Of a DNA stretch of 64,000 bases, positions 1-64,000 are shown in pieces (the first letter of the stretch is position 1; each line of letters opens with the position of its first letter). Made by a program: the position numbers and the translations under genes. This DNA is from Litoreibacter arenae DSM 19593 (GTDB lineage Bacteria > Pseudomonadota > Alphaproteobacteria > Rhodobacterales > Rhodobacteraceae). Under the pieces are notes generated by a model. That model did not search any database. It was not told where the DNA came from and worked only from the letters and a program-made list of their open reading frames with translations. The stretch spans positions 1,257,478 through 1,321,477 of the forward strand of contig NZ_KE557306.1 of the NCBI RefSeq assembly GCF_000442275.2, read 5' to 3'.

Positions 1-748
1 CGGCAGACGGGTCGCGGGCCATCTCGTCGGTCAGCGAAATGATCGCCTGCCCCGACATCAGGCTGTCGGCGTCGAGCACCAGCATGGCGTCATAGCCGCC
101 ACCCCAGTGCTGCACCCAATCGGCGAGGTTGCCGACCTTGCGGTCGGTGTTGTCGACGCGGCGGCGATAATAGAGCGGGATGTGGTCGGGCAGGTTGGCG
201 CGCAGCATGGCGTAGGCGCGTAGCTCCTGCTCGGCGATAGCCTCGTCGCGGGTGTCGGAGAGGATAAACAGGGTATAGCTGTGGGGGTGCTGCGTGCGGT
301 CCAGCTCTTCGAGCATGGCGCAGGCATTGCCGAACACGTCCCACGGCACCTCGTTATAGGCGGGCACGAGCAGCGCCACGTTTTGCGGGGGCATCGGCGT
401 GTCCTGCGTCGCGCGGCGGGGGCGCATCATGTTGACCAGCCCGACGGTGACGGTGGAGACCGACAGGGAAATCCAGAAGAAAGTGCAGGCGATCAAGGCG
501 ATCAGGATGCCTTCGAACACCGACAGACCTCCCACGGAAAACCAGTCGGTGAAGGCGGCGATCAGCCCAACCGTGGTCAAGGTGGCCGGCAGAAACGTCG
601 CCCAACGCCAAAGCCGGGTGGTGGGATTGTTGGGCAATTCCGGCGCCGCGCCGTCGCGGTAATCGGACGACAGGTCCTGCACCGGAAACGCCAAAGGCCG
701 TTCCGGCGGCATCATCGGCGCGCGGGTGATCGGGCCATATGCGGTCAT
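1..748 (-). CDS. opgH: Glucan glucosyltransferase OpgH (MdoH), N-terminal part
   Basis: Inner-membrane family 2 glycosyltransferase that elongates the beta-glucan backbone of osmoregulated periplasmic glucans from UDP-glucose. The visible 249 codons hold a short cytoplasmic N-terminus and two hydrophobic spans (roughly residues 64-85 and 92-118). The start of the catalytic domain follows, with LLVPAYNE and the nucleotide-sugar motif VLDADSLMSG. The gene runs off the left edge, so most of the catalytic domain and the later membrane spans are not seen. Its ATG overlaps the opgG stop by four bases (ATGA), so translation is probably coupled. It is the last visible gene of an opgC-opgG-opgH operon. 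Confidence 0.9.
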   Translation of the reverse strand, partial: MTAYGPITRAPMMPPERPLAFPVQDLSSDYRDGAAPELPNNPTTRLWRWATFLPATLTTVGLIAAFTDWFSVGGLSVFEGILIALIACTFFWISLSVSTVTVGLVNMMRPRRATQDTPMPPQNVALLVPAYNEVPWDVFGNACAMLEELDRTQHPHSYTLFILSDTRDEAIAEQELRAYAMLRANLPDHIPLYYRRRVDNTDRKVGNLADWVQHWGGGYDAMLVLDADSLMSGQAIISLTDEMARDPSA

Positions 749-2304
749 GCGGTCCACCTGTAAAGCCAGACTTCGGTCAGCGATTTTCCGTCTTTCACCA
801 GTTGCACCCTAAGCTCTGCCGTGACCTCTTCGCCCGGCTCGAACTTGAACGCGAGGCGGACGCCGCCGGTTCCCTCGTTGCGCTGCAATACCCCGTCGGA
901 GACCGTGCCACGATTGGTGCTGATGAAGCGGGTGATGTCGTCGAGATCGGCTTCCTTGGTGCCGAATGCCTCGTGATCGGCGAAGTCCACGGCGATGATC
1001 GTGTAGGGTTTTTCCTTGTCGTAGCCTTTGCCGATGCGGGTGTTGAGCACATGGGACACGGGCCGCGTGTCCTCCGGCTCGCCGCCCCATGCCATGTCGT
1101 AGGCGAAGCTGTGCGGCTGACCGGCGGCCAGCGGCGTGCGGGGTCGCCAATAGGCCACGATATTGTCGTAGATCTCCTTGTCGGACGGGATTTCCACCAA
1201 GGTGACGGCACCCTGCCCCCAGTCGCCTTGCGGCGTGATCCAGAGCGAGGGCCGGTTGTGGTAGAGCGCCTCCAGATCGGCGAAATCCTCGGACTGGCGG
1301 GCGCGTTGCATCAGGCCGAAGCCGCGCGGGTTTTCGTCGACGAAGTTGGAAACCTGAAGCGTGGACGGGTTGGCCAGCGGACGCCAGAGCATCTCGCCCG
1401 CGCCATTCCAGACCAGCAGGCCTTCGCTGTCATGAACCGCCTCGCGGAAGTCGTCGAAGCGGGCGCGGTTGGTCTGGTCGAACAGGAACATCGACGTGAG
1501 CGGCGCAAGGCCCACATGGGGAAGCTCCACACGCGGGTAGAGCGTCGCTTCGACCGCGACGCGGACCGGCAAGCCCGGCGTGATGCGGAAGCTGTAGACG
1601 CCGGTGGTCGACGGGCTGTCGAGCAGAGCGTGCACGGTGATCGTGGTGGCGTCCTCGGACGGCGCTTCGACCCAGAAACGGGTAAACTCGGGGAACTCCT
1701 CGCCTGCTGCCTCGCCGGTGTTCAGCGCCAGACCGCGTGCGGACAGGCCATAGGTCTGGCCGGTGCCGATGGCGCGGAAATAGCTGGCGCCCTGGAACAC
1801 CATGAACTCCTCGAACTTGCCGGGTTTGCGCAGCTCGTGGCGCAGGCGCAGGCCGGAATAGCCCAGCGTGCTGTCCATCGGGTCTTCGGCCATGGCGGCG
1901 TCGACCAGCTCTTTCGGGAACTGCTCGTAGCGTTTGAACAGCGACACATCGAAGGCCAGCGTGCGGGCGGTGTCGCCCTCGACGATGTTGATCTCCACCG
2001 GGCGCGGAAAATAGAGGCCGGGCGGGAAGAAATCCATCTGGAAGGCGCGGTCGGTGTCGGACCAGAGCGCCTTTTTGGTGTTGAATACCAGCGCCTTGTA
2101 TTGGTCATAGGTCAGGTTTTTCCACGCGTCCGGCACCTCTGGCATGGGCGCGTAATCCGCACCGGCAAGACGCTGCGCCTCGGACTTCAGCCAGTCGAGT
2201 GAAAACGGCGTGGCGTCGCCCTTGAACATCGGCAGAGCGCTGGCGGGGCCAGCCATGGCGGCGGCCCCCAGCATGGTGAGGAAAGCGCGACGGGACAGGC
2301 TCAT
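745..2304 (-). CDS. opgG: Periplasmic glucan biosynthesis protein OpgG/MdoG
   Basis: Periplasmic protein of about 519 residues, needed with OpgH for backbone synthesis or branching of osmoregulated periplasmic glucans. The chosen start, MSLSRRAFLTML, gives a twin-arginine signal (SRRAFL then a hydrophobic stretch ending ASA). An upstream in-frame start at 2349 would put 15 residues before this signal and is unlikely. The mature protein matches the MdoG/MdoD family throughout, including YFRAIGTGQTYGLSARGLALNT and the C-terminal immunoglobulin-like part (VQLVKDGKSLTEVWLYRW). The start overlaps the opgC stop by four bases and the stop overlaps the opgH start by four bases. Confidence 0.92.
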   Translation of the reverse strand: MSLSRRAFLTMLGAAAMAGPASALPMFKGDATPFSLDWLKSEAQRLAGADYAPMPEVPDAWKNLTYDQYKALVFNTKKALWSDTDRAFQMDFFPPGLYFPRPVEINIVEGDTARTLAFDVSLFKRYEQFPKELVDAAMAEDPMDSTLGYSGLRLRHELRKPGKFEEFMVFQGASYFRAIGTGQTYGLSARGLALNTGEAAGEEFPEFTRFWVEAPSEDATTITVHALLDSPSTTGVYSFRITPGLPVRVAVEATLYPRVELPHVGLAPLTSMFLFDQTNRARFDDFREAVHDSEGLLVWNGAGEMLWRPLANPSTLQVSNFVDENPRGFGLMQRARQSEDFADLEALYHNRPSLWITPQGDWGQGAVTLVEIPSDKEIYDNIVAYWRPRTPLAAGQPHSFAYDMAWGGEPEDTRPVSHVLNTRIGKGYDKEKPYTIIAVDFADHEAFGTKEADLDDITRFISTNRGTVSDGVLQRNEGTGGVRLAFKFEPGEEVTAELRVQLVKDGKSLTEVWLYRWTA

Positions 2305-3617
2305 GCGACGGCCCCTTTCGCGGGTTTCCACGGGGTGCCTTTGATCCACGCGACGAAATAAGCGACCAAGACCAACGCGCCGACGCCGACGAGATTGACA
2401 AGAACCACGGTGCCGGTTTCACGCCCGATCTGGTCCATGACGAAGCCGGAAATGCGGGCGAACACCATGGAAAATACAAAGACTGCAAGGCTTTGCTGGC
2501 CGATCTTCATGATGATCTTGACGAACTTGCCCCATGCATCCGACAGCGCGGTGCCGCCGCGTGCGATCAGGCGGTGACCGCCCTCGCCTGCGACAACCCA
2601 TGCGAGATAGGCCAGCGACAGGAATTGCACATAGCGCAGGATCGCGAAGGAGGATTTGTCGATAAACGGCTTGTTGGCCACGCGCCAGTCGACCACGGGG
2701 TTGCCGTCGAACGCGCCAAACCAGCCCTCGCTGACCGCCCGCACCCCGACATTGGACAGCGGAATGTTGGCAATGACGATTACCGCCGCCAGCGCGATCA
2801 GCCATGTTTTGACCGGCGGGGCGGGAATCCAGCCGCGCATGAAGGCAAAGCCGGTGAAGAAGCAAAGCTGCCAGCCGAACGGGTTGAAAAACCAGTGACG
2901 GTCCGACCACGGCTCTGCGGGCAGGCTCAGCCACAGATGCTCGGCCCCCAGCCATGTCAGCAGGCCTTCCTGCGCGAACAGCCAGACAGTGATGCTAACG
3001 GCGGCGGTCAGCCACAGGCTGACGCGGGAGAGCGCCATGACGAAGGGCATCATCACCAGTATCGCCATATACATCGGCAGGATGTCGAAATAGTTCGGCA
3101 CATAGGTCAGGGTGAAAATGCCGATCAGGTTATCGGCGCTGGTGGTGACGATGCCGGTTTCCTTGCCGGTGCGGCCCTCGAAAATCGGCGGAAGGTTCAG
3201 AGAATTGATGTAGTTGGTCTCGAAAATGCCGAAGCTGTCCCACCATGCGACCATCATGGCGATGGTGAAGAACATGCAGATATGCGCCCAGTAGACCTGC
3301 CAGACACGGTAGCCCACGCGCACCGCCCCCATGAGCCAGCCCGCGCGGTCGAAGGTGCGGCCAAAGGCGATGGCGGAGGCCATGCCGGAGCAGAATACGA
3401 AGATCTCGGTCGCATCGGAAAACCCCCAGCGGGCGGGAATCCAGCTGGTGAAGAAGTTGCCGGGGGTGTGGGCGAACAGGATGATGATCATGGCGATTCC
3501 ACGGTAGAAATCGAGCCGTGGATCGCGCGTCGTCACGCCGGACGTGCCGGTGGCGGACGCGCTGACGGCATATGCGTCAGCGGCGGGTGACAGATGAGAA
3601 CTGGAGACCATGGTCAT
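2301..3617 (-). CDS. opgC: OpgC-type membrane acyltransferase (glucan modification)
   Basis: Polytopic inner-membrane protein of about 438 residues of the OpgC/MdoC acyltransferase family, which in relatives adds succinyl groups to periplasmic glucans. Family signs are the N-terminal DPRLDFYRGIAMIIILFAHT segment and about ten hydrophobic spans. The start at 3617 (MTMVSSSHL) was preferred over the in-frame one at 3680, which would overlap the upstream TPR gene. It lies 35 bases downstream of that gene and overlaps opgG by four bases, so all may be co-transcribed. The substituent it transfers cannot be read from sequence. Confidence 0.85.
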   Translation of the reverse strand: MTMVSSSHLSPAADAYAVSASATGTSGVTTRDPRLDFYRGIAMIIILFAHTPGNFFTSWIPARWGFSDATEIFVFCSGMASAIAFGRTFDRAGWLMGAVRVGYRVWQVYWAHICMFFTIAMMVAWWDSFGIFETNYINSLNLPPIFEGRTGKETGIVTTSADNLIGIFTLTYVPNYFDILPMYMAILVMMPFVMALSRVSLWLTAAVSITVWLFAQEGLLTWLGAEHLWLSLPAEPWSDRHWFFNPFGWQLCFFTGFAFMRGWIPAPPVKTWLIALAAVIVIANIPLSNVGVRAVSEGWFGAFDGNPVVDWRVANKPFIDKSSFAILRYVQFLSLAYLAWVVAGEGGHRLIARGGTALSDAWGKFVKIIMKIGQQSLAVFVFSMVFARISGFVMDQIGRETGTVVLVNLVGVGALVLVAYFVAWIKGTPWKPAKGAVA

Positions 3618-3652
3618 GTTATTGCGGTTCTTTTCGTCGATTCTAAAGCGCC

Positions 3653-5026
3653 TTATTGTGCAGGCGTGGCAGCCGCGCAAGAGGTCTCGTCACGGGCCTG
3701 CGAAATGAGCGAAAAACGGGCGGCGGCGTAGCCGTCCTCGGCCCCTGCCCGCTTGCGTTTGCGGTCCTTGAGGATTGCTTCAGCCTCGTCGAGGAAGCCC
3801 GCGCGGATGCCCGCATCTATGGTCAGACGCTCGAACACGTCGCGTTGGGCGTGCGATCCGCCCGCGTCCTGCATACTGGGGCGCGCACGGGCGAGGTTGA
3901 GAAACGCGGTGGTGTAATCCGCCTCGCCGAACGCCTCCAGCCCCTTGGCGGCACTCAGGCCGGGGCGGGCCATCAGCCGGTCGGTCTCGAAGCAACCGGA
4001 TTTCGCGTCGCGGTGCATCCGGCCCATCAGCTTGGCAATCGCCTGCTTGCGGGAGCCGCCGATCAGCGCCAGCAGGTAATGCAAATCGGCGAAGATCAGG
4101 CAGCCGTCCTCGGTACGGTTGGCGGACAGGTCCGCCAGCTCTTCCCAACGGTCGCCCACATCGACGCCGTCAAGCTCCAGCCGCGACAGAAGCGAGGTCG
4201 CGTTGGAGATGTCGCGGTAGTCATCGGTCTTGTCGGCCCGGATCTGCGTGTCATAGAGCGCCAGAACGGTCTCGGTCTGCCCCAGATCGAGATGCAGCAG
4301 CGCCTTGTGCCACCAGACGTGATAGCGGAAATTGTTGCAATGCGCCCATGCCGCCTCTCGCCCGTCGAGCCATTCCAGCCCGCCTGCGGCGTTGCAGGTC
4401 ATGTCATAGACATGTGTCACCGCATGCAGCCCCCACGCATCGTCGGGGCTGACGGACAGCCCCATGCGCCCCACGGCCTCGGCGGCCTTGTAGTCGCCGG
4501 TTTCCTCCAGCGAGAAGGCGTGACAGCCCATCATGTAGCCCCGCCCCGCGTGATCCGGCCCGTAAGCCCCCATGACCGCCTCGATGGAGCTACGCATGCC
4601 CTTGCCATCACCCAGGATGAACCGGACGGCATGGCTCATCTTCATCGCCAGCGTGTCGCCGGGATGGACGGCCAGCACGTCCTCGAAATGGCTGATGGCC
4701 TTGCTCGGCGCGCAGCCATACATCTCGCGCAGTGCGTGGATGAAGGATTGCTCGCGGGCGGATATGGCGCGGGTCAGGGCCGCAGCCTCGGCCAGCCCCA
4801 GCGCCTCGCGGGCGGTTTCCGACAACTCGCGGCGGCCCAGCAGCAGATAGAACATGCCTTTGACCGCGTGGCCCAGCGCGAAGTCGGGGTCGAACCTCAG
4901 GGTTTCGCCCAGATGGGTCGGCGTCTCGGCCCCATGCGCCATAAAGGCCAGCAACGTCCTGTCCCAAGCCGCCAGCGCGTCGCGCGAGCCTATCGTGGTG
5001 TCCTGCCCGAATACGTCTTGATACAT
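3653..5026 (-). CDS. TPR protein similar to TTC38
   Basis: A 457-residue soluble protein without signal peptide, built of helical tetratricopeptide-like repeats. The start MYQDVFGQDTTIGSRDALAAWDRTLLAFMAHGAETPTHL and the middle GLHAVTHVYDMTCNAAGGLEWLDGREAAW are typical of bacterial relatives of the tetratricopeptide protein 38 family. Biochemical function is unknown. It is the first gene of the run leading into opgC, but whether it takes part in glucan metabolism is only inferred from position. About 190 bases without a gene separate it from the upstream CoA-transferase and would hold its promoter. Confidence 0.75.
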   Translation of the reverse strand: MYQDVFGQDTTIGSRDALAAWDRTLLAFMAHGAETPTHLGETLRFDPDFALGHAVKGMFYLLLGRRELSETAREALGLAEAAALTRAISAREQSFIHALREMYGCAPSKAISHFEDVLAVHPGDTLAMKMSHAVRFILGDGKGMRSSIEAVMGAYGPDHAGRGYMMGCHAFSLEETGDYKAAEAVGRMGLSVSPDDAWGLHAVTHVYDMTCNAAGGLEWLDGREAAWAHCNNFRYHVWWHKALLHLDLGQTETVLALYDTQIRADKTDDYRDISNATSLLSRLELDGVDVGDRWEELADLSANRTEDGCLIFADLHYLLALIGGSRKQAIAKLMGRMHRDAKSGCFETDRLMARPGLSAAKGLEAFGEADYTTAFLNLARARPSMQDAGGSHAQRDVFERLTIDAGIRAGFLDEAEAILKDRKRKRAGAEDGYAAARFSLISQARDETSCAAATPAQ

Positions 5027-5216
5027 GCGCTGGCCCTATTGTCGATTCCGGTGCGGCAATTTGGACCGCCCATCTGTGATAGCGATAGATGGTCACCGGT
5101 AAACGCCTGTGCGGGCAGAATAACGCAGACGTGACGCCGCGTGGGGTGAGGGTGATCAAAAATACGGCACATCCCGCAAGGGTGCGCGAATTCTTGCTAT
5201 TTTGCGCGGGGTTAGG

Positions 5217-6398
5217 TCAACCTTGCTGCTTCAGCCACTCCAGCACCGCCTCCGTATCCTCGCCGAAATGAGGCGGCGGGTGGCGGTAGGTCACGGGCGT
5301 CTTGGACAGCTTTAGCGGGTTGCCGATCAGCGTCACCGCCCCGCCCGCCACATCGTCGCGGGCCATCTTGATCTTCATGTCGCGGGCGGCCACCTGATCG
5401 GACGTGAACACCTGCCCCAGCGTGTGCACCGGCCCGACCGGCACCTTGCGCGCCTCCAGCCCTGCGAGCACATCGGCGCTGTCGCGTTCCGCCATCAGAC
5501 CTTCGAGGATTTTCAACAGCTTGCCGCGATTTTCGATCCGGGCGGGGTTGGTGGAAAAGCGCGGGTCCTCCGCCAGATCGGGCCGCCCCAGATACTCGCA
5601 AAACCGCGCATACTGGCTGTCATTGCCCACCGCGACAAGCACATGCCCGTCGGCGGTCTCGAAGGTCTGGTAGGGCACGATGGTGGCATGCTCGTTGCCC
5701 TGCCTCTTGCGCTCTTTTCCGGTGGTCAGATGCGCCACGCCTTCGTTGATCAGCCAAGCGATCTGGCTGTCGACCAGAGCCACGTCGATATGCTGCCCCT
5801 CGCCAGTGCGGTCGCGGTGGCGCAGGGCGGCCAGAATGCCCACGGTCGCATACATCCCGCACATCACATCCGCGATGCCGACACCGACCTTCATCGGGCG
5901 GCCGTCCGGCTCTCCGGTCAGGGACATGATGCCGCCATAGCCCTGCGCCATTAAATCATAGCCGGGCTTGGCGCGGTTCGGCCCCGTCTGGCCATACCCC
6001 GAGACCGAGCAATAGATCAGATGCGGATGTGCCGCCAGAAGGCTCGCATGATCCAGCCCGTATTTGTCCAGCCCACCGGGCTTGAAATTCTCGATCACCA
6101 CATCCGCCTGCGCGGCCAACGCGTGAATGGTCGCCTGACCCTCCGACGTCGAGATATCGACCCCCACCGACAGCTTGTTGCGGTTGGCGCACATGAAATA
6201 GGCACTCAGATCGGTGCGCGCCCCATCGGGGTCGTGCACGAAGGGCGGCCCCCATTTGCGCGTGTCATCGCCATCCGTGCCGGGGTTCTCGATCTTCCAG
6301 ACCTCCGCCCCCAAATCGCCCAGAAGCTGCGTACATGTCGGTGCCGCCAATATGCGGCTGAGATCCAGCACCCTAATTCCGTCCAACGCGCCTGCCAT
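5217..6398 (-). CDS. CaiB/BaiF family (class III) CoA-transferase
   Basis: A 393-residue cytosolic enzyme that moves CoA between carboxylic acids through an aspartyl-CoA anhydride. The family start GIRVLDLSRILAAP, the GYGQTGPNRAKPGYDLMAQ segment and the catalytic aspartate at about residue 177 (GVGIADVMCGMYA) are all present, and length is normal. Substrates cannot be assigned. It sits 50 bases downstream of a ThDP-dependent enzyme gene on the same strand. That pairing recalls formyl-CoA transferase with oxalyl-CoA decarboxylase, but the neighbour lacks the features of Oxc, so another acyl-CoA route is as likely. Confidence 0.85.
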   Translation of the reverse strand: MAGALDGIRVLDLSRILAAPTCTQLLGDLGAEVWKIENPGTDGDDTRKWGPPFVHDPDGARTDLSAYFMCANRNKLSVGVDISTSEGQATIHALAAQADVVIENFKPGGLDKYGLDHASLLAAHPHLIYCSVSGYGQTGPNRAKPGYDLMAQGYGGIMSLTGEPDGRPMKVGVGIADVMCGMYATVGILAALRHRDRTGEGQHIDVALVDSQIAWLINEGVAHLTTGKERKRQGNEHATIVPYQTFETADGHVLVAVGNDSQYARFCEYLGRPDLAEDPRFSTNPARIENRGKLLKILEGLMAERDSADVLAGLEARKVPVGPVHTLGQVFTSDQVAARDMKIKMARDDVAGGAVTLIGNPLKLSKTPVTYRHPPPHFGEDTEAVLEWLKQQG

Positions 6399-6405
6399 CT
6401 ATATG

Positions 6406-6440
6406 CCCATCATTGCTTCATAAATACCTCCGCCGGAGGC
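6406..6440 (-). repeat. Dispersed intergenic repeat, copy 1
   Basis: In the gap between the ThDP enzyme and CoA-transferase genes there is a GCCTCCGGCGGAGG hairpin followed by GTATTTATGAAGCAATGATG (read on the minus strand). The second half recurs base for base at 13861-13884 between soxD and soxA. It looks like a short palindromic genome repeat rather than a terminator, as it has no T-run. Confidence 0.6.
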
Positions 6441-6448
6441 ATTAAAAT

Positions 6449-8062
6449 CTAAATCCGCCCGTCATAGGCCTTCCGGTCGATGACAGCCGCGATCACGGTG
6501 AACGTCTCAGCCCGCATCGCCGCCGTCAAGGCATCCCGCAGCTCGGTCCGCGAGGTGACCGTATGCCCCTCCCCGCCAAAAGCGCGGCCAATGGCGGCAA
6601 AGTCGTGCGCGTCGAAATCCACGCCCGTATTGCCCATCTGCCGCTGGCGCTGCTTCAACTCGATCAACGCCAGAGAGCGGTCGACGAAGACCACGAAAAT
6701 CGTGTTCAACCCGTGCTCCTTCGCCGTCGCCCACTCGCCTGCCACCATCAACGCCCCCGCATCACCCGAAAAGCTCACCACGCAGCGCTCCGGTGCCGCG
6801 TATTTCGCGCCCATCGCCATTGGCACCGCGCAACCCATGGTGCACAGCGCCGAGGATTGCAGCAATGTGCGCGGCGCGTGGCAGGTCCACATTTGCGACA
6901 GCAATATCCGGTGCGCTCCGCTGTCAACCGTGGCAATCGCGTCGTCTGGCAGCACCGCGCGGCATTCCGCGATCACTCCAGCCGGCCCCCAAGCGTCATC
7001 CAGCGGAAACGCATCCGCCAAGGCGTCTTTTGTCGCCGCAACCTCGCCTTCCGGCCAGCTTTCCCGCGTGACCGCGCCCTCGGTCAAAGCCCGCAACGCC
7101 GCCCCTGTGTCGCAGACGAAACTCAAGCCCGCCTGATGCATGTAGTGGTGGTTGGGCGTGGCGGAGATGTCGATTACGCGCACCTGATCGGGGTCCCAGA
7201 CCTCGCGCCAACCGGGCCGCATCTCGATCGGGTCATAGCCGACGCAGATCACCAGATCAGCGGCCCGCACCAGCGGCAACAGATGTTTGTCCGCCAAGGG
7301 CGACAACCCCGCGCCCCCAAGCGCCAGCGGATGCGTTTCGGGGATCACCCCCTTGGCCTTGTAGGTCGTGATTACCGGCGCACCGAGAGTTTCGGCAAAC
7401 TGCACAAGCTCGGCATGGCTGTCGTCATAGAGCACATCCAGCCCCGCAATGATCACCGGCCGCTCCGCGCTGTCCAGCCATGTCTGCGCCAGCGCCAGAT
7501 CGCCACCTGACGGCGCAATCAGCCCCGCAGGCGCACGGCGACGCAGCTTCGGCGAAGCCACAGTGTCGGCCACCGAGATCGGCACGTCGATATGCACAGG
7601 GCCGCGGCGGCCCTCCGTGGCAATGCTGACGGCCTTGTCGGCGACGATGTCGGCACCCTCAACCGTCAGGGTAAAAGTTGCCTTGGTGATCTCGTCAAAA
7701 ACGCGCCGATGGTCCAGCACCTGATGCGTATAGGTCAGCGCCTCGTCAGGATCGACGCAGCCGGTCAACACGATCATCGGCACGCGGTCCTGATGGGCGT
7801 TTGCAACCACGTTCACGCCATTCATCGCGCCGGGGCCGACCGTCGCCACCAGAATGGCGGGCGCTCCGTTCACGTGATGCACCCCTTCGGCCATGAACCC
7901 GCCGGCGTTCTCGTGCTTGCACAAAACGAACGCGATCCCCGCTTTCTCCAGCGCGTCGATCAGTGTCAAAACCTCGCCGCCGGGCATGCCGAAAGCGTGG
8001 CGGCATCCCGCCTCGTAAAGACGCTCGGCCAGCAGGTCGGCGGCTCGTTTAGAAGTCGTCAT
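6449..8062 (-). CDS. ThDP-dependent enzyme of the acetolactate synthase-like superfamily
   Basis: A 537-residue three-domain thiamine diphosphate enzyme. The N-terminal PYR domain carries the catalytic glutamate in CKHENAGGFMAEG (about residue 51) and VGPGAMNGVNVVANAHQDR. The C-terminal PP domain carries SGDAGALMVAGEW. The usual metal/ThDP signature GDG-NN reads GDA and then VD (FVVFVDRSLAL), so the second asparagine is replaced by aspartate. That is a departure from acetolactate synthase, and the substrate is probably different. The adjacent class III CoA-transferase suggests a 2-keto or acyl-CoA pathway. No FAD-specific or regulatory-subunit partner gene lies nearby. Confidence 0.8.
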   Translation of the reverse strand: MTTSKRAADLLAERLYEAGCRHAFGMPGGEVLTLIDALEKAGIAFVLCKHENAGGFMAEGVHHVNGAPAILVATVGPGAMNGVNVVANAHQDRVPMIVLTGCVDPDEALTYTHQVLDHRRVFDEITKATFTLTVEGADIVADKAVSIATEGRRGPVHIDVPISVADTVASPKLRRRAPAGLIAPSGGDLALAQTWLDSAERPVIIAGLDVLYDDSHAELVQFAETLGAPVITTYKAKGVIPETHPLALGGAGLSPLADKHLLPLVRAADLVICVGYDPIEMRPGWREVWDPDQVRVIDISATPNHHYMHQAGLSFVCDTGAALRALTEGAVTRESWPEGEVAATKDALADAFPLDDAWGPAGVIAECRAVLPDDAIATVDSGAHRILLSQMWTCHAPRTLLQSSALCTMGCAVPMAMGAKYAAPERCVVSFSGDAGALMVAGEWATAKEHGLNTIFVVFVDRSLALIELKQRQRQMGNTGVDFDAHDFAAIGRAFGGEGHTVTSRTELRDALTAAMRAETFTVIAAVIDRKAYDGRI

Positions 8063-8095
8063 AGGGCTCTCCTGCTCCGGGCTTGCCCATGGGTA

Positions 8096-8557
8096 TCAAC
8101 GGGTGGCTTCTTCGGCAATGGTCATGAAAATCGCGTCAAGTTCCTCTGCCGCTTCGGTCAGCTCAGGCCCGGCCTCGCCCACATAGGGGGCGAACACGAA
8201 GGACGGCATCTTGTAGCTCAACGTCCCGCCATCGCCGGTTTCCGTTACATAGAGCCGGATCGGGGCCTCGATCATTGCGGCGGTCGACAATGCCAATATC
8301 CGCACCGCAAACTTGTTGTTGAACACGCCAATGACACGGTTGCCCGGAATGGTGATGCCCCGCGCCTTGGCAGCCCCCGTCGGCCCCGCTTGCGTCACCA
8401 CGCCCATCCCATTTGCACCGACGGCGACTTTCACGTCCTCGACCAGTTGCGCGTAAGGCTTGGCGGTCTCAATAACCACCCAGCCGGCGCGCGGCGCCAC
8501 ATCGGCATGGACCAGTCCGGCCCAAAGGCTCAAGGCAACGATCAATACAACGCGCAT
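8096..8557 (-). CDS. Secreted DUF302 domain protein
   Basis: A 153-residue protein with a signal peptide (MRVVLIVALSLWAGLVHA) followed by a DUF302 domain. That small fold is found in periplasmic or membrane-linked proteins of unknown function. The ATG at 8557 has a GGAG ribosome site; a TTG start 21 bases further up would lack one. Motifs typical of the family are the IETAKPYAQLVEDVKVAV helix and the VIGVFNNKFAVRIL strand. It stands alone between the ThDP enzyme gene and a strong terminator. Confidence 0.7.
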   Translation of the reverse strand: MRVVLIVALSLWAGLVHADVAPRAGWVVIETAKPYAQLVEDVKVAVGANGMGVVTQAGPTGAAKARGITIPGNRVIGVFNNKFAVRILALSTAAMIEAPIRLYVTETGDGGTLSYKMPSFVFAPYVGEAGPELTEAAEELDAIFMTIAEEATR

Positions 8558-8647
8558 CCAATGTCTCCATTTGGTCAAAAATACTCAAACCAACACATGC
8601 CAGAGCCGCACCGGTGCCGCCAATCACGTCTACGCCAGCAATCAGGC

Positions 8648-8683
8648 AAAAGACCCCCCGAGCGTCAGCTCGGGAGGTCTTTT
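8648..8683 (-). terminator. Strong bidirectional rho-independent terminator
   Basis: An inverted repeat AAAAGACC(T/C)CCCGAGC with the short loop GTCA or TGAC gives a long GC stem flanked by A and T runs on both sides. It lies 50 bases past the stop of the host-attachment-like gene and would end that transcript. It also insulates the DUF302 gene. Confidence 0.88.
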
Positions 8684-8732
8684 CAAATCATCTCGCGTGC
8701 GCGTCAGCGCACTCAATCAGGTCAATCCACGC

Positions 8733-9185
8733 TCATTTGGCAAGCTCGGATTTCACGATCTTCTCGATGTCGCGCACGTCATGGTTGGTCAGCGTCTTGT
8801 CAATCTCGCCGATGACCTTGTTCGTCACTTCCTGATGCAAGGCATCACGCAACTCGCCCAATATCTTCGGAGCCGCAACGATGACCAAAGCCTCAAACTT
8901 CCCTTTGTGAGCCTTCTCGTACAGCATGTCGGCCAAGTCTGCGGCAAACCGCTCTTTCGCCAATTCATGCCAATCCGTGTCATCAAGCGCGGAGCGTTGA
9001 CCCTGGCCATTGTCATGCATGCGGCCGGGGCGGTTGGCGGATTGCTCTATGTCTTTCGGGTTGTCCTGCTCGTCCTTGCTGACGACTTTCAGGTTGGGGT
9101 TCTCGCCATCGGTCAGATTTTCGAGGATCAGGGCTTTCTCGCCGTCTGCCACAACGACCCATGCCTTATGCGGAAGTCCGGTCAT
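8733..9185 (-). CDS. Host-attachment-type (baeRF family) protein
   Basis: A 150-residue soluble protein matching the family annotated as required for attachment to host cells in Agrobacterium-like bacteria. The fold is related to eRF1/archaeal release factor domains. Recognisable parts are the KAWVVVADGEKALILEN start, the acidic linker with NRPGRMHDNGQGQRSALDDTDWHE, and the VIVAAPKILGELRDALH strand-helix. The cellular role is not known here. Its ATG overlaps the stop of the small gene upstream, so the two are coupled. Confidence 0.72.
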   Translation of the reverse strand: MTGLPHKAWVVVADGEKALILENLTDGENPNLKVVSKDEQDNPKDIEQSANRPGRMHDNGQGQRSALDDTDWHELAKERFAADLADMLYEKAHKGKFEALVIVAAPKILGELRDALHQEVTNKVIGEIDKTLTNHDVRDIEKIVKSELAK

Positions 9186-9382
9186 TCCTTCTCCTCCTCG
9201 TTTTCCTTCGTCACCCGCGTCGCACCTGCCGGGCGCTCGTTGGAGCGTTTCAGCTCGTCAGTGCTCCCGATCTCGCGGGCAAGCCTGCCGCCATCGCGGC
9301 CCTGGCCGGAGGGCGCACCTTTCTCGCCCATAATCTTGTCTGTATCGCGGCTCTTGTCTTTGGATCTGTGGCGCTCTGCCAT
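9182..9382 (-). CDS. Small charged hypothetical protein
   Basis: A 66-residue, very hydrophilic protein rich in Lys, Arg, Glu and Asp with no membrane segment or cysteine. It overlaps the host-attachment-like gene by four bases (ATGA), which supports it being translated. No family is recognised. The composition suggests a disordered protein. A GGAGGT ribosome site stands upstream of the start (revcomp of ACCTCC at 9389-9394). Confidence 0.55.
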   Translation of the reverse strand: MAERHRSKDKSRDTDKIMGEKGAPSGQGRDGGRLAREIGSTDELKRSNERPAGATRVTKENEEEKE

Positions 9383-9459
9383 GGGGGACCTCCTGCGTGT
9401 TGAGTGAGTTCACAAGACCAACCCGCCCCCTCGCGGCAAGTTCCCCTTTGGACAAAGAA

Positions 9460-9484
9460 AAACCCCGCACAACTGGCGGGGTTT
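9460..9484 (-). terminator. Terminator downstream of sodB
   Basis: AAACCCCGC - loop - GCGGGGTTT forms a nine-pair stem 24 bases past the sodB stop. It is followed on the minus strand by a run of T (complement of the GAAAAA stretch). Confidence 0.8.
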
Positions 9485-9507
9485 CTCGATTTCATTGGTG
9501 GCAAAAC

Positions 9508-10107
9508 TTACATGCGCGAGGCGACATTTTCCCAGTTCACCAGATTGTCGAGGAAGTTCGACAGGTATTTCGGACGCGCGTTGCGGAAGTCGATGTAGTA
9601 GGAATGCTCCCACACGTCGCAGCCCAGAAGCGCCGTCTGGTTGAAGCACAGCGGGTTCACGCCGTTCTCGGTCTTGGTGACCTTCAGGCCGCCATCAGTG
9701 TCTTTCACCAGCCAAGCCCAGCCGGAGCCGAACTGGCCTGCGCCCGCAGCGGAGAATTCTTCCTTGAACTTGTCAACGGAGCCGAAGCTGTCCTTCAGCG
9801 CGGCCTCAAGCTCGGAGGGCATGGAAGACTTGCCGGGGCTCATCATTTCCCAGAACTGGTTGTGGTTCCACAGCTGCGAGATGTTGTTGAAAATCCCGTT
9901 CTGCGCCACGGCGCCCTTGTCATAGGTGCCCTTGATGATCTCTTCGAGGGACTTGCCCTCCCACTCGGTGCCTTTGATCGCCTTGTTGCCGTTCTCCACA
10001 TAAGCGTTGTGGTGCTTGTCGTGGTGATACTCCAGCGTCTCCTTGGACATGCCGTTATCGGCCAGTGCGTCATGGGCGTAAGGAAGGTCAGGAAGTTCAA
10101 AAGCCAT
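9508..10107 (-). CDS. sodB: Iron/manganese superoxide dismutase
   Basis: A 199-residue cytosolic enzyme that turns superoxide into oxygen and hydrogen peroxide. Metal ligands are visible in YHHDKHHNAY, QLWNHNQFWEMM and DVWEHSYYIDFRNARPKYL (three histidines and one aspartate in all). The sequence context GAGQFGSGWAWL is more typical of iron than manganese enzymes, although specificity should not be read too firmly. The start MAFELPDLPYAHDAL is the family's normal start; the longer frame to 10230 is non-coding. It is flanked by its own terminator and lies next to sarcosine oxidase, a peroxide producer. Confidence 0.95.
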   Translation of the reverse strand: MAFELPDLPYAHDALADNGMSKETLEYHHDKHHNAYVENGNKAIKGTEWEGKSLEEIIKGTYDKGAVAQNGIFNNISQLWNHNQFWEMMSPGKSSMPSELEAALKDSFGSVDKFKEEFSAAGAGQFGSGWAWLVKDTDGGLKVTKTENGVNPLCFNQTALLGCDVWEHSYYIDFRNARPKYLSNFLDNLVNWENVASRM

Positions 10108-10243
10108 TATATGGGCCCCCTTTATGGACGTGAGAATTTCAATATGACCTAACTGAGCGCGCAGGCGCGCCGGGTCAAGTCTCGTTTGATCAACGTGGCG
10201 CGGGCAGGTTTGGTTCCCGTCACCACCCAATTCGTCTCGACGC

Positions 10244-10810
10244 CTAGAGAAACCCCACCTGCGAGCCCGCTTTCGCCGAGATCGTCAGCAGATCGAACAC
10301 GTATTTCGCTTCGGAGCGGAAGCACATCAGGTCGAACGCATCCTCGTCCCGCGCCCAGAAGGCGACGGGGGCCTGCGCCAGCCGCGTGCGGCGGAACATG
10401 CCCTTGGTGAAGGCCTTGCGGGACAGATCGACGGGGGCGAGTTTGGCCAGCACCTCCCGCGCGCCTGCGCCCTCAATGCTGAACACGGCCCGCGCGTCGG
10501 AGACGTTGACTGCCAAAGCATGATCCGCCGCCAGTGCCTTTGCAATGCGGGCGGTTGCGTCCACCACATCCGCATAGGGTACCATCACCAGCAACTCGTC
10601 GGGTGACATCCATGCCAACCCCTTGTCACCGTCGCAGTGGCATTCCCGCACGTCCGGAAACGCCACACCAGTGGCGGCCTTGGCGGCTTTCTTCAACTTG
10701 GCGGAGGTCAGATCGCCGCGCAGGATAATCATCCCGCGCAGGCCCACTTCCGTCACCTTGGCGATCCCGTCGGAAGTTGCGCCTTGCAAGGCGCTGACTG
10801 CATTAGACAT
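10244..10810 (-). CDS. soxG: Sarcosine oxidase gamma subunit
   Basis: A 188-residue subunit of the heterotetrameric sarcosine oxidase that oxidises N-methylglycine to glycine. One-carbon units go to tetrahydrofolate, with peroxide as by-product. The family pattern is seen in GMIILRGDLTSAKLKKAA, GLAWMSPDELLVM and VNVSDARAVFSIEGAGAREVLAKLAPVDL. The ATG at 10810 overlaps the end of soxA by eight bases. It is the last gene of the minus-strand sox operon. Confidence 0.9.
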   Translation of the reverse strand: MSNAVSALQGATSDGIAKVTEVGLRGMIILRGDLTSAKLKKAAKAATGVAFPDVRECHCDGDKGLAWMSPDELLVMVPYADVVDATARIAKALAADHALAVNVSDARAVFSIEGAGAREVLAKLAPVDLSRKAFTKGMFRRTRLAQAPVAFWARDEDAFDLMCFRSEAKYVFDLLTISAKAGSQVGFL

Positions 10811-13800
10811 TTTGCTTCTCCCCTTCGGGATCATAGAACACCGCATTGACGACTTTGGCCTGAACCACCTCGCCATCCACTTTGGGGAAATCCAGCACCT
10901 CGCCCATACGCTCCGGCCCGTTCAGCACCAGCCCCATGGCGATGCCCTTGCCCAGCGTGGGCGAGTGGTAGGTCGACGTCACGCGCCCTTCGGTGTTGCG
11001 CTGGCCGTTTGCGTTGGTGCCTTCCACGACCGCATAAGCCCCGTCCGGCAGGGTCGAGCCATCCACGGTCTCCAGCCCCACCAACTGCCAGCGGGCGGGG
11101 TCCGTCATATGGACCCGCTGCTGCGCCCGTTTGCCGAGGTAGTCGTCCTTCTTTTTCGACAGCGCCCAGTGCAGCCCCAGATCCTGCGGGATGATGGTGC
11201 CGTCGGTCTCGTCGCCGATCATGATGAAGCCCTTTTCGGCCCGCATGATGTGCAGTGCTTCGGTGCCGTAGGCGGTGGCGTTGAACTCCGCCCCGGCCTC
11301 ATGCAATGCATCCCAGAAGGCGCGGGTCTGGCTGGCAGGCACGGCGACCTCGTAGCTGAGCTCGCCGGAGAAGGAGATGCGGAAGACGCGGGCGTCGAAC
11401 TCGCCGATCTTGCCCTCTTTCCACTCCATGAAGGCCAGCGCCCCCTTCGACAGGTCCATGCCGCCGAGCTTTTCCAGCACCTTGCGGGCATTGGGGCCGA
11501 CCACGGCGATCTGGCCCCATTGCTCGGTCGCGTTGACGGTGTAGACCTTCCAGTCCCACCATTCAGTTTGCAGCCATTCCTCCATATGCCCGTGGATGCG
11601 CGAGGCGCCCCCCGTAGTGGTGTGGCAAAGCCATGTGTCCTCGTCGATCCGCGCGACCACGCCGTCATCAATGAGAAACCCGTTTTCGGAGCACATGAGA
11701 CCGTAGCGGCATTTGCCCGGCTTCAGGTTGGACATCATGTTCGTGTACATCATGTCGAGGAATTTGCCCGCATCGGGGCCTTTTACGATGATTTTGCCCA
11801 GGGTGGAGGCATCCAGCAGCCCAAGGCTGTCGCGGGTGGCCTTCACCTCGCGGTGCACCGCCTGTTCGACCGTCTCACCGGGCCGCTGGTAGCAATAGGG
11901 CCTGCGCCAGTGGCCGACCGGCTCGAAATACGCGTGGTTCGCTTCGTGCCAGTCATGCAGCGGCGTGCGGTTGAGCGGCTGGAACACCTCCCCCCGGGCC
12001 TCGCCGCCGATGGAGCCCATGGAGATGGGCGCATAAGGCGGGCGGAACGTGGTGGTGCCGACCGAGGGGATCGGGCTGTTCAGGCTGTCAGCAAGGATCG
12101 CCAAGCCGTTGATATTGCTGAGTTTACCCTGATCCGTCGCCATGCCGATGGTGGTGTAGCGCTTGGTGTGCTCGACGCTCTCGTAGCCCTCTTGGGCGGC
12201 GAGCTGGATGTCGGAGACCTTCACGTCGTTCTGGTAATCCAGCCACATCTTGGAGCGCAGCTTGTAGCCCGCGCCTTGCGGCATTTTCCACACCGGCATG
12301 AGCGGTGCCTCGTCGGTGGTGTTGGCCTTGGGGGCCGCCTTGCGCTTGGGGGTGTGACCCGTCCGTTTGGCGGCGTCCTTGCCTGCCTTGTCGGCGTCGG
12401 CCAGAACGGCAGTGCTGTCCATCGGTCCGCTGGCGGTGCCTGCGGTGATGACGAACGCCTCGCCGTTTGCACCTTTTGGGGCGGCGTCGGGGTTGGGGCG
12501 GAAGTGGGCCTTTGCGTCGTCCCAGACCAGCTTGCCGCCGCAATGGGACCACAGATGCACGACGGGCGACCAGCCGCCGGACATGGCGACCGCATCACAG
12601 TCGATGGCTTCGCGGGCGTTGCCCTCACCCGCATGGGCGGTGATTTCGACGCCGGTGACGCGCTTGCCGCCTTTGACCTGCGCGATGGCCTTGCCGTTTT
12701 CGATGCGGATACCGAGCGCTCGCGCCTCGTCCGCCAGCGCGCCGCCGCCATTGGGGCGGGCGTCGATGATGGCGGGGACGTCCAGCCCTGCATTCTTCAG
12801 TGTGATCGCGGTGCGGTAGGCGTCGTCATTGTTGGTGACGACCACCGTGCGGTCGCCGGGGCTGACGGCCCAGTTGGTCGCGTAGTCGCGCACGGCGGAG
12901 GCCAGCATCACGCCGGGAATATCATTGCCCGCGAAGGCCAGCGGACGCTCGATCGCGCCTGTCGCAGTGACGGTCTGCCCCGCGCGGATACGCCAGAGAC
13001 GATGGCGCGGCAGGTCTTCGTCAGTGGGCGCATGGTCGGTCAGGCGCTCGTACGCGGTGACATAGCCGTGGTCATAGACGCCTGCGCCCATGGTGCGGGT
13101 GCGGAGGGATACGTTGTCCATTTTTTCAAGCACTTGCAGGGTGTCTTTGATCCAATTTTCCGCCGATTGGCCATCAATTTCGACACCATCCACAGGTGCG
13201 CGGCCGCCCCAATGGGCGGTCTGTTCGATGAGCAGAACCTTGGCCCCCGCCTCGCCTGCGGCTTTTGCGGCTTGCAGACCCGCAATGCCGCCACCGACGA
13301 CGAGCACGTCCACAAATGCGTAGAAATGCTCGTAGCGGTCGGCGTCGCGGTCTTTGGGGGCTTTGCCGAGGCCCGCCGCGCGGCGGATGAACGGCTCGAA
13401 CACGTGCTTCCATGCGGGGGCTGGTGCCATGAAGGTTTTGTAGTAGAAACCCGCAGGCATGAAACGCGAGGCGTAGTTGTTGACCACGCCCACGTCGTAT
13501 TCCAGCGACGGCCAGTGGTTCTGGCTTTCGGCCGTCAGCCCGTCGAACAGCTCTGTCGTGGTGACGCGGGCGTTGGGCTCGAACTTGCCGCCCTTGCCGA
13601 GGTTGACGAGGCCGTTCGGCTCTTCCGCGCCGGAGGCCACGACGCCGCGCGGGCGGTGGTATTTGAACGAGCGGCCCATGAGCATCTGGTCATTGGCCAG
13701 CAGCGCCGAGGCGAGGGTATCCCCCTCGAAGCCGCGCATTTGCTTGCCGTTGAACTGGAACGAGACCTGCCTGGATTTGTTCAGCAGGCGGCCGCCGGTG

Positions 13801-13817
13801 GACAGTCTGGTGCTCAT
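10803..13817 (-). CDS. soxA: Sarcosine oxidase alpha subunit
   Basis: The 1004-residue large subunit. An N-terminal ferredoxin-like segment (GRSFKYHRPRGVVASGAEEP) comes first, then an NAD-binding Rossmann domain (VVGGGIAGLQAAKAAGEAG, about residues 173-191). The C-terminal half is the GcvT/aminomethyltransferase-like tetrahydrofolate domain, including ALHIMRAEKGFIMIGDETDG. Length matches the family. It follows soxD after a 70-base gap that holds a dispersed repeat, and overlaps soxG at its 3' end. Confidence 0.95.
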   Translation of the reverse strand: MSTRLSTGGRLLNKSRQVSFQFNGKQMRGFEGDTLASALLANDQMLMGRSFKYHRPRGVVASGAEEPNGLVNLGKGGKFEPNARVTTTELFDGLTAESQNHWPSLEYDVGVVNNYASRFMPAGFYYKTFMAPAPAWKHVFEPFIRRAAGLGKAPKDRDADRYEHFYAFVDVLVVGGGIAGLQAAKAAGEAGAKVLLIEQTAHWGGRAPVDGVEIDGQSAENWIKDTLQVLEKMDNVSLRTRTMGAGVYDHGYVTAYERLTDHAPTDEDLPRHRLWRIRAGQTVTATGAIERPLAFAGNDIPGVMLASAVRDYATNWAVSPGDRTVVVTNNDDAYRTAITLKNAGLDVPAIIDARPNGGGALADEARALGIRIENGKAIAQVKGGKRVTGVEITAHAGEGNAREAIDCDAVAMSGGWSPVVHLWSHCGGKLVWDDAKAHFRPNPDAAPKGANGEAFVITAGTASGPMDSTAVLADADKAGKDAAKRTGHTPKRKAAPKANTTDEAPLMPVWKMPQGAGYKLRSKMWLDYQNDVKVSDIQLAAQEGYESVEHTKRYTTIGMATDQGKLSNINGLAILADSLNSPIPSVGTTTFRPPYAPISMGSIGGEARGEVFQPLNRTPLHDWHEANHAYFEPVGHWRRPYCYQRPGETVEQAVHREVKATRDSLGLLDASTLGKIIVKGPDAGKFLDMMYTNMMSNLKPGKCRYGLMCSENGFLIDDGVVARIDEDTWLCHTTTGGASRIHGHMEEWLQTEWWDWKVYTVNATEQWGQIAVVGPNARKVLEKLGGMDLSKGALAFMEWKEGKIGEFDARVFRISFSGELSYEVAVPASQTRAFWDALHEAGAEFNATAYGTEALHIMRAEKGFIMIGDETDGTIIPQDLGLHWALSKKKDDYLGKRAQQRVHMTDPARWQLVGLETVDGSTLPDGAYAVVEGTNANGQRNTEGRVTSTYHSPTLGKGIAMGLVLNGPERMGEVLDFPKVDGEVVQAKVVNAVFYDPEGEKQNV

Positions 13818-13849
13818 GTGATCGGGCCTTCGTCTGTGTTGGAGGGTCG

Positions 13850-13886
13850 GACCCTCCGGGGGAGGTATTTATGAAGCAATGATGGG
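13850..13886 (+). repeat. Dispersed intergenic repeat, copy 2, with adjoining hairpin
   Basis: Between soxD and soxA, the sequence GTATTTATGAAGCAATGATG preceded by a CCTCCGGGGGAGG palindrome repeats the element seen at 6406-6440. Just before it, at 13841-13857, GGAGGGTC-GGACCCTCC forms another hairpin. Both would be present in the sox mRNA. Confidence 0.6.
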
Positions 13887-13887
13887 G

Positions 13888-14226
13888 TCATGTCGCGCCC
13901 TGCCAGTCCTTGAGGCTCCAGTCGGGGCGTTTGGCCTTTATCGCGTCGATGATGGCTTTGGGCGGCTCGTAGGTCTGGGCGCTATAGGTGCCGAAGACCT
14001 CCAGCGTGGTGGTGTCGCGGGCGGCGTGGAACCACTTGCCGCAGCCATTGGCGTGCCGCCAGCGTTCCAGATGCACGCCGCGCGGGTTGGCGCGGGTGAA
14101 CAGGTACTGCTCGAACGCGTCGTCGTCGGACCCTACGGTTTCGCGTTTGATATGGGCCTCGCCGCCGCCATGCAGCTCGGTTTCCTCGGCTTTGACGCCG
14201 CAGCAGGGACATTCAAGGATCAGCAT
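13888..14226 (-). CDS. soxD: Sarcosine oxidase delta subunit
   Basis: A 112-residue zinc-binding subunit. The N-terminal CPCCG and later HANGCGKWFHAARDT supply the cysteines and histidine that hold zinc. The context FGTYSAQTYEPPKAIIDAI is typical of the family. In most relatives soxD directly follows soxB; here two small membrane-protein genes intervene. Confidence 0.93.
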   Translation of the reverse strand: MLILECPCCGVKAEETELHGGGEAHIKRETVGSDDDAFEQYLFTRANPRGVHLERWRHANGCGKWFHAARDTTTLEVFGTYSAQTYEPPKAIIDAIKAKRPDWSLKDWQGAT

Positions 14227-14310
14227 GGGGCGCTCCTTCTTTCAAACGCGGAAAAGGCGGGCGCCGCGTGGCACCCGCCCAAATCAGGGAGGAAATCGTT
14301 AAATGGGGGT

Positions 14311-14535
14311 TTAGCCGCCGTCGGCAGGGGCCGTCGTGACAGGCGCTGTGGCGTCTGGTGCAGGCGCTGTAGCCGCGGGTGCTTCGAGCGATTCCGGTGC
14401 GGCCATTGTCTCGCCCTCGGTGACCGAGCCTGCGCCAAGCATGGCGAGGACGATGATAAACAATCCGATAAGAACGGCTGCGACCACGAGGCCCGTCGTG
14501 CCGATACCTTCGTTTTGGGTGGTGTAGTCAGACAT
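14311..14535 (-). CDS. Small single-span membrane protein inside the sox operon
   Basis: A 74-residue protein starting MSDYTTQNEGIGTTG. One transmembrane segment follows (about residues 13-35, VVAAVLIGLFIIVLAMLGAG), then a low-complexity tail of Ala, Pro, Thr and acidic residues. The ATG at 14535 has a full AAGGAGGT ribosome site seven bases upstream, which argues strongly for translation. It shares its layout with the next small gene upstream. No family is recognised. Placement between soxB and soxD is unusual. Confidence 0.65.
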   Translation of the reverse strand: MSDYTTQNEGIGTTGLVVAAVLIGLFIIVLAMLGAGSVTEGETMAAPESLEAPAATAPAPDATAPVTTAPADGG

Positions 14536-14742
14536 GGGAGTACCTCCTTTGGTGAGGTCTCCATGATGGCGCGTTGGGCGCAAGGCTCAACGGGTGTTGG
14601 GGTTTGCGCGCGGTTTGGGCGGGAGGTGGCCGGAAATGCGCATGGGCTTGCGCCGAATTGTGCTGAGCGGGAATTTGCCGTGCAAAAGGACCGGCCACGA
14701 CAAGGCGCGACCGGTCCCCAAATCAGATCGTTCGGGTCAAGA

Positions 14743-14991
14743 TTAGTTTGCGGCGTCGCCTGATACGGCCCCTTCGACTGCGTCAGCCGCGCCTTCCACG
14801 GCGGAGCCGGCACCTTCGATGGTGATGTTGACATCATCGTTGGCGGCAGGGTCGGAGCCTGAGAATACGATGTAGGCAAGCACTGCGACCACGACGACAA
14901 GTGCGCCGACGATGATACCCATACCGGCACCTCCGCCCGTGGTGGTTGTCGTGGTTGTGTGCGTGCGTTCGGTGTTGTCTGGCTGCGCCAT
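14743..14991 (-). CDS. Small Thr/Gly-rich single-span membrane protein inside the sox operon
   Basis: An 82-residue protein. A Thr run (HTTTTTTT) precedes a glycine-rich segment and one transmembrane span (about residues 24-44, MGIIVGALVVVVAVLAYIVF). The tail is acidic and alanine-rich (GSAVEGAADAVEGAVSG). An AGGAGC ribosome site precedes the ATG. Its plan (short polar N-terminus, one span, acidic low-complexity tail) is that of the neighbouring gene at 14311, so the two may be diverged paralogues. Function is unknown. Confidence 0.62.
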   Translation of the reverse strand: MAQPDNTERTHTTTTTTTGGGAGMGIIVGALVVVVAVLAYIVFSGSDPAANDDVNITIEGAGSAVEGAADAVEGAVSGDAAN

Positions 14992-15084
14992 AGCAAAGCT
15001 CCTGTCGTGTTTGTTTTCAACACGACAACACGGTTACACCGCGAGAGGTTCCACCCGATCAGATGAAGGTGACACGCAGGCATT

Positions 15085-16329
15085 CTAATGTGCCACCCCG
15101 GCGGCCACGCTCTCATCAATGAACCGGCCCTCTTTGAAGCGGTCCAAACCGAATTCGGCGGTCAGGGGCGAATGGCCTTTGGCGACCAGTTCGGCCATGG
15201 CCCAGCCGGAGCCGGGAATAGCCTTGAAGCCGCCCGTGCCCCAGCCGCAGTTGATGAAGCAGTTGCCCAGCGGGGTTTTCGACAGGATCGGGGAGCGGTC
15301 GCCGGTGACGTCCACGATGCCGCCCCATTGGCGCAGCATCTTCAGGCGCGACAGCATCGGGAAGGTCTCGATCAGCGCGCGCACGGTTTCCTCGATATGC
15401 TGGAACGAGCCGCGTTGGGTGTAGTTGTTGTAGCCGTCGGTGCCGCCGCCGATGACCATTTCGCCCTTGTCGGATTGCGACATGTAGCCATGCACCGTGT
15501 TGGCCATGACCACGATGTCCATGCAGGGCTTGATCGGCTCGGAGACCAGCGCTTGCAGCGCCACGGATTCGAGCGGCAGCCGGAAGCCCGCAAGATCCGC
15601 CAAATGGCCGGAATTGCCCGCGACCACGATGCAGAGCTTGTCGCACGCGATCTCGCCCTTGGTGGTGGAGATGCCTTTGACCTCGCCGCCCTCGCGCTTG
15701 ATGGCGGTGACCTCGCATTGCTGGATAATATCCATGCCCATGTCGGAACAAGCGCGGGCGTAGCCCCAAGCCACCGCGTCATGGCGGGCGGTGCCGCCGC
15801 GGGCCTGAAACAGACCGCCGAGGACCGGATAGCGCGGGCCTTCGATATTCATGATCGGGCAGATTTCCTTGACCCGCTGCGGGCCGATGAATTCCGTCTT
15901 CACCCCTTGCAGCGCGTTGGCGTGCGCCGTGCGCTGGTAGCCGCGCACCTCGTGATGGGTTTGGGCCAGCATCAGCACCCCGCGCGGGGAGAACATGACG
16001 TTGTAGTTCAGGTCCTGGCTCATGGTCTCGTAGAGCGAGCGGGACTTCTCGTAGATCGCCGCCGACGGGTCCTGCAGGTAGTTCGACCGGATAATCGTGG
16101 TGTTACGCCCGGTGTTGCCGCCGCCAAGCCAGCCCTTTTCGATCACCGCCACGTCTTTGATGCCGTGGTTCTTGCCAAGGTAGTAGGCCGTGGCCAACCC
16201 GTGGCCGCCAGCGCCGATGACGATGGCCTTGTATTTCTTCTTCGGCTCGGGCGACCGCCATGCGCGCTCCCAACCGGAATGGAAACGGGCCGCTTCGCGG
16301 GCGATGGCAAAAGCCGAATAGCGCTTCAT
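15085..16329 (-). CDS. soxB: Sarcosine oxidase beta subunit
   Basis: A 414-residue flavoprotein subunit of the FAD-dependent amine oxidase (DAO) family. The dinucleotide motif AIVIGAGGHGLATAYYLG is near residue 35-52. The C-terminal RQWGGIVDVTGDRSPILSKT and GWGTGGFKAIPGSGWAMAEL complete the fold. In the tetramer it carries non-covalent FAD and covalent FMN. It is the first gene of the sox operon and is transcribed away from ruvX. About 190 bases between them would hold both promoters. Confidence 0.95.
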   Translation of the reverse strand: MKRYSAFAIAREAARFHSGWERAWRSPEPKKKYKAIVIGAGGHGLATAYYLGKNHGIKDVAVIEKGWLGGGNTGRNTTIIRSNYLQDPSAAIYEKSRSLYETMSQDLNYNVMFSPRGVLMLAQTHHEVRGYQRTAHANALQGVKTEFIGPQRVKEICPIMNIEGPRYPVLGGLFQARGGTARHDAVAWGYARACSDMGMDIIQQCEVTAIKREGGEVKGISTTKGEIACDKLCIVVAGNSGHLADLAGFRLPLESVALQALVSEPIKPCMDIVVMANTVHGYMSQSDKGEMVIGGGTDGYNNYTQRGSFQHIEETVRALIETFPMLSRLKMLRQWGGIVDVTGDRSPILSKTPLGNCFINCGWGTGGFKAIPGSGWAMAELVAKGHSPLTAEFGLDRFKEGRFIDESVAAGVAH

Positions 16330-16420
16330 ATAAGTGGTCCCCTCTGGCAGCAGCGTCGCGTCCCTTCTGGGCTACGGCGGGCTGATGCGTCCCTCGGGTT
16401 TCGACATATCACATGCCGGT

Positions 16421-16475
16421 TGCGACACGCCAGACTTTGACAGTGCCAAAATGCGACATCGAGGTGGACATTTTG
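16421..16475. promoter_or_regulatory. Possible operator elements between soxB and ruvX
   Basis: The divergent gap contains a direct repeat TGCGACA (16421-16427 and 16452-16458). It also holds an inverted repeat CAAAATG...CATTTTG (16447-16453 and 16469-16475) with TTTGACA between. These are candidates for the site of a sarcosine or glycine-betaine-responsive regulator. No such regulator gene is nearby. Confidence 0.35.
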
Positions 16476-16519
16476 ACGCCACTGCTCCTATCTGGGCCCA
16501 AGCAACGGGCGAGTGCGAT

Positions 16520-17002
16520 ATGGGCGAAATCTTCGAGGATATGGCGGCGTTTGCGACCGCCCTGCCCGCCATGCGGCCCATTGTCGGGCTAGATCTTGGA
16601 ACCGTGACGCTGGGCGTCGCGGTGTCGGACAGCTTCCTGTCGGTCGCGACCCCGCTGGAGACCATCAAGCGCAAGAAATTCGGCGTCGATGCAGCGGCCT
16701 TGCTGGCGATCATGGACAAGCGCGAGGTCGCGGGGATCGTGCTGGGCCTGCCGCTGAACATGGACGGATCAGAGGGACCGCGCGTGCAATCGACCCGCGC
16801 CTTCGCCCGAAACCTGTCGCGCCTGACGGACGTGCCGATCACCTTCTGGGACGAGCGCTTGTCCACCGTGGCCGCAGAACGTGCGCTTTTGGAGGCGGAT
16901 ACATCACGAAAACGTCGCGCGGAGGTCATAGATCATGTCGCTGCCGGGTTTATCCTGCAAGGAGCGTTGGACCGTATCCGGCACATAAAGGGTAATTCAT
17001 GA
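16520..17002 (+). CDS. ruvX: Holliday junction resolvase-like / pre-16S rRNA nuclease YqgF
   Basis: A 160-residue RNase H-fold protein. The start of the fold is VGLDLGTVTLGVAVSD (first catalytic Asp), and the remaining acidic residues are in IVLGLPLNMDGSEG and TFWDERLSTVAAE. Relatives process the 5' end of 16S rRNA. The start at 16520 was chosen because the upstream extension to 16334 lies in the promoter region and shows no homology. Its stop overlaps the DUF1289 start (ATGA). Confidence 0.9.
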   Translation: MGEIFEDMAAFATALPAMRPIVGLDLGTVTLGVAVSDSFLSVATPLETIKRKKFGVDAAALLAIMDKREVAGIVLGLPLNMDGSEGPRVQSTRAFARNLSRLTDVPITFWDERLSTVAAERALLEADTSRKRRAEVIDHVAAGFILQGALDRIRHIKGNS

Positions 17003-17226
17003 GTGACGACATCTGGCACCGCGACGAAGTGCAAAGCCCCTGCATCAAGGTGTGCGTCGTGCATCCGTCGGAGCGGATCTGCACCGGCTGCCTGCGCACC
17101 ATCGACGAGATTGGCGCGTGGTCGCGTATGTCCAACGAGGCGCGTGCGGCGCTGCTGGACGAGTTGCCCGCCCGTGGCGCACGGCTGAAGGTGCGACGTG
17201 GCGGGCGCAAGGCACGTGTGGGGTAG
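16999..17226 (+). CDS. DUF1289 cysteine-rich small protein
   Basis: A 75-residue protein with the DUF1289 signature SPCIKVCVVHP-ICTGCLRTIDEIGAWSRMS. Its four cysteines are spaced as in a small metal site. Function is unknown; the family is common in proteobacteria and often sits beside housekeeping genes. It is translationally coupled to ruvX. Confidence 0.85.
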   Translation: MSDDIWHRDEVQSPCIKVCVVHPSERICTGCLRTIDEIGAWSRMSNEARAALLDELPARGARLKVRRGGRKARVG

Positions 17227-17259
17227 CGTCTTCGCCCGCGTGGTCCTATGGACGTCCCC

Positions 17260-18363
17260 ATGACTGATACTCTTGAGATTTTCGCTGTCGCCCCGCCGGG
17301 GCTGGAGGCTGCCCTGCTGCCGGAATTCCGCGCGCTTGGTTATAAGGATGCCCGCTACGGGCCCGGCGGCGTCACCATGATAGGGGGCTGGCCGGATGTC
17401 TGGCGGCTCAATCTGGAGCTGCGCGGGGCCACGAAGGTGCTGGCGCGGATCGGCACGTTCCGTGCGATGAGCCTTGCAGGGCTGGACCACCGTGCGGACG
17501 AATTCCCGTGGGCCGACACGTTCTATTCAGGAACCACCGTGCGGGTAGAGGCGTCATGCAAACGCTCGAAAATATACCACGCGGGTGCGGCGACCGAGCG
17601 GGTTGAGAAAGCCTTGCGCAAAGCGGGTATGAAGCCCTCCGCCGATGGCGAGGTGACGCTGAAAATCCGGATCGAGCAAAACATCGTCACCCTCAGCGTG
17701 GATACGTCCGGCGACAGCCTGCACAAGCGCGGCCACAAGGAAGCTGTCGGCAAGGCGCCCATGCGCGAAAATCTGGCCGCGTTGTTCCTGAGGCAAGCAG
17801 GCTATGACGGTGTCGAGCCGGTGCTGGACCCGATGTGCGGCTCTGGCACGTTTGTGATCGAGGCGGCGGAGATTGCCGCAGGCCTGCAACCAGGCCGCTC
17901 CCGCAGCTTCGCGTTCGAGCATCTGGCGGGCTTCGACGCGCAGGCGTTTGAGGCAATGCGCCGTGCGGTCAGCGTGGTAAAAGGCCCCGCGCGCATGTTC
18001 GGCTCCGACCGCGACGCGGGCGCGATCAAAAGCGCGGTGGCGAATGCAAACTGTGCAGGCGTATCAGCCTTGTGCGAGTTCCAATGTCATGCGGTCGCGG
18101 ATTTGCAACGGCCCGACGGGCCAGCCGGTCTGGTCATCGTCAACCCGCCCTATGGCGGGCGGATCGGCGACAAGAAGCAGCTGTTCGCGCTTTACGGCAC
18201 GCTGGGCAAGACCCTGAAAGAGCGGTTTTCCGGCTGGCGTGTGGCGCTCGTCACCTCTGATGCCGGGCTGGCGAAGGCGGCGGGGCTGCCCTTCACCCAA
18301 GGCCCTGCGGTGCCGCATGGCGGATTGAAGGTCTGGCTGTTCCAGACACCGCCACTGAAGTGA
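17260..18363 (+). CDS. THUMP-domain class I RNA methyltransferase (RlmL N-half-like)
   Basis: A 367-residue SAM-dependent methyltransferase. The N-terminal RNA-binding THUMP region covers about residues 1-160. The Rossmann domain has the SAM motif DPMCGSGTFVIEAAEIAAG and the target-base motif NPPYGGRIG. It matches the RlmL/YcbY N-terminal half, which makes m2G in 23S rRNA, but is far shorter than the fused E. coli enzyme. MTDTLEIFAV at 17260 is preferred to an ATG four codons earlier, although neither has a clear ribosome site. The exact RNA target is inferred only. Confidence 0.82.
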   Translation: MTDTLEIFAVAPPGLEAALLPEFRALGYKDARYGPGGVTMIGGWPDVWRLNLELRGATKVLARIGTFRAMSLAGLDHRADEFPWADTFYSGTTVRVEASCKRSKIYHAGAATERVEKALRKAGMKPSADGEVTLKIRIEQNIVTLSVDTSGDSLHKRGHKEAVGKAPMRENLAALFLRQAGYDGVEPVLDPMCGSGTFVIEAAEIAAGLQPGRSRSFAFEHLAGFDAQAFEAMRRAVSVVKGPARMFGSDRDAGAIKSAVANANCAGVSALCEFQCHAVADLQRPDGPAGLVIVNPPYGGRIGDKKQLFALYGTLGKTLKERFSGWRVALVTSDAGLAKAAGLPFTQGPAVPHGGLKVWLFQTPPLK

Positions 18364-18382
18364 TGCGCCTGCGGGCGCCGCG

Positions 18383-19150
18383 TCAGGCCAGCCAGTCGGC
18401 GATATCTTCAAGTTCGGGGCGGAAATAGGCGATCATGCGGCCTTCGGGCGGGGCCGTGTCGCCATCACGCCACGGCGCGACCCCATGCAGCGCAAGGCGA
18501 TGTATCACATAAGCTTCACCCGGTAACGCACTGATTTCAATTCTCTTACACGTCTCGAAGCATTGCTTTCGTGCTGCTTGGTAGGTCTCGGTCACGTCCT
18601 GCGCAGCCCAGTCTTGCGGCGGGACGTCCTGCAACCGCGCCGTGAACGCCTCGCGCATGATCTCGTGGCTGCCCTCCCACACCACCATCGGGCTGGCGCT
18701 GGCCTCGTTCAACGGCAACCCCAGCACGAAGCCATGCGGCTCGTCCACGTGGCGGCGCTTGTCGACGCCAGTGGCTTTCAGCCCGTCTACATGCGCCGCG
18801 TCACGGTCGCGGCGAAACCGGAAGGCGGCGGGCGTCTCGGCATCCGACGGCTTCGGGTAGCCCTCGTAGATTACCGAGACCTGAGCGCTGTCGAACGGCG
18901 TCATCAGCCCCTCGGCCCGCAAGAAGTCAATCGCAGGGCCAGCCAAGGGCGGGCCATCCGGCAACCGCCCCTGCCCGTCATTGGGCAACAGGTTGACGCC
19001 AACGAACCATGTCCCTCCGCAGCGCAGCCAGTCACCGGCAAAGCGCGGGTCTTTCGTCAGGGGAACAGCGATCTTTCGCGCATGTGCGGCCCACGCGGCC
19101 GTCCCCTCGTCACGGTCGAATTTCACCCAGCCTTTGGCCGCGAAGCTCAC
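18383..19150 (-). CDS. Phytanoyl-CoA dioxygenase-like Fe(II)/2-oxoglutarate enzyme
   Basis: A 255-residue protein starting at a GTG that overlaps the dusA stop (GTGA). A longer frame from 19246 would run inside dusA. Probable iron ligands are the HVDG motif and the distal histidine in YVIHRLALHGVAPW. The following arginine in EGRMIAYFRPEL suits 2-oxoglutarate binding, and the context VVWEGSHEIMREAF is typical of the family. The substrate is unknown. It is co-transcribed with dusA. Confidence 0.65.
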   Translation of the reverse strand: MSFAAKGWVKFDRDEGTAAWAAHARKIAVPLTKDPRFAGDWLRCGGTWFVGVNLLPNDGQGRLPDGPPLAGPAIDFLRAEGLMTPFDSAQVSVIYEGYPKPSDAETPAAFRFRRDRDAAHVDGLKATGVDKRRHVDEPHGFVLGLPLNEASASPMVVWEGSHEIMREAFTARLQDVPPQDWAAQDVTETYQAARKQCFETCKRIEISALPGEAYVIHRLALHGVAPWRDGDTAPPEGRMIAYFRPELEDIADWLA

Positions 19151-20136
19151 GCCGCCTGAGCCATCTGCACGGCCTCCAGCGCCTGCAACACGAGCGCAGG
19201 GCCTGCGTCCGGCTTGTGCGCCCCCTCCGACAGGATGCGCCGCCATCCGCGTGCGCCGGGCTGGCCTGCAAACAAGCCCAGCATATGGCGCGTCACCTGC
19301 GCCAGCTTGCCGCCCGCGTCCAGATGCGCCTCGATATAGGGCAGCATATCGTGGACCACATCAGCGCGGGTCTTGGTCTGCGGGGCGTCGCCGAAGACAA
19401 GCTCATCAACGTCCGCAAGAACGTCCCAAGGCTGATGATAGGCGGCGCGGCCATACATCAGCCCGTCGAGCGTTTCCAGATGCGGCAGCCCCGCCTCCAG
19501 CGTTTCCAGCCCGCCATTGAGCGAGATATGCAGGTCGGGAAACGCCTCTTTCATGCGATGCACGATGTCATAGTCCAGCGGCGGGACGTCGCGGTTTTCC
19601 TTCGGGCTGAGCCCTTGCAGCCACGCCTTGCGGGCGTGAATTGCCACGCGGGTGACGCCTGCATCGCGGACGCGCGACAGAAAGTCGGGCAGCACGGTTT
19701 CGGGGTCCTGGTCGTCCACGCCCAAGCGGCACTTTACCGTGACCTCGACCGGCTGCGCCTCGATCATCGCCTTCACGCAATCGGCCACCAATGCCGGACG
19801 CTCCATCAGCACCGCACCGAAGCAGCCCGATTGTACGCGGTCCGACGGGCAGCCGACGTTGAGGTTAATCTCGTCATACCCCCTCTCGGCGCAGAGCCGC
19901 GCGGCGTCTGCCAGCTCATCCGGCTCGGAGCCTCCAAGCTGCACAGCCACGGGGTGCTCCACCGGCGAGAAGTCGAGCAAATGAACCGCCCCGCCGCGTA
20001 CCAGGGCGGGTGCTGTGACCATCTCGGTGTATAGCAACGCGTGCCTTGTGATAGCGCGGTGGAAAACACGGCAGTGACGGTCGGTCCAGTCCATCATAGG
20101 GGCACAGGATAATCTAGCGTGTTGATTTATTTGCAT
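19147..20136 (-). CDS. dusA: tRNA dihydrouridine synthase A
   Basis: A 329-residue FMN-dependent enzyme that reduces uridine to dihydrouridine in the tRNA D-loop. The conserved start CAPMMDWTDRHCR (residues 11-23), catalytic cysteine in NLNVGCPSDRVQSGCFGAVLM (about Cys96) and IHARKAWLQGLSPKENR are all intact. The first ten codons are AT-rich and unlike the conserved part. They are probably supplied by the integrated element, which restores a start codon and promoter. Integrase and dusA are divergent. Confidence 0.95.
   Translation of the reverse strand: MQINQHARLSCAPMMDWTDRHCRVFHRAITRHALLYTEMVTAPALVRGGAVHLLDFSPVEHPVAVQLGGSEPDELADAARLCAERGYDEINLNVGCPSDRVQSGCFGAVLMERPALVADCVKAMIEAQPVEVTVKCRLGVDDQDPETVLPDFLSRVRDAGVTRVAIHARKAWLQGLSPKENRDVPPLDYDIVHRMKEAFPDLHISLNGGLETLEAGLPHLETLDGLMYGRAAYHQPWDVLADVDELVFGDAPQTKTRADVVHDMLPYIEAHLDAGGKLAQVTRHMLGLFAGQPGARGWRRILSEGAHKPDAGPALVLQALEAVQMAQAA
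20068..20110 (-). other. Candidate left attachment site (attL) in the 5' end of dusA
   Basis: This stretch encodes the invariant CAPMMDWTDRHCR of DusA. Immediately upstream the sequence turns AT-rich and leads into a divergent tyrosine-recombinase gene. The 5' end of dusA is an established insertion site for a family of prophage and island integrases. The matching attR copy would be at the other end of the element, outside the window, so the core cannot be bounded. Confidence 0.6.
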
Positions 20137-20249
20137 TTTTTGTGTATCTTCAAACTGTTGGTGGCGGATGCTGCTACGCTGGAATACGCCCCAATATCCC
20201 CGAATTTGCCCCTCTACGACGACTCATTGCACACACAGCGCACACGAAA

Positions 20250-21338
20250 ATGGCCTCCATCACCAAGCTCCCCTCCGGTGCCTACCGGGTCCAGATCAGA
20301 CGAAAGGGCCGCTACGCGAGCGAGACGTTCCTCCGCCGCGACGACGCCCATCGTTGGGCCCGCCAGGCGGAGACCCGGGTCGATCAAGGGCTGGCGCCGA
20401 ACAAGTCGTCCGTATCCCGCCTCCAGACCTTTGGCGACCTCATCGAGCTTCATATAACCGATATGTGCGAGGTAGGGAAACCGCCGCGTCGCAGCAAGGC
20501 CGCCACGCTCACGACGCTCAAGCGCGATCTAGGCAAGGAGAAGATCGGCCACCTCGACCGGCAGAAGCTGATCGACTACGGCAAGATGCGCGCAGAGCAA
20601 GGTGCGGGTCCGGTGACTCTCGGGATCGATATCGGGGTGGTCAAGATGATCATAACCCACGCGGCAGCCGTGCACGGGCTCGATATCTCTCCGGAACCGG
20701 TTGATCTGGCGCGCGTCGCGCTCAAGCGTCTCGGCCTGATCGGCAAGGGCACAGAGCGGGATCGTCGCCCTACCATCGATGAGTTGAACCGCCTCTTCCG
20801 TTGCTTCGATGACAACGAACGCCTGACGACACCGATGACGCGGATCGTGAAGTTCGCGGTGGCCACCGCCATGCGGCTCGACGAGATCTGCCGCGTCGAA
20901 TGGACCGATCTCGACGTCGAGCGCCGGATGCTCATGATCCGCGACAGAAAGGACCCGCGCAACAAGACCGGGAACGACCAGCGGATCCCACTCTTCGCCG
21001 CCACGGGGTTCGATGCCTGGGCGTTGGTCACCGAACAGGCCAAGGAACTCGGGCAAGCTAGAGGTCGGATTTTTCCCTACAACTCGAGATCGGTCGGAAC
21101 CGCCTTCCGGCGCGCCTGCGTCGAGGTCAGCGTGAAGGACCTGCATTTCCACGATTTGCGCCATGAGGGCACAAGCCGCCTGTTCGAGGCCGGCTTCGCC
21201 ATCGAGCAAGTCTCGCTGGTTACCGGCCACAAGGACTGGAAGATGCTGCGCCGCTACACCCATATCCGCCCGGAAACGCTGCACCGGCTCGCCGCGTCGC
21301 GCGCCCCTTCCCCGCTTGAGCCCCGCGCAGCCGAGTGA
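20250..21338 (+). CDS. Tyrosine recombinase (site-specific integrase)
   Basis: A 362-residue integrase that would cut and join DNA at dusA. The N-terminal half has an arm/core-binding domain. The catalytic residues are Arg209 (ATAMRLDEICR), a lysine near 234-239, His301-x-x-Arg304 (HDLRH), His327 (TGHKDW) and Tyr336 (RRYTH). ATG 20250 (MASITKLPSGAYRVQIRRKG) is preferred: 36 further upstream codons to 20142 are not family-like and would enter the att region. The gene is divergent from dusA and faces into the element. Confidence 0.9.
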   Translation: MASITKLPSGAYRVQIRRKGRYASETFLRRDDAHRWARQAETRVDQGLAPNKSSVSRLQTFGDLIELHITDMCEVGKPPRRSKAATLTTLKRDLGKEKIGHLDRQKLIDYGKMRAEQGAGPVTLGIDIGVVKMIITHAAAVHGLDISPEPVDLARVALKRLGLIGKGTERDRRPTIDELNRLFRCFDDNERLTTPMTRIVKFAVATAMRLDEICRVEWTDLDVERRMLMIRDRKDPRNKTGNDQRIPLFAATGFDAWALVTEQAKELGQARGRIFPYNSRSVGTAFRRACVEVSVKDLHFHDLRHEGTSRLFEAGFAIEQVSLVTGHKDWKMLRRYTHIRPETLHRLAASRAPSPLEPRAAE

Positions 21339-21371
21339 TCGGAGAGACAGAGGGGAGCCGTCCCGGCCCGT

Positions 21372-21420
21372 GACGGGTTTGGAGGTCGAGAGAGAGGCTT
21401 TCGGCCGCCCGTCGCGGAGG
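21372..21420 (+). promoter_or_regulatory. Structured 5' leader, copy 1 (upstream of DUF932)
   Basis: Outer stem GACGGG (21372-21377) pairs with CCCGTC (21408-21413). Inner stem GGTCGAGAG pairs with CTTTCGGCC around an AGAGG loop. The ribosome site GGAGG follows at once. A diverged copy with compensating base changes lies at 23882-23930 before the ParB-like gene, which suggests a functional RNA element controlling translation. Confidence 0.6.
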
Positions 21421-21427
21421 TTTTCCA

Positions 21428-22618
21428 ATGAACAGCGAAATCATCGATGCCGGGCGTGACATCAGCGGCGGCTACAAAGTGGATGTGTCGCGCGGCACGA
21501 ATGTGGACCGCGTGTCGTCCGAATGGTTCTCGCGGCCGGATGACGAGCGGTATCTGTCGCTCGACGATCTCTTTGCGTCCGTCAAAGGTCGGGCGGAGCG
21601 GAGCCGGACGCGCACGGTGGAGAGTGCGGCGATCCGGGTCGAGGCGCATCGCGACGACCCGGAGAAGCTGGGCCTTGTCCTGCCCGGCGCGGATGAACCC
21701 ATCGCGCCGACCCATTGGTCCTTCGGCCAGATCTCGAGCCTCGTCGGCGCGCCCGCGGCCTATCTGCGGCAACTTCCCGCGCCTCTGGCGGGGATCAACC
21801 TGCAATACGGGCTGACCAACCACCGGGCCGAGCAGATCAAGACCATGGAAGTCGCGGATGGCCGCACGGAACTGCGCGCCGTGACCGGGCCCGACTATGG
21901 CCGCATCTACGACCATGAACTGGTCTCCGCCGTCCAGCGCATCGCAGGCAACGGCACCGGCGACACGCGCTGGAAGGTCCCCGGAGTGCTCGATTGGTCC
22001 ACCGGCATCTACAACCCGCGCGTGGACGTGACGAAGGAGACGACGACGCTCTACGCCTCGGACCGGGACGTGTTCCTGTTCCTCGTCGATGACCTGAACC
22101 CGATCAAGGCGGGGCTGCTGCCCGACGGCTCGCCTGACCTCTATTTCCGGGGGTTCTACTGCTGGAACTCGGAGGTGGGCGCCAAGACGCTCGGCATCGC
22201 CAGCTTCTACCTGCGCGCGGTCTGCCAGAACCGCAACCTCTGGGGCGTCGAGGACTTCCAGGAGATCACGATCCGGCATTCGAAATATGCCGCCTCCCGC
22301 TTCGCCCACGAGGCCGCCCCGGCACTCGCCCGCTTCGCCGAGTCCTCGCCCGCACCGTTCATCGACGGCATCCGTGCGGCACGTGAGAAGATCGTCGCGC
22401 GCACCGACGAGGACCGTCAGGACTTCCTGCGCAAGCGTGGGTTCTCGAAGGCGGAGACCGGGCGGATCGTCGAGACGGTCCTTGCCGAGGAAGCCCGCCC
22501 GCCCGAGAGCGTCTTCGACTTCGTGCAAGGGATCACGGCGGTGGCCCGGTCCAAGCCGCAGCAGGATGCGCGGCTGGTCATGGAGGGGAAGGCGAAGGCG
22601 TTGTTGGAGAAAGCCTAA
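21428..22618 (+). CDS. DUF932 family protein
   Basis: A 396-residue soluble protein matching DUF932 (phage/plasmid-like protein family). Recognisable parts are SSLVGAPAAYLRQLP, GLTNHRAEQIKTMEVADG, RAVTGPDYGRIYDHELV and YNPRVDVTKETTTLYASDRDVFLFLVDD. The family is common in ICEs, plasmids and phages, but its activity is unknown. Here it is the first gene after the integrase and shares a structured leader with the ParB-like gene 2.5 kb away, which suggests common control. Confidence 0.8.
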   Translation: MNSEIIDAGRDISGGYKVDVSRGTNVDRVSSEWFSRPDDERYLSLDDLFASVKGRAERSRTRTVESAAIRVEAHRDDPEKLGLVLPGADEPIAPTHWSFGQISSLVGAPAAYLRQLPAPLAGINLQYGLTNHRAEQIKTMEVADGRTELRAVTGPDYGRIYDHELVSAVQRIAGNGTGDTRWKVPGVLDWSTGIYNPRVDVTKETTTLYASDRDVFLFLVDDLNPIKAGLLPDGSPDLYFRGFYCWNSEVGAKTLGIASFYLRAVCQNRNLWGVEDFQEITIRHSKYAASRFAHEAAPALARFAESSPAPFIDGIRAAREKIVARTDEDRQDFLRKRGFSKAETGRIVETVLAEEARPPESVFDFVQGITAVARSKPQQDARLVMEGKAKALLEKA

Positions 22619-22692
22619 TTGCGTTGAATATAAATTCAGATCAACGACCTAACGAGATAAACTCAAGCACTGAATGAAGATTTCGAGGGGCG

Positions 22693-23382
22693 TTATAGCC
22701 CCTCGATCGTGAACTCGGGTGCACCTTGCCAGACCAGCTTCCAGCTCGCGCCAGGGCGGACATTCTGGATGATCCCCGGATCGAAGGCGACGAAGCACCG
22801 CCCGCCCGGGTGGCGCACGGAGGGGTAGATCAGTCCACGATGCCCCTCTGCCCTCAAGTCGGCGGCAAGGCGCTGCCCGGCCGGGTAGCCCCGCTCGGGG
22901 ACCGGATCGAGCGCCGGATGCGCCTCCCCGTGCAGATCCGGGAAATCCCCGATGAAATCCGCCAGCAGTTCCACGTAGCGGGCCTCGTCCTCGTAGCGGC
23001 CGATGAAGCCCAATTCACGGGTCCGGTGAAACCCAACTTCCTGCGCGCTCGTCAGCATGTCCCAGGCGCAATACCACGCGCCGCGCTCGCCGGTGTTGAA
23101 CCGGTTGCCCGAGGGGCGCGTGTAGGTGAAGGCCGCGTTGATATGGCTCTGACCGTAAAGGGTCAGGTCATGGGACCGCCGCGCGAAGGCCAGTTCGCGA
23201 CGGTCGAGCGCGGGGCTGCCCTGCGCTTCGGCGATCAGGCGAGCACTGGTCTCGCCTTCGATCTCGGCGAGGATGTCCGCCTCCTCGTCGCTGTCGACCA
23301 GCCCCCGCAGCACCGGGGGCTTGTGATGGGTCTCGGAGATCAGCCGGACAAGGGCGCGATCGTTGACCGACGTGATCCTCAA
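22693..23382 (-). CDS. RES-domain toxin (NAD+-degrading family)
   Basis: A 229-residue protein of the RES family, whose studied toxins (such as MbcT) destroy NAD+ and stop growth. The three name-giving residues are visible: Arg in GNRFNTGERGAWYCAWD, Glu in SAQEVGFHRT, and Ser in LIYPSVRHPGGRC. It overlaps the upstream Xre/MbcA-like antitoxin by four bases, antitoxin first. Both run against the ICE backbone genes, as an addiction module would if acquired separately. Confidence 0.87.
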   Translation of the reverse strand: MRITSVNDRALVRLISETHHKPPVLRGLVDSDEEADILAEIEGETSARLIAEAQGSPALDRRELAFARRSHDLTLYGQSHINAAFTYTRPSGNRFNTGERGAWYCAWDMLTSAQEVGFHRTRELGFIGRYEDEARYVELLADFIGDFPDLHGEAHPALDPVPERGYPAGQRLAADLRAEGHRGLIYPSVRHPGGRCFVAFDPGIIQNVRPGASWKLVWQGAPEFTIEGL

Positions 23383-23768
23383 ACCCCGCCCCTAAGCGCG
23401 TCGACATAGCCCCGCACGCGTAGGATCTTGGGCAATCCCCCTTCGATCATCGCGTCAACGGGCCGCGCACCGTCGAACTCGGGACCTCGGTTGGGCAGCT
23501 TCGCCCACTCCCGCGAGATCGGCTCGTTGAAGTAAAGCTCAAGCGACTTGTAGAGGCCGATCAGCGCGCTCAATCGCAGCATCTGGTCCCGCGTCAAATC
23601 CCCCGCAAAATCAGGCTTCTTCGCCCGCTTCCAGGTCGACTCCGACATGTCCGCCAGTGCCGCCGCTTCCCGCAGGGTGAGCGACCAGGCGTCCGCGATC
23701 CGCGTGAAGGCCTTGAGCGCGACCCCCTGCCGATCCGGCGCAGGACGTTCCAGAACAACGTTTTCCAT
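23379..23768 (-). CDS. Xre/MbcA/ParS-type antitoxin
   Basis: A 129-residue protein. The N-terminal half has an Xre-like helix-turn-helix (LTLREAAALADMSESTWKRAKK). The C-terminal half is a DUF2384-like toxin-binding domain with LRLSALIGLYKSLELYFNEP and the antitoxin tail GARPVDAMIEGGLPKILRVRGYVDAL. It should neutralise the RES toxin and repress its own promoter. The gap to the divergent ParB-like gene is about 170 bases and would hold both promoters. Confidence 0.88.
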   Translation of the reverse strand: MENVVLERPAPDRQGVALKAFTRIADAWSLTLREAAALADMSESTWKRAKKPDFAGDLTRDQMLRLSALIGLYKSLELYFNEPISREWAKLPNRGPEFDGARPVDAMIEGGLPKILRVRGYVDALRGGV

Positions 23769-23881
23769 GTGTTGGCGCTCCTTCCTAGTTTGATTGATAA
23801 TATAAGGTCATATGGATTGCTTTGCAAGTCCATATGAGCTCTGTGCTGCCTCGAGAGTTAGAGGGGTGCCGGTTTTTCCGT

Positions 23882-23930
23882 GACGGGTTTGGAGGTCGGG
23901 AGAGAGGCTCCCGGCTGACCCGTCGCGGAG
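23882..23930 (+). promoter_or_regulatory. Structured 5' leader, copy 2 (upstream of ParB-like gene)
   Basis: Outer stem GACGGGT (23882-23888) pairs with ACCCGTC (23918-23924). Inner stem GGTCGGGAG pairs with CTCCCGGCT around the same AGAGG loop as copy 1. The inner stem changes an A-U pair to G-C and a G-U to G-C relative to copy 1 while keeping pairing. The ribosome site GGAG follows directly. Confidence 0.6.
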
Positions 23931-23938
23931 ATATCCCG

Positions 23939-26068
23939 ATGACAAAGCAACAGAAAATCACCCTCAGCGCCTCGCGCGACATCCCCTTTAACAAGCTGAT
24001 GCTCAGCCAGTCGAACGTGCGCCACGTCAAGGCGGGCGTGTCGATCGAGGAACTGGCCGAGGACATTGCGCGGCGGACGCTGCTCAGCTCCATCACCGTG
24101 CGGCCGGTGCTGGACGACAGCGGCACCGAGACCGGCATGTACACGATCCCCGCCGGCGGGCGGCGGTTCCGGGCGCTGGAACTGCTCGTCAAACAGAAGC
24201 GCATGAACAAGACAGCACTTGTGCCCTGCATCGTGCGCACAGACGGGCTCGCCGAAGAGGACAGCCTGGCCGAGAACGTCCAGCGGGCACCCCTGCACCC
24301 GCTCGACCAGTTCCGCGCGTTTCAGGCGATGCGCGAGAAGGGCCGCTCCGAGGAGGAAATCGCCGCCGCCTTCTTCGTCTCGGCCAGTGTGGTCAAACAG
24401 CGGCTGAAGCTCGCCGCCGTCGCACCGTCGCTGCTCGACGCCTATGCCGAGGAGGAGATGACCCTCGACCAGCTCATGGCCTTCACGGTCAACCCTGACC
24501 ACGCGCGGCAGGAGCAGGTCTGGGAGGCGCTGCAGCGGCATTATTCGCGGCAGCCCTACGAGATCCGCCGCATGCTGACCGAGGGCGCGGTGCGTGCCTC
24601 GGACAAGCGGGCACAGTTCGTGGGGCTGGACGATTACGTCGAGGCCGGGGGCGAAATCCTGCGCGATCTGTTCCAGCAGGACGATGGCGGCTGGCTGCAG
24701 GATGCCAGTCTGCTCGATGTTATGGTGCGCGAGAAGCTCACCGAAGAGGCCGAGGCGGTGCGCGCCGAGGGCTGGAATTGGGTCGAGGTGGATACCGAAT
24801 TCCCCTATGGCCATACCTTCGGCATGCGCCGGATCCATGGCGAAGCGGTGCCGATGAGCGACGCGGAGGCCGCCAGCTACCAGGCGCTGAAGGCCGAATA
24901 CGACGCGCTTGAGGCGGAGCATGCGGAAGCCGACGAGTTGCCCGACGACGTCGATTCCCGGTTGGGCGAGATCGAGGAGGCGATAGAGGCGCTCGAGGCG
25001 CGCCCGATCCGGTACGAGGCCGAGGATCTGGCGCTGGCCGGGGCCTTCGTCAGCATCGACAGTTCCGGGCGGCTGCGGGTCGAACGCGGCTATGTGTGGC
25101 CCGAAGACGAGCCGGTCGAGGAGGTGGAGGACGCCGACGAGGTCGCACCGCAAGCGGCGCCGGTCGAGGACACCGACGATACCGTCACTTCCACCAAAGA
25201 CGAGGAGGAAGAGGATGACGGCCTCAAGCCGCTTTCCGACCGCCTCGTCATGGAACTGACGGCCCATCGCACGCTGGCATTGCGGAATGCGCTGGCCCAG
25301 GACCCGCAGGTCGCCTTCCTTGCGGCGCTGCACGCGATGGTCCTGCGGCTCTTCTACCGCTACGCCGTCGACAGCTGCGTCGAGATCGAACCGCGCAACG
25401 CGGCCTTCGGATCGCAGGTGCCGGGCCTCGGCGACACGGCCTATGCGCAAGCCATCGACCAGCGCCACGAGACCTGGGCGCGCAACCTGCCGAAGGCGCC
25501 CGAGGACCTCTGGGAGGCCCTGACCGAGTTCGACAGCTGCAGCCGCGAGGCGCTCTTCGCCCATTGCGTGGCGATGAGCGTAAATGCCGTCCACGACCCC
25601 TACCAGCGCCGTCCCCGCGCCATCGCGCATGCGGATGTGCTGGCCGGAACCGTCGGGCTCGACATGGCCAAGGCGGGCTGGACGGCGACCGGCGACAGCT
25701 ACCTCGGCCGCGTGACCAAGGCGCGCATCCTCGAGGCCGTGCGCGATGCGAAGGGCGAAGATGCCGCTGACCGGATCGTCGGCCTGAAGAAGGCGGAGAT
25801 GGTGACCGCCGCCGAGGACCTGCTCGTCGGCACCGGGTGGCTGCCCGACCCGCTGCGCACGCCGCCGCTGCCGGAAGAGGACGCGCCGGAGATCGAGTTG
25901 GTCGACGACACCGACACCGCCGATGGAGGACCTTCGGACGACGATCCCGAGACCGGCGAAGCGCAATCGGCGGAAGACGGCGGCGAACCGGCTATCGGAG
26001 ATTCCGAACACTCCGGGGAAGATGATCCCGTCGCCGGTGACGCCTTCGCCCGGACAGCCGCCGAGTGA
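23939..26068 (+). CDS. Large ParB/RepB-like nuclease-domain protein
   Basis: A 709-residue protein. The N-terminal ParB domain (about residues 15-110) has LSQSNVRHVKAGVSIEELAEDIARR, ripening to PAGGRRFRALELL and ENVQRAPLHPLDQFRAFQAM. A KorB-like helix-turn-helix follows (EEEIAAAFFVSASVVKQRLKLAA). The long C-terminal half has acidic linkers (about 390-450) and an alpha-helical region of unknown role. Unlike chromosomal ParB there is no adjacent parA. In this ICE family such proteins are backbone genes, probably for maintenance or regulation rather than classical partition. MTKQQKITLSASRD is the start just after the structured leader. Confidence 0.82.
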   Translation: MTKQQKITLSASRDIPFNKLMLSQSNVRHVKAGVSIEELAEDIARRTLLSSITVRPVLDDSGTETGMYTIPAGGRRFRALELLVKQKRMNKTALVPCIVRTDGLAEEDSLAENVQRAPLHPLDQFRAFQAMREKGRSEEEIAAAFFVSASVVKQRLKLAAVAPSLLDAYAEEEMTLDQLMAFTVNPDHARQEQVWEALQRHYSRQPYEIRRMLTEGAVRASDKRAQFVGLDDYVEAGGEILRDLFQQDDGGWLQDASLLDVMVREKLTEEAEAVRAEGWNWVEVDTEFPYGHTFGMRRIHGEAVPMSDAEAASYQALKAEYDALEAEHAEADELPDDVDSRLGEIEEAIEALEARPIRYEAEDLALAGAFVSIDSSGRLRVERGYVWPEDEPVEEVEDADEVAPQAAPVEDTDDTVTSTKDEEEEDDGLKPLSDRLVMELTAHRTLALRNALAQDPQVAFLAALHAMVLRLFYRYAVDSCVEIEPRNAAFGSQVPGLGDTAYAQAIDQRHETWARNLPKAPEDLWEALTEFDSCSREALFAHCVAMSVNAVHDPYQRRPRAIAHADVLAGTVGLDMAKAGWTATGDSYLGRVTKARILEAVRDAKGEDAADRIVGLKKAEMVTAAEDLLVGTGWLPDPLRTPPLPEEDAPEIELVDDTDTADGGPSDDDPETGEAQSAEDGGEPAIGDSEHSGEDDPVAGDAFARTAAE

Positions 26069-26112
26069 CCTTCGAGCAGGTCGGAGCTCCTTCCCCCCGA
26101 GTTCCGGCAGCC

Positions 26113-26143
26113 GGGGTTCGCCAGAAATGGCGGGCCCCTTTTT
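26113..26143 (+). terminator. Terminator or attenuator between ParB-like and Toprim genes
   Basis: GGGG-tt-CGCC-agaaat-GGCG-gg-CCCC followed by TTTTT forms a rho-independent hairpin. It stands 45 bases past the ParB-like stop and 26 bases before the Toprim start, so it probably attenuates read-through. Confidence 0.7.
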
Positions 26144-26168
26144 CAATCCACGACAGGAGGCACAGAGC

Positions 26169-27212
26169 ATGCACAGCCCCGCCGCCGACATCGCCCGCCG
26201 CCTTGCCGAAGATGCCGAGGCCGTCTGCCGCCACTACCTTACGAACGGGCGCAAACAGGGCCGCTACTGGATCGTAGGCGATGTGCAGAACACACCGGGC
26301 CGCAGCCTCTACGTTCGGCTGACCGGTCCGAACTCCGGCCTTGGTGCGGCTGGCAAGTGGACCGATTCCGCAACCGGGCAGCACGGGGACCTTCTGGACC
26401 TGATCGCCCTGAACATGGGTATCACCACGCTGAGGGACACGCTGGACGAAGCGCGCAGGTTTCTAAGCCTGCCGCAGACGGAGAGGCATCGCGCCAACAA
26501 TTCGCCAACCTCTCGCGGCTCACCCGAGGCCGCGCGGCGGCTCTGGGCCATGGGCCGGCCGATTTCCGGCACATTGGCAGAACGCTATCTCGCAAGGCGC
26601 GGCCTCACCGGGCTGGGCCATCTCGACAGCCTCCGATTTCACCCGAACTGCTTTTACTGGCGCAAGGATCATGCGCTGACAGCCCCGCCGGAGACTTGGC
26701 CTGCCCTGCTCGCCAAGGTGACGGACCTCGATGGACGGCTCACCGGCCTGCACCGCACCTGGCTTGACCCCGCCACTGCGGACAAGGCCCCGGTCATTCC
26801 ACCGCGCAAGGCGATGGGCAATCTCCTCGGCCATGGTGTTCACATCGGCAAACCGGTCAGCGTGCTGGCCGCAGGCGAAGGGCTTGAGACCATGCTCTCC
26901 CTGCATCTGGCCCTGCCGGAGTTGCCTGCGGTGGCGGCTCTGTCCGCCAATCATCTCGCAGCCCTGCAGCTGCCCGCCGATCTTCGCAGCCTCTACATCG
27001 CCGTCGATGCCGACCCGGCAGGCCTGTCCGCCGCGGACCATCTGTCGCATCGGGCCAGACAGGCCGGGATCGACGCGATCCACCTCTCCCCCTGTCTCGG
27101 CGATTTCAATGACGATCTGCGGGCCAATGGCCGCGACGCGTTGCGCGCGCATCTGCGTCCGCAACTGGCGCCCGAGGATGCCGTGACCTTCCTCGACCAC
27201 GCCATCGATTGA
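26169..27212 (+). CDS. Toprim-domain primase-like protein
   Basis: A 347-residue protein. The N-terminal zinc-finger-like region lacks obvious cysteines, and the C-terminal Toprim domain has VLAAGEGLETMLSLHLAL (first acidic motif) and LYIAVDADPAGLSAADHL (the DxD motif). This is the DUF7146/Toprim layout common in plasmids and ICEs. It would act in priming or other DNA-strand steps of element replication. MHSPAADIARRLAED has a GGAGG ribosome site, and the longer frame overlaps the ParB-like gene. Confidence 0.82.
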   Translation: MHSPAADIARRLAEDAEAVCRHYLTNGRKQGRYWIVGDVQNTPGRSLYVRLTGPNSGLGAAGKWTDSATGQHGDLLDLIALNMGITTLRDTLDEARRFLSLPQTERHRANNSPTSRGSPEAARRLWAMGRPISGTLAERYLARRGLTGLGHLDSLRFHPNCFYWRKDHALTAPPETWPALLAKVTDLDGRLTGLHRTWLDPATADKAPVIPPRKAMGNLLGHGVHIGKPVSVLAAGEGLETMLSLHLALPELPAVAALSANHLAALQLPADLRSLYIAVDADPAGLSAADHLSHRARQAGIDAIHLSPCLGDFNDDLRANGRDALRAHLRPQLAPEDAVTFLDHAID

Positions 27213-27313
27213 CCGGGATTGGCGCAGCCGGTCAGCGCCTCCGCGATCAAAGCCACGCCTTCCGGCCCTCCGAGAGCGGGCAAAACGGAGCAGAGCCCGG
27301 ACGGGCCCGCAAC

Positions 27314-27450
27314 GGCCTTGGCCGTCCTCCGCTGCGCTCCGGTTCCACCCCATCGCGTGGGCGCGACGGGGACCCCTGAGAATGCAGACCCGTCCGGCCC
27401 CCGCTTTTCCGTTGCCCGGGAAGGCCGCGAGAGGCGCGGTCTTCGACAAC
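27314..27450 (+). repeat. Leader segment shared with the DUF736 gene, copy 1
   Basis: The 250-base gap before the DUF2493 gene carries blocks CTTGGCCGTCCTCCGCTGCG (near 27318) and GGCCGCGAGAGGCGCGG (near 27423). Near-copies lie before the DUF736 gene at 29498-29528 and 29578-29608. Both copies lie in untranslated DNA. A shared regulatory leader is inferred. Confidence 0.45.
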
Positions 27451-27463
27451 CGGAGACGACATC

Positions 27464-28390
27464 ATGACCGACACACATCTTCAAACCCGATCCTCCACCG
27501 CCGTTGTGCTCGAGGAACTGCAGCTCTACGGCTGGCGCCCCTTCACCGACGAGCCCGATCCCCGCCCCTTGCCGGAGCCCGACGCCATTCGCACCGCCGT
27601 CGTCGACATTTTCGACGCGCTCGTCTCGACGCTGTCCGACACGCGGTTGGAGCCCGACCTCGAAGACCTGCTCTGGTCCACCACGAACCTGTTTCACCGC
27701 ACATCGACGCGGATAAACCGTGAGCTCGACAGCAACGAACAGGCGCAGAAACGGGCGCAGCGCGAACAGGACGGCTCCGAGGTCCGCTCGGTCGAACTGG
27801 AAACCCTGATCGCGGAGGGCATCACGCTCATCGAGCGGCGCAATGCCTTTGAGGCAATGCGCGATCTTGCCGCCGAGGGCTTCGAGACCCATCTCGGCCA
27901 GACCTGGCATCCGCGCACGGGCAGCCATGTGAGCCACCGCGCCCTAACCGCCTCTTTGATCGACAGCCGCGATCATCTCACTGCGAAGCGCCGGGCCGAT
28001 CTGGAACCGCTCCTGCCCCAAGGCACAAAAATCGCATTCACCGGTGGGCTCGATTGCAACGATCATGCTGCCATCTGGGCTGCGCTCGACCGCGTCCACA
28101 CGAAACACGCCGACATGGTTCTGTTGCACGGCGGCGCACCGCGCGGGGCCGAACGCATCGCCGCCGCCTGGGCCGACAATCGCAGCGTGGCGCAGATCGT
28201 CTTCAAGCCCGACTGGACGCGGCACGGCAAGTCGGCCCCCTTCAAGCGCAACGACCAGTTACTCGACACCCTGCCCATCGGGCTCATCGTCTTCCCGGGC
28301 TCGGGTATCACCGAAAATCTCGCCGACAAGGCCCGCGCGATGGGCATTCCCCTCTTCGACTTCCGGCCGAAAACCGCCCCACCGGCATGA
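27464..28390 (+). CDS. DUF2493 (SLOG superfamily) protein
   Basis: A 308-residue protein. The C-terminal DUF2493/YspA-type SLOG domain covers about residues 185-305, with KIAFTGGLDCNDHAAIWAAL, LLHGGAPRGAERIAAAWA and FPGSGITENLADKARAMGIPL. SLOG folds bind nucleotides or ligands such as ADP-ribose derivatives. The N-terminal 180 residues are helical and typical of the ICE/plasmid form. It is often found beside DUF736 and Toprim genes in alphaproteobacterial elements, as here. The activity is unknown. Confidence 0.82.
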   Translation: MTDTHLQTRSSTAVVLEELQLYGWRPFTDEPDPRPLPEPDAIRTAVVDIFDALVSTLSDTRLEPDLEDLLWSTTNLFHRTSTRINRELDSNEQAQKRAQREQDGSEVRSVELETLIAEGITLIERRNAFEAMRDLAAEGFETHLGQTWHPRTGSHVSHRALTASLIDSRDHLTAKRRADLEPLLPQGTKIAFTGGLDCNDHAAIWAALDRVHTKHADMVLLHGGAPRGAERIAAAWADNRSVAQIVFKPDWTRHGKSAPFKRNDQLLDTLPIGLIVFPGSGITENLADKARAMGIPLFDFRPKTAPPA

Positions 28391-28406
28391 CCGGATTTCC
28401 GCCGAC

Positions 28407-28440
28407 GCCCGCCCCGGACTCTCCCGGGGCGGGCCGTTTT
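28407..28440 (+). terminator. Terminator after DUF2493
   Basis: GCCCGCCCCGG-loop-CCGGGGCGGGC with TTTT three bases on. It lies 17 bases past the stop. Confidence 0.8.
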
Positions 28441-28508
28441 CTGCTATGATCTGCCCGTGCCAATGGAGGAGGTGGCGGCGCGATCCTTGTTCTCGAAAGG
28501 AGTGCCTC

Positions 28509-28961
28509 ATGTTTTTCTCCACCCTCTTCACGCTGTTCGGCCTTGGTGCCCTCTGCTGGATCCTGTTCAACCTGGCCGTCTACGCCCTGCCCTTCGCGAT
28601 CGGCCTGACGTCCGGCATGTATCTGTATGAAACGGGCCAAGGCGTCTTTCTGTCGATCATTGCGGGCCTCTTCATCGGCGGCTTCGTCGCCGCTCTGGGG
28701 GAATTCGCCTTTGACCGCATCCGGTACGTTCCTCTCAAACTCGCCATCGGCCTGATCTACGCGGTCCCCGCTGGGATCGCCGGGTTTCATGCGGCAAAGG
28801 GTCTTGCCGAATTCGGCAGCGCGGGCGCTGCGACCATCATCTTCCTGTCTTGGCTGGGCGCGCTGGTCGTGGGCGGGACCGCTTGGGCGCGGGTATCGGG
28901 CTGGTCCGAGGTCAACGCCATGTCCGACCCGCATCCGCACAAGTCTTTCGACGAACACTGA
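28509..28961 (+). CDS. Four-span membrane protein of unknown function
   Basis: A 150-residue protein with four hydrophobic segments (about residues 4-36, 45-62, 76-96 and 106-126) and a polar histidine-containing tail (SDPHPHKSFDEH). The ATG at 28509 follows a GAAAGGAG ribosome site. No family is recognised. A small membrane protein in this position, between DUF2493 and DUF736, may be cargo or an entry/immunity factor. There is no further evidence. Confidence 0.6.
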   Translation: MFFSTLFTLFGLGALCWILFNLAVYALPFAIGLTSGMYLYETGQGVFLSIIAGLFIGGFVAALGEFAFDRIRYVPLKLAIGLIYAVPAGIAGFHAAKGLAEFGSAGAATIIFLSWLGALVVGGTAWARVSGWSEVNAMSDPHPHKSFDEH

Positions 28962-29622
28962 ACGCCCTGTGAAGCTTGCGCAGCAGCATGCCGTCAGTGA
29001 CTTCGTCAGCATGCCCAGCGACCGATTGAGGCAACAGCAGGTCTCGATCCTGGCCGCCACCGTAGCGTTGCGGTTGGGCAGGACCGGCTGAGCAAAGCCA
29101 GATCGCCGAAACCCAGATTGTGGCGCATGGCCCCGGTCTTGCATGCACTTGGATCGCCGGCAGACCGAACATCACGGCAGACAAACACAGACACGGCGAG
29201 AGGGGGCAATCCCGGAGTAGCGTGGCACGTCCGGGACATGCACCGTTTCCGCCTGCACGCTAGAACCTGTCTTTTGACGACGCATGCTGCCGGGATCTTG
29301 CGCGGTCCAAAGGTAGCCTGTCATCCCCTCTTCCATGGCATGACGCCACGCGTCCCTTGCGGGCCTCTCAGCGGCTGATCTGACCGGGATCGGCTGACGC
29401 CTCGACCGCCTTGGCCGCAACGGCCGGTCCGGACTTTCTTCCCCTGGCGCCCCCGAAAAGTATCGGGTCCGCCATTCCTCGCGGCACAAGAAAGACCGGC
29501 CTTGCCGTCCTCCGCTGGCGCTGCGGGCCACAGTGGCTGCGTCGGCGGATCGTCCCGGTCCTGACGATCGCCATCGAGGCCGCGAAGGGCGCGGGCTCGG
29601 ACAAGCCAAAAGGAGATATGAA
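28962..29622. other. Gene-poor stretch with shared leader
   Basis: About 660 bases with no convincing gene. Short frames on both strands match nothing and overlap one another. The last 125 bases (29498-29608) repeat the leader blocks found before DUF2493 (for example GGCCGCGAAGGGCGCGGGCT). An AGGAGA ribosome site then precedes the DUF736 start. The first part may be decayed DNA. Confidence 0.5.
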
Positions 29623-29961
29623 ATGGCCACCATCGGAACCTTCAAGAAGACCGGCAGCGAATACGTCGGAGAGATCGTCACCCTCAGCGTTCAGGCGAAA
29701 GCCGTCCGCATCGTCCCCGAGGACAGCACCCCCAACGACAACGCCCCCTCCCACCGCGTCTTCGTCGGCCGTGCCGAGATCGGCGCCGCCTGGTCCAAGC
29801 GCTCGACCGAGGGCCGCGACTACCTGAGCCTCAAGCTCGACGACCCGAGCTTCACCCAGCCGATCTACGCCAACCTCTTCGACGACACGGTGATCGAAGG
29901 CGGCGAAGAGACCTTCAGCCTCATCTGGTCGCGCCCCAACACCCGCCGCAACGGCGACTGA
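29623..29961 (+). CDS. DUF736 family protein
   Basis: A 112-residue protein matching DUF736: MATIGTFKKTGSEYVGEIVTLSV, SHRVFVGRAEIGAAWSK and DYLSLKLDDPSFTQPIYANLF. The family is widespread on alphaproteobacterial plasmids and ICEs and has no established activity. A strong AGGAGATATGAAATG start region precedes it. An inverted repeat just after the stop probably ends the transcript. It is the last backbone gene before the minus-strand cargo. Confidence 0.88.
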   Translation: MATIGTFKKTGSEYVGEIVTLSVQAKAVRIVPEDSTPNDNAPSHRVFVGRAEIGAAWSKRSTEGRDYLSLKLDDPSFTQPIYANLFDDTVIEGGEETFSLIWSRPNTRRNGD

Positions 29962-29971
29962 CAGCAGACCG

Positions 29972-30038
29972 CCCCGCCCAGGATCGCCGGGCGGGGTGAC
30001 CTTTACTCATCTTGTACTGACCGCGAGCGACTCGCGGT
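29972..30038 (+). terminator. Two inverted repeats after DUF736
   Basis: CCCCGCCC-loop-GGGCGGGG (29972-29996) lies ten bases past the stop but has no T-run. A second perfect hairpin, ACCGCGAG-CGA-CTCGCGGT, lies at 30020-30038. They sit between convergent genes (DUF736 and the SIR2 gene). The rest of the gap to 30180 shows nothing. Confidence 0.5.
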
Positions 30039-30180
30039 TATACTTGACCGCAACGGGTCCGGCCCAAACCAGCCACTCCACCTCAGTCTATGATTCTGCA
30101 GTCGCAGCCCGCATTGCGGACTTTCGCTACAACGTAATGGTGCCGCCAGTGATCCGGCGAAGCCGACATTCAAAGCTTAG

Positions 30181-33100
30181 TCATCTTGAATTCCAGCGCC
30201 TGTTCAACTCCACCCACCTAGGATCCACTCGAAGTGATGGATCCGCAACAGCAATGCGCTCGATGGTTGCGTCTATCTCGTAGGGCCAAATGTTCGCGTC
30301 TTCGGGAAGGGCCAAGTGCAGGATTTCAAGTACGCGCTCTGGGTACTTGTCGACTATGTTCCCTTCACCACGCCGGATAGAAGGCAACATGATTTGATCG
30401 CGCTCGATCTTGCTGATCAAAGGCAATATCGCGTCTGAAATTGCGATGAAACTATCTTCATCGGAGAACGCAAGTTCGATCAGGCGCGCCGAATTGTGGG
30501 GGGTCCGGGCAGCTTTTTGAATGGGCCAGACCTGGCGTAGAAAACGTTCTCGGAGCGGCTTCCAATGCTCTCCACTCTCGCCGTCCTCTTTGCTCCACCG
30601 CTCAAGCTGCCACAATACGCGCGAGCGAAAACGATCCCCCGCGTCGAACAAAACCTTGCGGAACTCATCGTCAGAAACGCGCTCCGCGCCCGTCTTTGGA
30701 TCTGGGCGCCCCCAGCTTGCCAGCACCAGTCCGGCTAGCTTGTCACGGTTGCTCCGCTCCTCGTAGGTCTGACCAGCAGCCTTCGCAAGCAAATGCGGCT
30801 TCAAGACTTGAAACAATTCAAAGTTTGGCAGGTTGCGCGCACCCCATAGATAGCCGGTCCACCAGGCTTCTAAGGTTTCAGCGTTGTTTGTTTTCAGGAC
30901 AGAAAGAAGCTTCTCTTGCGTCCACCTGGAATCGACGTAGTGGAACCAGTTCAAGTGATAGCTAAAAAAGACCAGGGCGAAACGGCCATTGTCGCCGGGC
31001 AACGCCAAAGCGCGCTCAACCATTACACTCCATTCAGCGGGTAGTCCTTGGTTTTGCTCAAGGCTCTGGCGGCGCGGATCGTGATACAATGCTTGGGCAA
31101 TTTTTCCCGCAGGCGAGTTTAGAGCTTCTGTCGCCCAATCAGGATCGCGATTTCCGCGAACAACACCAGAACCGCCCGCATCTGGATTGTCGCTCATGAA
31201 ATCGAGCAGGCGCGTAGCCAACCGCTCAAAGATAGGCACACATGCTTCGGGGAGATTTTCAGAAGTTGAAAGAAACCATTCGGACACAGGGTATACGATA
31301 TCCTTCAATTCGTCGTGTCCCGCCGAGATGACAAGTTCGGCTATAAAGTTCTTTAAGCGGCTATTGTCGTCTTTTCGGTTCTCCGAATGCAGAAAGCGCC
31401 GCCAAGCCCATTCCGGGTACCCGCCGCGCTTGGCTTCCAGCCGCAACGCAGAAAGCGCCATGATCGGATGTCTCGCGCACAAACCCGCGAATGGATCGTA
31501 GTCAACGAGTGCCAGCCCGGTTCTTCCGCCGATTTCCTTTGCTTTTGCCAGTACGTTGGATAGTGGCTCTGACAGAAGACCGCTATGCTCTGTTTCGGTA
31601 CGAACCGATCCGCCACGGCTTTCCCACGAACGATCAGCGTTTTCGGCATGTTCCGGTGACCAATCGGGGGCCGCGTTTTGAAGCCGTCTAATTTCTTCGT
31701 CGTAATTGACGTTCAGGTTGCATCCCTTCGAACGCAGCCAATGAAGGCGTTCGGCAATGCTCCAAGCCTTCCGCTGCACGAATTCGTGCTCTGGTTCATT
31801 TTCCCAACGTTCCCGGCCCTCTAGGATACGCGCTTCGATCCGTTTTGTTACGGGAATTGGCAATGTTCCCCAACGCTCTTGCAAAGTAAGCAACAGGTCG
31901 CGTTGGTGTCGGATGTTCCAAAACGCATCCCGGCTAACCAATTCAAAGAACTGATTAAAAGCTTCGTTGGGAACAAGCGTTTCGAACCGGCTTGCCCATA
32001 TCCGCAACCGGGCAAACACGTTGTCGTCGTCTGTGGGCCATGTCGAAGTTTCCCTTCGTGCTTGCTCAATATCCAGTTCCGCAAGCCGTTCGAACAGAGC
32101 GGCATAGGACAACACAGCACCAGTAAAACCTTCCTTGCGTGCGTAGTCGCTTATGTCTGGGTCGTCCGAAGGCATGATTGGCGGAATGTCCAGCCATCTG
32201 TAGTGTCCACGCTCAGTCTCCAGCTGAATTCCAATGTCCAGATTGCGCTTCAAGGCCGAAACCACATCGGGTAACCAATCATCCGGTATGTCGATTTCGG
32301 GGCTGTCTTCTGTGCAGGCCACATCCAGAAGGATCAAATCGCCAAGGCCCGTTTCTTCATCGGCCTGTGGTGCCACTGAAGAGCGGAAATAGTTGTGTCC
32401 TGCCGTCATACGTGGCCGCGAAAGCTTCTCGTACTTTCGAAACGTTATACTGTTCCAGTCCACGACTTTGGTTTCATTCGCAAAGCGGTACCAATCAAGG
32501 CGGTCTGCGTCTGCTCCGGATCGCCAGTGGTCGAAAAGATAGTGCCAAGCTTGGAGAATGTGCGGAGCACAATCGGCGTCGGCCCTTTCCAAGTTCCATC
32601 GAATCCGTTGCTGAATGCCGCCGTGCAGGCCGCTTTGCCGTGCGCCCCACCATACGGCAGCATTTTGATTGGCGACCTTTCCAACCCAAAGCCCAAGAAT
32701 ACCGATCCTATCTGGCAATTGCCCTGCGTAGAGGGACTGGCCACCGCGCATTGGCGTAATTTGTTCGTCCCGCAGTTCCAGTCGGTCTCGACGGTTGAGC
32801 GCAAACGCATCCCACGCAGTCGTTGGAGTTTCGCGTTTTGCATAGTGGTCGTCCGGGGGAATGGGCGCAGGCACAATGTCGCTTGCCAGCCCATACAGAG
32901 CGAACGGATTGGCTTCGTATCCGATTTCATCTTTTTTCGGCTTTGCATAACGAATTGCCGGATCAAAGACACATAGCCAAGTTGCGGGCGCAGGCGGATC
33001 ACTTTCAAGGAATTTGCGCGCACCCTCCTTCGTAGAAACCAAGTGCGCGACTTGTTCGCGTTCGAAGGGCGAAAGGGTTTCGGGGCCGTACTGGGCCATC

Positions 33101-34032
33101 GCTATGGTCTTTTCCTGCCAACCTTCCGGGTCTTTGGCGCGCCGAGCCCACTCCTCAAGGGTATCCCACAAGTTTGCGTAGTCGTCCTTGGAGAACGGGA
33201 TTGCGGTCACACCCTTGTGCTCCCAGCGGGACGTCGCATCGTCCGCGTCACCCGACTGAAAGGCGTAGACCTCATCCAACCGTCCGTTTGATTTGTTCAG
33301 GGCCTCCAACAGATATTGTACTGGAGGGTCGTCCGCGTTGTAGCCAACGAACACCACGGAATAGCGATCGATCACATCTTTGAAGAAGCGGGTTGCCCAA
33401 CCTTCTGCAAGGTATGCACGCCCGAATTCAGCGCTCGACAAAACGAACCCATCGCCCTCAGCCCCATCGTAGTCACGCGTCGCACGGCCATGCAGATAGA
33501 CGATCCCATGCAAGTCCCCCGGTCTTGCCGGGTCGGGTAGCCTTGGCGGCTGCCACGCCTCCAATCCTCGCCCGCAATCATCAAACAATCGGTCAAAGTT
33601 GGTCGTGACTAGCTTCGTTACACCATCCTTGGTCGTGGCAAGGTCCAGCAGAATTTCATGTGCCGACAGGTCCACACCCTTCTCAGGGTCGAAATCCTTC
33701 ACCTTTTTGGGATCAAGCGCTTGCGCAACCGCGGATACAATGTCCCTTTCGAGGAAGTCGCGCTCAAGTAGGCCGAAAACGCGGTCGGCTGAAATCAAAC
33801 CCGGAACGCCGGTCTGCTTTTCCACTCTATTAATTTCGGCGAGAACCTTCGCGGCAAGAGAGTCGTCTTCGACGCGCAATGCGTTCAGAACGTCTTTCGA
33901 TAAGCCCCCGAAATCCGGCAGATTCGCTTTCGCCCGTGAAACACCCGCACCACAGAAAAATACGACTCGGCCTTCATCCAGGGCCAGAAGCAATTCATCT
34001 GGTATGTCCGGGCCATCTTCAATGAACTGCAC
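30181..34032 (-). CDS. SIR2-domain protein with long C-terminal (DUF4020-like) region
   Basis: A 1283-residue single-gene candidate defence protein. The N-terminal 250 residues form a SIR2-like NAD-binding domain: FCGAGVSRAKANLPDFGGL (about 27-44), VTTNFDRLFDD (about 142-152), YLHGRA with the catalytic-position His181, and FVGYNADDPPVQYLLE (about 228-243). The remaining thousand residues are helical and resemble SIR2-associated DUF4020 proteins. SIR2 enzymes in bacterial defence deplete NAD+ when phage is sensed. That role is inferred by family here. GC content is clearly lower than the ICE backbone, so it was acquired separately. Confidence 0.78.
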   Translation of the reverse strand: MQFIEDGPDIPDELLLALDEGRVVFFCGAGVSRAKANLPDFGGLSKDVLNALRVEDDSLAAKVLAEINRVEKQTGVPGLISADRVFGLLERDFLERDIVSAVAQALDPKKVKDFDPEKGVDLSAHEILLDLATTKDGVTKLVTTNFDRLFDDCGRGLEAWQPPRLPDPARPGDLHGIVYLHGRATRDYDGAEGDGFVLSSAEFGRAYLAEGWATRFFKDVIDRYSVVFVGYNADDPPVQYLLEALNKSNGRLDEVYAFQSGDADDATSRWEHKGVTAIPFSKDDYANLWDTLEEWARRAKDPEGWQEKTIAMAQYGPETLSPFEREQVAHLVSTKEGARKFLESDPPAPATWLCVFDPAIRYAKPKKDEIGYEANPFALYGLASDIVPAPIPPDDHYAKRETPTTAWDAFALNRRDRLELRDEQITPMRGGQSLYAGQLPDRIGILGLWVGKVANQNAAVWWGARQSGLHGGIQQRIRWNLERADADCAPHILQAWHYLFDHWRSGADADRLDWYRFANETKVVDWNSITFRKYEKLSRPRMTAGHNYFRSSVAPQADEETGLGDLILLDVACTEDSPEIDIPDDWLPDVVSALKRNLDIGIQLETERGHYRWLDIPPIMPSDDPDISDYARKEGFTGAVLSYAALFERLAELDIEQARRETSTWPTDDDNVFARLRIWASRFETLVPNEAFNQFFELVSRDAFWNIRHQRDLLLTLQERWGTLPIPVTKRIEARILEGRERWENEPEHEFVQRKAWSIAERLHWLRSKGCNLNVNYDEEIRRLQNAAPDWSPEHAENADRSWESRGGSVRTETEHSGLLSEPLSNVLAKAKEIGGRTGLALVDYDPFAGLCARHPIMALSALRLEAKRGGYPEWAWRRFLHSENRKDDNSRLKNFIAELVISAGHDELKDIVYPVSEWFLSTSENLPEACVPIFERLATRLLDFMSDNPDAGGSGVVRGNRDPDWATEALNSPAGKIAQALYHDPRRQSLEQNQGLPAEWSVMVERALALPGDNGRFALVFFSYHLNWFHYVDSRWTQEKLLSVLKTNNAETLEAWWTGYLWGARNLPNFELFQVLKPHLLAKAAGQTYEERSNRDKLAGLVLASWGRPDPKTGAERVSDDEFRKVLFDAGDRFRSRVLWQLERWSKEDGESGEHWKPLRERFLRQVWPIQKAARTPHNSARLIELAFSDEDSFIAISDAILPLISKIERDQIMLPSIRRGEGNIVDKYPERVLEILHLALPEDANIWPYEIDATIERIAVADPSLRVDPRWVELNRRWNSR

Positions 34033-34218
34033 TAGTCAACCCGCCCATTTCTCTTTCAGGTTGCCTATCAAAGCGTGCTTCGTTCTGCAATTGAGATCGG
34101 CTCTCCGTGAAAACAACAAAGCTGTCATGTCCGCTTTTCCATGGGCTGCTTTTCACTTTGTAAATGCAGCGAATGTCCGGATCCCGCCCTTCGAGGCCGA
34201 GCTCGCAGTACCAAGGTT

Positions 34219-34524
34219 CTATCTATTCCAGTATTTTGCAATGTCAGGCTCTTCACCATTCTCAAACGCGAACCTGTAAACATCCTCGAAGAAACGACGA
34301 GCGACGTCGCCATTCTTTGCAGTACAGCTTGTTGCAGCATGAAATTCAGCCAGTCCCAGCCTATGTTCGCTCAACAAGAACGCCATATCTGTTTTAGCTT
34401 TTTCTTGATCCAGAGTAGGCATTGAAGCCAAATCCTCTAACAACTGTTCGGGATCGTAAACATTTGCATTGAAGTACACGAGTAGAAAAGAAATATCACT
34501 ATAATGAGGTTGATGCAAAGTCAT
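34219..34524 (-). CDS. Small hypothetical protein, possible immunity or partner
   Basis: A 101-residue acidic soluble protein (MTLHQPHYSDISFLLVYFNA...YWNR) with no recognised family. It lies between the putative effector immunity gene and the SIR2 gene, on the same strand, with 165-190 base gaps on both sides. The composition and size would suit an immunity protein. A partner of the SIR2 protein is the alternative. Upstream of the SIR2 start, 34164-34189 holds a motif (TGCAGCGAATGTC) that recurs at 38241. Confidence 0.5.
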   Translation of the reverse strand: MTLHQPHYSDISFLLVYFNANVYDPEQLLEDLASMPTLDQEKAKTDMAFLLSEHRLGLAEFHAATSCTAKNGDVARRFFEDVYRFAFENGEEPDIAKYWNR

Positions 34525-34688
34525 GTTAGCTCCGATGTATCAAGGATTGGGGTACATGGAAATAAGACGGACATTTCTGCCTTCTTTTCTAAATACCGCT
34601 ACAATTTTTGCATCAAAACCAAATACCGTAGGGTTGTCGTGCAGGTCATAAACCTTCAAACGTCTTTGAAAGTTATATCCAAACGCTT

Positions 34689-35009
34689 TTACAATAAAAT
34701 TTCACCAACGTCGGGTTGCGGCTTGTTCGGATCAACAACAAAAAGTGCTAGTGACCTAAGAAATTCTCGTGCGGCAATTTCATCGCGAACATCGTCACCA
34801 ATACGCTGACCTAACCATTCTGCAACCTTGTTCTCCGAACTGACTAGAGCATGTAACTCGTGTTCAACGTCTCGCCTGTCGCGATCTGTCCAACCGTTCA
34901 TATATGCGTGGGCATCGGGCTCTTCTTGATCAGGCTCCAGAGTTTCTGGATGAAAGGCGCCCAAAAGAGTGCGTAGACGGGTAGATATAGGGAACGTGTC
35001 GCTGATCAT
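34689..35009 (-). CDS. Putative immunity protein for the adjacent effector
   Basis: A 106-residue acidic protein with helical stretches (DRDRRDVEHELHALVSSENKVAEWLGQRIGDD). Its start overlaps the stop of the large effector gene by four bases (ATGA), the arrangement expected of a toxin and its cognate immunity protein. No family is recognised. Confidence 0.6.
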   Translation of the reverse strand: MISDTFPISTRLRTLLGAFHPETLEPDQEEPDAHAYMNGWTDRDRRDVEHELHALVSSENKVAEWLGQRIGDDVRDEIAAREFLRSLALFVVDPNKPQPDVGEILL

Positions 35010-36781
35010 GGCTCTGGATACATTGTTATAAGTTTGATGATACCATTTTCGCGCTTAAATCGCACGACTACTTTGGCATTTGCCGAGAAAACTGTACGAA
35101 CGACAGTCGGTTGCCTCCCAGTCCGACCAGATGCACGAGTAAATCCTCTCACTCGGGCTTGGAAGTTAGGGCCGAAAATATCTGACATTGGGATTTCAAC
35201 TTGTTGGCGATCAAGAGCAGAATTGCCCTTAAAGGACTTAAAGTCTGGGTGCTTCAGAGCTTTCTCGTATGCACGGACGTAATCGGCAGGAGTATGGAAC
35301 TTAGTCGAGTGTTTACCGACACCTCGAATACGCCCCCTTCGGTCTCTTGGATGCATACGACCTGTCGCAGGATCTTTGCCTCGATACACTCGGTCAAAGA
35401 GAGCTTTGTCGGTAACATCACCTTCGTGCCTCTGCGGTCCATGTCCTTGTCTGGCTAGGTCATCAAGCTTTCCTCTATAGTATCGGGTCCGACGAAACAG
35501 CTTCTGAGTGCTATCCACAATCCCAGTTCTGATTTCGTTGATGCTCTGTCTCAGTTTTTTAGCTAGATCTCCGATCAAATTGACAATCGGCCTTAGCTCA
35601 TCAAGAAATGAAAGTAGTCTTGATACGTGTTGTGAGCCTTTGATTAAGGATCGCAATTTCGACGCGATCCCTGCGCATCTTTGCGCTAATATGACTGATC
35701 CAGCTCCCGAGCTCAATGCTCCAATGAGTATTGTAATCACCCAGATCAAAACCTCTGGAATCACAAAGCCGACGCCTTCGCCAATTACCTTTGCCCAGTA
35801 ATTTGGTGTCATAAGCATTATGCATCGCATTGCGGTATTCGCGATGAGACCCAAGACCGGTGTCCTTCGGATCATTTCGATCATGTCTCGAATCCAGTCA
35901 ATACCATCGGCCATTGCATCCTTTAGCATCTTGCCAAAATCGCCGATTGCGCCGGGAATATCCTCTAAGCCTGTCAGGCTTTCCAACTCATTGACTACTC
36001 CATCGATATCGCCAATCAACAATGCGCGCATCAACGACGTGAGGTTTCCGAGGAAATCACCAACACTGGCAGAATTTTCACTAAACCACTCTGCAAGCGA
36101 TTGGCCCGCGCGCATCCCTAATTTTTGAGCATGGATCATATATCCCAACGGGCCCAGCAAAAGTTCAGGGTTCGCTCTAGTGTACTGTTCGACCGCTGCT
36201 GCTGAACTCTTCAGTGCTCCCCAAGCTGATCCCCAAAAGTCCTTCTCTCCGTTCCACCAGTTAGCAATTCCTTTCCCAACTCCTTTATAATAGTCCGCTC
36301 CAGCGCCAAGTAGCCCATCACGTTCCCACTCATCGACATAAGGTTGGAATTTAGCGAGCATCGACTGCTCAAAGTTCCAAAGCTTGCCGACGATGTCTTG
36401 CTCGATGGCCCATGCATCATCTGCGGCAGACTTAATGTCTTGAGATGGATTAGTTGTTGCGGTTACCGCACCAGCCGAGAACGGAACTTCGCCATGCACA
36501 ACCCCTCCAAGTTCCGAGCGCAAAGCACCGACACCAGAGGTCGCATCTTGCAGTCCGCGCGAGACAGGCGCTTCGGTGGTCAGTCCTTCAACAAGCGTCG
36601 CGCCGGACATATCGGTGAGCTTCACCTCTAAGTCGGTAATTGGAGTGTTCAGGGGGTCGTCATAGAAGAAGCGGACACCAACGGGGCGAGCGCAGATTTG
36701 ACACTCCGACCCCATCTCGCCTGCATTTTTCATACCGCTATGCTCCGAGCGTGCAGTCACATCTCCCGGCTTCAGGCTCAT
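35006..36781 (-). CDS. Putative type VI secretion effector with C-terminal toxin
   Basis: A 591-residue protein. An N-terminal beta-type domain of about 100 residues contains SECQICARPVGVRFFYDD. Helical regions follow, with a hydrophobic segment near 337-370 (VGFVIPEVLIWVITILIGAL). The basic C-terminal domain (about 440-591) contains GHGPQRHEGDVTDKALFDRV, KHSTKFHTPADYVRAYEKAL and FSANAKVVVRFKRENG. The C-terminal composition, with histidines and many basic residues, resembles nuclease toxins, but the class is not identified. The start MSLKPGDVTARSEHSG overlaps the DUF4123 stop by four bases. Confidence 0.65.
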   Translation of the reverse strand: MSLKPGDVTARSEHSGMKNAGEMGSECQICARPVGVRFFYDDPLNTPITDLEVKLTDMSGATLVEGLTTEAPVSRGLQDATSGVGALRSELGGVVHGEVPFSAGAVTATTNPSQDIKSAADDAWAIEQDIVGKLWNFEQSMLAKFQPYVDEWERDGLLGAGADYYKGVGKGIANWWNGEKDFWGSAWGALKSSAAAVEQYTRANPELLLGPLGYMIHAQKLGMRAGQSLAEWFSENSASVGDFLGNLTSLMRALLIGDIDGVVNELESLTGLEDIPGAIGDFGKMLKDAMADGIDWIRDMIEMIRRTPVLGLIANTAMRCIMLMTPNYWAKVIGEGVGFVIPEVLIWVITILIGALSSGAGSVILAQRCAGIASKLRSLIKGSQHVSRLLSFLDELRPIVNLIGDLAKKLRQSINEIRTGIVDSTQKLFRRTRYYRGKLDDLARQGHGPQRHEGDVTDKALFDRVYRGKDPATGRMHPRDRRGRIRGVGKHSTKFHTPADYVRAYEKALKHPDFKSFKGNSALDRQQVEIPMSDIFGPNFQARVRGFTRASGRTGRQPTVVRTVFSANAKVVVRFKRENGIIKLITMYPEP

Positions 36782-37881
36782 GCTTGGGCCTCCCGTGTTC
36801 CAAGCTCGTCCATCCGGAGCTTGAGCGCTTTGAAGCGACTGACCTCTGGACCTTGAGATGCGCAAATGGACTGCAAGCGTCCATCCGGGTCTTTTTCGTC
36901 AAACTCAGGTCCGAAAAACAAAGCCCAAGCCGCTATCACGTGCAAATGCTCTTTGCGCTTGAAGCCGAAGTTCATAAATCTCGAGATTGCCGGACGCACA
37001 TGGCGTTTGATCACCTCAGGGCTGTAAGCACTTAGTTCGGGTGCAAAGTCAGACTTCAAAGTGTGTGCCATCTCTTCGATGTGTCGATCTAGAGCGCTTA
37101 GCTTGAACGGTTCAAGTTCCCAGTCGGTGAGTGTAACAGGAGGCAATACGGCATTGCTTTCCAGCCGATCTGCGGCTGCACCATCAAATACACTGGCTTG
37201 CTTTCCAGCTTCCTCTTCAACCACAATAGTCCTCACAAGACCTTGTCCAAACCATTGCGCGGCCCGCAGCGGATCATGCTCAGTCGCCCGAAAATACACA
37301 GAAGCAATAGTGGCATCCCAAAACCGAAACAGAAACCAGCGCTCGTCGCGTTCGCGTTTGAGCTTCGTGAACTTGCGGAAGTGTCGCTTGAGCTGATCCA
37401 GAGTAGCCGAGGAAGTGAGAAGTATACCCGTCCCTTGCCCCCAGTGCTTGGCGAAGAAGTCGCGATGGAAGCGTGGGATCACGTCTCCGTTTAGGGTTAA
37501 GTCTACCAAGTAGGGCGCAACCTCTTTCTGTTCCTCCGCCGCATCACCGTTGAAAAGACAGGCAACTGGTACGTCCAGAACATCCAAATCAAACAACCCG
37601 ACAACCGTAGTTCGAAGAGTAGGATCGACTAATAGGTATGTTCGCATTGGGTCTGCGTTGTCAGGGAAAAGCAGCGCTCGCAAAGTCGTTGGAAGCCAGT
37701 CGCCTGTGGTTGCTCGATCATCAATCACCTCGAAGACACTTGATGTCGATATCGGGGGGGCATTGCTGCGCGAATTGTTACCATCCAACGACCAAATATC
37801 TTCACTGTCGCCCTGCACTGTAAAACCTTTGAAAGAACTGCCGAGGATCGTGGCATCAATTGAATTTAGCAACTGCTTCAA
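36778..37881 (-). CDS. DUF4123 type VI effector adaptor (Tec/Tap-1-like)
   Basis: A 367-residue protein. Its N-terminal DUF4123-like region has TYLLVDPTLRTTVVGLFDLD, then GQGTGILLTSSATLDQLKRHFRKFTK, WFLFRFWDATIASVYF and LTDWELEPF. DUF4123 proteins load effectors onto VgrG spikes of type VI secretion systems. It is directly upstream of the effector gene and coupled to it. No VgrG, Hcp or other secretion genes are near, so the cassette must rely on a host system. GC content is low compared with the backbone. Confidence 0.78.
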   Translation of the reverse strand: MKQLLNSIDATILGSSFKGFTVQGDSEDIWSLDGNNSRSNAPPISTSSVFEVIDDRATTGDWLPTTLRALLFPDNADPMRTYLLVDPTLRTTVVGLFDLDVLDVPVACLFNGDAAEEQKEVAPYLVDLTLNGDVIPRFHRDFFAKHWGQGTGILLTSSATLDQLKRHFRKFTKLKRERDERWFLFRFWDATIASVYFRATEHDPLRAAQWFGQGLVRTIVVEEEAGKQASVFDGAAADRLESNAVLPPVTLTDWELEPFKLSALDRHIEEMAHTLKSDFAPELSAYSPEVIKRHVRPAISRFMNFGFKRKEHLHVIAAWALFFGPEFDEKDPDGRLQSICASQGPEVSRFKALKLRMDELGTREAQA

Positions 37882-38264
37882 AATACCGAACAGTCACGCC
37901 TAATGTATCGCCCATATTTCCACTAAGCTTGAGGCTGGGATTCCTTACTTGATCCAATCCCAGAAATCAGAAGCCTTCGATTCGATTGTGCATATTGGGC
38001 TTTCTATGCCGACTAACCGAACAAGGTTCTGAAGCCGCAAGAGTTCCAGCACATCCCTCAATCGGAATTTGCAATTGATGCTATGTGTGAGCGGCAAGAT
38101 ACTGTGAAGAGCAATGGCAAACGTATCGCTCAGATTACTTGCTCCGTCGGGTAGCAACAGGTAGTGGGTCGGAGGTTGCACACTAAAAAAATGTACTGCG
38201 AATGGCCGCTCTCCAGAGCGATCCCAGGTGCCTTCGCACTTGCAGCGAATGTCTGGTTCCCGCC
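37882..38264. other. Gene-less stretch up to the IS
   Basis: Contains the probable promoter of the DUF4123 gene. A 78-codon minus-strand frame (37945-38181, GTG start) is of doubtful reality. At 38241-38264 there is a copy of the TGCAGCGAATGTC(C/T)GG(A/T)TCCCGCC motif also present at 34166-34189. The IS is inserted directly after CGCC at 38261-38264. Confidence 0.5.
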
Positions 38265-39812
38265 GATTTCGTTGAAAAAGTCGTTCGGTTTTGTGCGTTG
38301 GGGATGGGCACGATACATATTTCGTTGAGCAGTCTGAGACGGCACCGCCTTTTTACCCTGCGGCAGGCACCATCGGCTTGAGCTTGGCCAATTTCCGAAG
38401 GTTCTGGGCGATCGCTGCGAGAGTAAATTCATCTTGGACGCCGCATGGGCCTCGTAATCGTAGCCGTCCCAGCCCAAGGATGCGTTTGAGATGGGCGAAC
38501 AGCATCTCGACCTTCTTGCGCCGCTTCTGCGCTGTCGGGTTAAACTCTGACGCCGTGCATTGATGGGCAAATTCCCTGACTTCCTCAAACTGCTCACGAG
38601 TCACAGAACGCGCGTCCACTTTGGGACAACACTTCTCCTTGGCAGGGCAAACGCTGCAGACCATCTTGCTGGCTCGGTATTTGCGGCGTCCCGTTCGAGG
38701 CTGTTTGTTGCGCGGGTCTTTATGATATTGCCGCGTGCGTTTCAGCTCTGCACCTTCAGGGCAAAGATACCTGTCATTGTCTGCATCCCAAGTGAAATCG
38801 GATCGCGAGAAGGTGCCGTCACGGCGCGCAGATTTATCAAACACAGGGATGAAGGGGAGGATCTTTCGCTTGAGCGCAAGCCAAACCAAATTGTCTGCTG
38901 ATCCATATGCGGTGTCCGCAGCGATCCAATCGGGCGTCACGCCAAAGCACTCTTGTGTACGGTCGATCATCTTACGCATTGCCCCGACCTCTGCGGTTTT
39001 GTTCGAGCGACTTGCGTCCACGTCCATGATAATCCCGTGATCGGTATCGATCAGATAATTGTCTGAGTAAGCAAAGAAAGCTGGTCCTTTTCTTGCGGCA
39101 GTCCATTGGCTCGCTGGATCGGCATGGGCCGTAAACTTTGGCTTGGCCGTCGTGGCAGCGCCAAAAGCCTCGTCATCCAGGGTGTCGAGATACTCGCGAA
39201 CTGCACGCGGTGCATCATAGGGATCAATGTCTCGAGCCGCCCAATCATCGGGATTGCTGGAGTTCTGTTTCTGTACGTCAGCGCTGATCAAGCTGGCATC
39301 CACGGCAAAGCCCTGACCGCCGACAAGCCCTTCTTCCATGCAACGTGCCACGGTTGTCTCGAAGACATGGCGCAGCAGGTCACTCTCGCGAAAGCGGCCA
39401 TGGCGGTTCTTGGAAAAAGTAGAGTGATCAGGGATACGGTCCGTTAGATCGAGACGGCAAAACCACCTGTACGCCAGGTTCAAATGAACCTCTTCGCACA
39501 GCCGGCGCTCCGAGCGGATGCCAAAACAATATCCCACCAACAGCATTCGGATAAGCAGCTCAGGGTCAATGGATGGGCGACCAGTATGGCTGTAGAAGTC
39601 CGCAAGGTAAGCCCGGATGCTGCCCAGATCGACGAACCGATCAATCGACCGCAGCAGATGATCTTGCGGGACATGATCTTCCAGCGAGAACTCGTAGAAC
39701 AGCGCTGCCTGTGCTTCCTGCTTCGGTCCCAGCATCGCAACCCCTCCCACTCACTAACAGAATTGAATCAGCGATGCGCCTCGCAATCAAGGAAGAGTTT
39801 TTCAACGAAATC
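38265..39812 (-). mobile_element. IS1182-like insertion sequence with CGCC duplication
   Basis: A 1548-base element. The ends share a 15-base inverted repeat, GATTTCGTTGAAAAA, at 38265-38279 (forward) and 39798-39812 (reverse complement). CGCC occurs just outside both ends (38261-38264 and 39813-39816), as a four-base target duplication. One complete transposase gene is inside, so it may be active. Confidence 0.85.
38353..39735 (-). CDS. IS1182-family transposase
   Basis: A DDE transposase of about 460 residues with the start MLGPKQEAQAALFYEFSLEDHVP. Catalytic residues are visible in FAVDASLISADVQ (first Asp), WIAADTAYGSADN (second Asp) and KKVEMLFAHLKRILG (Glu). The cysteine-rich stretch VCSVCPAKEKCCP is typical of IS1182/ISL-type enzymes. 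An upstream ATG at 39750 adds only five residues. No frameshift is seen. Confidence 0.9.
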   Translation of the reverse strand: MLGPKQEAQAALFYEFSLEDHVPQDHLLRSIDRFVDLGSIRAYLADFYSHTGRPSIDPELLIRMLLVGYCFGIRSERRLCEEVHLNLAYRWFCRLDLTDRIPDHSTFSKNRHGRFRESDLLRHVFETTVARCMEEGLVGGQGFAVDASLISADVQKQNSSNPDDWAARDIDPYDAPRAVREYLDTLDDEAFGAATTAKPKFTAHADPASQWTAARKGPAFFAYSDNYLIDTDHGIIMDVDASRSNKTAEVGAMRKMIDRTQECFGVTPDWIAADTAYGSADNLVWLALKRKILPFIPVFDKSARRDGTFSRSDFTWDADNDRYLCPEGAELKRTRQYHKDPRNKQPRTGRRKYRASKMVCSVCPAKEKCCPKVDARSVTREQFEEVREFAHQCTASEFNPTAQKRRKKVEMLFAHLKRILGLGRLRLRGPCGVQDEFTLAAIAQNLRKLAKLKPMVPAAG

Positions 39813-39883
39813 CGCCGTCCTCGAAGAGTTTGTTGGTCTTCAAGCCTTCGCCTATATGGCTAAGTCATACCTCGGAGCCCAGC

Positions 39884-40153
39884 ATGACCGTCAAGACAAC
39901 CATCAGCTTCACCGACCGCCACCATCGGTTCCTGACCGACAAGGTGGGCCAAGGTGACTTCGCCTCTCAAAGCGCGGCTGTGGCAGCGGCTCTGGAGCAG
40001 ATGATGCGCGATGAAGAGGAACGCGAGCTGGCCCTTGGCGCGATGGCAGAAGAAATTCGGGCGCGGCTCGACAGGCCGCGTGCCGACTATGTCTCGGCGG
40101 AGAAAGCCTTTGCCGCCGCCCGGGCCCGCCTTCAGACCGCGCGCGAGGCGTGA
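39884..40153 (+). CDS. parD: ParD-type antitoxin
   Basis: An 89-residue protein with the ribbon-helix-helix start TVKTTISFTDRHHRFLTDKVGQGDFASQSAAVAAALEQM and a helical toxin-binding tail. The ATG at 39884 follows GGAG. Its stop overlaps the GTG of the parE reading frame (GTGA), the usual ParD-ParE arrangement. It lies directly right of the IS, whose end is 70 bases upstream, so its promoter may have been altered. Confidence 0.88.
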   Translation: MTVKTTISFTDRHHRFLTDKVGQGDFASQSAAVAAALEQMMRDEEERELALGAMAEEIRARLDRPRADYVSAEKAFAAARARLQTAREA

Positions 40154-40560
40154 GCCATCGCATCCGGTTCCATCCGGCGGTTGCGGAGGATCTAGACGCG
40201 ATCATTCGCTGGCTGAACGATTATGTCGGCCCTCAATAGGCAGCGCGCAGGTTGGACGAGATCGAAGCAGCTATCGCTAGCCTTACCGAAATGTCCCAAA
40301 AGGGCAGCCGTCGGGATGGGATTGCGCCCAGGCTGCGCGGCATTCCTGCAGGCCGCAAGGCCGTGATCGCCTTCACTATCGACGATGATGCACGCGAGGT
40401 GCATATCCACGCCGTGACCTATGCCGGGGCCGACTGGATAAGGCACAGAAAAGCAAGCGGGAGAAAATGCACACCTCGGGCAGCCAACGAAACCAGTGCC
40501 ACCAAGCAGCCCAGCGCCGTCGTCCAATCCAGCCGCCCAAATCAGATAGGGATTTCGTGA
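40150..40560 (+). pseudogene. parE: ParE-type toxin with in-frame amber stop
   Basis: Reading from GTG 40150 gives SHRIRFHPAVAEDLDAIIRWLNDYVGPQ, then a TAG at codon 30 (40237-40239), then AARRLDEIEAAIASLTE and the ParE core RLRGIPAGRKAVIAFTIDDD...VHIHAVTYAG. The reading frame is otherwise intact, and the TAG is one base from CAG (Gln). The product is probably dead unless suppressed or restarted from the TTG at 40252, which would lose the first helix. The frame also runs about 40 codons past the usual ParE end. Confidence 0.82.
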
Positions 40561-40570
40561 TCTTGGAACC

Positions 40571-40792
40571 CTATTCGATTTCCGAGTGTTCTTCGATCAG
40601 GTTCGCTGGCGTCACATCCAGATGCGCTGCGACCCGCTGCAGGGTTTGCAGTGTGACGTTTTGTTGGCCGCGCTCCATCGCGCTGACATGGGCGCGGTCG
40701 ACATCCATCGCCGCCGCCAACGCGGCCTGTGTCAGCCCGCGCAATTGGCGGTAGTGCTTGAGATTCCTTGCAAAAACAACGCGGATGTCCAT
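40571..40792 (-). CDS. XRE-family regulator, QseC-like
   Basis: A 73-residue protein that is nearly all helix-turn-helix (VVFARNLKHYRQLRGLTQAALAAAMDVDRAHVSAMERG, LQRVAAHLDVTPANLIEE). It is divergent from a DUF2285 gene. In ICEMlSymR7A the same layout is QseC, a repressor/activator that sets expression of the antiactivator QseM. That name is inferred from position and size. The gap to the divergent gene holds a perfect 12-base palindrome. Confidence 0.75.
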   Translation of the reverse strand: MDIRVVFARNLKHYRQLRGLTQAALAAAMDVDRAHVSAMERGQQNVTLQTLQRVAAHLDVTPANLIEEHSEIE

Positions 40793-40829
40793 CCGCGAGT
40801 AAAGAACCTATCGCGTATTTTGGTGCGAC

Positions 40830-40841
40830 GTATTATAATAC
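40830..40841. promoter_or_regulatory. Perfect palindrome in the qseC-qseM-like gap
   Basis: GTATTATAATAC is a perfect 12-base palindrome located 38 bases from the XRE start and about 90 bases before the DUF2285 start. It overlaps a TATAAT-like -10. It is a good candidate operator for the XRE protein. Confidence 0.5.
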
Positions 40842-40932
40842 TCATCTACAGTTTGACTGACCGCAATCCGACCTTGCACATGCAATCTGATGTGCTGTTA
40901 TGAGCCTTAACGCCCAACGGCGAGGGGAAATC

Positions 40933-41205
40933 ATGTCTGCCACCGGCACCACGCCGATCGCTGATCTCGCACCACAAAGCGATGACCTGACCGATTACGA
41001 CCACGCGCATATGACGCTGTATTTGCGTCTGTATGATGCCGCTGAAAGCGGTGCCAGCCTGCAGGAAGTCGGTGAGATTCTTTTCGGTATAGATGCCGCC
41101 AAAGAACCAGAGCGTGCCAAAAGGATGTATGACAGCCACCTCGCCCGCGCTCGTTGGATGACGGAGCACGGCTATCGCAAGCTGCTTGAGGGCGGTAACG
41201 GCTGA
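40933..41205 (+). CDS. qseM: DUF2285 protein, QseM-like antiactivator
   Basis: A 90-residue protein made of one DUF2285 domain: LTDYDHAHMTLYLRLYDAAESGASLQEVGEILFGID and SHLARARWMTEHGYRKLLEGG. QseM of ICEMlSymR7A is a small DUF2285 protein that binds TraR and FseA and blocks excision. The start at 40933 has a GAGGGGAA ribosome site; an in-frame ATG at 40900 lacks one. It is divergent from the XRE regulator and 131 bases upstream of the split fseA-like gene. Function is inferred from family and context. Confidence 0.75.
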   Translation: MSATGTTPIADLAPQSDDLTDYDHAHMTLYLRLYDAAESGASLQEVGEILFGIDAAKEPERAKRMYDSHLARARWMTEHGYRKLLEGGNG

Positions 41206-41336
41206 ACTTCGCCTTATCCGTAAGACATCGGCGAACACCCGCGCAGGTTGCGCAGGGCAACCGTTCTTGCCGTCGTCTTGGCGCGTCACCAAGCTATACT
41301 AATTGTCCATCGAAACAGCTGACGCGGAGCTTCGCC

Positions 41337-42081
41337 ATGACCAAAGATTGGCAAGACGAAGCGGCTTACAAGCATTTCGACAGTCTCGACCTGTCCGGGC
41401 TGGCCTGGGAATGCTTGCGCCGCAATTCCGACTATCGCGCCTATTACCCGCAAATGCGGGATGGATTGAAATCACCGGCCGCATGGGGGTTGCGATTTCC
41501 CGGTTGATCCGGACATCGACGCACCCAAAGCACCCGTGTTCTGGACGCCTTCGATCGCCCCGGCAGCGGTCGGGTATGCTGTGCCGGTCCCCGGCGGCGA
41601 CACCGCCGCGCCGCACATCGATGCAGATGATCTGACCGTCATCGGAACGCAGGACGGCTTGATGTATGTGCGCCTCGCAACAGGCGCGTTGCTCGTTCTG
41701 GATGCCAAGAACCTGCACCGGCCCCTCGGCATCCTGGTGCCGCTGGACGACCATTGGACGGCACGCATCAACTCGCTCGAGTCGCTCCGCGTGCAATTGC
41801 TTCATCACAAAAGATCCCCTCCGCCGCTGACGTCGCAGCAGCGACGGCGCATCCAGCTTGCATTGCGCACGCTCGACGCGCGCCGGGATCGTGCCAGCTA
41901 TCAGACAATCGCGGGGCATTTGTTCGGCGCAGAAGCTGTGTCCCGCGAGCATTGGAAGACCAGCTCCCTCAAGGCCCAGATCACCCGACTGTCGGCCCAT
42001 GGCACGCATCTGACCACCAAAGGCTATCGCTTTCTCCTTCTCGGCAAAGGACCCACGGGGCGCTCCAAGCCGCGCAAGTGA
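41337..42081 (+). CDS. fseA: FseA-like excision activator made by +1 ribosomal frameshift
   Basis: Two frames form one protein. The first (41337-41507) encodes 56 residues with a DUF6499-type start (DWQDEAAYKHFDSLDLSGLAWECLRRNSDYRAYY...WGLRF) and ends at TGA. The second runs in the +1 frame to 42081 and carries a DUF2285 domain (LTSQQRRRIQLALRTLDARR...TTKGYRFLLLG). Slippage on TTT at 41496-41498 to TTC gives RF-PVDPDIDAPKAPVFW, restoring the conserved WGLRFPVDP joint and a product of about 247 residues. This is the mechanism shown for FseA of ICEMlSymR7A. An ordinary frameshift mutation is the alternative. Confidence 0.8.
41496..41507 (+). promoter_or_regulatory. Candidate +1 programmed frameshift site
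   Basis: Zero frame reads CGA TTT CCC GGT TGA. A P-site tRNA-Phe can slip from UUU (41496-41498) to UUC (41497-41499). The next codons are then CCG GTT GAT. The zero-frame stop is only two codons further on. UUU-to-UUC slippage is what was measured for the msi172-msi171 fusion in ICEMlSymR7A. Confidence 0.72.
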
Positions 42082-42215
42082 TCACCGCGCGATCTCCGAA
42101 AATCGAACCCTCATCAGTCCCGGATCCTGTTGGCCTTTGGGGGTGACGTTCTCGCGCCGCGATCTTCGTCATCCCTTCCCATGGCCCGTCTGCGTTTTGA
42201 TGACCTCCGACAGCC

Positions 42216-42232
42216 CGCGACGCGCCGTCGCG
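42216..42232 (+). promoter_or_regulatory. Inverted repeat upstream of the excisionase
   Basis: CGCGACG-CGC-CGTCGCG, a perfect seven-base dyad ending 25 bases before the excisionase ATG. In the 175-base gap between fseA and the excisionase it is a candidate activator operator or a leader hairpin. Confidence 0.4.
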
Positions 42233-42257
42233 AGGCCTAGCCACCGGAGATGCTCAA

Positions 42258-42539
42258 ATGCCCGACCCAAATGAAGGACTACCGCCCCGCTACCTCAGAA
42301 CCCCGGAAGCCGCCCGATTTCTCGGCCTGTCTGGCCGTACGCTGGAGAAACACCGCACCTACGGGACCGGCCCGCGCTATTCGAAAATCGGCGGACGTGT
42401 CGTCTACGCGGTCGACGATCTGCAAGCCTGGGTCACGAGGGGCGAGAAGACCTCCACCTCGGACGAGACCGAAGATCGCGTTCTGCCTGCCAAACGCCAT
42501 GCAGCCGTTTCGCCGGCCTATCTGCGGCGGGGGCGCTGA
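42258..42539 (+). CDS. rdfS: RdfS-like excisionase (recombination directionality factor)
   Basis: A 93-residue winged-helix protein with the MerR/AlpA-type motif YLRTPEAARFLGLSGRTLEKHRTYGTGPRYSKIGGRVVYAVDDLQAW. RdfS pairs with the integrase to excise ICEMlSymR7A and is the target of FseA. Both its place directly after the fseA-like gene and its lead into the DUF2840-TraF-relaxase genes fit. The ribosome site GGAG precedes the ATG at 42258. It lies far (21 kb) from the integrase gene, as in the rhizobial ICEs. Confidence 0.82.
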   Translation: MPDPNEGLPPRYLRTPEAARFLGLSGRTLEKHRTYGTGPRYSKIGGRVVYAVDDLQAWVTRGEKTSTSDETEDRVLPAKRHAAVSPAYLRRGR

Positions 42540-42543
42540 GCCG

Positions 42544-43002
42544 ATGCAGACACGTGTCCACCTCACCTGGATCGAAGGGCGCATCGAGCGCTGGATCCGC
42601 TTCGGTCGGATGGCCGGGGAAACCATCCTGACGCGCACGGAAAAGCGCGTGGCCTTCGCCCCCGGCGCAATCTTCGCGCTCGTCCGCTGGTCGTCGAACG
42701 ACCACGGCACTGTTGAAAGCCGGATCGACATTCTGCGCGCCGTCGATGCAGGCGAGCCCTGCTCGACGGTGCCCTGTGTCACGCCAGGCGGAGAGCTTTT
42801 GCTGCGCCTCTCCGGCTGGCCCAAAGTCGAGGCGGCGCTTCGGTCCGTCGATATCGTGGAAAGCTATGGCATCGCGCCGGAAGATGTCTGCCCCGATCAT
42901 TGGCGGCACGTCCACAACCGCCTGACCGCGGCAATGGAGCCCCGTCCCTACACCCCTGCCCGGCATGCGGCATGGCTCAAACGACGCATGGTGACGACAT
43001 GA
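42544..43002 (+). CDS. DUF2840 family protein
   Basis: A 152-residue protein matching DUF2840, a family nearly confined to conjugative elements of alpha- and betaproteobacteria. Typical parts are LTWIEGRIERWIRFGR, FALVRWSSNDHGTVESRIDILRA and GWPKVEAALRSVDIVESYGI. Function is unknown. It starts four bases after the excisionase stop and overlaps the TraF-like gene by four bases, so the three are probably co-expressed when excision is turned on. Confidence 0.85.
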   Translation: MQTRVHLTWIEGRIERWIRFGRMAGETILTRTEKRVAFAPGAIFALVRWSSNDHGTVESRIDILRAVDAGEPCSTVPCVTPGGELLLRLSGWPKVEAALRSVDIVESYGIAPEDVCPDHWRHVHNRLTAAMEPRPYTPARHAAWLKRRMVTT

Positions 43003-43520
43003 GCGCGGCGGCCCCTCCCCTCCTCGCGGTCGGTTTGTCCCTCGGTCTGCTCGCAGCCGCACAGATCGACCGCGCACCGCGTCTTATCTGGAACGCCTCA
43101 GCAAGCGTGCCGGTCGGACTTTACGTTGTTCGAGCGTCAAACCCGCCATCGCTGGGCGATCTTGTTGCCGTGCGCCTGCCGGAAGACCTGTCATCCTGGG
43201 TGGTTGAGCGCGGTTATGTCGGTGCGGATACCTTGCTGTTGAAACGCATCGCGGCCGTCTCCGGCATGAACGTCTGTCGCGATTGTCTCGATATCACCCT
43301 CGACGGTACCGTTTTTGCCGAGGCAGCATCGGCTGACCAACAGGGCCGCCCGCTTCCCCGTTGGACGGGATGTGTCACGCTCGGCTCGGACGAGGTTTTC
43401 CTGCTCCTTGCTGGTGTCGCAAACAGCCTCGATGGACGCTATTTCGGGCCTTTGTCAGCGGACACGATCCTCGGGCGTGCCATCCCTCTTTGGACATTTG
43501 GAGGGGCGGCAGATGCGTAG
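42999..43520 (+). CDS. traF: TraF-like S26 family signal peptidase
   Basis: A 173-residue inner-membrane serine protease of the TraF type, which matures the conjugative pilin (in RP4 it cyclises TrbC). An N-terminal membrane anchor (LLAVGLSLGLLAAAQI) is followed by the catalytic serine in ASASVPVGLYVV and lysine in LLLKRIAAVSG. A C-terminal TLGSDEVFLLL...SLDGRYFGPL completes the fold. It overlaps its neighbours at both ends. TrbC (57168) is the likely substrate. Confidence 0.9.
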   Translation: MSAAAPPLLAVGLSLGLLAAAQIDRAPRLIWNASASVPVGLYVVRASNPPSLGDLVAVRLPEDLSSWVVERGYVGADTLLLKRIAAVSGMNVCRDCLDITLDGTVFAEAASADQQGRPLPRWTGCVTLGSDEVFLLLAGVANSLDGRYFGPLSADTILGRAIPLWTFGGAADA

Positions 43521-44217
43521 TCTTGAACGCGGTCACTGCCGTCAGCACGCGGGCGTCACGACCGCGCTTGTACTGATCCTCTGCACGCCGATCACCATGG
43601 CACCGTCCGCCGTGATCGCTCAGGACCGCAGTGTTCCAGCATCTGAGCAGCAAACCATCGACATCCATATCTCAGAAGCCGCGCGCTGGTTCGGCATCCC
43701 GCAGCCCTGGATCCGTGCCGTTATGGAGGTCGAGAGTGCGGGCAATCCGCGCGCGGTGAGCCACGCGGGCGCCATGGGGCTTATGCAGATCATGCCCGGC
43801 ACCTGGACCGAATTGCGCGCAGCCCACCGGCTTGGCGATGACCCCTTCGATCCACGCGATAACATCCTGGCCGGTACCGCCTATCTACGGCAGATGTACG
43901 ACCGGTTCGGGTCGCCCGGTTTTCTCGCGGCCTACAACGCTGGTCCTGCACGGTACCAGAACCACCTTGATACCGGACGCGCCCTGCCGCTTGAAACTCG
44001 CAATTACCTCACCATCCTCGCGCCACTCATCGCCGATGGGACCGACGTCGCGCGGGCAGTCAGCCGCCCGCACAGGACGGAGGACTGGCGCGACGCCTCG
44101 CTGTTCGTGGCAACGGCTGAGGCGGGTCAAACCCCGGGTGATGACACCCAACGGATTGCGTCTGACGCATCTCAATACGGCATCTTCGTGCCTCTCAGCC
44201 GGGGGCGAACGCCATGA
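43513..44217 (+). CDS. Lytic transglycosylase (SLT domain)
   Basis: A 234-residue exported enzyme that opens peptidoglycan locally for the mating channel. A signal segment ends near ALVLILCTPITMAPSAVIAQ. The SLT domain has the catalytic Glu in AVMEVESAGNPRAVSHAGAMGLMQIMPGTW and the YNAGPARYQNHL end motif. The start at 43513 overlaps the TraF-like gene by eight bases. VirB1-like genes in this position are normal for the family. Confidence 0.9.
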   Translation: MRSLERGHCRQHAGVTTALVLILCTPITMAPSAVIAQDRSVPASEQQTIDIHISEAARWFGIPQPWIRAVMEVESAGNPRAVSHAGAMGLMQIMPGTWTELRAAHRLGDDPFDPRDNILAGTAYLRQMYDRFGSPGFLAAYNAGPARYQNHLDTGRALPLETRNYLTILAPLIADGTDVARAVSRPHRTEDWRDASLFVATAEAGQTPGDDTQRIASDASQYGIFVPLSRGRTP

Positions 44218-44464
44218 TCCGCGGAATCGCACCATGGAGAAGTCCGGAATGCCCGGGCGCAGGAATGTGCCGGAGAGGGTCGACGCGCAGGGTCTCAACA
44301 GAAAGAGCGCGAGATAAAAGAGGTGCCGCAAGCGGACCTCAAGCTGTTGTTTCTCTGCGAGGATTTGCGCGGCACATCCAAGCTGCATGCCGCAGGACTT
44401 CATTTAAATTACTGATTTTGCGATATTCTTTGTGCGGCAGCATGTTCTGCGAGCGAGTGCGGCC
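44218..44464. other. Candidate origin of transfer region
   Basis: A 247-base gap before the relaxase holds a hairpin GAGGT-g-CCGC-aa-GCGG-ACCTC (44320-44340) and an inverted repeat GCGGCA...TGCCGC (44369-44374 and 44388-44393). An AT-rich tract follows (TTTAAATTACTGATTTTGCG, from 44404). oriT usually lies just upstream of the relaxase gene. A weak 84-codon frame here (44214-44468) was not called. Confidence 0.4.
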
Positions 44465-46222
44465 ATGACCCGGCGCGACGACGACCTTCGTATCCGGCCC
44501 GGACGTATCCGCGACGGCGGCAGAACCTCAAAGCAACCGACACGTTTCGTCAACGAGGTCATGCGAGCTGCGCGGAAATCCGGACATACCGGCTATCGTA
44601 TCGGCGCGGGCAGCACGCGCTCCGGCAACGCCGCTTTCGGGCGTGGACGGTTTGCCCGAACCGCCAAAGGTCTGACCCGCACGTCCCGGCGCGTCGTCGT
44701 GAAGGCTCGCATCGTACGGCACCAGGGCAAGCGCTTTCGCTCCGCGCCCATGGCCAAACATCTCGGCTACCTGCAGCGCGACGGCGTCGGGCAGGACGGG
44801 CGCGACGCAGACTTGTTTGGGCCTGAAAGCAATGATCTCGACCGGGGCGGCTTTGCGGCGCGCTGCGAAGACGACCGGCATCATTTCCGGTTCATCATCT
44901 CGCCGGAAGACGCGGGCGATCTCGAGGATCTGCACGCCTTCACCCGGGATCTGATGGCCCGAGCCGAACGGGATCTCGGCACAACACTCGACTGGGTCGC
45001 CGTCGATCACTGGAACACCGACAATCCGCATATCCACATTTTGGTGCGTGGAAAGGCCGACGATGGCCGCGATCTCGTCATCTCGCGTGACTACATCAGC
45101 CGGGGGCTTCGAGCGCGCGCAGAAGACCTCGTACAACTGGAACTGGGCCCCCGCAGCGCGCGGGAGATTTCCCAAGCGCTCGAAACGCAGGTCACAGCGG
45201 AACGCTGGACTGATCTGGACCGGGGCCTACGATCCCTGGCGGACGATCATGCCGGCATCGCCGACCTGCGGCGCGGCACGCCGGAGCCCCGCGATCCGGC
45301 GCTGCGCCGCTTGATGATCGGGCGTGCCCAGACACTGGAGAGGCTCGGGCTGGCCGAACAAATCGCCCCTGCCGTCTGGGAGTTGAAACCGAATGCTGAA
45401 GACACTCTACGAGAGCTTGGGATGCGCGGCGACATCATCAAACGGATGCACCGCGCCATGGGCGCCGAGCGCCACCGCGCGGCGGTGGATTTCGCCATCG
45501 AAGGCACGCCCACCGCGCCAATCCTCGGGCGGCTCGTGGAACGCGGCTTTCATGACGACCACGCCGGCACCGGCTACGCGATCATCGACGGCGTTGACGG
45601 TCGCGTACATCACCTACGCTTCCAGGATCTCGATGCGACCGGCGACACACCGCAAGGTGGCATTGTCGAAACCCGGCTTTGGACAGGAAAGACCGACCGA
45701 GAACCACAACTGTCGCTTGTCGGTCGTTCCGATCTATCGCTGGCCGCCCAGATCGAGGCGGATGGCGCCACCTGGCTCGACCGCCTGCATCTTGCCCGGG
45801 ACCGCGCGCCGCTGAGTGGTGCCGGATTTGGCGCAGAGGTTCGCCAAGCATTGGAGCGGCGCGCGGATCACCTAGTCGCCGAAGGCCTCGCCCGACGGCA
45901 AGGTCAACGGGTCACCTTTGCCCGCGATCTGCTGGCCACCCTGCGCAACCGCGAACTGGACGCCATCGCTCAAGACCTCAGCACACAAACCGGCCTCCCC
46001 CGTTACAAGCCGACCGAGGGCGAGCCCATCGCAGGGACGTTTCGCCAACGCCTCGATCTCGCATCGGGCCGCTTCGCCATGATCGACGATGGTCTCGGCT
46101 TCTCGCTCGTCCCCTGGACCCCGCAACTCGAACGCCATCTCGGCCAGACCGTCACAGGCACGATGACGCCCGGCGGCGGGATCGACTGGAGCCTCGGGCG
46201 CAAGCGCGGGCTGAGCCTCTGA
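44465..46222 (+). CDS. rlxS: DUF3363-type relaxase (RlxS/VirD2-like)
   Basis: A 585-residue relaxase that nicks oriT and pilots the transferred strand. Metal-binding histidines are His182 (AVDHWNTDNP) and His189/His191 (PHIHILVRG). A tyrosine in HLGYLQRDG (about Tyr102) is the likely nucleophile, and the HHFRFIISPEDAGDL segment is typical. The C-terminal half is the DUF3363 region (GYAIIDGVDGRVHHLRF, RFAMIDDGLGFSLVPW). It starts at ATG 44465, 17 bases upstream of traG after its stop. In ICEMlSymR7A the equivalent is RlxS. Confidence 0.88.
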   Translation: MTRRDDDLRIRPGRIRDGGRTSKQPTRFVNEVMRAARKSGHTGYRIGAGSTRSGNAAFGRGRFARTAKGLTRTSRRVVVKARIVRHQGKRFRSAPMAKHLGYLQRDGVGQDGRDADLFGPESNDLDRGGFAARCEDDRHHFRFIISPEDAGDLEDLHAFTRDLMARAERDLGTTLDWVAVDHWNTDNPHIHILVRGKADDGRDLVISRDYISRGLRARAEDLVQLELGPRSAREISQALETQVTAERWTDLDRGLRSLADDHAGIADLRRGTPEPRDPALRRLMIGRAQTLERLGLAEQIAPAVWELKPNAEDTLRELGMRGDIIKRMHRAMGAERHRAAVDFAIEGTPTAPILGRLVERGFHDDHAGTGYAIIDGVDGRVHHLRFQDLDATGDTPQGGIVETRLWTGKTDREPQLSLVGRSDLSLAAQIEADGATWLDRLHLARDRAPLSGAGFGAEVRQALERRADHLVAEGLARRQGQRVTFARDLLATLRNRELDAIAQDLSTQTGLPRYKPTEGEPIAGTFRQRLDLASGRFAMIDDGLGFSLVPWTPQLERHLGQTVTGTMTPGGGIDWSLGRKRGLSL

Positions 46223-46239
46223 GCAGAAAGGACATCACC

Positions 46240-48234
46240 ATGAGCCGTCAGGACACGTCATCGGCCACCAAGATCCTCTGGGGCCAGATCATCATCGTCA
46301 GCATCGTGGCGCTGCTCTTCGTCTGGGCGGCGACACAATGGGTCGCGTTTCGTCTGGGGTTCCAACCCCAGCTTGGCGCACCTCTCACCGCCCTGTTCGG
46401 CCTGCCGATCTATCGCCCGTGGCAGGTCTTCACCTGGTGGTACTGGTACGACGCCTACGCGCCCCGCGTCTTCATGGAAGGAGCCGCGATCGCCGGCGCA
46501 GGCGGGATCGCCTCCATTGCCGTTGCGATCTTGCTATCGGTCCTGCGGGCGCGCGAGGCGAGCGATGTGACAACCTATGGCTCGGCCAGATGGGCAGGCC
46601 TCAAGGATATCATCGCCGCCAGGCTGTTCGCGGAAGACGGGGTCGTACTGGGCCGTCTCGACAAGCGCTACCTCCGGCATGACGGCCCGGAACACGTGCT
46701 GTGCTTCGCCCCCACCCGTTCCGGCAAGGGCGTCGGCCTGGTGATCCCAAGCCTGCTGACCTGGCCCGGCTCCGCGATTGTCCACGACATCAAGGGCGAG
46801 AACTGGCAGCTGACGTCCGGATGGCGGGCGCGGTTCGGGCGCGTCCTGCTCTTCGATCCGACCAACGGGGCCAGCGCCGCCTACAATCCGCTGCTCGAGG
46901 TCCGCCGCGGCGAGCGCGAGGTGCGGGACGTGCAAAACATCGCGGATATCCTCGTCGATCCCGAAGGCCAGCTCGAGCGGCGGAACCATTGGGAGAAGAC
47001 CAGCCATTCCCTTCTGGTCGGCGCGATCCTGCATGTTCTCTATGCCGAGAAGGACAAGACACTGGCAGGCGTCGCCGCCTTCCTGTCTGATCCGCGACGT
47101 CCCATCGCCGCCACGCTGACTGCGATGATGCGCACGCCCCATCTCGGTGATCGCCCGCATCCTGTTGTCGCTCAGGCCGCGCGCGAGCTGCTGAACAAAT
47201 CCGAGAACGAACGCTCCGGTGTTCTCTCCACGGCCATGTCCTTCCTCAGTCTCTACCGCGACCCCGTGATCGCCGCCGTGACCCGACGCTGCGACTGGCG
47301 GATCGATGATCTCGTCTCGGATGATCGGCCGCTCACCCTCTACCTCGTGGTACCCCCATCGGACATTTCCCGCACGAAACCGCTGGTCCGGCTGATCCTG
47401 AACCAGATCGGCCGCCGTCTGACCGAAGACCTGCACAACACCAACTGCAAGCACCGCCTTCTGTTCATGCTCGACGAGTTCCCCGCCCTCGGGCGCCTCG
47501 ACTTCTTTGAAAGCCAACTGGCCTTCATGGCGGGCTACGGTCTCAAGGCGTTTCTGATCGCCCAGTCGCTGAACCAGATCGAGAAGGCCTATGGCCAGAA
47601 CAACGCCATCCTGGACAACTGCCATGTCCGCGTCGCATTCGCGACCAATGACGAGCGCACGGCGAAGCGCCTGTCCGACGCCCTCGGCACCACAACCGAA
47701 CTGCGCGCGATGAAGAACTATGCCGGGCACCGTCTGTCGCCCTGGCTCGGACATCTGATGGTCTCGCGCCAAGAAACCGCCCGCGCCTTGCTGACCCCCG
47801 GCGAGATCATGCAACTGCCGCCCGACGACGAAATCATCCTCGTGTCGGGCGCGGCCCCGATCCGGGCGCAGAAAGTGCGGTACTTTCGCGACGCGCAATT
47901 GCTGGCGAGAATCCAAAAGCCGCCTATCGTCGAAGCATCTGCAGCAATAAGCACAGCGGGAACCGATGATTGGAGCAGTCTTCAGCCGGTCGCACGGCCT
48001 CAGGAAACTGCCACGAACAAGCCCGCTGACGATGCAGATGGCGGCATCCGACGAGAGCCTGAAATCCCAGAACATGAAGATGTGGCGCCTGAGATGCCGT
48101 TCCCGCGCGAGGAATTCGCCGCCCTCGAAGACGAACCTGACGACGAGGCCCAACGCGCCCGCGCCATGCAGACCCGGTTCCGCACCGTGGCGCGTCAAGC
48201 GGCCCTCGATCCGGATGATGGCATCGATCTGTGA
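46240..48234 (+). CDS. traG: TraG-type coupling protein (VirD4 family)
   Basis: A 664-residue inner-membrane ATPase that brings the relaxase-DNA complex to the mating channel. Two N-terminal spans (about 12-33 and 84-103) precede the Walker A motif APTRSGKGVGLV (about 158-168). Later come LFMLDEFPALGRLDFFE (Walker B), AYGQNNAILDNCHVRVAFAT and the TraG end LPPDDEIILVSGAAPIRAQK. Length is normal. It follows the relaxase at once and precedes a ribbon-helix-helix gene by nine bases. Confidence 0.93.
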   Translation: MSRQDTSSATKILWGQIIIVSIVALLFVWAATQWVAFRLGFQPQLGAPLTALFGLPIYRPWQVFTWWYWYDAYAPRVFMEGAAIAGAGGIASIAVAILLSVLRAREASDVTTYGSARWAGLKDIIAARLFAEDGVVLGRLDKRYLRHDGPEHVLCFAPTRSGKGVGLVIPSLLTWPGSAIVHDIKGENWQLTSGWRARFGRVLLFDPTNGASAAYNPLLEVRRGEREVRDVQNIADILVDPEGQLERRNHWEKTSHSLLVGAILHVLYAEKDKTLAGVAAFLSDPRRPIAATLTAMMRTPHLGDRPHPVVAQAARELLNKSENERSGVLSTAMSFLSLYRDPVIAAVTRRCDWRIDDLVSDDRPLTLYLVVPPSDISRTKPLVRLILNQIGRRLTEDLHNTNCKHRLLFMLDEFPALGRLDFFESQLAFMAGYGLKAFLIAQSLNQIEKAYGQNNAILDNCHVRVAFATNDERTAKRLSDALGTTTELRAMKNYAGHRLSPWLGHLMVSRQETARALLTPGEIMQLPPDDEIILVSGAAPIRAQKVRYFRDAQLLARIQKPPIVEASAAISTAGTDDWSSLQPVARPQETATNKPADDADGGIRREPEIPEHEDVAPEMPFPREEFAALEDEPDDEAQRARAMQTRFRTVARQAALDPDDGIDL

Positions 48235-48243
48235 GGTGACGAC

Positions 48244-48672
48244 ATGAAGAAAGCCAAGATCACCGCCTATGTCGACGCAGCCCTCTTCGATGAAATCGAC
48301 GCACTGGCAGCACGGCGGCGCGTCCCCAAAACCCAAGTAGTCGAGGCGGCCCTGGCGTCGTTCCTCTCCCCCGACAGCGCCGAACAGAGCGAGGCCGCGA
48401 TCGTCCGGAGGCTCGACCGCCTGACAAGGTCGCTCGAGCGGCTGGAACGCGACCAGGAAATCACAACCGAGGCGTTGGCGCTGTTCGTCCGCTTCTGGCT
48501 CACGACGACACCCCCTTTGCCGGATGACACCTATTCAGCGGCCAAGGCGAAGGGAAAGGAGCGGTATGGAGGCTTCGTCGAGACGCTGGCGCGGCGGTTG
48601 GGCAAAGGCACCACACTGATGAAGGAACTTTCGCGAGACCTGCGTGGCTCGGTGGATGAACATTCCTCCTGA
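48244..48672 (+). CDS. CopG/ribbon-helix-helix protein
   Basis: A 142-residue protein. The N-terminal ribbon-helix-helix is KKAKITAYVDAALFDEIDALAARRRVPKTQVVEAALASFL; a coiled-coil-like middle (RRLDRLTRSLERLERDQEITTEALAL) and a conserved end (KERYGGFVETLARRLGKGTTLMKELSRDL) follow. In this ICE family it lies between traG and trbB and may regulate the trb operon. Here its contact with trbB is broken by a 7.5 kb insertion. Confidence 0.85.
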   Translation: MKKAKITAYVDAALFDEIDALAARRRVPKTQVVEAALASFLSPDSAEQSEAAIVRRLDRLTRSLERLERDQEITTEALALFVRFWLTTTPPLPDDTYSAAKAKGKERYGGFVETLARRLGKGTTLMKELSRDLRGSVDEHSS

Positions 48673-49034
48673 TTTAATGTTTCAGGAGCGCTATCGGTAG
48701 CTGAACTGCTGAAGCATACTCGGATCGAGATCACCCTACGCGATGCCGTTCAGATCGATTTGCCGCTGCGAGCCGGGGTGAAGGTTGTGGGCGAGATGCT
48801 GAAGCCACGGCTGAAAGTCGTGGGTGGTCGCGAGGATGCAGGCTCACTGTCCACCATCGACTTCTGACAGTTAATCCCGTCAACCTGAAGTTTCATCCCG
48901 ATATGCGCCTGTGCGGCGTTGATTGCGGCCGTTAACCGTTGCCGAACACCTGACTTCCCGTCTAAGGTCTGCAAACTAAAGATTTATTCGATTTGCTGCT
49001 CTTGTGGCGTTTCGCGCAGTCGGGAAACATCTCA
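48673..49034. other. Junction of backbone with the restriction-modification insert
   Basis: A 362-base stretch with no good gene. The copG frame stays open for 64 codons past its stop (to 48867), with GALSVAELLKHTRIEITLRD and VVGEMLKPRLKVVGG, but this matches no recognised family and has no start. It may be a remnant of displaced DNA. The last 150 bases are lower in GC and hold the hsdR promoter. Confidence 0.45.
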
Positions 49035-51497
49035 ATGGACAAACGATCACTCAGTGAGCGTGATATTTGCACGAAGTACATAACACCGGCACTTCGCCGA
49101 GCGGGCTGGGATGAATTAAACCAAATCCGGGAAGAGGTCAGCTTTACCAAGGGTCGAATAATTGTTCGAGGAAAGTTGGTGAGCCGCGGAAAGGGAAAAC
49201 GGGCTGATTACATCCTTTCCGTTAAACCGAATATTCCGATCGCGATAATTGAAGCGAAAGAAAATACCCAAGCTATTAGCGCTGGGCTGCAACAGGGTTT
49301 GGAATACGCAGAAACGCTGGGGATTCCGTTTGTTTTTTCTTCGAATGGCGACGGCTTTATCCTTCATGACCGAACTGGCATGAGCCCCACTCCTGAGGTC
49401 ACGCTATCGCTGGACCAGTTTCCATCGCCTGCGGAGCTCTGGGCACGATATTGCCAGTGGAAAGGCTTGTCTGACGATGCTTCTACCGTAGCCCTGCAGG
49501 ATTATTTTGACGACGGCAGCGGCAAGACTCCGCGCTATTACCAGGTAAACGCTGTAAACTCTGCTATTGAGGCGATCGCAAAAGGACAGGATCGCGTTCT
49601 GTTGGTAATGGCCACCGGGACCGGCAAGACTTACACGGCCTTTCAGATCATCTGGCGGCTTTGGAAGGCGGGCCAGAAAAAGCGCATCCTGTTTTTGGCT
49701 GATCGCAACGTGCTGATCGACCAAACGATGGTGAACGACTTCCGCCCATTCGCGGGCACTATGGCCAAACTGTCGACGCAAGCCAAAACAATTGAACGCG
49801 CGGATGGCACGTCAACTGATTTGACGCTAGCTTTGGACAAGCGTCGCCGGATCGATACCTCATACGAAATCTACCTCGGCCTATACCAGGCGATTACGGG
49901 TCCAGATGAAAGCCAAAAGCTCTATAAAGAGTTTTCGCGGGATTTCTTCGATCTGATCGTGATCGACGAGTGCCACCGGGGCAGTGCCGCTGACGATTCC
50001 GCCTGGCGGGAAATCCTCGACCACTTCACTTCAGCGACCCAGATCGGTTTGACCGCCACGCCGAAGGAGACTGAGTATGCCTCCAACATCGATTATTTTG
50101 GCGCGCCCGTTTACAGCTATTCGCTGAAACAGGGCATCCGCGACGGCTTCCTGGCCCCCTATAAGGTGATCAAAGTTCACATCGACCGCGACGTGCAGGG
50201 CTATCGACCCGTGCAGGGGCAACTCGACAGAGACGGCGAAGAGGTCGAGGACCGCATCTACAACATCAAGGATTTCGACCGAACGCTGGTTTTGGACGAT
50301 CGCACCAAGCTGGTCGCGCAGAAGGTTTCGGAGTTTCTAAAGCAGAGCGGCGATCGGATGGCCAAGACGATCGTCTTTTGTGTGGATCAGGAGCACGCGG
50401 CGCGAATGCGGCAGGCGCTCATCAATGAAAACGCCGATCTGGTAGCACAAAACCATCGCTACGTCATGCGTATCACCGGCAACGACAAAGAGGGCCTCGA
50501 CCAACTTGGTAACTTTATCGACCCAGAAGCGCCCTATCCGGTGATCGTGACAACTTCACGGCTTCTCTCGACCGGTGTCGATGCGCAAACCTGTCGTCTG
50601 ATCGTCCTCGATCGTGAAGTTGGGTCAATGACCGAGTTCAAGCAGATCGTTGGTCGCGGCACCCGTGTGCATGAGGACACCCAAAAGCTGTTCTTCACAG
50701 TCATGGATTTCCGAGGCTCAACGAGCCATTTCGCTGACCCGGAATTCGATGGGGAGCCGGTTCAAATTTACCAACCCGGCCCTGATGACCCGATAACACC
50801 ACCAGATGATGCCCCGCAGACGGACGATGAAGGCGCTCCCTTGTCACCGGAACCGGATGATGATGAAACCGTGCTGATTGACCCAATCGATCCACTCGAC
50901 CCGCTTGGTGGCAACACTGGCGGCGGCCCGATCCGCAAGGTTTACGTCGATGGGGTCGGCGCGGTCATCGTGGCTGAACGCGTTGAATACCTCGACGAGA
51001 ACGGCAAGCTGGTCACAGAGTCTTTGCGCGATTACACTCGCAAGGCCCTGAAACGGCAGTTTGCCAGCCTTGATGATTTCCTCAAGCGCTGGAATGGTGA
51101 AGGTCGCAAGCAAGCCGTGTTCGAGGAATTGGCAGCCGAAGGCCTGCCGCTCGGTGTCATCGCTGCGGAACTTGGCAAGGATCTCGACCCATTCGACCTG
51201 ATCTGCCACATCGCCTTTGACGCAAAACCCCTGACGCGGCGTGAGCGGGCCGAAAGCGTCAAAAAACGCGATGTATTCACTAAATACGGCCCCCAGGCAA
51301 AGGCCGTTCTCGAAGCCCTGCTGGAAAAATATGCCGATGAGGGCGTCATGAACCTCGACGATCTTGGCGTCCTGAAGATTGCGCCATTCAGTGGCATGGG
51401 AAGTGTGGTTGAACTCGTTCGCGCTTTCGGTGGAAAACCCGGGTTCGAACAGGCCGTTCACGACCTGCAATCTGCCATTTACGAAGAAAGCGCATAA
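49035..51497 (+). CDS. hsdR: Type I restriction enzyme subunit R (EcoEI-like)
   Basis: An 820-residue ATP-driven translocase and nuclease subunit. The nuclease motif is Asp58 with Glu73-x-Lys75 (ADYILSVKPN...AIIEAKENT). Helicase motifs are MATGTGKTYTAFQI (about 192-205), VIDECHRGSAADD (DECH at 311-314), GLTATPKET and QIVGRGTRVHEDT. The C-terminal part is the EcoEI_R_C-type domain. MDKRSLSERDICTKYI is preferred to an ATG 14 codons upstream. It leads an operon hsdR-hsdM-hsdS-MBL with 3-base or overlapping joints. Confidence 0.92.
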   Translation: MDKRSLSERDICTKYITPALRRAGWDELNQIREEVSFTKGRIIVRGKLVSRGKGKRADYILSVKPNIPIAIIEAKENTQAISAGLQQGLEYAETLGIPFVFSSNGDGFILHDRTGMSPTPEVTLSLDQFPSPAELWARYCQWKGLSDDASTVALQDYFDDGSGKTPRYYQVNAVNSAIEAIAKGQDRVLLVMATGTGKTYTAFQIIWRLWKAGQKKRILFLADRNVLIDQTMVNDFRPFAGTMAKLSTQAKTIERADGTSTDLTLALDKRRRIDTSYEIYLGLYQAITGPDESQKLYKEFSRDFFDLIVIDECHRGSAADDSAWREILDHFTSATQIGLTATPKETEYASNIDYFGAPVYSYSLKQGIRDGFLAPYKVIKVHIDRDVQGYRPVQGQLDRDGEEVEDRIYNIKDFDRTLVLDDRTKLVAQKVSEFLKQSGDRMAKTIVFCVDQEHAARMRQALINENADLVAQNHRYVMRITGNDKEGLDQLGNFIDPEAPYPVIVTTSRLLSTGVDAQTCRLIVLDREVGSMTEFKQIVGRGTRVHEDTQKLFFTVMDFRGSTSHFADPEFDGEPVQIYQPGPDDPITPPDDAPQTDDEGAPLSPEPDDDETVLIDPIDPLDPLGGNTGGGPIRKVYVDGVGAVIVAERVEYLDENGKLVTESLRDYTRKALKRQFASLDDFLKRWNGEGRKQAVFEELAAEGLPLGVIAAELGKDLDPFDLICHIAFDAKPLTRRERAESVKKRDVFTKYGPQAKAVLEALLEKYADEGVMNLDDLGVLKIAPFSGMGSVVELVRAFGGKPGFEQAVHDLQSAIYEESA

Positions 51498-51500
51498 CCA

Positions 51501-52949
51501 ATGTCCGTCCGTACCCTCGTCAAATCTATCCAAGACATCATGCGCAAAGACACCGGTGTAGATGGCGATGCTCAGCGCATAAGCCAGCTCTGTTGGATGT
51601 TCTTCCTCAAGATCATCGATGATCAGGATCAGGAATTTGAACTGACCAAGGAGAACTACACTTCGCCCATTCCGACGAACCTGCAATGGCGGGCCTGGGC
51701 GGCGGACCCGGAAGGGATCACTGGCGACACGCTGCTGGATTTCGTGAACAACACCCTGTTCCCCGAACTCAAATCCCTGCCCACCAATGCAGGCCCCCGC
51801 GCCAAGGTCGTCCGCGATGTGTTCGAGGACGCCTACAACTACATGAAATCCGGCCAGCTGATGCGGCAGATGATCAACAAGATCAACGAGGTCGACTTCA
51901 ACAACCTCACCGAACGCCAGCACTTCGGCGACATCTACGAGCAAATCCTGAACGACCTGCAAAACGCGGGCAACGCGGGCGAATACTACACCCCGCGCGC
52001 CGTCACCGCCTTTATGGTGCAGCAGATCGATCCGCATCCTGGCGAGATCATGTTTGATCCGGCCTGCGGCACCGGTGGCTTCCTGACCTGCGCCATGCGC
52101 CACATGCGCGAGCATTACGTCAAACGCCCCGAGCATGAGGCGCTTATGCAAAACGCCCTGCGCGCCGTGGAAAAGAAACCGCTGCCCCACATGCTCTGCG
52201 TCACCAACATGCTGCTGAACGGGGTCGAAGAACCCGACTTCGTCCGCCACGACAACACCCTCGCGCGGCCGCTGGTCAGCTGGACCCGCGATGAGCGTGT
52301 GGACATCGTCCTGACCAACCCGCCCTTCGGTGGCAAGGAAGAGGACGGGATCGAATCCAACTTCCCGACCTTCAAGACCCGCGAAACCGCTGATCTGTTC
52401 CTCGCCCTGATCATCCGCTTGCTCAAACCCGGTGGCCGCGCCGCCGTGGTGCTGCCCGACGGCTCGCTGTTCGGCGAGGGCATCAAGACCCGGCTCAAGG
52501 AACACCTGATGGAGGAATGCAACCTGCACACCATCGTGCGGCTGCCCAACTCGGTCTTCAAACCCTATGCTTCCATCGGCACCAACCTTCTGTTCTTTGA
52601 AAAGGGCACGCCGACGCAGGACATCTGGTATTGGGAACACAAGGTGCCCGAGACGCAAAAAGCCTATTCCATGACCAAGCCGATCCGGCTGGATCATCTG
52701 GACGACTGCGCCGCATGGTGGGGCGGGGCCGCGCGCGAGGGGCGCGTTGAAGGCCCGCAGGCGTGGAAGGTCACGGCGGAAGAGATCAAGGCGCGCGGCT
52801 ATAACCTTGACGTCAAGAACCCCCATACGGTGGCCGAGGATCATGGCGACCCCGAAACCCTGCTGGCCGATCTGACAGCGGCAGAGGCCGAGACAGCTGC
52901 CCTGCGCGATCAGTTGAAAGCCATCCTGACCGAGGCGCTGGCGCGATGA
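51501..52949 (+). CDS. hsdM: Type I methyltransferase subunit M
   Basis: A 482-residue N6-adenine methyltransferase subunit. The SAM motif is FDPACGTGGFLTCAM and the catalytic motif NPPFGGKEEDG. The helical HsdM N-terminal domain (LVKSIQDIMRKDTGVDGDAQRISQLCWMFFLKIIDD) and NAGEYYTPRAVTAFM are typical. It starts three bases after hsdR and overlaps hsdS by four bases. GC content is higher here than in hsdR, a sign that the subunits may have separate histories. Confidence 0.93.
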   Translation: MSVRTLVKSIQDIMRKDTGVDGDAQRISQLCWMFFLKIIDDQDQEFELTKENYTSPIPTNLQWRAWAADPEGITGDTLLDFVNNTLFPELKSLPTNAGPRAKVVRDVFEDAYNYMKSGQLMRQMINKINEVDFNNLTERQHFGDIYEQILNDLQNAGNAGEYYTPRAVTAFMVQQIDPHPGEIMFDPACGTGGFLTCAMRHMREHYVKRPEHEALMQNALRAVEKKPLPHMLCVTNMLLNGVEEPDFVRHDNTLARPLVSWTRDERVDIVLTNPPFGGKEEDGIESNFPTFKTRETADLFLALIIRLLKPGGRAAVVLPDGSLFGEGIKTRLKEHLMEECNLHTIVRLPNSVFKPYASIGTNLLFFEKGTPTQDIWYWEHKVPETQKAYSMTKPIRLDHLDDCAAWWGGAAREGRVEGPQAWKVTAEEIKARGYNLDVKNPHTVAEDHGDPETLLADLTAAEAETAALRDQLKAILTEALAR

Positions 52950-54664
52950 AGGACGCCACATTTTCCGCGGCCCGCCTGCTTAAGCTTTACGACCGCATTT
53001 CAGACACTGAAGGCGCAATCTCCAAGCTGCGCCACTTTTTGCTGGATTTGGCTGTGCGCGGGAAGTTGGTGGAGCAGGATATTTCCGAGGCCCCGCAGTC
53101 AGTTGGAGTTGCTCCACTAATTGACGAAGCGCCATATCGACTTCCATCCAATTGGCGTTGGATGGCAATCGGTGACCAACTCGAACTCCTAAACGGCATG
53201 GCCTTCAAGCCGACCGATTGGATTTCCGAAGGGCTTCGGATTGTTCGAATTCAAAACCTGAACAAGCCGGACGCACCATTTAACCATTGCGCACCCGAAT
53301 TGGCACGAGATCGATCATTGATCGACGATGGTAGCTTTCTGATTAGTTGGTCTGGAACCCCTGGCACGTCTTTCGGGGCATTCATCTGGGATCGAGGCCC
53401 CGCAGTTCTTAACCAACATATCTTCCGTTGTGATTTCAAGACGGATGCCTACCGCCCTGATTTTCTGAAGTTGGCAATCAACGGTCGGCTCGATGAAATG
53501 ATCGAGAAGGCACATGGCGGGGTCGGCCTTCGCCACATCACAAAAGGCAAACTGCAAGCCATGCTAATTGCTGTCCCCCCACTCGCCGAGCAGCACCGGA
53601 TCGTGGCCAAGGTCGATGAACTTATGGCGCTGTGTGATCAGTTGGAACAGGCCCGCGCGGGGCGCGAGGCGGTGCGGGATCGGCTGACCACCGCCACCCT
53701 CGCCCGCCTGACCGCCCCCGAGACGGACGAGAAAACATTGCCAGCAGAAGTGGGAACCGCCCTCTCGTCCGGCAATGCGACCAACTCATCAGCCTTCCAA
53801 TCCCACGCCCGCTTTGCCTTGCAATCCCTCCCCACCCTCACCACCCGCCCCGACCAAATCAAAACCCTCCGCCAAACCATCCTGAACCTCGCCGTGCGCG
53901 GGAAGTTGGTGGCGCAGGACGCGGCGGACGAACCAGCCTCAGCGTTGTTGAAACGGATTGAGGCCGGGTCAGACAGGACCGCTAAGAGGGGAGCGCGCCG
54001 ATCCAACGAAGAAGACAACAGCGACTTTCCATTCGATTGTCCGAAAGGCTGGGTTTGGACTGTGGTACAGCAAATCCTCGATCCGGAGCGTGAGATTTCG
54101 TATGGCGTCATCAAGCTGGGAGCCGAACCGAAGTCCGGTGGTGTTCCAACGCTTCGATGCAGTGATGTTCGACCAGGTTTCATTGATTTATCCGGCGTCC
54201 GAAAAGTCAATGAGACGATTGAATCTGAATATGCGCGAACGCGCCTCAATGGCGGTGAAATCCTAATAAATATTCGAGGAACCCTTGGCGGGGTGGCATT
54301 GGTTTCCGAAAAGCTTAAGGGGTTCAATGTTGCACGAGAAGTCGCGGTTGTCCCCATTGCCAAAGAAATCGTCCCACAATTTGTAGTTTACCTAATGCTG
54401 TCACCATACTTTTGGGACCACATCCAAAGTAACCTTCGCGGGATCGCCTACAAAGGCTTGAATTTGGGAATTCTAAGAAGCCTGCCAATCCCCCTCCCAC
54501 CCCTCGCCGAACAACACCGCATTGTGGACAAGGTCGATGCCCTGATGGCCCTCTGCGATCAGCTGGAGGCCAGCCTCACCACCACCGCCAAAACCCGCAG
54601 CAAACTCCTCAATGCCCTCCTGCACGAGGCACTTGAGCCTGCTGCCGAAACAGCCAACGCATGA
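52946..54664 (+). CDS. hsdS: Type I specificity subunit S
   Basis: A 572-residue subunit that sets the DNA target. It has two target-recognition domains of lower GC (about residues 55-205 and 350-530). Conserved repeats set them off: FLLDLAVRGKLVEQD and TILNLAVRGKLVAQD before each, and PPLAEQHRIVAKVDELMALCDQLE and PPLAEQHRIVDKVDALMALCDQLE after each. The GC contrast between variable and conserved parts fits domain swapping. The recognition sequence cannot be predicted. Its end overlaps the MBL gene by four bases. Confidence 0.92.
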   Translation: MKDATFSAARLLKLYDRISDTEGAISKLRHFLLDLAVRGKLVEQDISEAPQSVGVAPLIDEAPYRLPSNWRWMAIGDQLELLNGMAFKPTDWISEGLRIVRIQNLNKPDAPFNHCAPELARDRSLIDDGSFLISWSGTPGTSFGAFIWDRGPAVLNQHIFRCDFKTDAYRPDFLKLAINGRLDEMIEKAHGGVGLRHITKGKLQAMLIAVPPLAEQHRIVAKVDELMALCDQLEQARAGREAVRDRLTTATLARLTAPETDEKTLPAEVGTALSSGNATNSSAFQSHARFALQSLPTLTTRPDQIKTLRQTILNLAVRGKLVAQDAADEPASALLKRIEAGSDRTAKRGARRSNEEDNSDFPFDCPKGWVWTVVQQILDPEREISYGVIKLGAEPKSGGVPTLRCSDVRPGFIDLSGVRKVNETIESEYARTRLNGGEILINIRGTLGGVALVSEKLKGFNVAREVAVVPIAKEIVPQFVVYLMLSPYFWDHIQSNLRGIAYKGLNLGILRSLPIPLPPLAEQHRIVDKVDALMALCDQLEASLTTTAKTRSKLLNALLHEALEPAAETANA

Positions 54665-55953
54665 CCAAAATCCGCGCGGTCCATCAATTCTTCCCGGTCG
54701 GTCAGGGTCTGTTTGCTACGGGCTCGGTCGAGTTCTGGCCACCTCAGCCAAGACGGCGACGAAATATCAGTATCCCCGGCCAGTCTATTCCGGCACCGGA
54801 CGGGCCATACCGTTGGGTTTATGACTGTGGCACTAGTTCGCCTCAGCGGCTGGTCACTAACGCGATCGCTGAACTGAAACGCGATTGCCAAGGTGAGAAA
54901 ATCGATCTCCTGACCCTGTCGCATTTCCACAATGACCACATCAATGGTGTGGTTGAACTGCTGAACGAGATCGGTGCCAAGACAGTAATGCTGCCGTGGG
55001 CACACTTGTGGCACCGCCTGCTGATCGGCTTTGAACAAGGGTTGAGAGCAGAAGACCCTGAGATGTTGTTCTATGTCGACCCAGTGCAATATTTCATCCA
55101 AGAAGCGGGTGACGGTTTTGAACAGGTCCTGTTCGTCTTGCCCTCCAACGATGATCGGCCGCCATTCTCGACCGAACCGACCGCAGCCCCCGAACCGCCC
55201 GAAGACTTAGACGACCCCGACAAGCCGTCCGGGCCGGGCGAACCCGTTTCATATGGCGATTTAGAAGGGGCATACGGTGACTTGGACCATCGCATTCGGA
55301 TGCTTCGTTCTGGCAAGGCAATTGTCATCCATGGGGTTTGGGAAATTCTGCCCTACAATGATCCCGCTACAAAACCTGATGACCCATTCGGGTTTGCGTC
55401 AAAAGTGGAGTCGCATCGAGGATCGCTGCTGAACGGCAACGAAGACGAACGGCAAAGCGCTCTTGATGACCTGCGGACGCTCTATGAAACGACTTTCGGT
55501 CGTGGGGCGGCCATGAACAATGTCAGTCTAATGCTTTATGGCGGTGCAGTTGGCCCTTGGACGGGGCAGAGGATCTGCAATTGCGAATGCTTGTATCACC
55601 GACTTATCGGCGCTTGCGGCTGTTGGAAGGAACATGAAACGAGAGGTGCGATCCTGTTAACCGGCGATGGCAACCTGAAAAGTGCCGCGAAGTGGGACAG
55701 TTTGGAGAGTTATCTCGATGCGCGCCGGGCAAGACGAACGAGCGTGTTTCAAGTCGCGCATCATGGCGCCCGAGCAAATTGGCATGACGGGCTTGCCGCG
55801 CTGATTGCGCCCACAACAAGCGTCTTTAGCTCTGATCCGCGCCATAGCTACGGCCACCCGCATGCTGAGGTGTTGCGCGATTTCTGGCCGTTCCGCCCCG
55901 TGCAAGTGGATCAGCATTCGGGTTTCCGGATGCAAGTGGTGCTGGAGCGTTGA
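54661..55953 (+). CDS. MBL-fold metallohydrolase coupled to the type I system
   Basis: A 430-residue protein with a metallo-beta-lactamase fold. The metal motif is LSHFHNDHINGVV (His88, His90, Asp92, His93). Later ligands are in AILLTGDGN (Asp), FQVAHHGA and DPRHSYGHPHAEVL. The layout resembles ComEC-type or nucleic-acid MBL enzymes more than beta-lactamases, with an acidic insert (about 170-200) and a cysteine cluster (ICNCECLYH...ACGCWKEH). No signal peptide is seen, so it acts in the cytosol. Its start overlaps hsdS (ATGA). It may be an accessory nuclease or phosphodiesterase of the defence operon; this is inferred. Confidence 0.72.
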   Translation: MTKIRAVHQFFPVGQGLFATGSVEFWPPQPRRRRNISIPGQSIPAPDGPYRWVYDCGTSSPQRLVTNAIAELKRDCQGEKIDLLTLSHFHNDHINGVVELLNEIGAKTVMLPWAHLWHRLLIGFEQGLRAEDPEMLFYVDPVQYFIQEAGDGFEQVLFVLPSNDDRPPFSTEPTAAPEPPEDLDDPDKPSGPGEPVSYGDLEGAYGDLDHRIRMLRSGKAIVIHGVWEILPYNDPATKPDDPFGFASKVESHRGSLLNGNEDERQSALDDLRTLYETTFGRGAAMNNVSLMLYGGAVGPWTGQRICNCECLYHRLIGACGCWKEHETRGAILLTGDGNLKSAAKWDSLESYLDARRARRTSVFQVAHHGARANWHDGLAALIAPTTSVFSSDPRHSYGHPHAEVLRDFWPFRPVQVDQHSGFRMQVVLER

Positions 55954-56187
55954 AATGAGAGATGCATTTAGCAGGGAGTGTCCTGAACTCTGTGTATCTG
56001 GGCCGGCCGATGCGGGTTTCAGATACGGTCAGATGGTGAAGCAATCGTCGACCATTATTGCGAATTGGCTGCGTTTCGTCTTTTCACTGCCTTTACGCGC
56101 CACACCCCTACTACGCCTTCACAGCTGTTGCCCGTAGACCAATAGCGGTCTTCTTAATCGGTCTCGTGATCCATCGCGAGGCCAATC
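55954..56187. other. Gap before trbB, right junction of the insert
   Basis: A 234-base stretch, GC-poorer at its left end, with no gene I can support (a 60-codon frame from 55957 matches nothing). It should hold a promoter for the trb operon, now separated from traG. No repeat matching the left junction at 48673 was found by eye. Confidence 0.45.
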
Positions 56188-57171
56188 ATGACCGTTACCC
56201 CTTTCAAAACCGAGACGTCTTCCCGCGGCGCACGCATGCTGCGCACCGCCCTTGGGCCTGGCATCGCCGCCTGGCTCGAGGATGTCGGCGTCATCGAGGT
56301 GATGCTGAACCCTGACGGGCGGCTCTGGGTTGACCGGCTGGCCGATGGGCTGAACGACACAGGCGCAGTTCTGTCCCATGCTGATGGCGAACGCATCATC
56401 CGGCTTGTCGCGCATCATGTCGGCGCGGAAGTCCATCCCGCGGCCCCGCGTGTCTCCGCAGAATTACCGGGAAGCGGTGAACGCTTCGAGGGCCTGCTGC
56501 CGCCAGTGGTTTCTGCTCCCACATTCGCCATTCGCAAGCCCGCCGTCGCGGTGTTCACCCTTGAGGAGTATGTCTCCGGCGGCATTTTCCCCCCGGACGC
56601 CGCAGATCACCTCCGCGAAGGGGTCACCAGACGGGCCAACATCCTCGTCGCGGGCGGGACCTCGACCGGCAAGACGACCCTGACCAATGCGCTGTTGGCG
56701 GAGGTCGCCAAGACCTCAGACCGCGTTGTCCTGATCGAGGACACGCGCGAGCTGCAATGCCTGACCCCCAACCTCGTGGCTCTCCGCACCAAGGACGGGG
56801 TCGCGACCTTGTCCGATCTTGTTCGCGCGTCGCTGCGGCTGCGGCCTGATCGCATCCCCATCGGCGAGGTGCGCGGCCCCGAAGCGCTGGACCTACTCAA
56901 GGCCTGGGGCACCGGCCATCCAGGCGGGATCGGCACGATCCACGCCGGGTCCGCCATCGGCGCGCTGCGGCGGCTCGAACAGCTGATTCAGGAAGCGGTG
57001 GTCACCGTCCCGCGCGCGTTGATCGCAGAGACCATCGACCTGATCGCCGTTCTGTCCGGACGGGGGGCCGAGCGTCGCCTCTCCGAGTTGGCGCGTGTCA
57101 CCGGCCTGACCGCCTCCGGCGATTACGCCCTCACCCCCCTTTTCCCACCAACACAAGGAAGCCACCCATGA
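56188..57171 (+). CDS. trbB: Conjugative transfer ATPase TrbB
   Basis: A 327-residue cytosolic secretion ATPase of the VirB11/PulE type. Walker A is [16 protein letters not shown] (about residues 155-170). The Asp box is [11 protein letters not shown], and the His box [20 protein letters not shown]. It powers pilus assembly and transfer. It is the first gene of a trb operon in the standard order, and its stop overlaps trbC (ATGA). Confidence 0.94.
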
Positions 57172-57494
57172 CCCTTCTGCCATCCTTTCGCAAAGCCCTT
57201 GGCGCAACCGCGCTCGGCCTCGTCGTTTCCGCCCTGCCTGAGCCGGCGCTCGCCGCCGGGTCCGGCATGCCATGGGAAGCCCCCCTGCAAACCATCCTCG
57301 AGTCGATCGAAGGCCCGGTCGCCAAGATCGTCGCCGTGATCATCATCATCGTGACCGGGCTGACGTTGGCCTTCGGCGACAGTTCGGGCGGGTTCCGGCG
57401 GCTGGTGCAGATCGTCTTCGGGCTGTCCATCGCCTTCGCGGCCTCGAGCTTCTTTCTCTCCTTCTTCTCCTTCGGCGGCGGAGCGCTGATCTGA
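57168..57494 (+). CDS. trbC: Conjugative pilin precursor TrbC
   Basis: A 108-residue small membrane protein. A signal-like N-terminus ends near ALPEPALAAG. Two hydrophobic spans follow (VAVIIIIVTGLTLAFG and RRLVQIVFGLSIAFAASSFFLSFFSF). TrbC is the pilin subunit, processed and in RP4 cyclised by TraF; a TraF-like peptidase is encoded at 42999. It overlaps its neighbours. Confidence 0.9.
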   Translation: MTLLPSFRKALGATALGLVVSALPEPALAAGSGMPWEAPLQTILESIEGPVAKIVAVIIIIVTGLTLAFGDSSGGFRRLVQIVFGLSIAFAASSFFLSFFSFGGGALI

Positions 57495-57763
57495 TGGAGA
57501 ACCCCACCGACATTCCCGGCTATTTCGCGCCGGTGCACCGGGCCCTGATCGATCCGATCCTGCTGGCCGGTGCTCCCCGAACCATCGCCATTGCCAATGG
57601 CACCCTGGCGGCCGCCATCGGTCTTGGCCTCAGGCTCTGGCTTGTTGGCCTGCTCTTCTGGCTCGTCGGCCACCTCCTCGCAGTCTGGGCCGCGAAGCGA
57701 GACGCACAGATCGCTGAAGTGGCGCGGCGGCATCTCCGTTACCCGTCCTGGTTCGGGGTCTGA
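57494..57763 (+). CDS. trbD: Mating-pair formation protein TrbD
   Basis: An 89-residue VirB3-like inner-membrane protein. A polar start (PGYFAPVHRALIDPILLAGAPR) is followed by hydrophobic stretches (ANGTLAAAIGLGLRLWLVGLLFWLVGHLLAVW). It starts within the trbC stop and ends just before trbE. VirB3 proteins work with the VirB4 ATPase encoded next. Confidence 0.88.
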   Translation: MENPTDIPGYFAPVHRALIDPILLAGAPRTIAIANGTLAAAIGLGLRLWLVGLLFWLVGHLLAVWAAKRDAQIAEVARRHLRYPSWFGV

Positions 57764-57767
57764 GCCG

Positions 57768-60248
57768 ATGATGCGTCTCGCCGAATACCGCTCCAAATCC
57801 GCCTTACTGGCCGATTTCCTGCCCTGGGCCGCGCTTGTCGCGCCCGGCGTCATCCTGAACAAGGACGGCAGCCTGCAACGCACCGCGCGGTTTCGGGGGC
57901 CTGATCTGGATTCCGCCACGCCCGCCGAACTGGTCGCCACATCAGCTCGGTTCAACAGCGCGCTGCGACGGCTTGGCTCTGGCTGGGCCGTCTTCGTGGA
58001 AGCGCAGCGTGTACCAGCGCAGGACTACCCCGCCTCCGAGTTTCCCGATCCTGTCTCCGCCCTCGTCGATGCCGAGCGGTGCGCGCAATTCGAAGAAGCG
58101 GGCGCGCATTTCGAGAGCGCGTATTTTCTGACGTTGGTCTGGATGCCGCCCGCTGACAACGCGAGCCGCGCCGAAGGCTGGCTGCTCGAAAACGCCCCGG
58201 ATCGCAGCACCAAGCCTCAGGATCTCGTCTCCAGCTTTGTCGGCCGCGCCCACCGGCTGACCGATCTGCTTGACGGGTTCATGCCGGAGATCGCCTGGCT
58301 CTCCGATGAAGAGACCCTGACCTACCTGCATTCAACCGTTTCGACCCGGCGCCAACGCCTCCGCGTGCCGGAGGTACCGATGCATCTGGACGCTGTGCTG
58401 GCCGATGATCCTCTTGTGGGTGGACTGACACCCCGGCTCGGAGCCGCGCATCTCAAGACCTTGACCATCATTGGCCTGCCGAGCGCAACATGGCCCGGGC
58501 TGCTCGACGAGTTGAACGCGCAGGGTTTCGAGTATCGCTGGTGCACGCGCGCGATCTGCCTCGACAAGACGGATGCCGCCCGGGTGTTCACCCGTATCCG
58601 CCGGCAGTGGTTCGCCAAGCGCAAGTCGGTCGCCGCGATCTTGAAGGAGGTGATGACCAACGAAGCCTCGACCTTGCTCGACAGCGACGCGGCCAACAAG
58701 GCGGCGGATGCAGATGAAGCGCTACAGGAACTCGGCGCCGATGTCGCGGGTGCTGCCTATGTCACCGCCACGATCACCGTCTGGGACGAGGACGCGGCAG
58801 CCGCCGAGGCCAAGCTCAAGGCCGCCGAGAAGATTGTGCAGGGACGGGATTTCACCTGCATCCCGGAATCTCTGAACGCGCTCGAGGCCTGGCTCAGCTC
58901 CCTGCCCGGCCATCTCTACGCAAATGTCCGTCAGCCCCCGATGTCGACGCTGAACCTTGCCCATATGATCCCGATCTCGGCGGTCTGGGCAGGGCCGGAT
59001 CGGAACGACCACCTCGACGGCCCGCCGCTGTTCCACGCCGAAACCGACGGCACAACGCCGTTTCGATTCTCCACCCATGTGGGCGATGTCGGCCATACCT
59101 TGATCGTCGGCCCGACCGGAGCGGGCAAATCGGTGTTGCTGGCACTCATGGCGCTGCAGTTCCGACGCTATGTCCCCGCGCAGGTCTTCGCCTTCGACTT
59201 CGGCGGTTCGATCCGCTGCGCCACGCTCGCCATGGGCGGGGACTGGGAGAACCTGGGCGATACACTGACCGACGAAGAACCAGCGTTGCAGCTGCAGCCG
59301 CTGGCCGGGATCAAAGAGGCGACGGATCGTGCCTGGGCGCAGGACTGGCTCGCGGGAATCCTTGGACGGGAAGGCGCGACGATCGACCCAGGCGCGCGGG
59401 ACCATCTCTGGTCCGCTTTGACCTCGCTCGCTTCAGCCCCACGCCAGGAACGCACGCTGACCGGCCTCTCGGTCCTGCTGCAATCGACAGAACTCAAACG
59501 CGCGCTCAAGCCCTTCTGCCTCGGCGGGCCTTTCGGGCGGCTGCTCGATGCCGAGACGGAGGAACTGGGCAGCGCCGATATGCTGGCCTTCGAGACCGAA
59601 GGGTTGATCGGCTCGGCGGCGGCCCCCGCCGTCCTGGCCTATCTCTTCCATCGGATCGAAGCCCGACTCGACGGGCGGCCCACGATGATCCTGATCGACG
59701 AAGGCTGGCTTGCGCTCGATGACGCCAATTTCGGCGGGCAGCTGCGCGAATGGCTGAAGACGCTTCGGAAGAAGAACGCTTCGGTGATCTTCGCCACCCA
59801 GTCACTGGCCGATATCGACGGGTCCCTCATCGCACCCGCCATCGTCGAGAGCTGCCCCACGCGCATCTTCCTTCCCAACGAGCGCGCCTTCGAACCCCAA
59901 ATCGCTCGAATCTACAAGAACTTCGGGCTGAACGACCGTCAGATCGACATCGTCGCCCGCGCGACACCGAAGCGCGACTACTACTGCCAGTCGCGGCGGG
60001 GCAACCGGCTCTTCTTGCTGGGGCTCGGCGAGGTGGCGCTGGCCTTCACCGCCGCCTCCTCCAAGGCCGATCAGGCCGCAATCAGCGATCTGCTCGCCAC
60101 CCATGGCCGGGACGGCTTTGCCGCCGCCTGGCTGCGCCATCGCGGCCTTGATTGGGCCATCGACCTGCTCGGGCCCGACATCGCACCAGCCGATCCGACA
60201 CCCCCTCACCCTGAATTGAAGGAGACAGAATATGACCCGCAACCCTGA
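57768..60248 (+). CDS. trbE: Conjugative transfer ATPase TrbE (VirB4 family)
   Basis: An 826-residue ATPase of the mating-pair channel. Walker A is VGPTGAGKSVLLALMAL (about residues 447-463). Walker B is MILIDEGWLALDD, with FATQSLADIDGSLIAPAIVESC as the glutamine motif. The N-terminal half is the CagE/TrbE/VirB region. The start was taken at the double ATG (57768/57771). The stop overlaps the trbJ start by 17 bases. Confidence 0.94.
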   Translation: MMRLAEYRSKSALLADFLPWAALVAPGVILNKDGSLQRTARFRGPDLDSATPAELVATSARFNSALRRLGSGWAVFVEAQRVPAQDYPASEFPDPVSALVDAERCAQFEEAGAHFESAYFLTLVWMPPADNASRAEGWLLENAPDRSTKPQDLVSSFVGRAHRLTDLLDGFMPEIAWLSDEETLTYLHSTVSTRRQRLRVPEVPMHLDAVLADDPLVGGLTPRLGAAHLKTLTIIGLPSATWPGLLDELNAQGFEYRWCTRAICLDKTDAARVFTRIRRQWFAKRKSVAAILKEVMTNEASTLLDSDAANKAADADEALQELGADVAGAAYVTATITVWDEDAAAAEAKLKAAEKIVQGRDFTCIPESLNALEAWLSSLPGHLYANVRQPPMSTLNLAHMIPISAVWAGPDRNDHLDGPPLFHAETDGTTPFRFSTHVGDVGHTLIVGPTGAGKSVLLALMALQFRRYVPAQVFAFDFGGSIRCATLAMGGDWENLGDTLTDEEPALQLQPLAGIKEATDRAWAQDWLAGILGREGATIDPGARDHLWSALTSLASAPRQERTLTGLSVLLQSTELKRALKPFCLGGPFGRLLDAETEELGSADMLAFETEGLIGSAAAPAVLAYLFHRIEARLDGRPTMILIDEGWLALDDANFGGQLREWLKTLRKKNASVIFATQSLADIDGSLIAPAIVESCPTRIFLPNERAFEPQIARIYKNFGLNDRQIDIVARATPKRDYYCQSRRGNRLFLLGLGEVALAFTAASSKADQAAISDLLATHGRDGFAAAWLRHRGLDWAIDLLGPDIAPADPTPPHPELKETEYDPQP

Positions 60249-61014
60249 CTGCCCCGCCCGGCCCTTGAAACTCGCAGCGGCACTGATGGCCAGCGCCCTC
60301 GTCCTGACACCGGTCCTGACGACACCGGCCCAAGCCTTCTTCTTCGGGGGCGGCGGGCGGATCGTCTACGATCCACAGAACCACGCCGAAAACATCCTCT
60401 CGGCCGCCCGCGCGCTGGAGCAGATCAACAACCAGATCGCCCAGATACAGAACCAGGCGCAAATGCTGATGAACGATGCGCTGAACCTTGCGAACCTGCC
60501 GCATTCCTCGCTGGCGGAGCTGCAGGGAGCCATCGGCGAAACCCAGCGACTTCTGGCCGATGCCCAGAGCCTCGCCTTCGACGTCGCCACCATCGAACAG
60601 GCTTTCGCGCAGGACTACGGTGCTGCCGCAGCCCAAGGTGATTTCGATGCGATGATCGCCGGTGCGCGCGAGCGGTGGGAAACCTCCGTCGCGAGCTTCG
60701 AGGACAGCTTGCGCGTGCAGGCCGGGGTCGTCGGCAATATCGACGGCGCGCGCACGCAGATGGACGCGCTCATCCGCGAAAGCCAAGGAGCCGTTGGGGC
60801 CCTGCAGGTCGCGCAGGCTGGCAACCAGCTGCTCGCATTGCAGTCGACACAGATTGCCGATCTGACCGCCGCCATTGCGGCGCAGAACCGCGCCGAAGCG
60901 CTTGAAGCCGCCCGGATCGCCTCCGCCGAGGCGCAGGGCCGCGAGAACCTAGCCCGGTTCCTCGATTACGGCGGCGGTTACACGCCTGGCACCGTCCGCT
61001 TCTTCGGGGATTGA
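60232..61014 (+). CDS. trbJ: Conjugative transfer protein TrbJ (VirB5-like)
   Basis: A 260-residue exported protein with a signal peptide (LAAALMASALVLTPVLTTPAQA). A long coiled-coil region follows (ILSAARALEQINNQIAQIQNQAQMLMND). TrbJ contributes to pilus assembly and in RP4 is next to the entry-exclusion protein TrbK, as here. Confidence 0.9.
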   Translation: MTRNPDCPARPLKLAAALMASALVLTPVLTTPAQAFFFGGGGRIVYDPQNHAENILSAARALEQINNQIAQIQNQAQMLMNDALNLANLPHSSLAELQGAIGETQRLLADAQSLAFDVATIEQAFAQDYGAAAAQGDFDAMIAGARERWETSVASFEDSLRVQAGVVGNIDGARTQMDALIRESQGAVGALQVAQAGNQLLALQSTQIADLTAAIAAQNRAEALEAARIASAEAQGRENLARFLDYGGGYTPGTVRFFGD

Positions 61015-61018
61015 GCTC

Positions 61019-61288
61019 ATGGCCCCTAAAACTCCGCAAACCCTGCGCCTGATCGCCTTCGGCATCGGCGGTCTCGCTGCCCTCGCCGCCGCTGTGGAAC
61101 TCACCCGGACGATCCTGCCCACCGACACCGGGCGTATGGTCAGGGATGACGCCTTGCGCAGCACCCTCGCGCATTGCCGTGACCTGACGCCCGAAGACTA
61201 TGCCACCGACACCGAATGCCGCGCCGCCTGGGAGGCGGCCCGGCAGCGCTTCTTCGATCTGGCTCCAGAGCCGGCCGGGACGGAGTGA
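61019..61288 (+). CDS. trbK: TrbK-like putative entry exclusion protein
   Basis: An 89-residue protein with one N-terminal hydrophobic span (LIAFGIGGLAALAAAVELT) and a short periplasmic tail holding two cysteines (AHCRDLTPEDYATDTECRAAW). This is the alternative TrbK form common in alphaproteobacterial trb operons. It lacks the lipobox of RP4 TrbK. It would stop uptake of a second copy of the element. Confidence 0.75.
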   Translation: MAPKTPQTLRLIAFGIGGLAALAAAVELTRTILPTDTGRMVRDDALRSTLAHCRDLTPEDYATDTECRAAWEAARQRFFDLAPEPAGTE

Positions 61289-61292
61289 GGCA

Positions 61293-62579
61293 ATGGGCGG
61301 CGTCAGTGTCATCGACCGGTTTCTAGAGGTCTTCGCCTCCTATATCGATTCCGGTTTCGGCCTTCTGGGTGGCGACGTCGCCTTCCTCGCCACCACGCTG
61401 ATCGTCATCGACATCACGTTGGCTGCCCTCTTCTGGGCATGGGGTACGGATGACGACATCATTGCACGGCTGGTGAAAAAGACCCTCTTCGTCGGGGTCT
61501 TCGCCTATATCATCGGCAACTGGAACACGCTGGCCCGGATCGTCTTCGACAGTTTCGCGGGCCTTGGCCTGGTCGCCACCGGCGGCACGATCTCCGCCGG
61601 GGAGCTCCTCCAGCCGGGGCGCATCGCGCAGGTCGGGCTCGAGGCGGGCCAGCCGATCCTCGCCTCCATCGCCGACCTCTCCGGGTTCGTCGCCGTCTTC
61701 GAGAACTTCATTCAGATCGGGATCCTGTTCTTCGCATGGTTGGTGGTTCTGCTCTCGTTCTTCATCCTCGCCATCCAGCTTTTCGTCACCCTAATCGAAT
61801 TCAAGCTGGCCACGCTGGCGGGCTTCATCCTCGTGCCCTTCGGCCTCTTCAACAAGACCGCCTTCATGGCCGAACGTGTGCTGGGCCTCGTCATTTCTTC
61901 GGGCGTCAAGGTTCTGGTGCTGGCCGTGATCGTCGGTATCGGGTCGACCATCTTCAGCGAGTTCACCGCCGGATTCGCGGGTGAACCCACGATCAACGAC
62001 GCCATGTCGGTGGTCCTTGGCGCACTGGCGCTCCTCGCCCTCGGTATCTTCGGCCCCGGCATCGCCAATGGCATCGTTTCGGGCGGGCCGCAGCTCGGTG
62101 CAGGCGCCGCAGTCGGCACCGGTATCGCCGTGGGCGGAGCCGCGGTCGCCGGTATGGCCGGGACCCGGATGGCCCTTGGCACTGGCGGTGCCGCCCTGCG
62201 TGGTGCCAGTGCGGTCGGCAGCGGAACCGCCACTGCATACCAGCTTGGCGCCGCCTCGCGCAGCACGGCGATGGGCAAGTCTGTCGGCGGTGTGGCCGCT
62301 ATCGGCAAGACCGGTGCCGTCGCCGCGTTCAGCCCGCTCCGACGCGCAATCTCGGAAGGCGCGCAGTCCGGTGCCCGCGCAGCCTATGCCGCTACCGGCG
62401 GCCGCATGGCGGGTGGCGCCCTGCCCTCCCCGGCCAATGACGGTCCGCCCGACTGGGCGCGCCGGATGAAGCGCCAGCAATCCCTTCAACACGGCCTTTC
62501 CACTGCCGCTCATGTCGTCCGCTCTGGCGATCATGGCGGGGGCGGCACGGTCGTCAGCCTCTCCGAAAGGTCCTCCTGA
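61293..62579 (+). CDS. trbL: Mating-pair formation membrane protein TrbL
   Basis: A 428-residue VirB6-like inner-membrane channel protein. Five to six spans lie in the first 260 residues (for example LATTLIVIDITLAALFWAW and FILAIQLFVTLIEFKLATLAGFILVPFGLF). A glycine- and alanine-rich low-complexity region follows, with a cytosolic tail. It overlaps the trbF start by one base. Confidence 0.92.
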   Translation: MGGVSVIDRFLEVFASYIDSGFGLLGGDVAFLATTLIVIDITLAALFWAWGTDDDIIARLVKKTLFVGVFAYIIGNWNTLARIVFDSFAGLGLVATGGTISAGELLQPGRIAQVGLEAGQPILASIADLSGFVAVFENFIQIGILFFAWLVVLLSFFILAIQLFVTLIEFKLATLAGFILVPFGLFNKTAFMAERVLGLVISSGVKVLVLAVIVGIGSTIFSEFTAGFAGEPTINDAMSVVLGALALLALGIFGPGIANGIVSGGPQLGAGAAVGTGIAVGGAAVAGMAGTRMALGTGGAALRGASAVGSGTATAYQLGAASRSTAMGKSVGGVAAIGKTGAVAAFSPLRRAISEGAQSGARAAYAATGGRMAGGALPSPANDGPPDWARRMKRQQSLQHGLSTAAHVVRSGDHGGGGTVVSLSERSS

Positions 62580-63262
62580 TGTTCCGACGCCCCAGTGTCC
62601 GCTACGGTACCACGCCCGAGCCCGTCACCCCCTACCAGAAGGCCGCTCAGGTCTGGGACGAGCGCATCGGCTCCGCTCGTGTGCAGGCCCGCAACTGGCG
62701 CCTTATGGCGATGGGCTGCCTTGCCCTGTCCGCCGGGCTCAGCGCGGCGCTCACCTGGCAATCGACGCGCAGCAGCGTCGTCCCCTACGTGGTCGAGGTC
62801 GACAATCTCGGTGCGGCGCAGGCCGTTGCCCCGGCGCTGGCCGAGTATCGCCCGACCGATCCGCAGATCGCCTGGCATCTTGCCCGCTTCGTCGAGCATG
62901 TCCGGCAGGTCCCGGCCGACCCGATCGTTCTGCGCCAGAACTGGCTGCGCGCCTACGATTTCGCCACGGATCGCGGCGCTGTCGCGCTAAACGACCATGC
63001 CCGGGTGAACGATCCCTTCGCGCAGGTCGGCGACACACAGGTCTCCGTAGAAGTCTCAAGCGTCATCCGCGCCTCGGACACGAGCTTCCGCATCGCCTGG
63101 ATCGAGCGGCGCTACGAAAACGGTCAGCTCGCCACAACCGAACGCTGGACCGCCATCCTGACCGTCGTGATCCAGCCGCCGCGCGATGCGGAGCGCCTGC
63201 GGGCCAACCCGCTTGGCGTCTATGTCCATGCCATCAACTGGTCGAGGGAGAACGCCCAATGA
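62579..63262 (+). CDS. trbF: Mating-pair formation protein TrbF (VirB8-like)
   Basis: A 227-residue bitopic inner-membrane protein. A cytosolic start (VTPYQKAAQVWDERIGSARVQARNWRL) is followed by one span (MAMGCLALSAGLSAALTW) and a periplasmic NTF2-like domain (WIERRYENGQLATTERWTAILTV). It is a structural part of the type IV mating channel. The stop overlaps trbG by four bases. Confidence 0.93.
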   Translation: MFRRPSVRYGTTPEPVTPYQKAAQVWDERIGSARVQARNWRLMAMGCLALSAGLSAALTWQSTRSSVVPYVVEVDNLGAAQAVAPALAEYRPTDPQIAWHLARFVEHVRQVPADPIVLRQNWLRAYDFATDRGAVALNDHARVNDPFAQVGDTQVSVEVSSVIRASDTSFRIAWIERRYENGQLATTERWTAILTVVIQPPRDAERLRANPLGVYVHAINWSRENAQ

Positions 63263-64000
63263 GACGACTTCGCCCCATCCCCGTTCTTCTCCTCGCGGCC
63301 ACGGCGCTGACCGCCTGCACGGGGCAACGCCCGCCCGAAATCGCCTATGACGACCACGTTCCGGCCCTCGCTCCGCCGCCGGCGCCACCCCCGGCCGAGG
63401 GGCCGCCCCGCCCCGTCCACACGCCGCCAGCGTGGGCGCCCTCCCGAGGCGGCGATCCGGAAGCGGATACGCCCGAGGCGCGCATCATCGCTGCCAATGC
63501 CGCCGCCCGGGTCGAACCCCGCCAGCAGGGCTATTTCAACGCCATACAGGTTTTTCCGTGGAGCGAGGGCGCGCTCTACCAGGTCTATGCAGCACCCGGG
63601 CAGATCACGAATATCGCGCTCGAACCCGGCGAACGCCTGACCGGCCCCGGCCCGATCGCGGCCGGCGACACCACGCGCTGGATCATCGGCGACACCACCA
63701 GCGGTGCGGGCCGCACCGAGCGCGTCCATATCCTCGTCAAACCCACCCGCCCCGACATCTCCACCAATCTCGTCGTCAACACCGACCGGCGCACTTATCA
63801 CATCGAGTTGCACGCCGACGAGGAGACCTGGATGCCCAGCGTTGCATGGGCCTATCCAGAGGTGCGATCCACGCCCCGCACCCCGACAATCCGCCGTCCC
63901 GCGATCCCACCCGAGGCCGAGCGGCAATACCGTTACGGCTTGCAGGGCGACGCCCCACCCTGGCGGCCGGTCTCGGTCTTCGACGACGGGCGCCGTGTCT
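63259..64000 (+). CDS. trbG: Mating-pair formation lipoprotein TrbG (VirB9-like), cut by window end
   Basis: The first 247 codons of a TrbG/VirB9 homologue. The signal peptide with lipobox is VLLLAATALTAC. A proline-rich linker and the VirB9 beta domain follow (FNAIQVFPWSEGALYQVYAAPGQITNIALEPGERL, TRWIIGDTTSGAG). It continues past the right edge. trbI would be expected next. Confidence 0.92.
   Translation, partial: MRRLRPIPVLLLAATALTACTGQRPPEIAYDDHVPALAPPPAPPPAEGPPRPVHTPPAWAPSRGGDPEADTPEARIIAANAAARVEPRQQGYFNAIQVFPWSEGALYQVYAAPGQITNIALEPGERLTGPGPIAAGDTTRWIIGDTTSGAGRTERVHILVKPTRPDISTNLVVNTDRRTYHIELHADEETWMPSVAWAYPEVRSTPRTPTIRRPAIPPEAERQYRYGLQGDAPPWRPVSVFDDGRRV

Follow-up and report, generated by a model that had tools for sequence, protein, structure and literature searches.

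The gene at positions 41337–42081 of the window (the whole 64-kb stretch of Litoreibacter arenae DNA analysed here) is, judging from its sequence, very probably an intact fseA homologue with the conserved +1 frameshift site already known from this family. FseA-type +1 frameshifting has already been published, and the L. arenae gene is a well-preserved further example of it; what the present analysis adds is a local circuit that is complete without any quorum-sensing genes of the element's own, and a difference in codon choice that sets split homologues apart from continuous ones. A preliminary description of this DNA had proposed a split fseA-like gene with a +1 joint at TTT-C, and both its coordinates and its frames were right: the first frame matches PF20109 and the second, which stays open to 42081, matches PF10074 (Table 1).

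In the frame of the ATG at 41337, positions 41484–41507 read TGG GGG TTG CGA TTT CCC GGT TGA. This frame covers the whole PF20109 profile (1–60), that is, a complete DUF6499 domain ending WGLRF-PG-stop, and the N-terminal AWEFLRRN-like motif of the FseA family is present in it as AWECLRRN. When TTT-C (41496–41499) is read as one step, the sequence continues as ...WGLRF-PVDPDIDAPKAPVFW... and is open to the stop at 42079–42081. The joined product has 247 residues and a DUF6499-DUF2285 architecture, and a peptide predicted from it is WGLRFPVDPDIDAPK. The first 12 codons of the +1 frame (41500–41535) include no start codon, the first in-frame candidate being the GTG at 41536. The 14-mer GGGGTTRCGATTTC has one occurrence in the entire 3.68-Mb genome, at the fseA joint.

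Table 1. Features of the fseA region and of the surrounding mobile element (positions in the window)
Feature	Position	Strand	Evidence or remark
Tyrosine integrase, candidate RdfS partner	20142..21338	+	
qseC-like Xre/Cro-type HTH repressor, divergent from qseM	40571..40792	-	PF01381 E 9e-15; position conserved
qseC-qseM intergenic promoter/operator, TCGCGTATTTTnnTGCGACGyAyTATAAT	40811..40839	+	deeply conserved
qseM-like antiactivator, lone DUF2285 without DUF6499, net charge -5	40900..41205	+	PDB 7uqt QseM E 4.6e-19
fseA 5' frame (msi172-like), DUF6499 domain with AWECLRRN motif, 56 aa, TGA end	41337..41507	+	PF20109 E 1.6e-16
+1 frameshift signal TGGGGG-TTG-CGA-TTT-C	41484..41499	+	slip codon TTT 41496-41498, skipped C 41499
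Frame-0 stop TGA	41505..41507	+	third codon past TTT
fseA 3' frame (msi171-like), middle domain and DUF2285 DNA-binding domain, predicted to be reached by +1 shift	41500..42081	+	PF10074 E 7.1e-24
Predicted FseA box, TGACGT-16 bp-TCGTCA inverted hexamers between fseA and rdfS	42144..42171	+	conserved in relatives
rdfS homologue, recombination directionality factor, HTH_17	42258..42539	+	PDB 8dgl RdfS E 1.9e-9
traF-like S26 peptidase ORF	42900..43520	+	PF10502 E 4e-20; true start probably downstream of 42900
Lytic transglycosylase (SLT) ORF, msi107 position	43315..44217	+	PF01464
Relaxase, rlxS-like, DUF3363/MobA-VirD2	44432..46222	+	PF11843 E 7e-89; PF03432 E 4e-5, just below curated cut-off
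ORF with VirD4/TraG coupling protein, domain from residue 305	45679..48234	+	PF02534 E 9e-102
Type I restriction-modification genes HsdR, HsdM, HsdS, complete-looking, between coupling protein and conjugation genes	48993-54664		
Mating-pair-formation genes: T2SSE ATPase, TrbE, TrbL, VirB8	56188..63262	+	

Conservation of the slip site and of the preceding codons

The survey combined a DUF6499 profile search of about 1080 genomes with 80 named relatives from a species-level collection, further homologues coming from the genome sample. Frames were classified by separate N- and C-terminal profiles, and no codon was demanded at the joint. Among genomes across the class, TTT-Y was found in exact register in 140 of the 142 homologues split at a +1 offset (137 with TTT-C and three with TTT-T), the 142 genes being records and not independent lineages, as some genomes are present in both collections; the non-redundant set comprises 103 genes. 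Since so many homologues hold TTT-Y in the same register, the split is not due to chance, and the conservation of UUU-C that the preliminary description had suggested looking for among relatives is borne out. One of the two exceptions (L049) has TTT-C one codon later, whereas the other (L038) has TGT and is apparently decayed. In the three genes with TTT-T (L037, L046 and L158), the shift would be from UUU to UUU, with no Watson–Crick pair gained.

Both domains were found in 78 of the 80 named relatives in a first BLAST pass; 74 of these 78 genes are split at the +1 offset, all with TTT-C, and four are continuous. The six closest relatives, from Fluviibacterium, Brevirhabdus, Sulfitobacter, Roseivivax, Marivita and Poseidonocella (85–98% protein identity), are all split alike. 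Viral contigs scanned with the C-terminal part of FseA and with alignment A1 contained no relatives.

Codon choice ahead of the slip codon is strongly biased in the 103 non-redundant split genes, where GGG accounts for 74 of 102 glycines (15% same-gene background), TTR (TTG or TTA) for 71 of 96 leucines (against 13% in the rest of these genes) and CGA for 58 of 69 arginines (12% same-gene background). The binomial p values for these biases, 1e-39 to 1e-43, are overstated, as the genes were taken as independent. The slip site and the preceding codons are absent or rare in the continuous homologues (n=27; CGA 0/14, TTR 7/25, GGG 7/27), and the comparison of split with continuous genes gives Fisher p values, with kinship ignored, of 1.7e-9 for CGA, 3.8e-5 for TTR and 2.6e-5 for GGG. 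The signature GGG-TTR-CGA-TTT-Y tells split from continuous homologues and would aid annotation pipelines in calling such genes correctly. This contrast is added here, but it may partly repeat the 2015 PNAS work of Ramsay and co-workers, according to which a +1 slip of tRNA-Phe from UUU to UUC reportedly fuses msi172 and msi171 into FseA in ICEMlSymR7A.

The simplest reading of the site is likewise a P-site slip of tRNA-Phe from UUU to UUC (UUU to UUU in the three relatives with TTT-T). A search for a stimulatory RNA structure downstream of the site was negative (z of -0.15 in the window; mean z between -0.1 and -0.2 across about 125 genes), and stimulators were therefore deduced solely from the codon bias, which points to CGA in the E site and the Shine–Dalgarno-like UGGGGG as candidate slip helpers. 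The UGGGGG sequence has been noted in published FseA work (PMC10359603).

Selection on both frames and alternative readings of the split

Between the window gene and its six closest relatives, dN/dS is 0.17 upstream of the slip site and, in the +1 frame, 0.19 downstream of it; when the second half of the gene is read in frame 0, dN is well above dS. Residues F54, P55, P58, A62 and W69 are invariant across the joint in alignment A1, and three of them (P55, P58 and A62) are conserved within the 12-codon stretch that lacks a start ahead of GTG 41536. A separately started second protein would have no need of them, which bears on the possibility that the two frames encode two cooperating separate proteins, the second initiated internally, e.g., at this GTG. 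Even with an in-frame GTG present and with a homologous Azorhizobium pair treated as separate genes (PMC9601964), we consider such an arrangement very unlikely, since the +1 frame has no start between the slip site and 41536, some single-frame fused relatives retain the same joint residues (WGLRF-AADP) and published models show DUF6499 and DUF2285 as one fold (PMC10359603). It should be noted that the Azorhizobium caulinodans pair, rihF1b-rihF1a, was stated to be frameshift-free, each part having its own start and stop (PMC9601964), and that such genes are often misannotated.

The one-base offset and the early stop are also the usual signs of decay, and the family does include a few decayed copies (L038, as well as L014 and L148 with odd offsets). 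A frameshifted pseudogene or an assembly error is nevertheless even less credible here, as the identical offset at TTT-C recurs across many genera, in over 130 records, both frames are under purifying selection, and this is the sole fseA in the genome, with its partner genes all intact; the preliminary description, which had called decay very unlikely, is supported on this point. Transcriptional slippage, whereby a stuttering RNA polymerase and not the ribosome would restore the frame, would yield the same protein but deserves almost no credence, as the T run at the slip site is only three long, much longer runs being normally needed by the polymerase, and the conserved feature is the upstream codons and not run length.

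The past of the frameshift was traced on a protein tree that includes 91 split and 29 continuous genes (a quick, unrooted tree with several long branches, on which gain and loss are indistinguishable). The split or continuous state requires 11 changes on this tree, at least four of them forced by well-supported branches, versus 26 expected from shuffled labels. So few changes indicate that the frameshift is old and stable, with occasional switches; the well-supported group that holds the L. arenae gene comprises 19 genes, all of them split. The existence of continuous homologues implies that FseA function in general does not require frameshifting. The preliminary description had named continuous homologues with one base fewer in closely related elements as evidence that would speak against a programmed shift. 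Such genes were found, in distant relatives only, and these lack the signal as well. One group of continuous fseA genes (L099, L101, L103 and L174, two of them from Caulobacter; 98% SH-aLRT) is without the slip signal and provides a natural control for frameshift-free function.

Regulatory neighbours and the mobile element

Beyond the split gene covered by the preliminary description, the adjoining parts include a qseM-like gene, a qseC-like gene, an FseA box and rdfS. According to charges computed from sequence, the QseM-like DUF2285 protein is acidic (net -5), whereas the C-terminal DUF2285 part of FseA is basic (net +15 over the last 115 residues). The qseC-qseM intergenic motif is near-invariant in 13 aligned sequences. 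The predicted FseA box, matched by geometry, agrees with the published arrangement of inverted hexamers with a 15–16 bp spacer upstream of rdfS (PMC10359603), and no second box occurs in the 64-kb window at up to three mismatches. The gene order qseC-qseM-fseA-rdfS-traF-rlxS is widely recurrent among relatives. Sequence and comparison establish these homologies, the gene order and the box, as they do the split, its conservation and the selection on both frames.

Among six marine genera (L064-L069), RdfS is 98–100% identical, with FseA and QseM up to 15% different; the RdfS identity suggests either that there was recent movement or that RdfS is under unusually strong constraint. An ORF just upstream of the regulatory module (38353-39750, minus strand) reads like an IS transposase.

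No match to luxI/luxR (PF00765/PF03472) was found near the element on its contig, and the traR/traI (luxR/luxI) pair of ICEMlSymR7A-type quorum-sensing control is absent from the element. The luxI/luxR homologues of the genome are either distant (the nearest LuxR match at >400 kb) or placed on a different contig, and their presence elsewhere makes host quorum sensing a possible input. The locus thus looks like a whole QseC-QseM-FseA-RdfS circuit without element-borne luxI/luxR, an arrangement that recurs in many alphaproteobacteria. The preliminary description had presented frameshifting in a marine ICE without quorum-sensing genes as notable: the lack of luxI/luxR on the element was upheld, but FseA homologues and the +1 site have already been published throughout alpha-, beta- and gammaproteobacteria, and the site is conserved in about 61% of 4709 FseA homologues (PMC10359603). 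Control of ICE excision by a +1 frameshift would seem to be the normal state in marine Rhodobacterales elements, with QseC-QseM-FseA-RdfS as a recurring compact module, and a module without element-borne quorum-sensing genes offers a simpler system in which to test the roles of the frameshift and of QseM by themselves.

In two Roseicyclus loci (L070 and L071), a LuxR-type gene (2008-2736) is located ~2.3 kb upstream of fseA, and QseM and QseC are divergent there (33–35% identity). As to the limits of the L. arenae element, a search for flanking direct repeats from the integrase region to 40 kb beyond the window returned only 15–17-base matches, none of them convincing, and the element ends were not found; no tRNA gene is present within the window or the following 40 kb.

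Proposed mechanism and comparison with known systems

The FseA frameshift, QseM binding, the FseA box and RdfS control have all been published (PMC10359603, PMC11963761, PMC5882170, PMC8627217). In ICEMlSymR7A, a +1 frameshift fuses msi172 and msi171 into FseA, and QseM binds its DUF6499 part, i.e., the msi172 part alone (PMC10359603). From the published ICEMlSymR7A work we infer slippage, DNA binding, antiactivation and excision control for the L. arenae element. The majority of ribosomes would stay in frame 0 until the TGA, giving the 56-aa DUF6499 peptide, and a minority would slip with UUU in the P site, where tRNA-Phe would re-pair from UUU to UUC, as is reported for ICEMlSymR7A. We propose that CGA, a weakly decoded codon that the ribosome has just left, promotes the slip, perhaps together with the Shine–Dalgarno-like UGGGGG upstream, whose exact role is likewise our suggestion. 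The slipped ribosomes would go on in the +1 frame to produce the 247-aa DUF6499-DUF2285 protein. By analogy with ICEMlSymR7A, the fused FseA would bind the inverted hexamers at 42144-42171 and turn on rdfS and the downstream transfer genes, upon which excision and conjugation would begin; the QseM-like protein would block FseA via its DUF6499 part, and the QseC-like repressor would decide whether QseM is produced.

Because QseM binds the msi172 part alone, the frameshift of this quorum-sensing-free lineage could also belong to a ratio sensor, in which the abundant unshifted 56-aa DUF6499 peptide serves as a decoy that soaks up QseM. We regard this reading as conceivable, though unlikely; if true, translation of fseA would itself titrate its antiactivator and set the threshold for excision.

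The L. arenae gene, as recognized from its sequence, resembles FseA of ICEMlSymR7A (Mesorhizobium japonicum R7A) in being a DUF6499-DUF2285 split gene with a +1 frameshift site, and the two elements share an inverted-hexamer box with a 16-bp spacer at rdfS, a QseM counterpart and the rdfS-traF-msi107-rlxS order. Unlike in R7A, where fseA belongs to a TraR/AHL-activated traI2-msi172-msi171 operon, here it directly follows qseM, with no luxI/luxR on the element. The QseM/QseC switch of ICEMlSymR7A has a similar counterpart in the lone negatively charged DUF2285 protein and the small HTH repressor encoded divergently beside it, the region between the two genes being conserved, but the TraR target is absent from the element and only FseA is left as a visible target. 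In E. coli prfB, a +1 slip occurs with a Shine–Dalgarno-like G-rich stretch just upstream, and the in-frame UGA is needed as the A-site codon. The fseA slip site has such a stretch in the same place, whereas its slip codon is followed by CCC; the frame-0 stop is located 2 to 236 codons past TTT in the relatives (median of 18) and therefore is not the trigger, unlike that of prfB.
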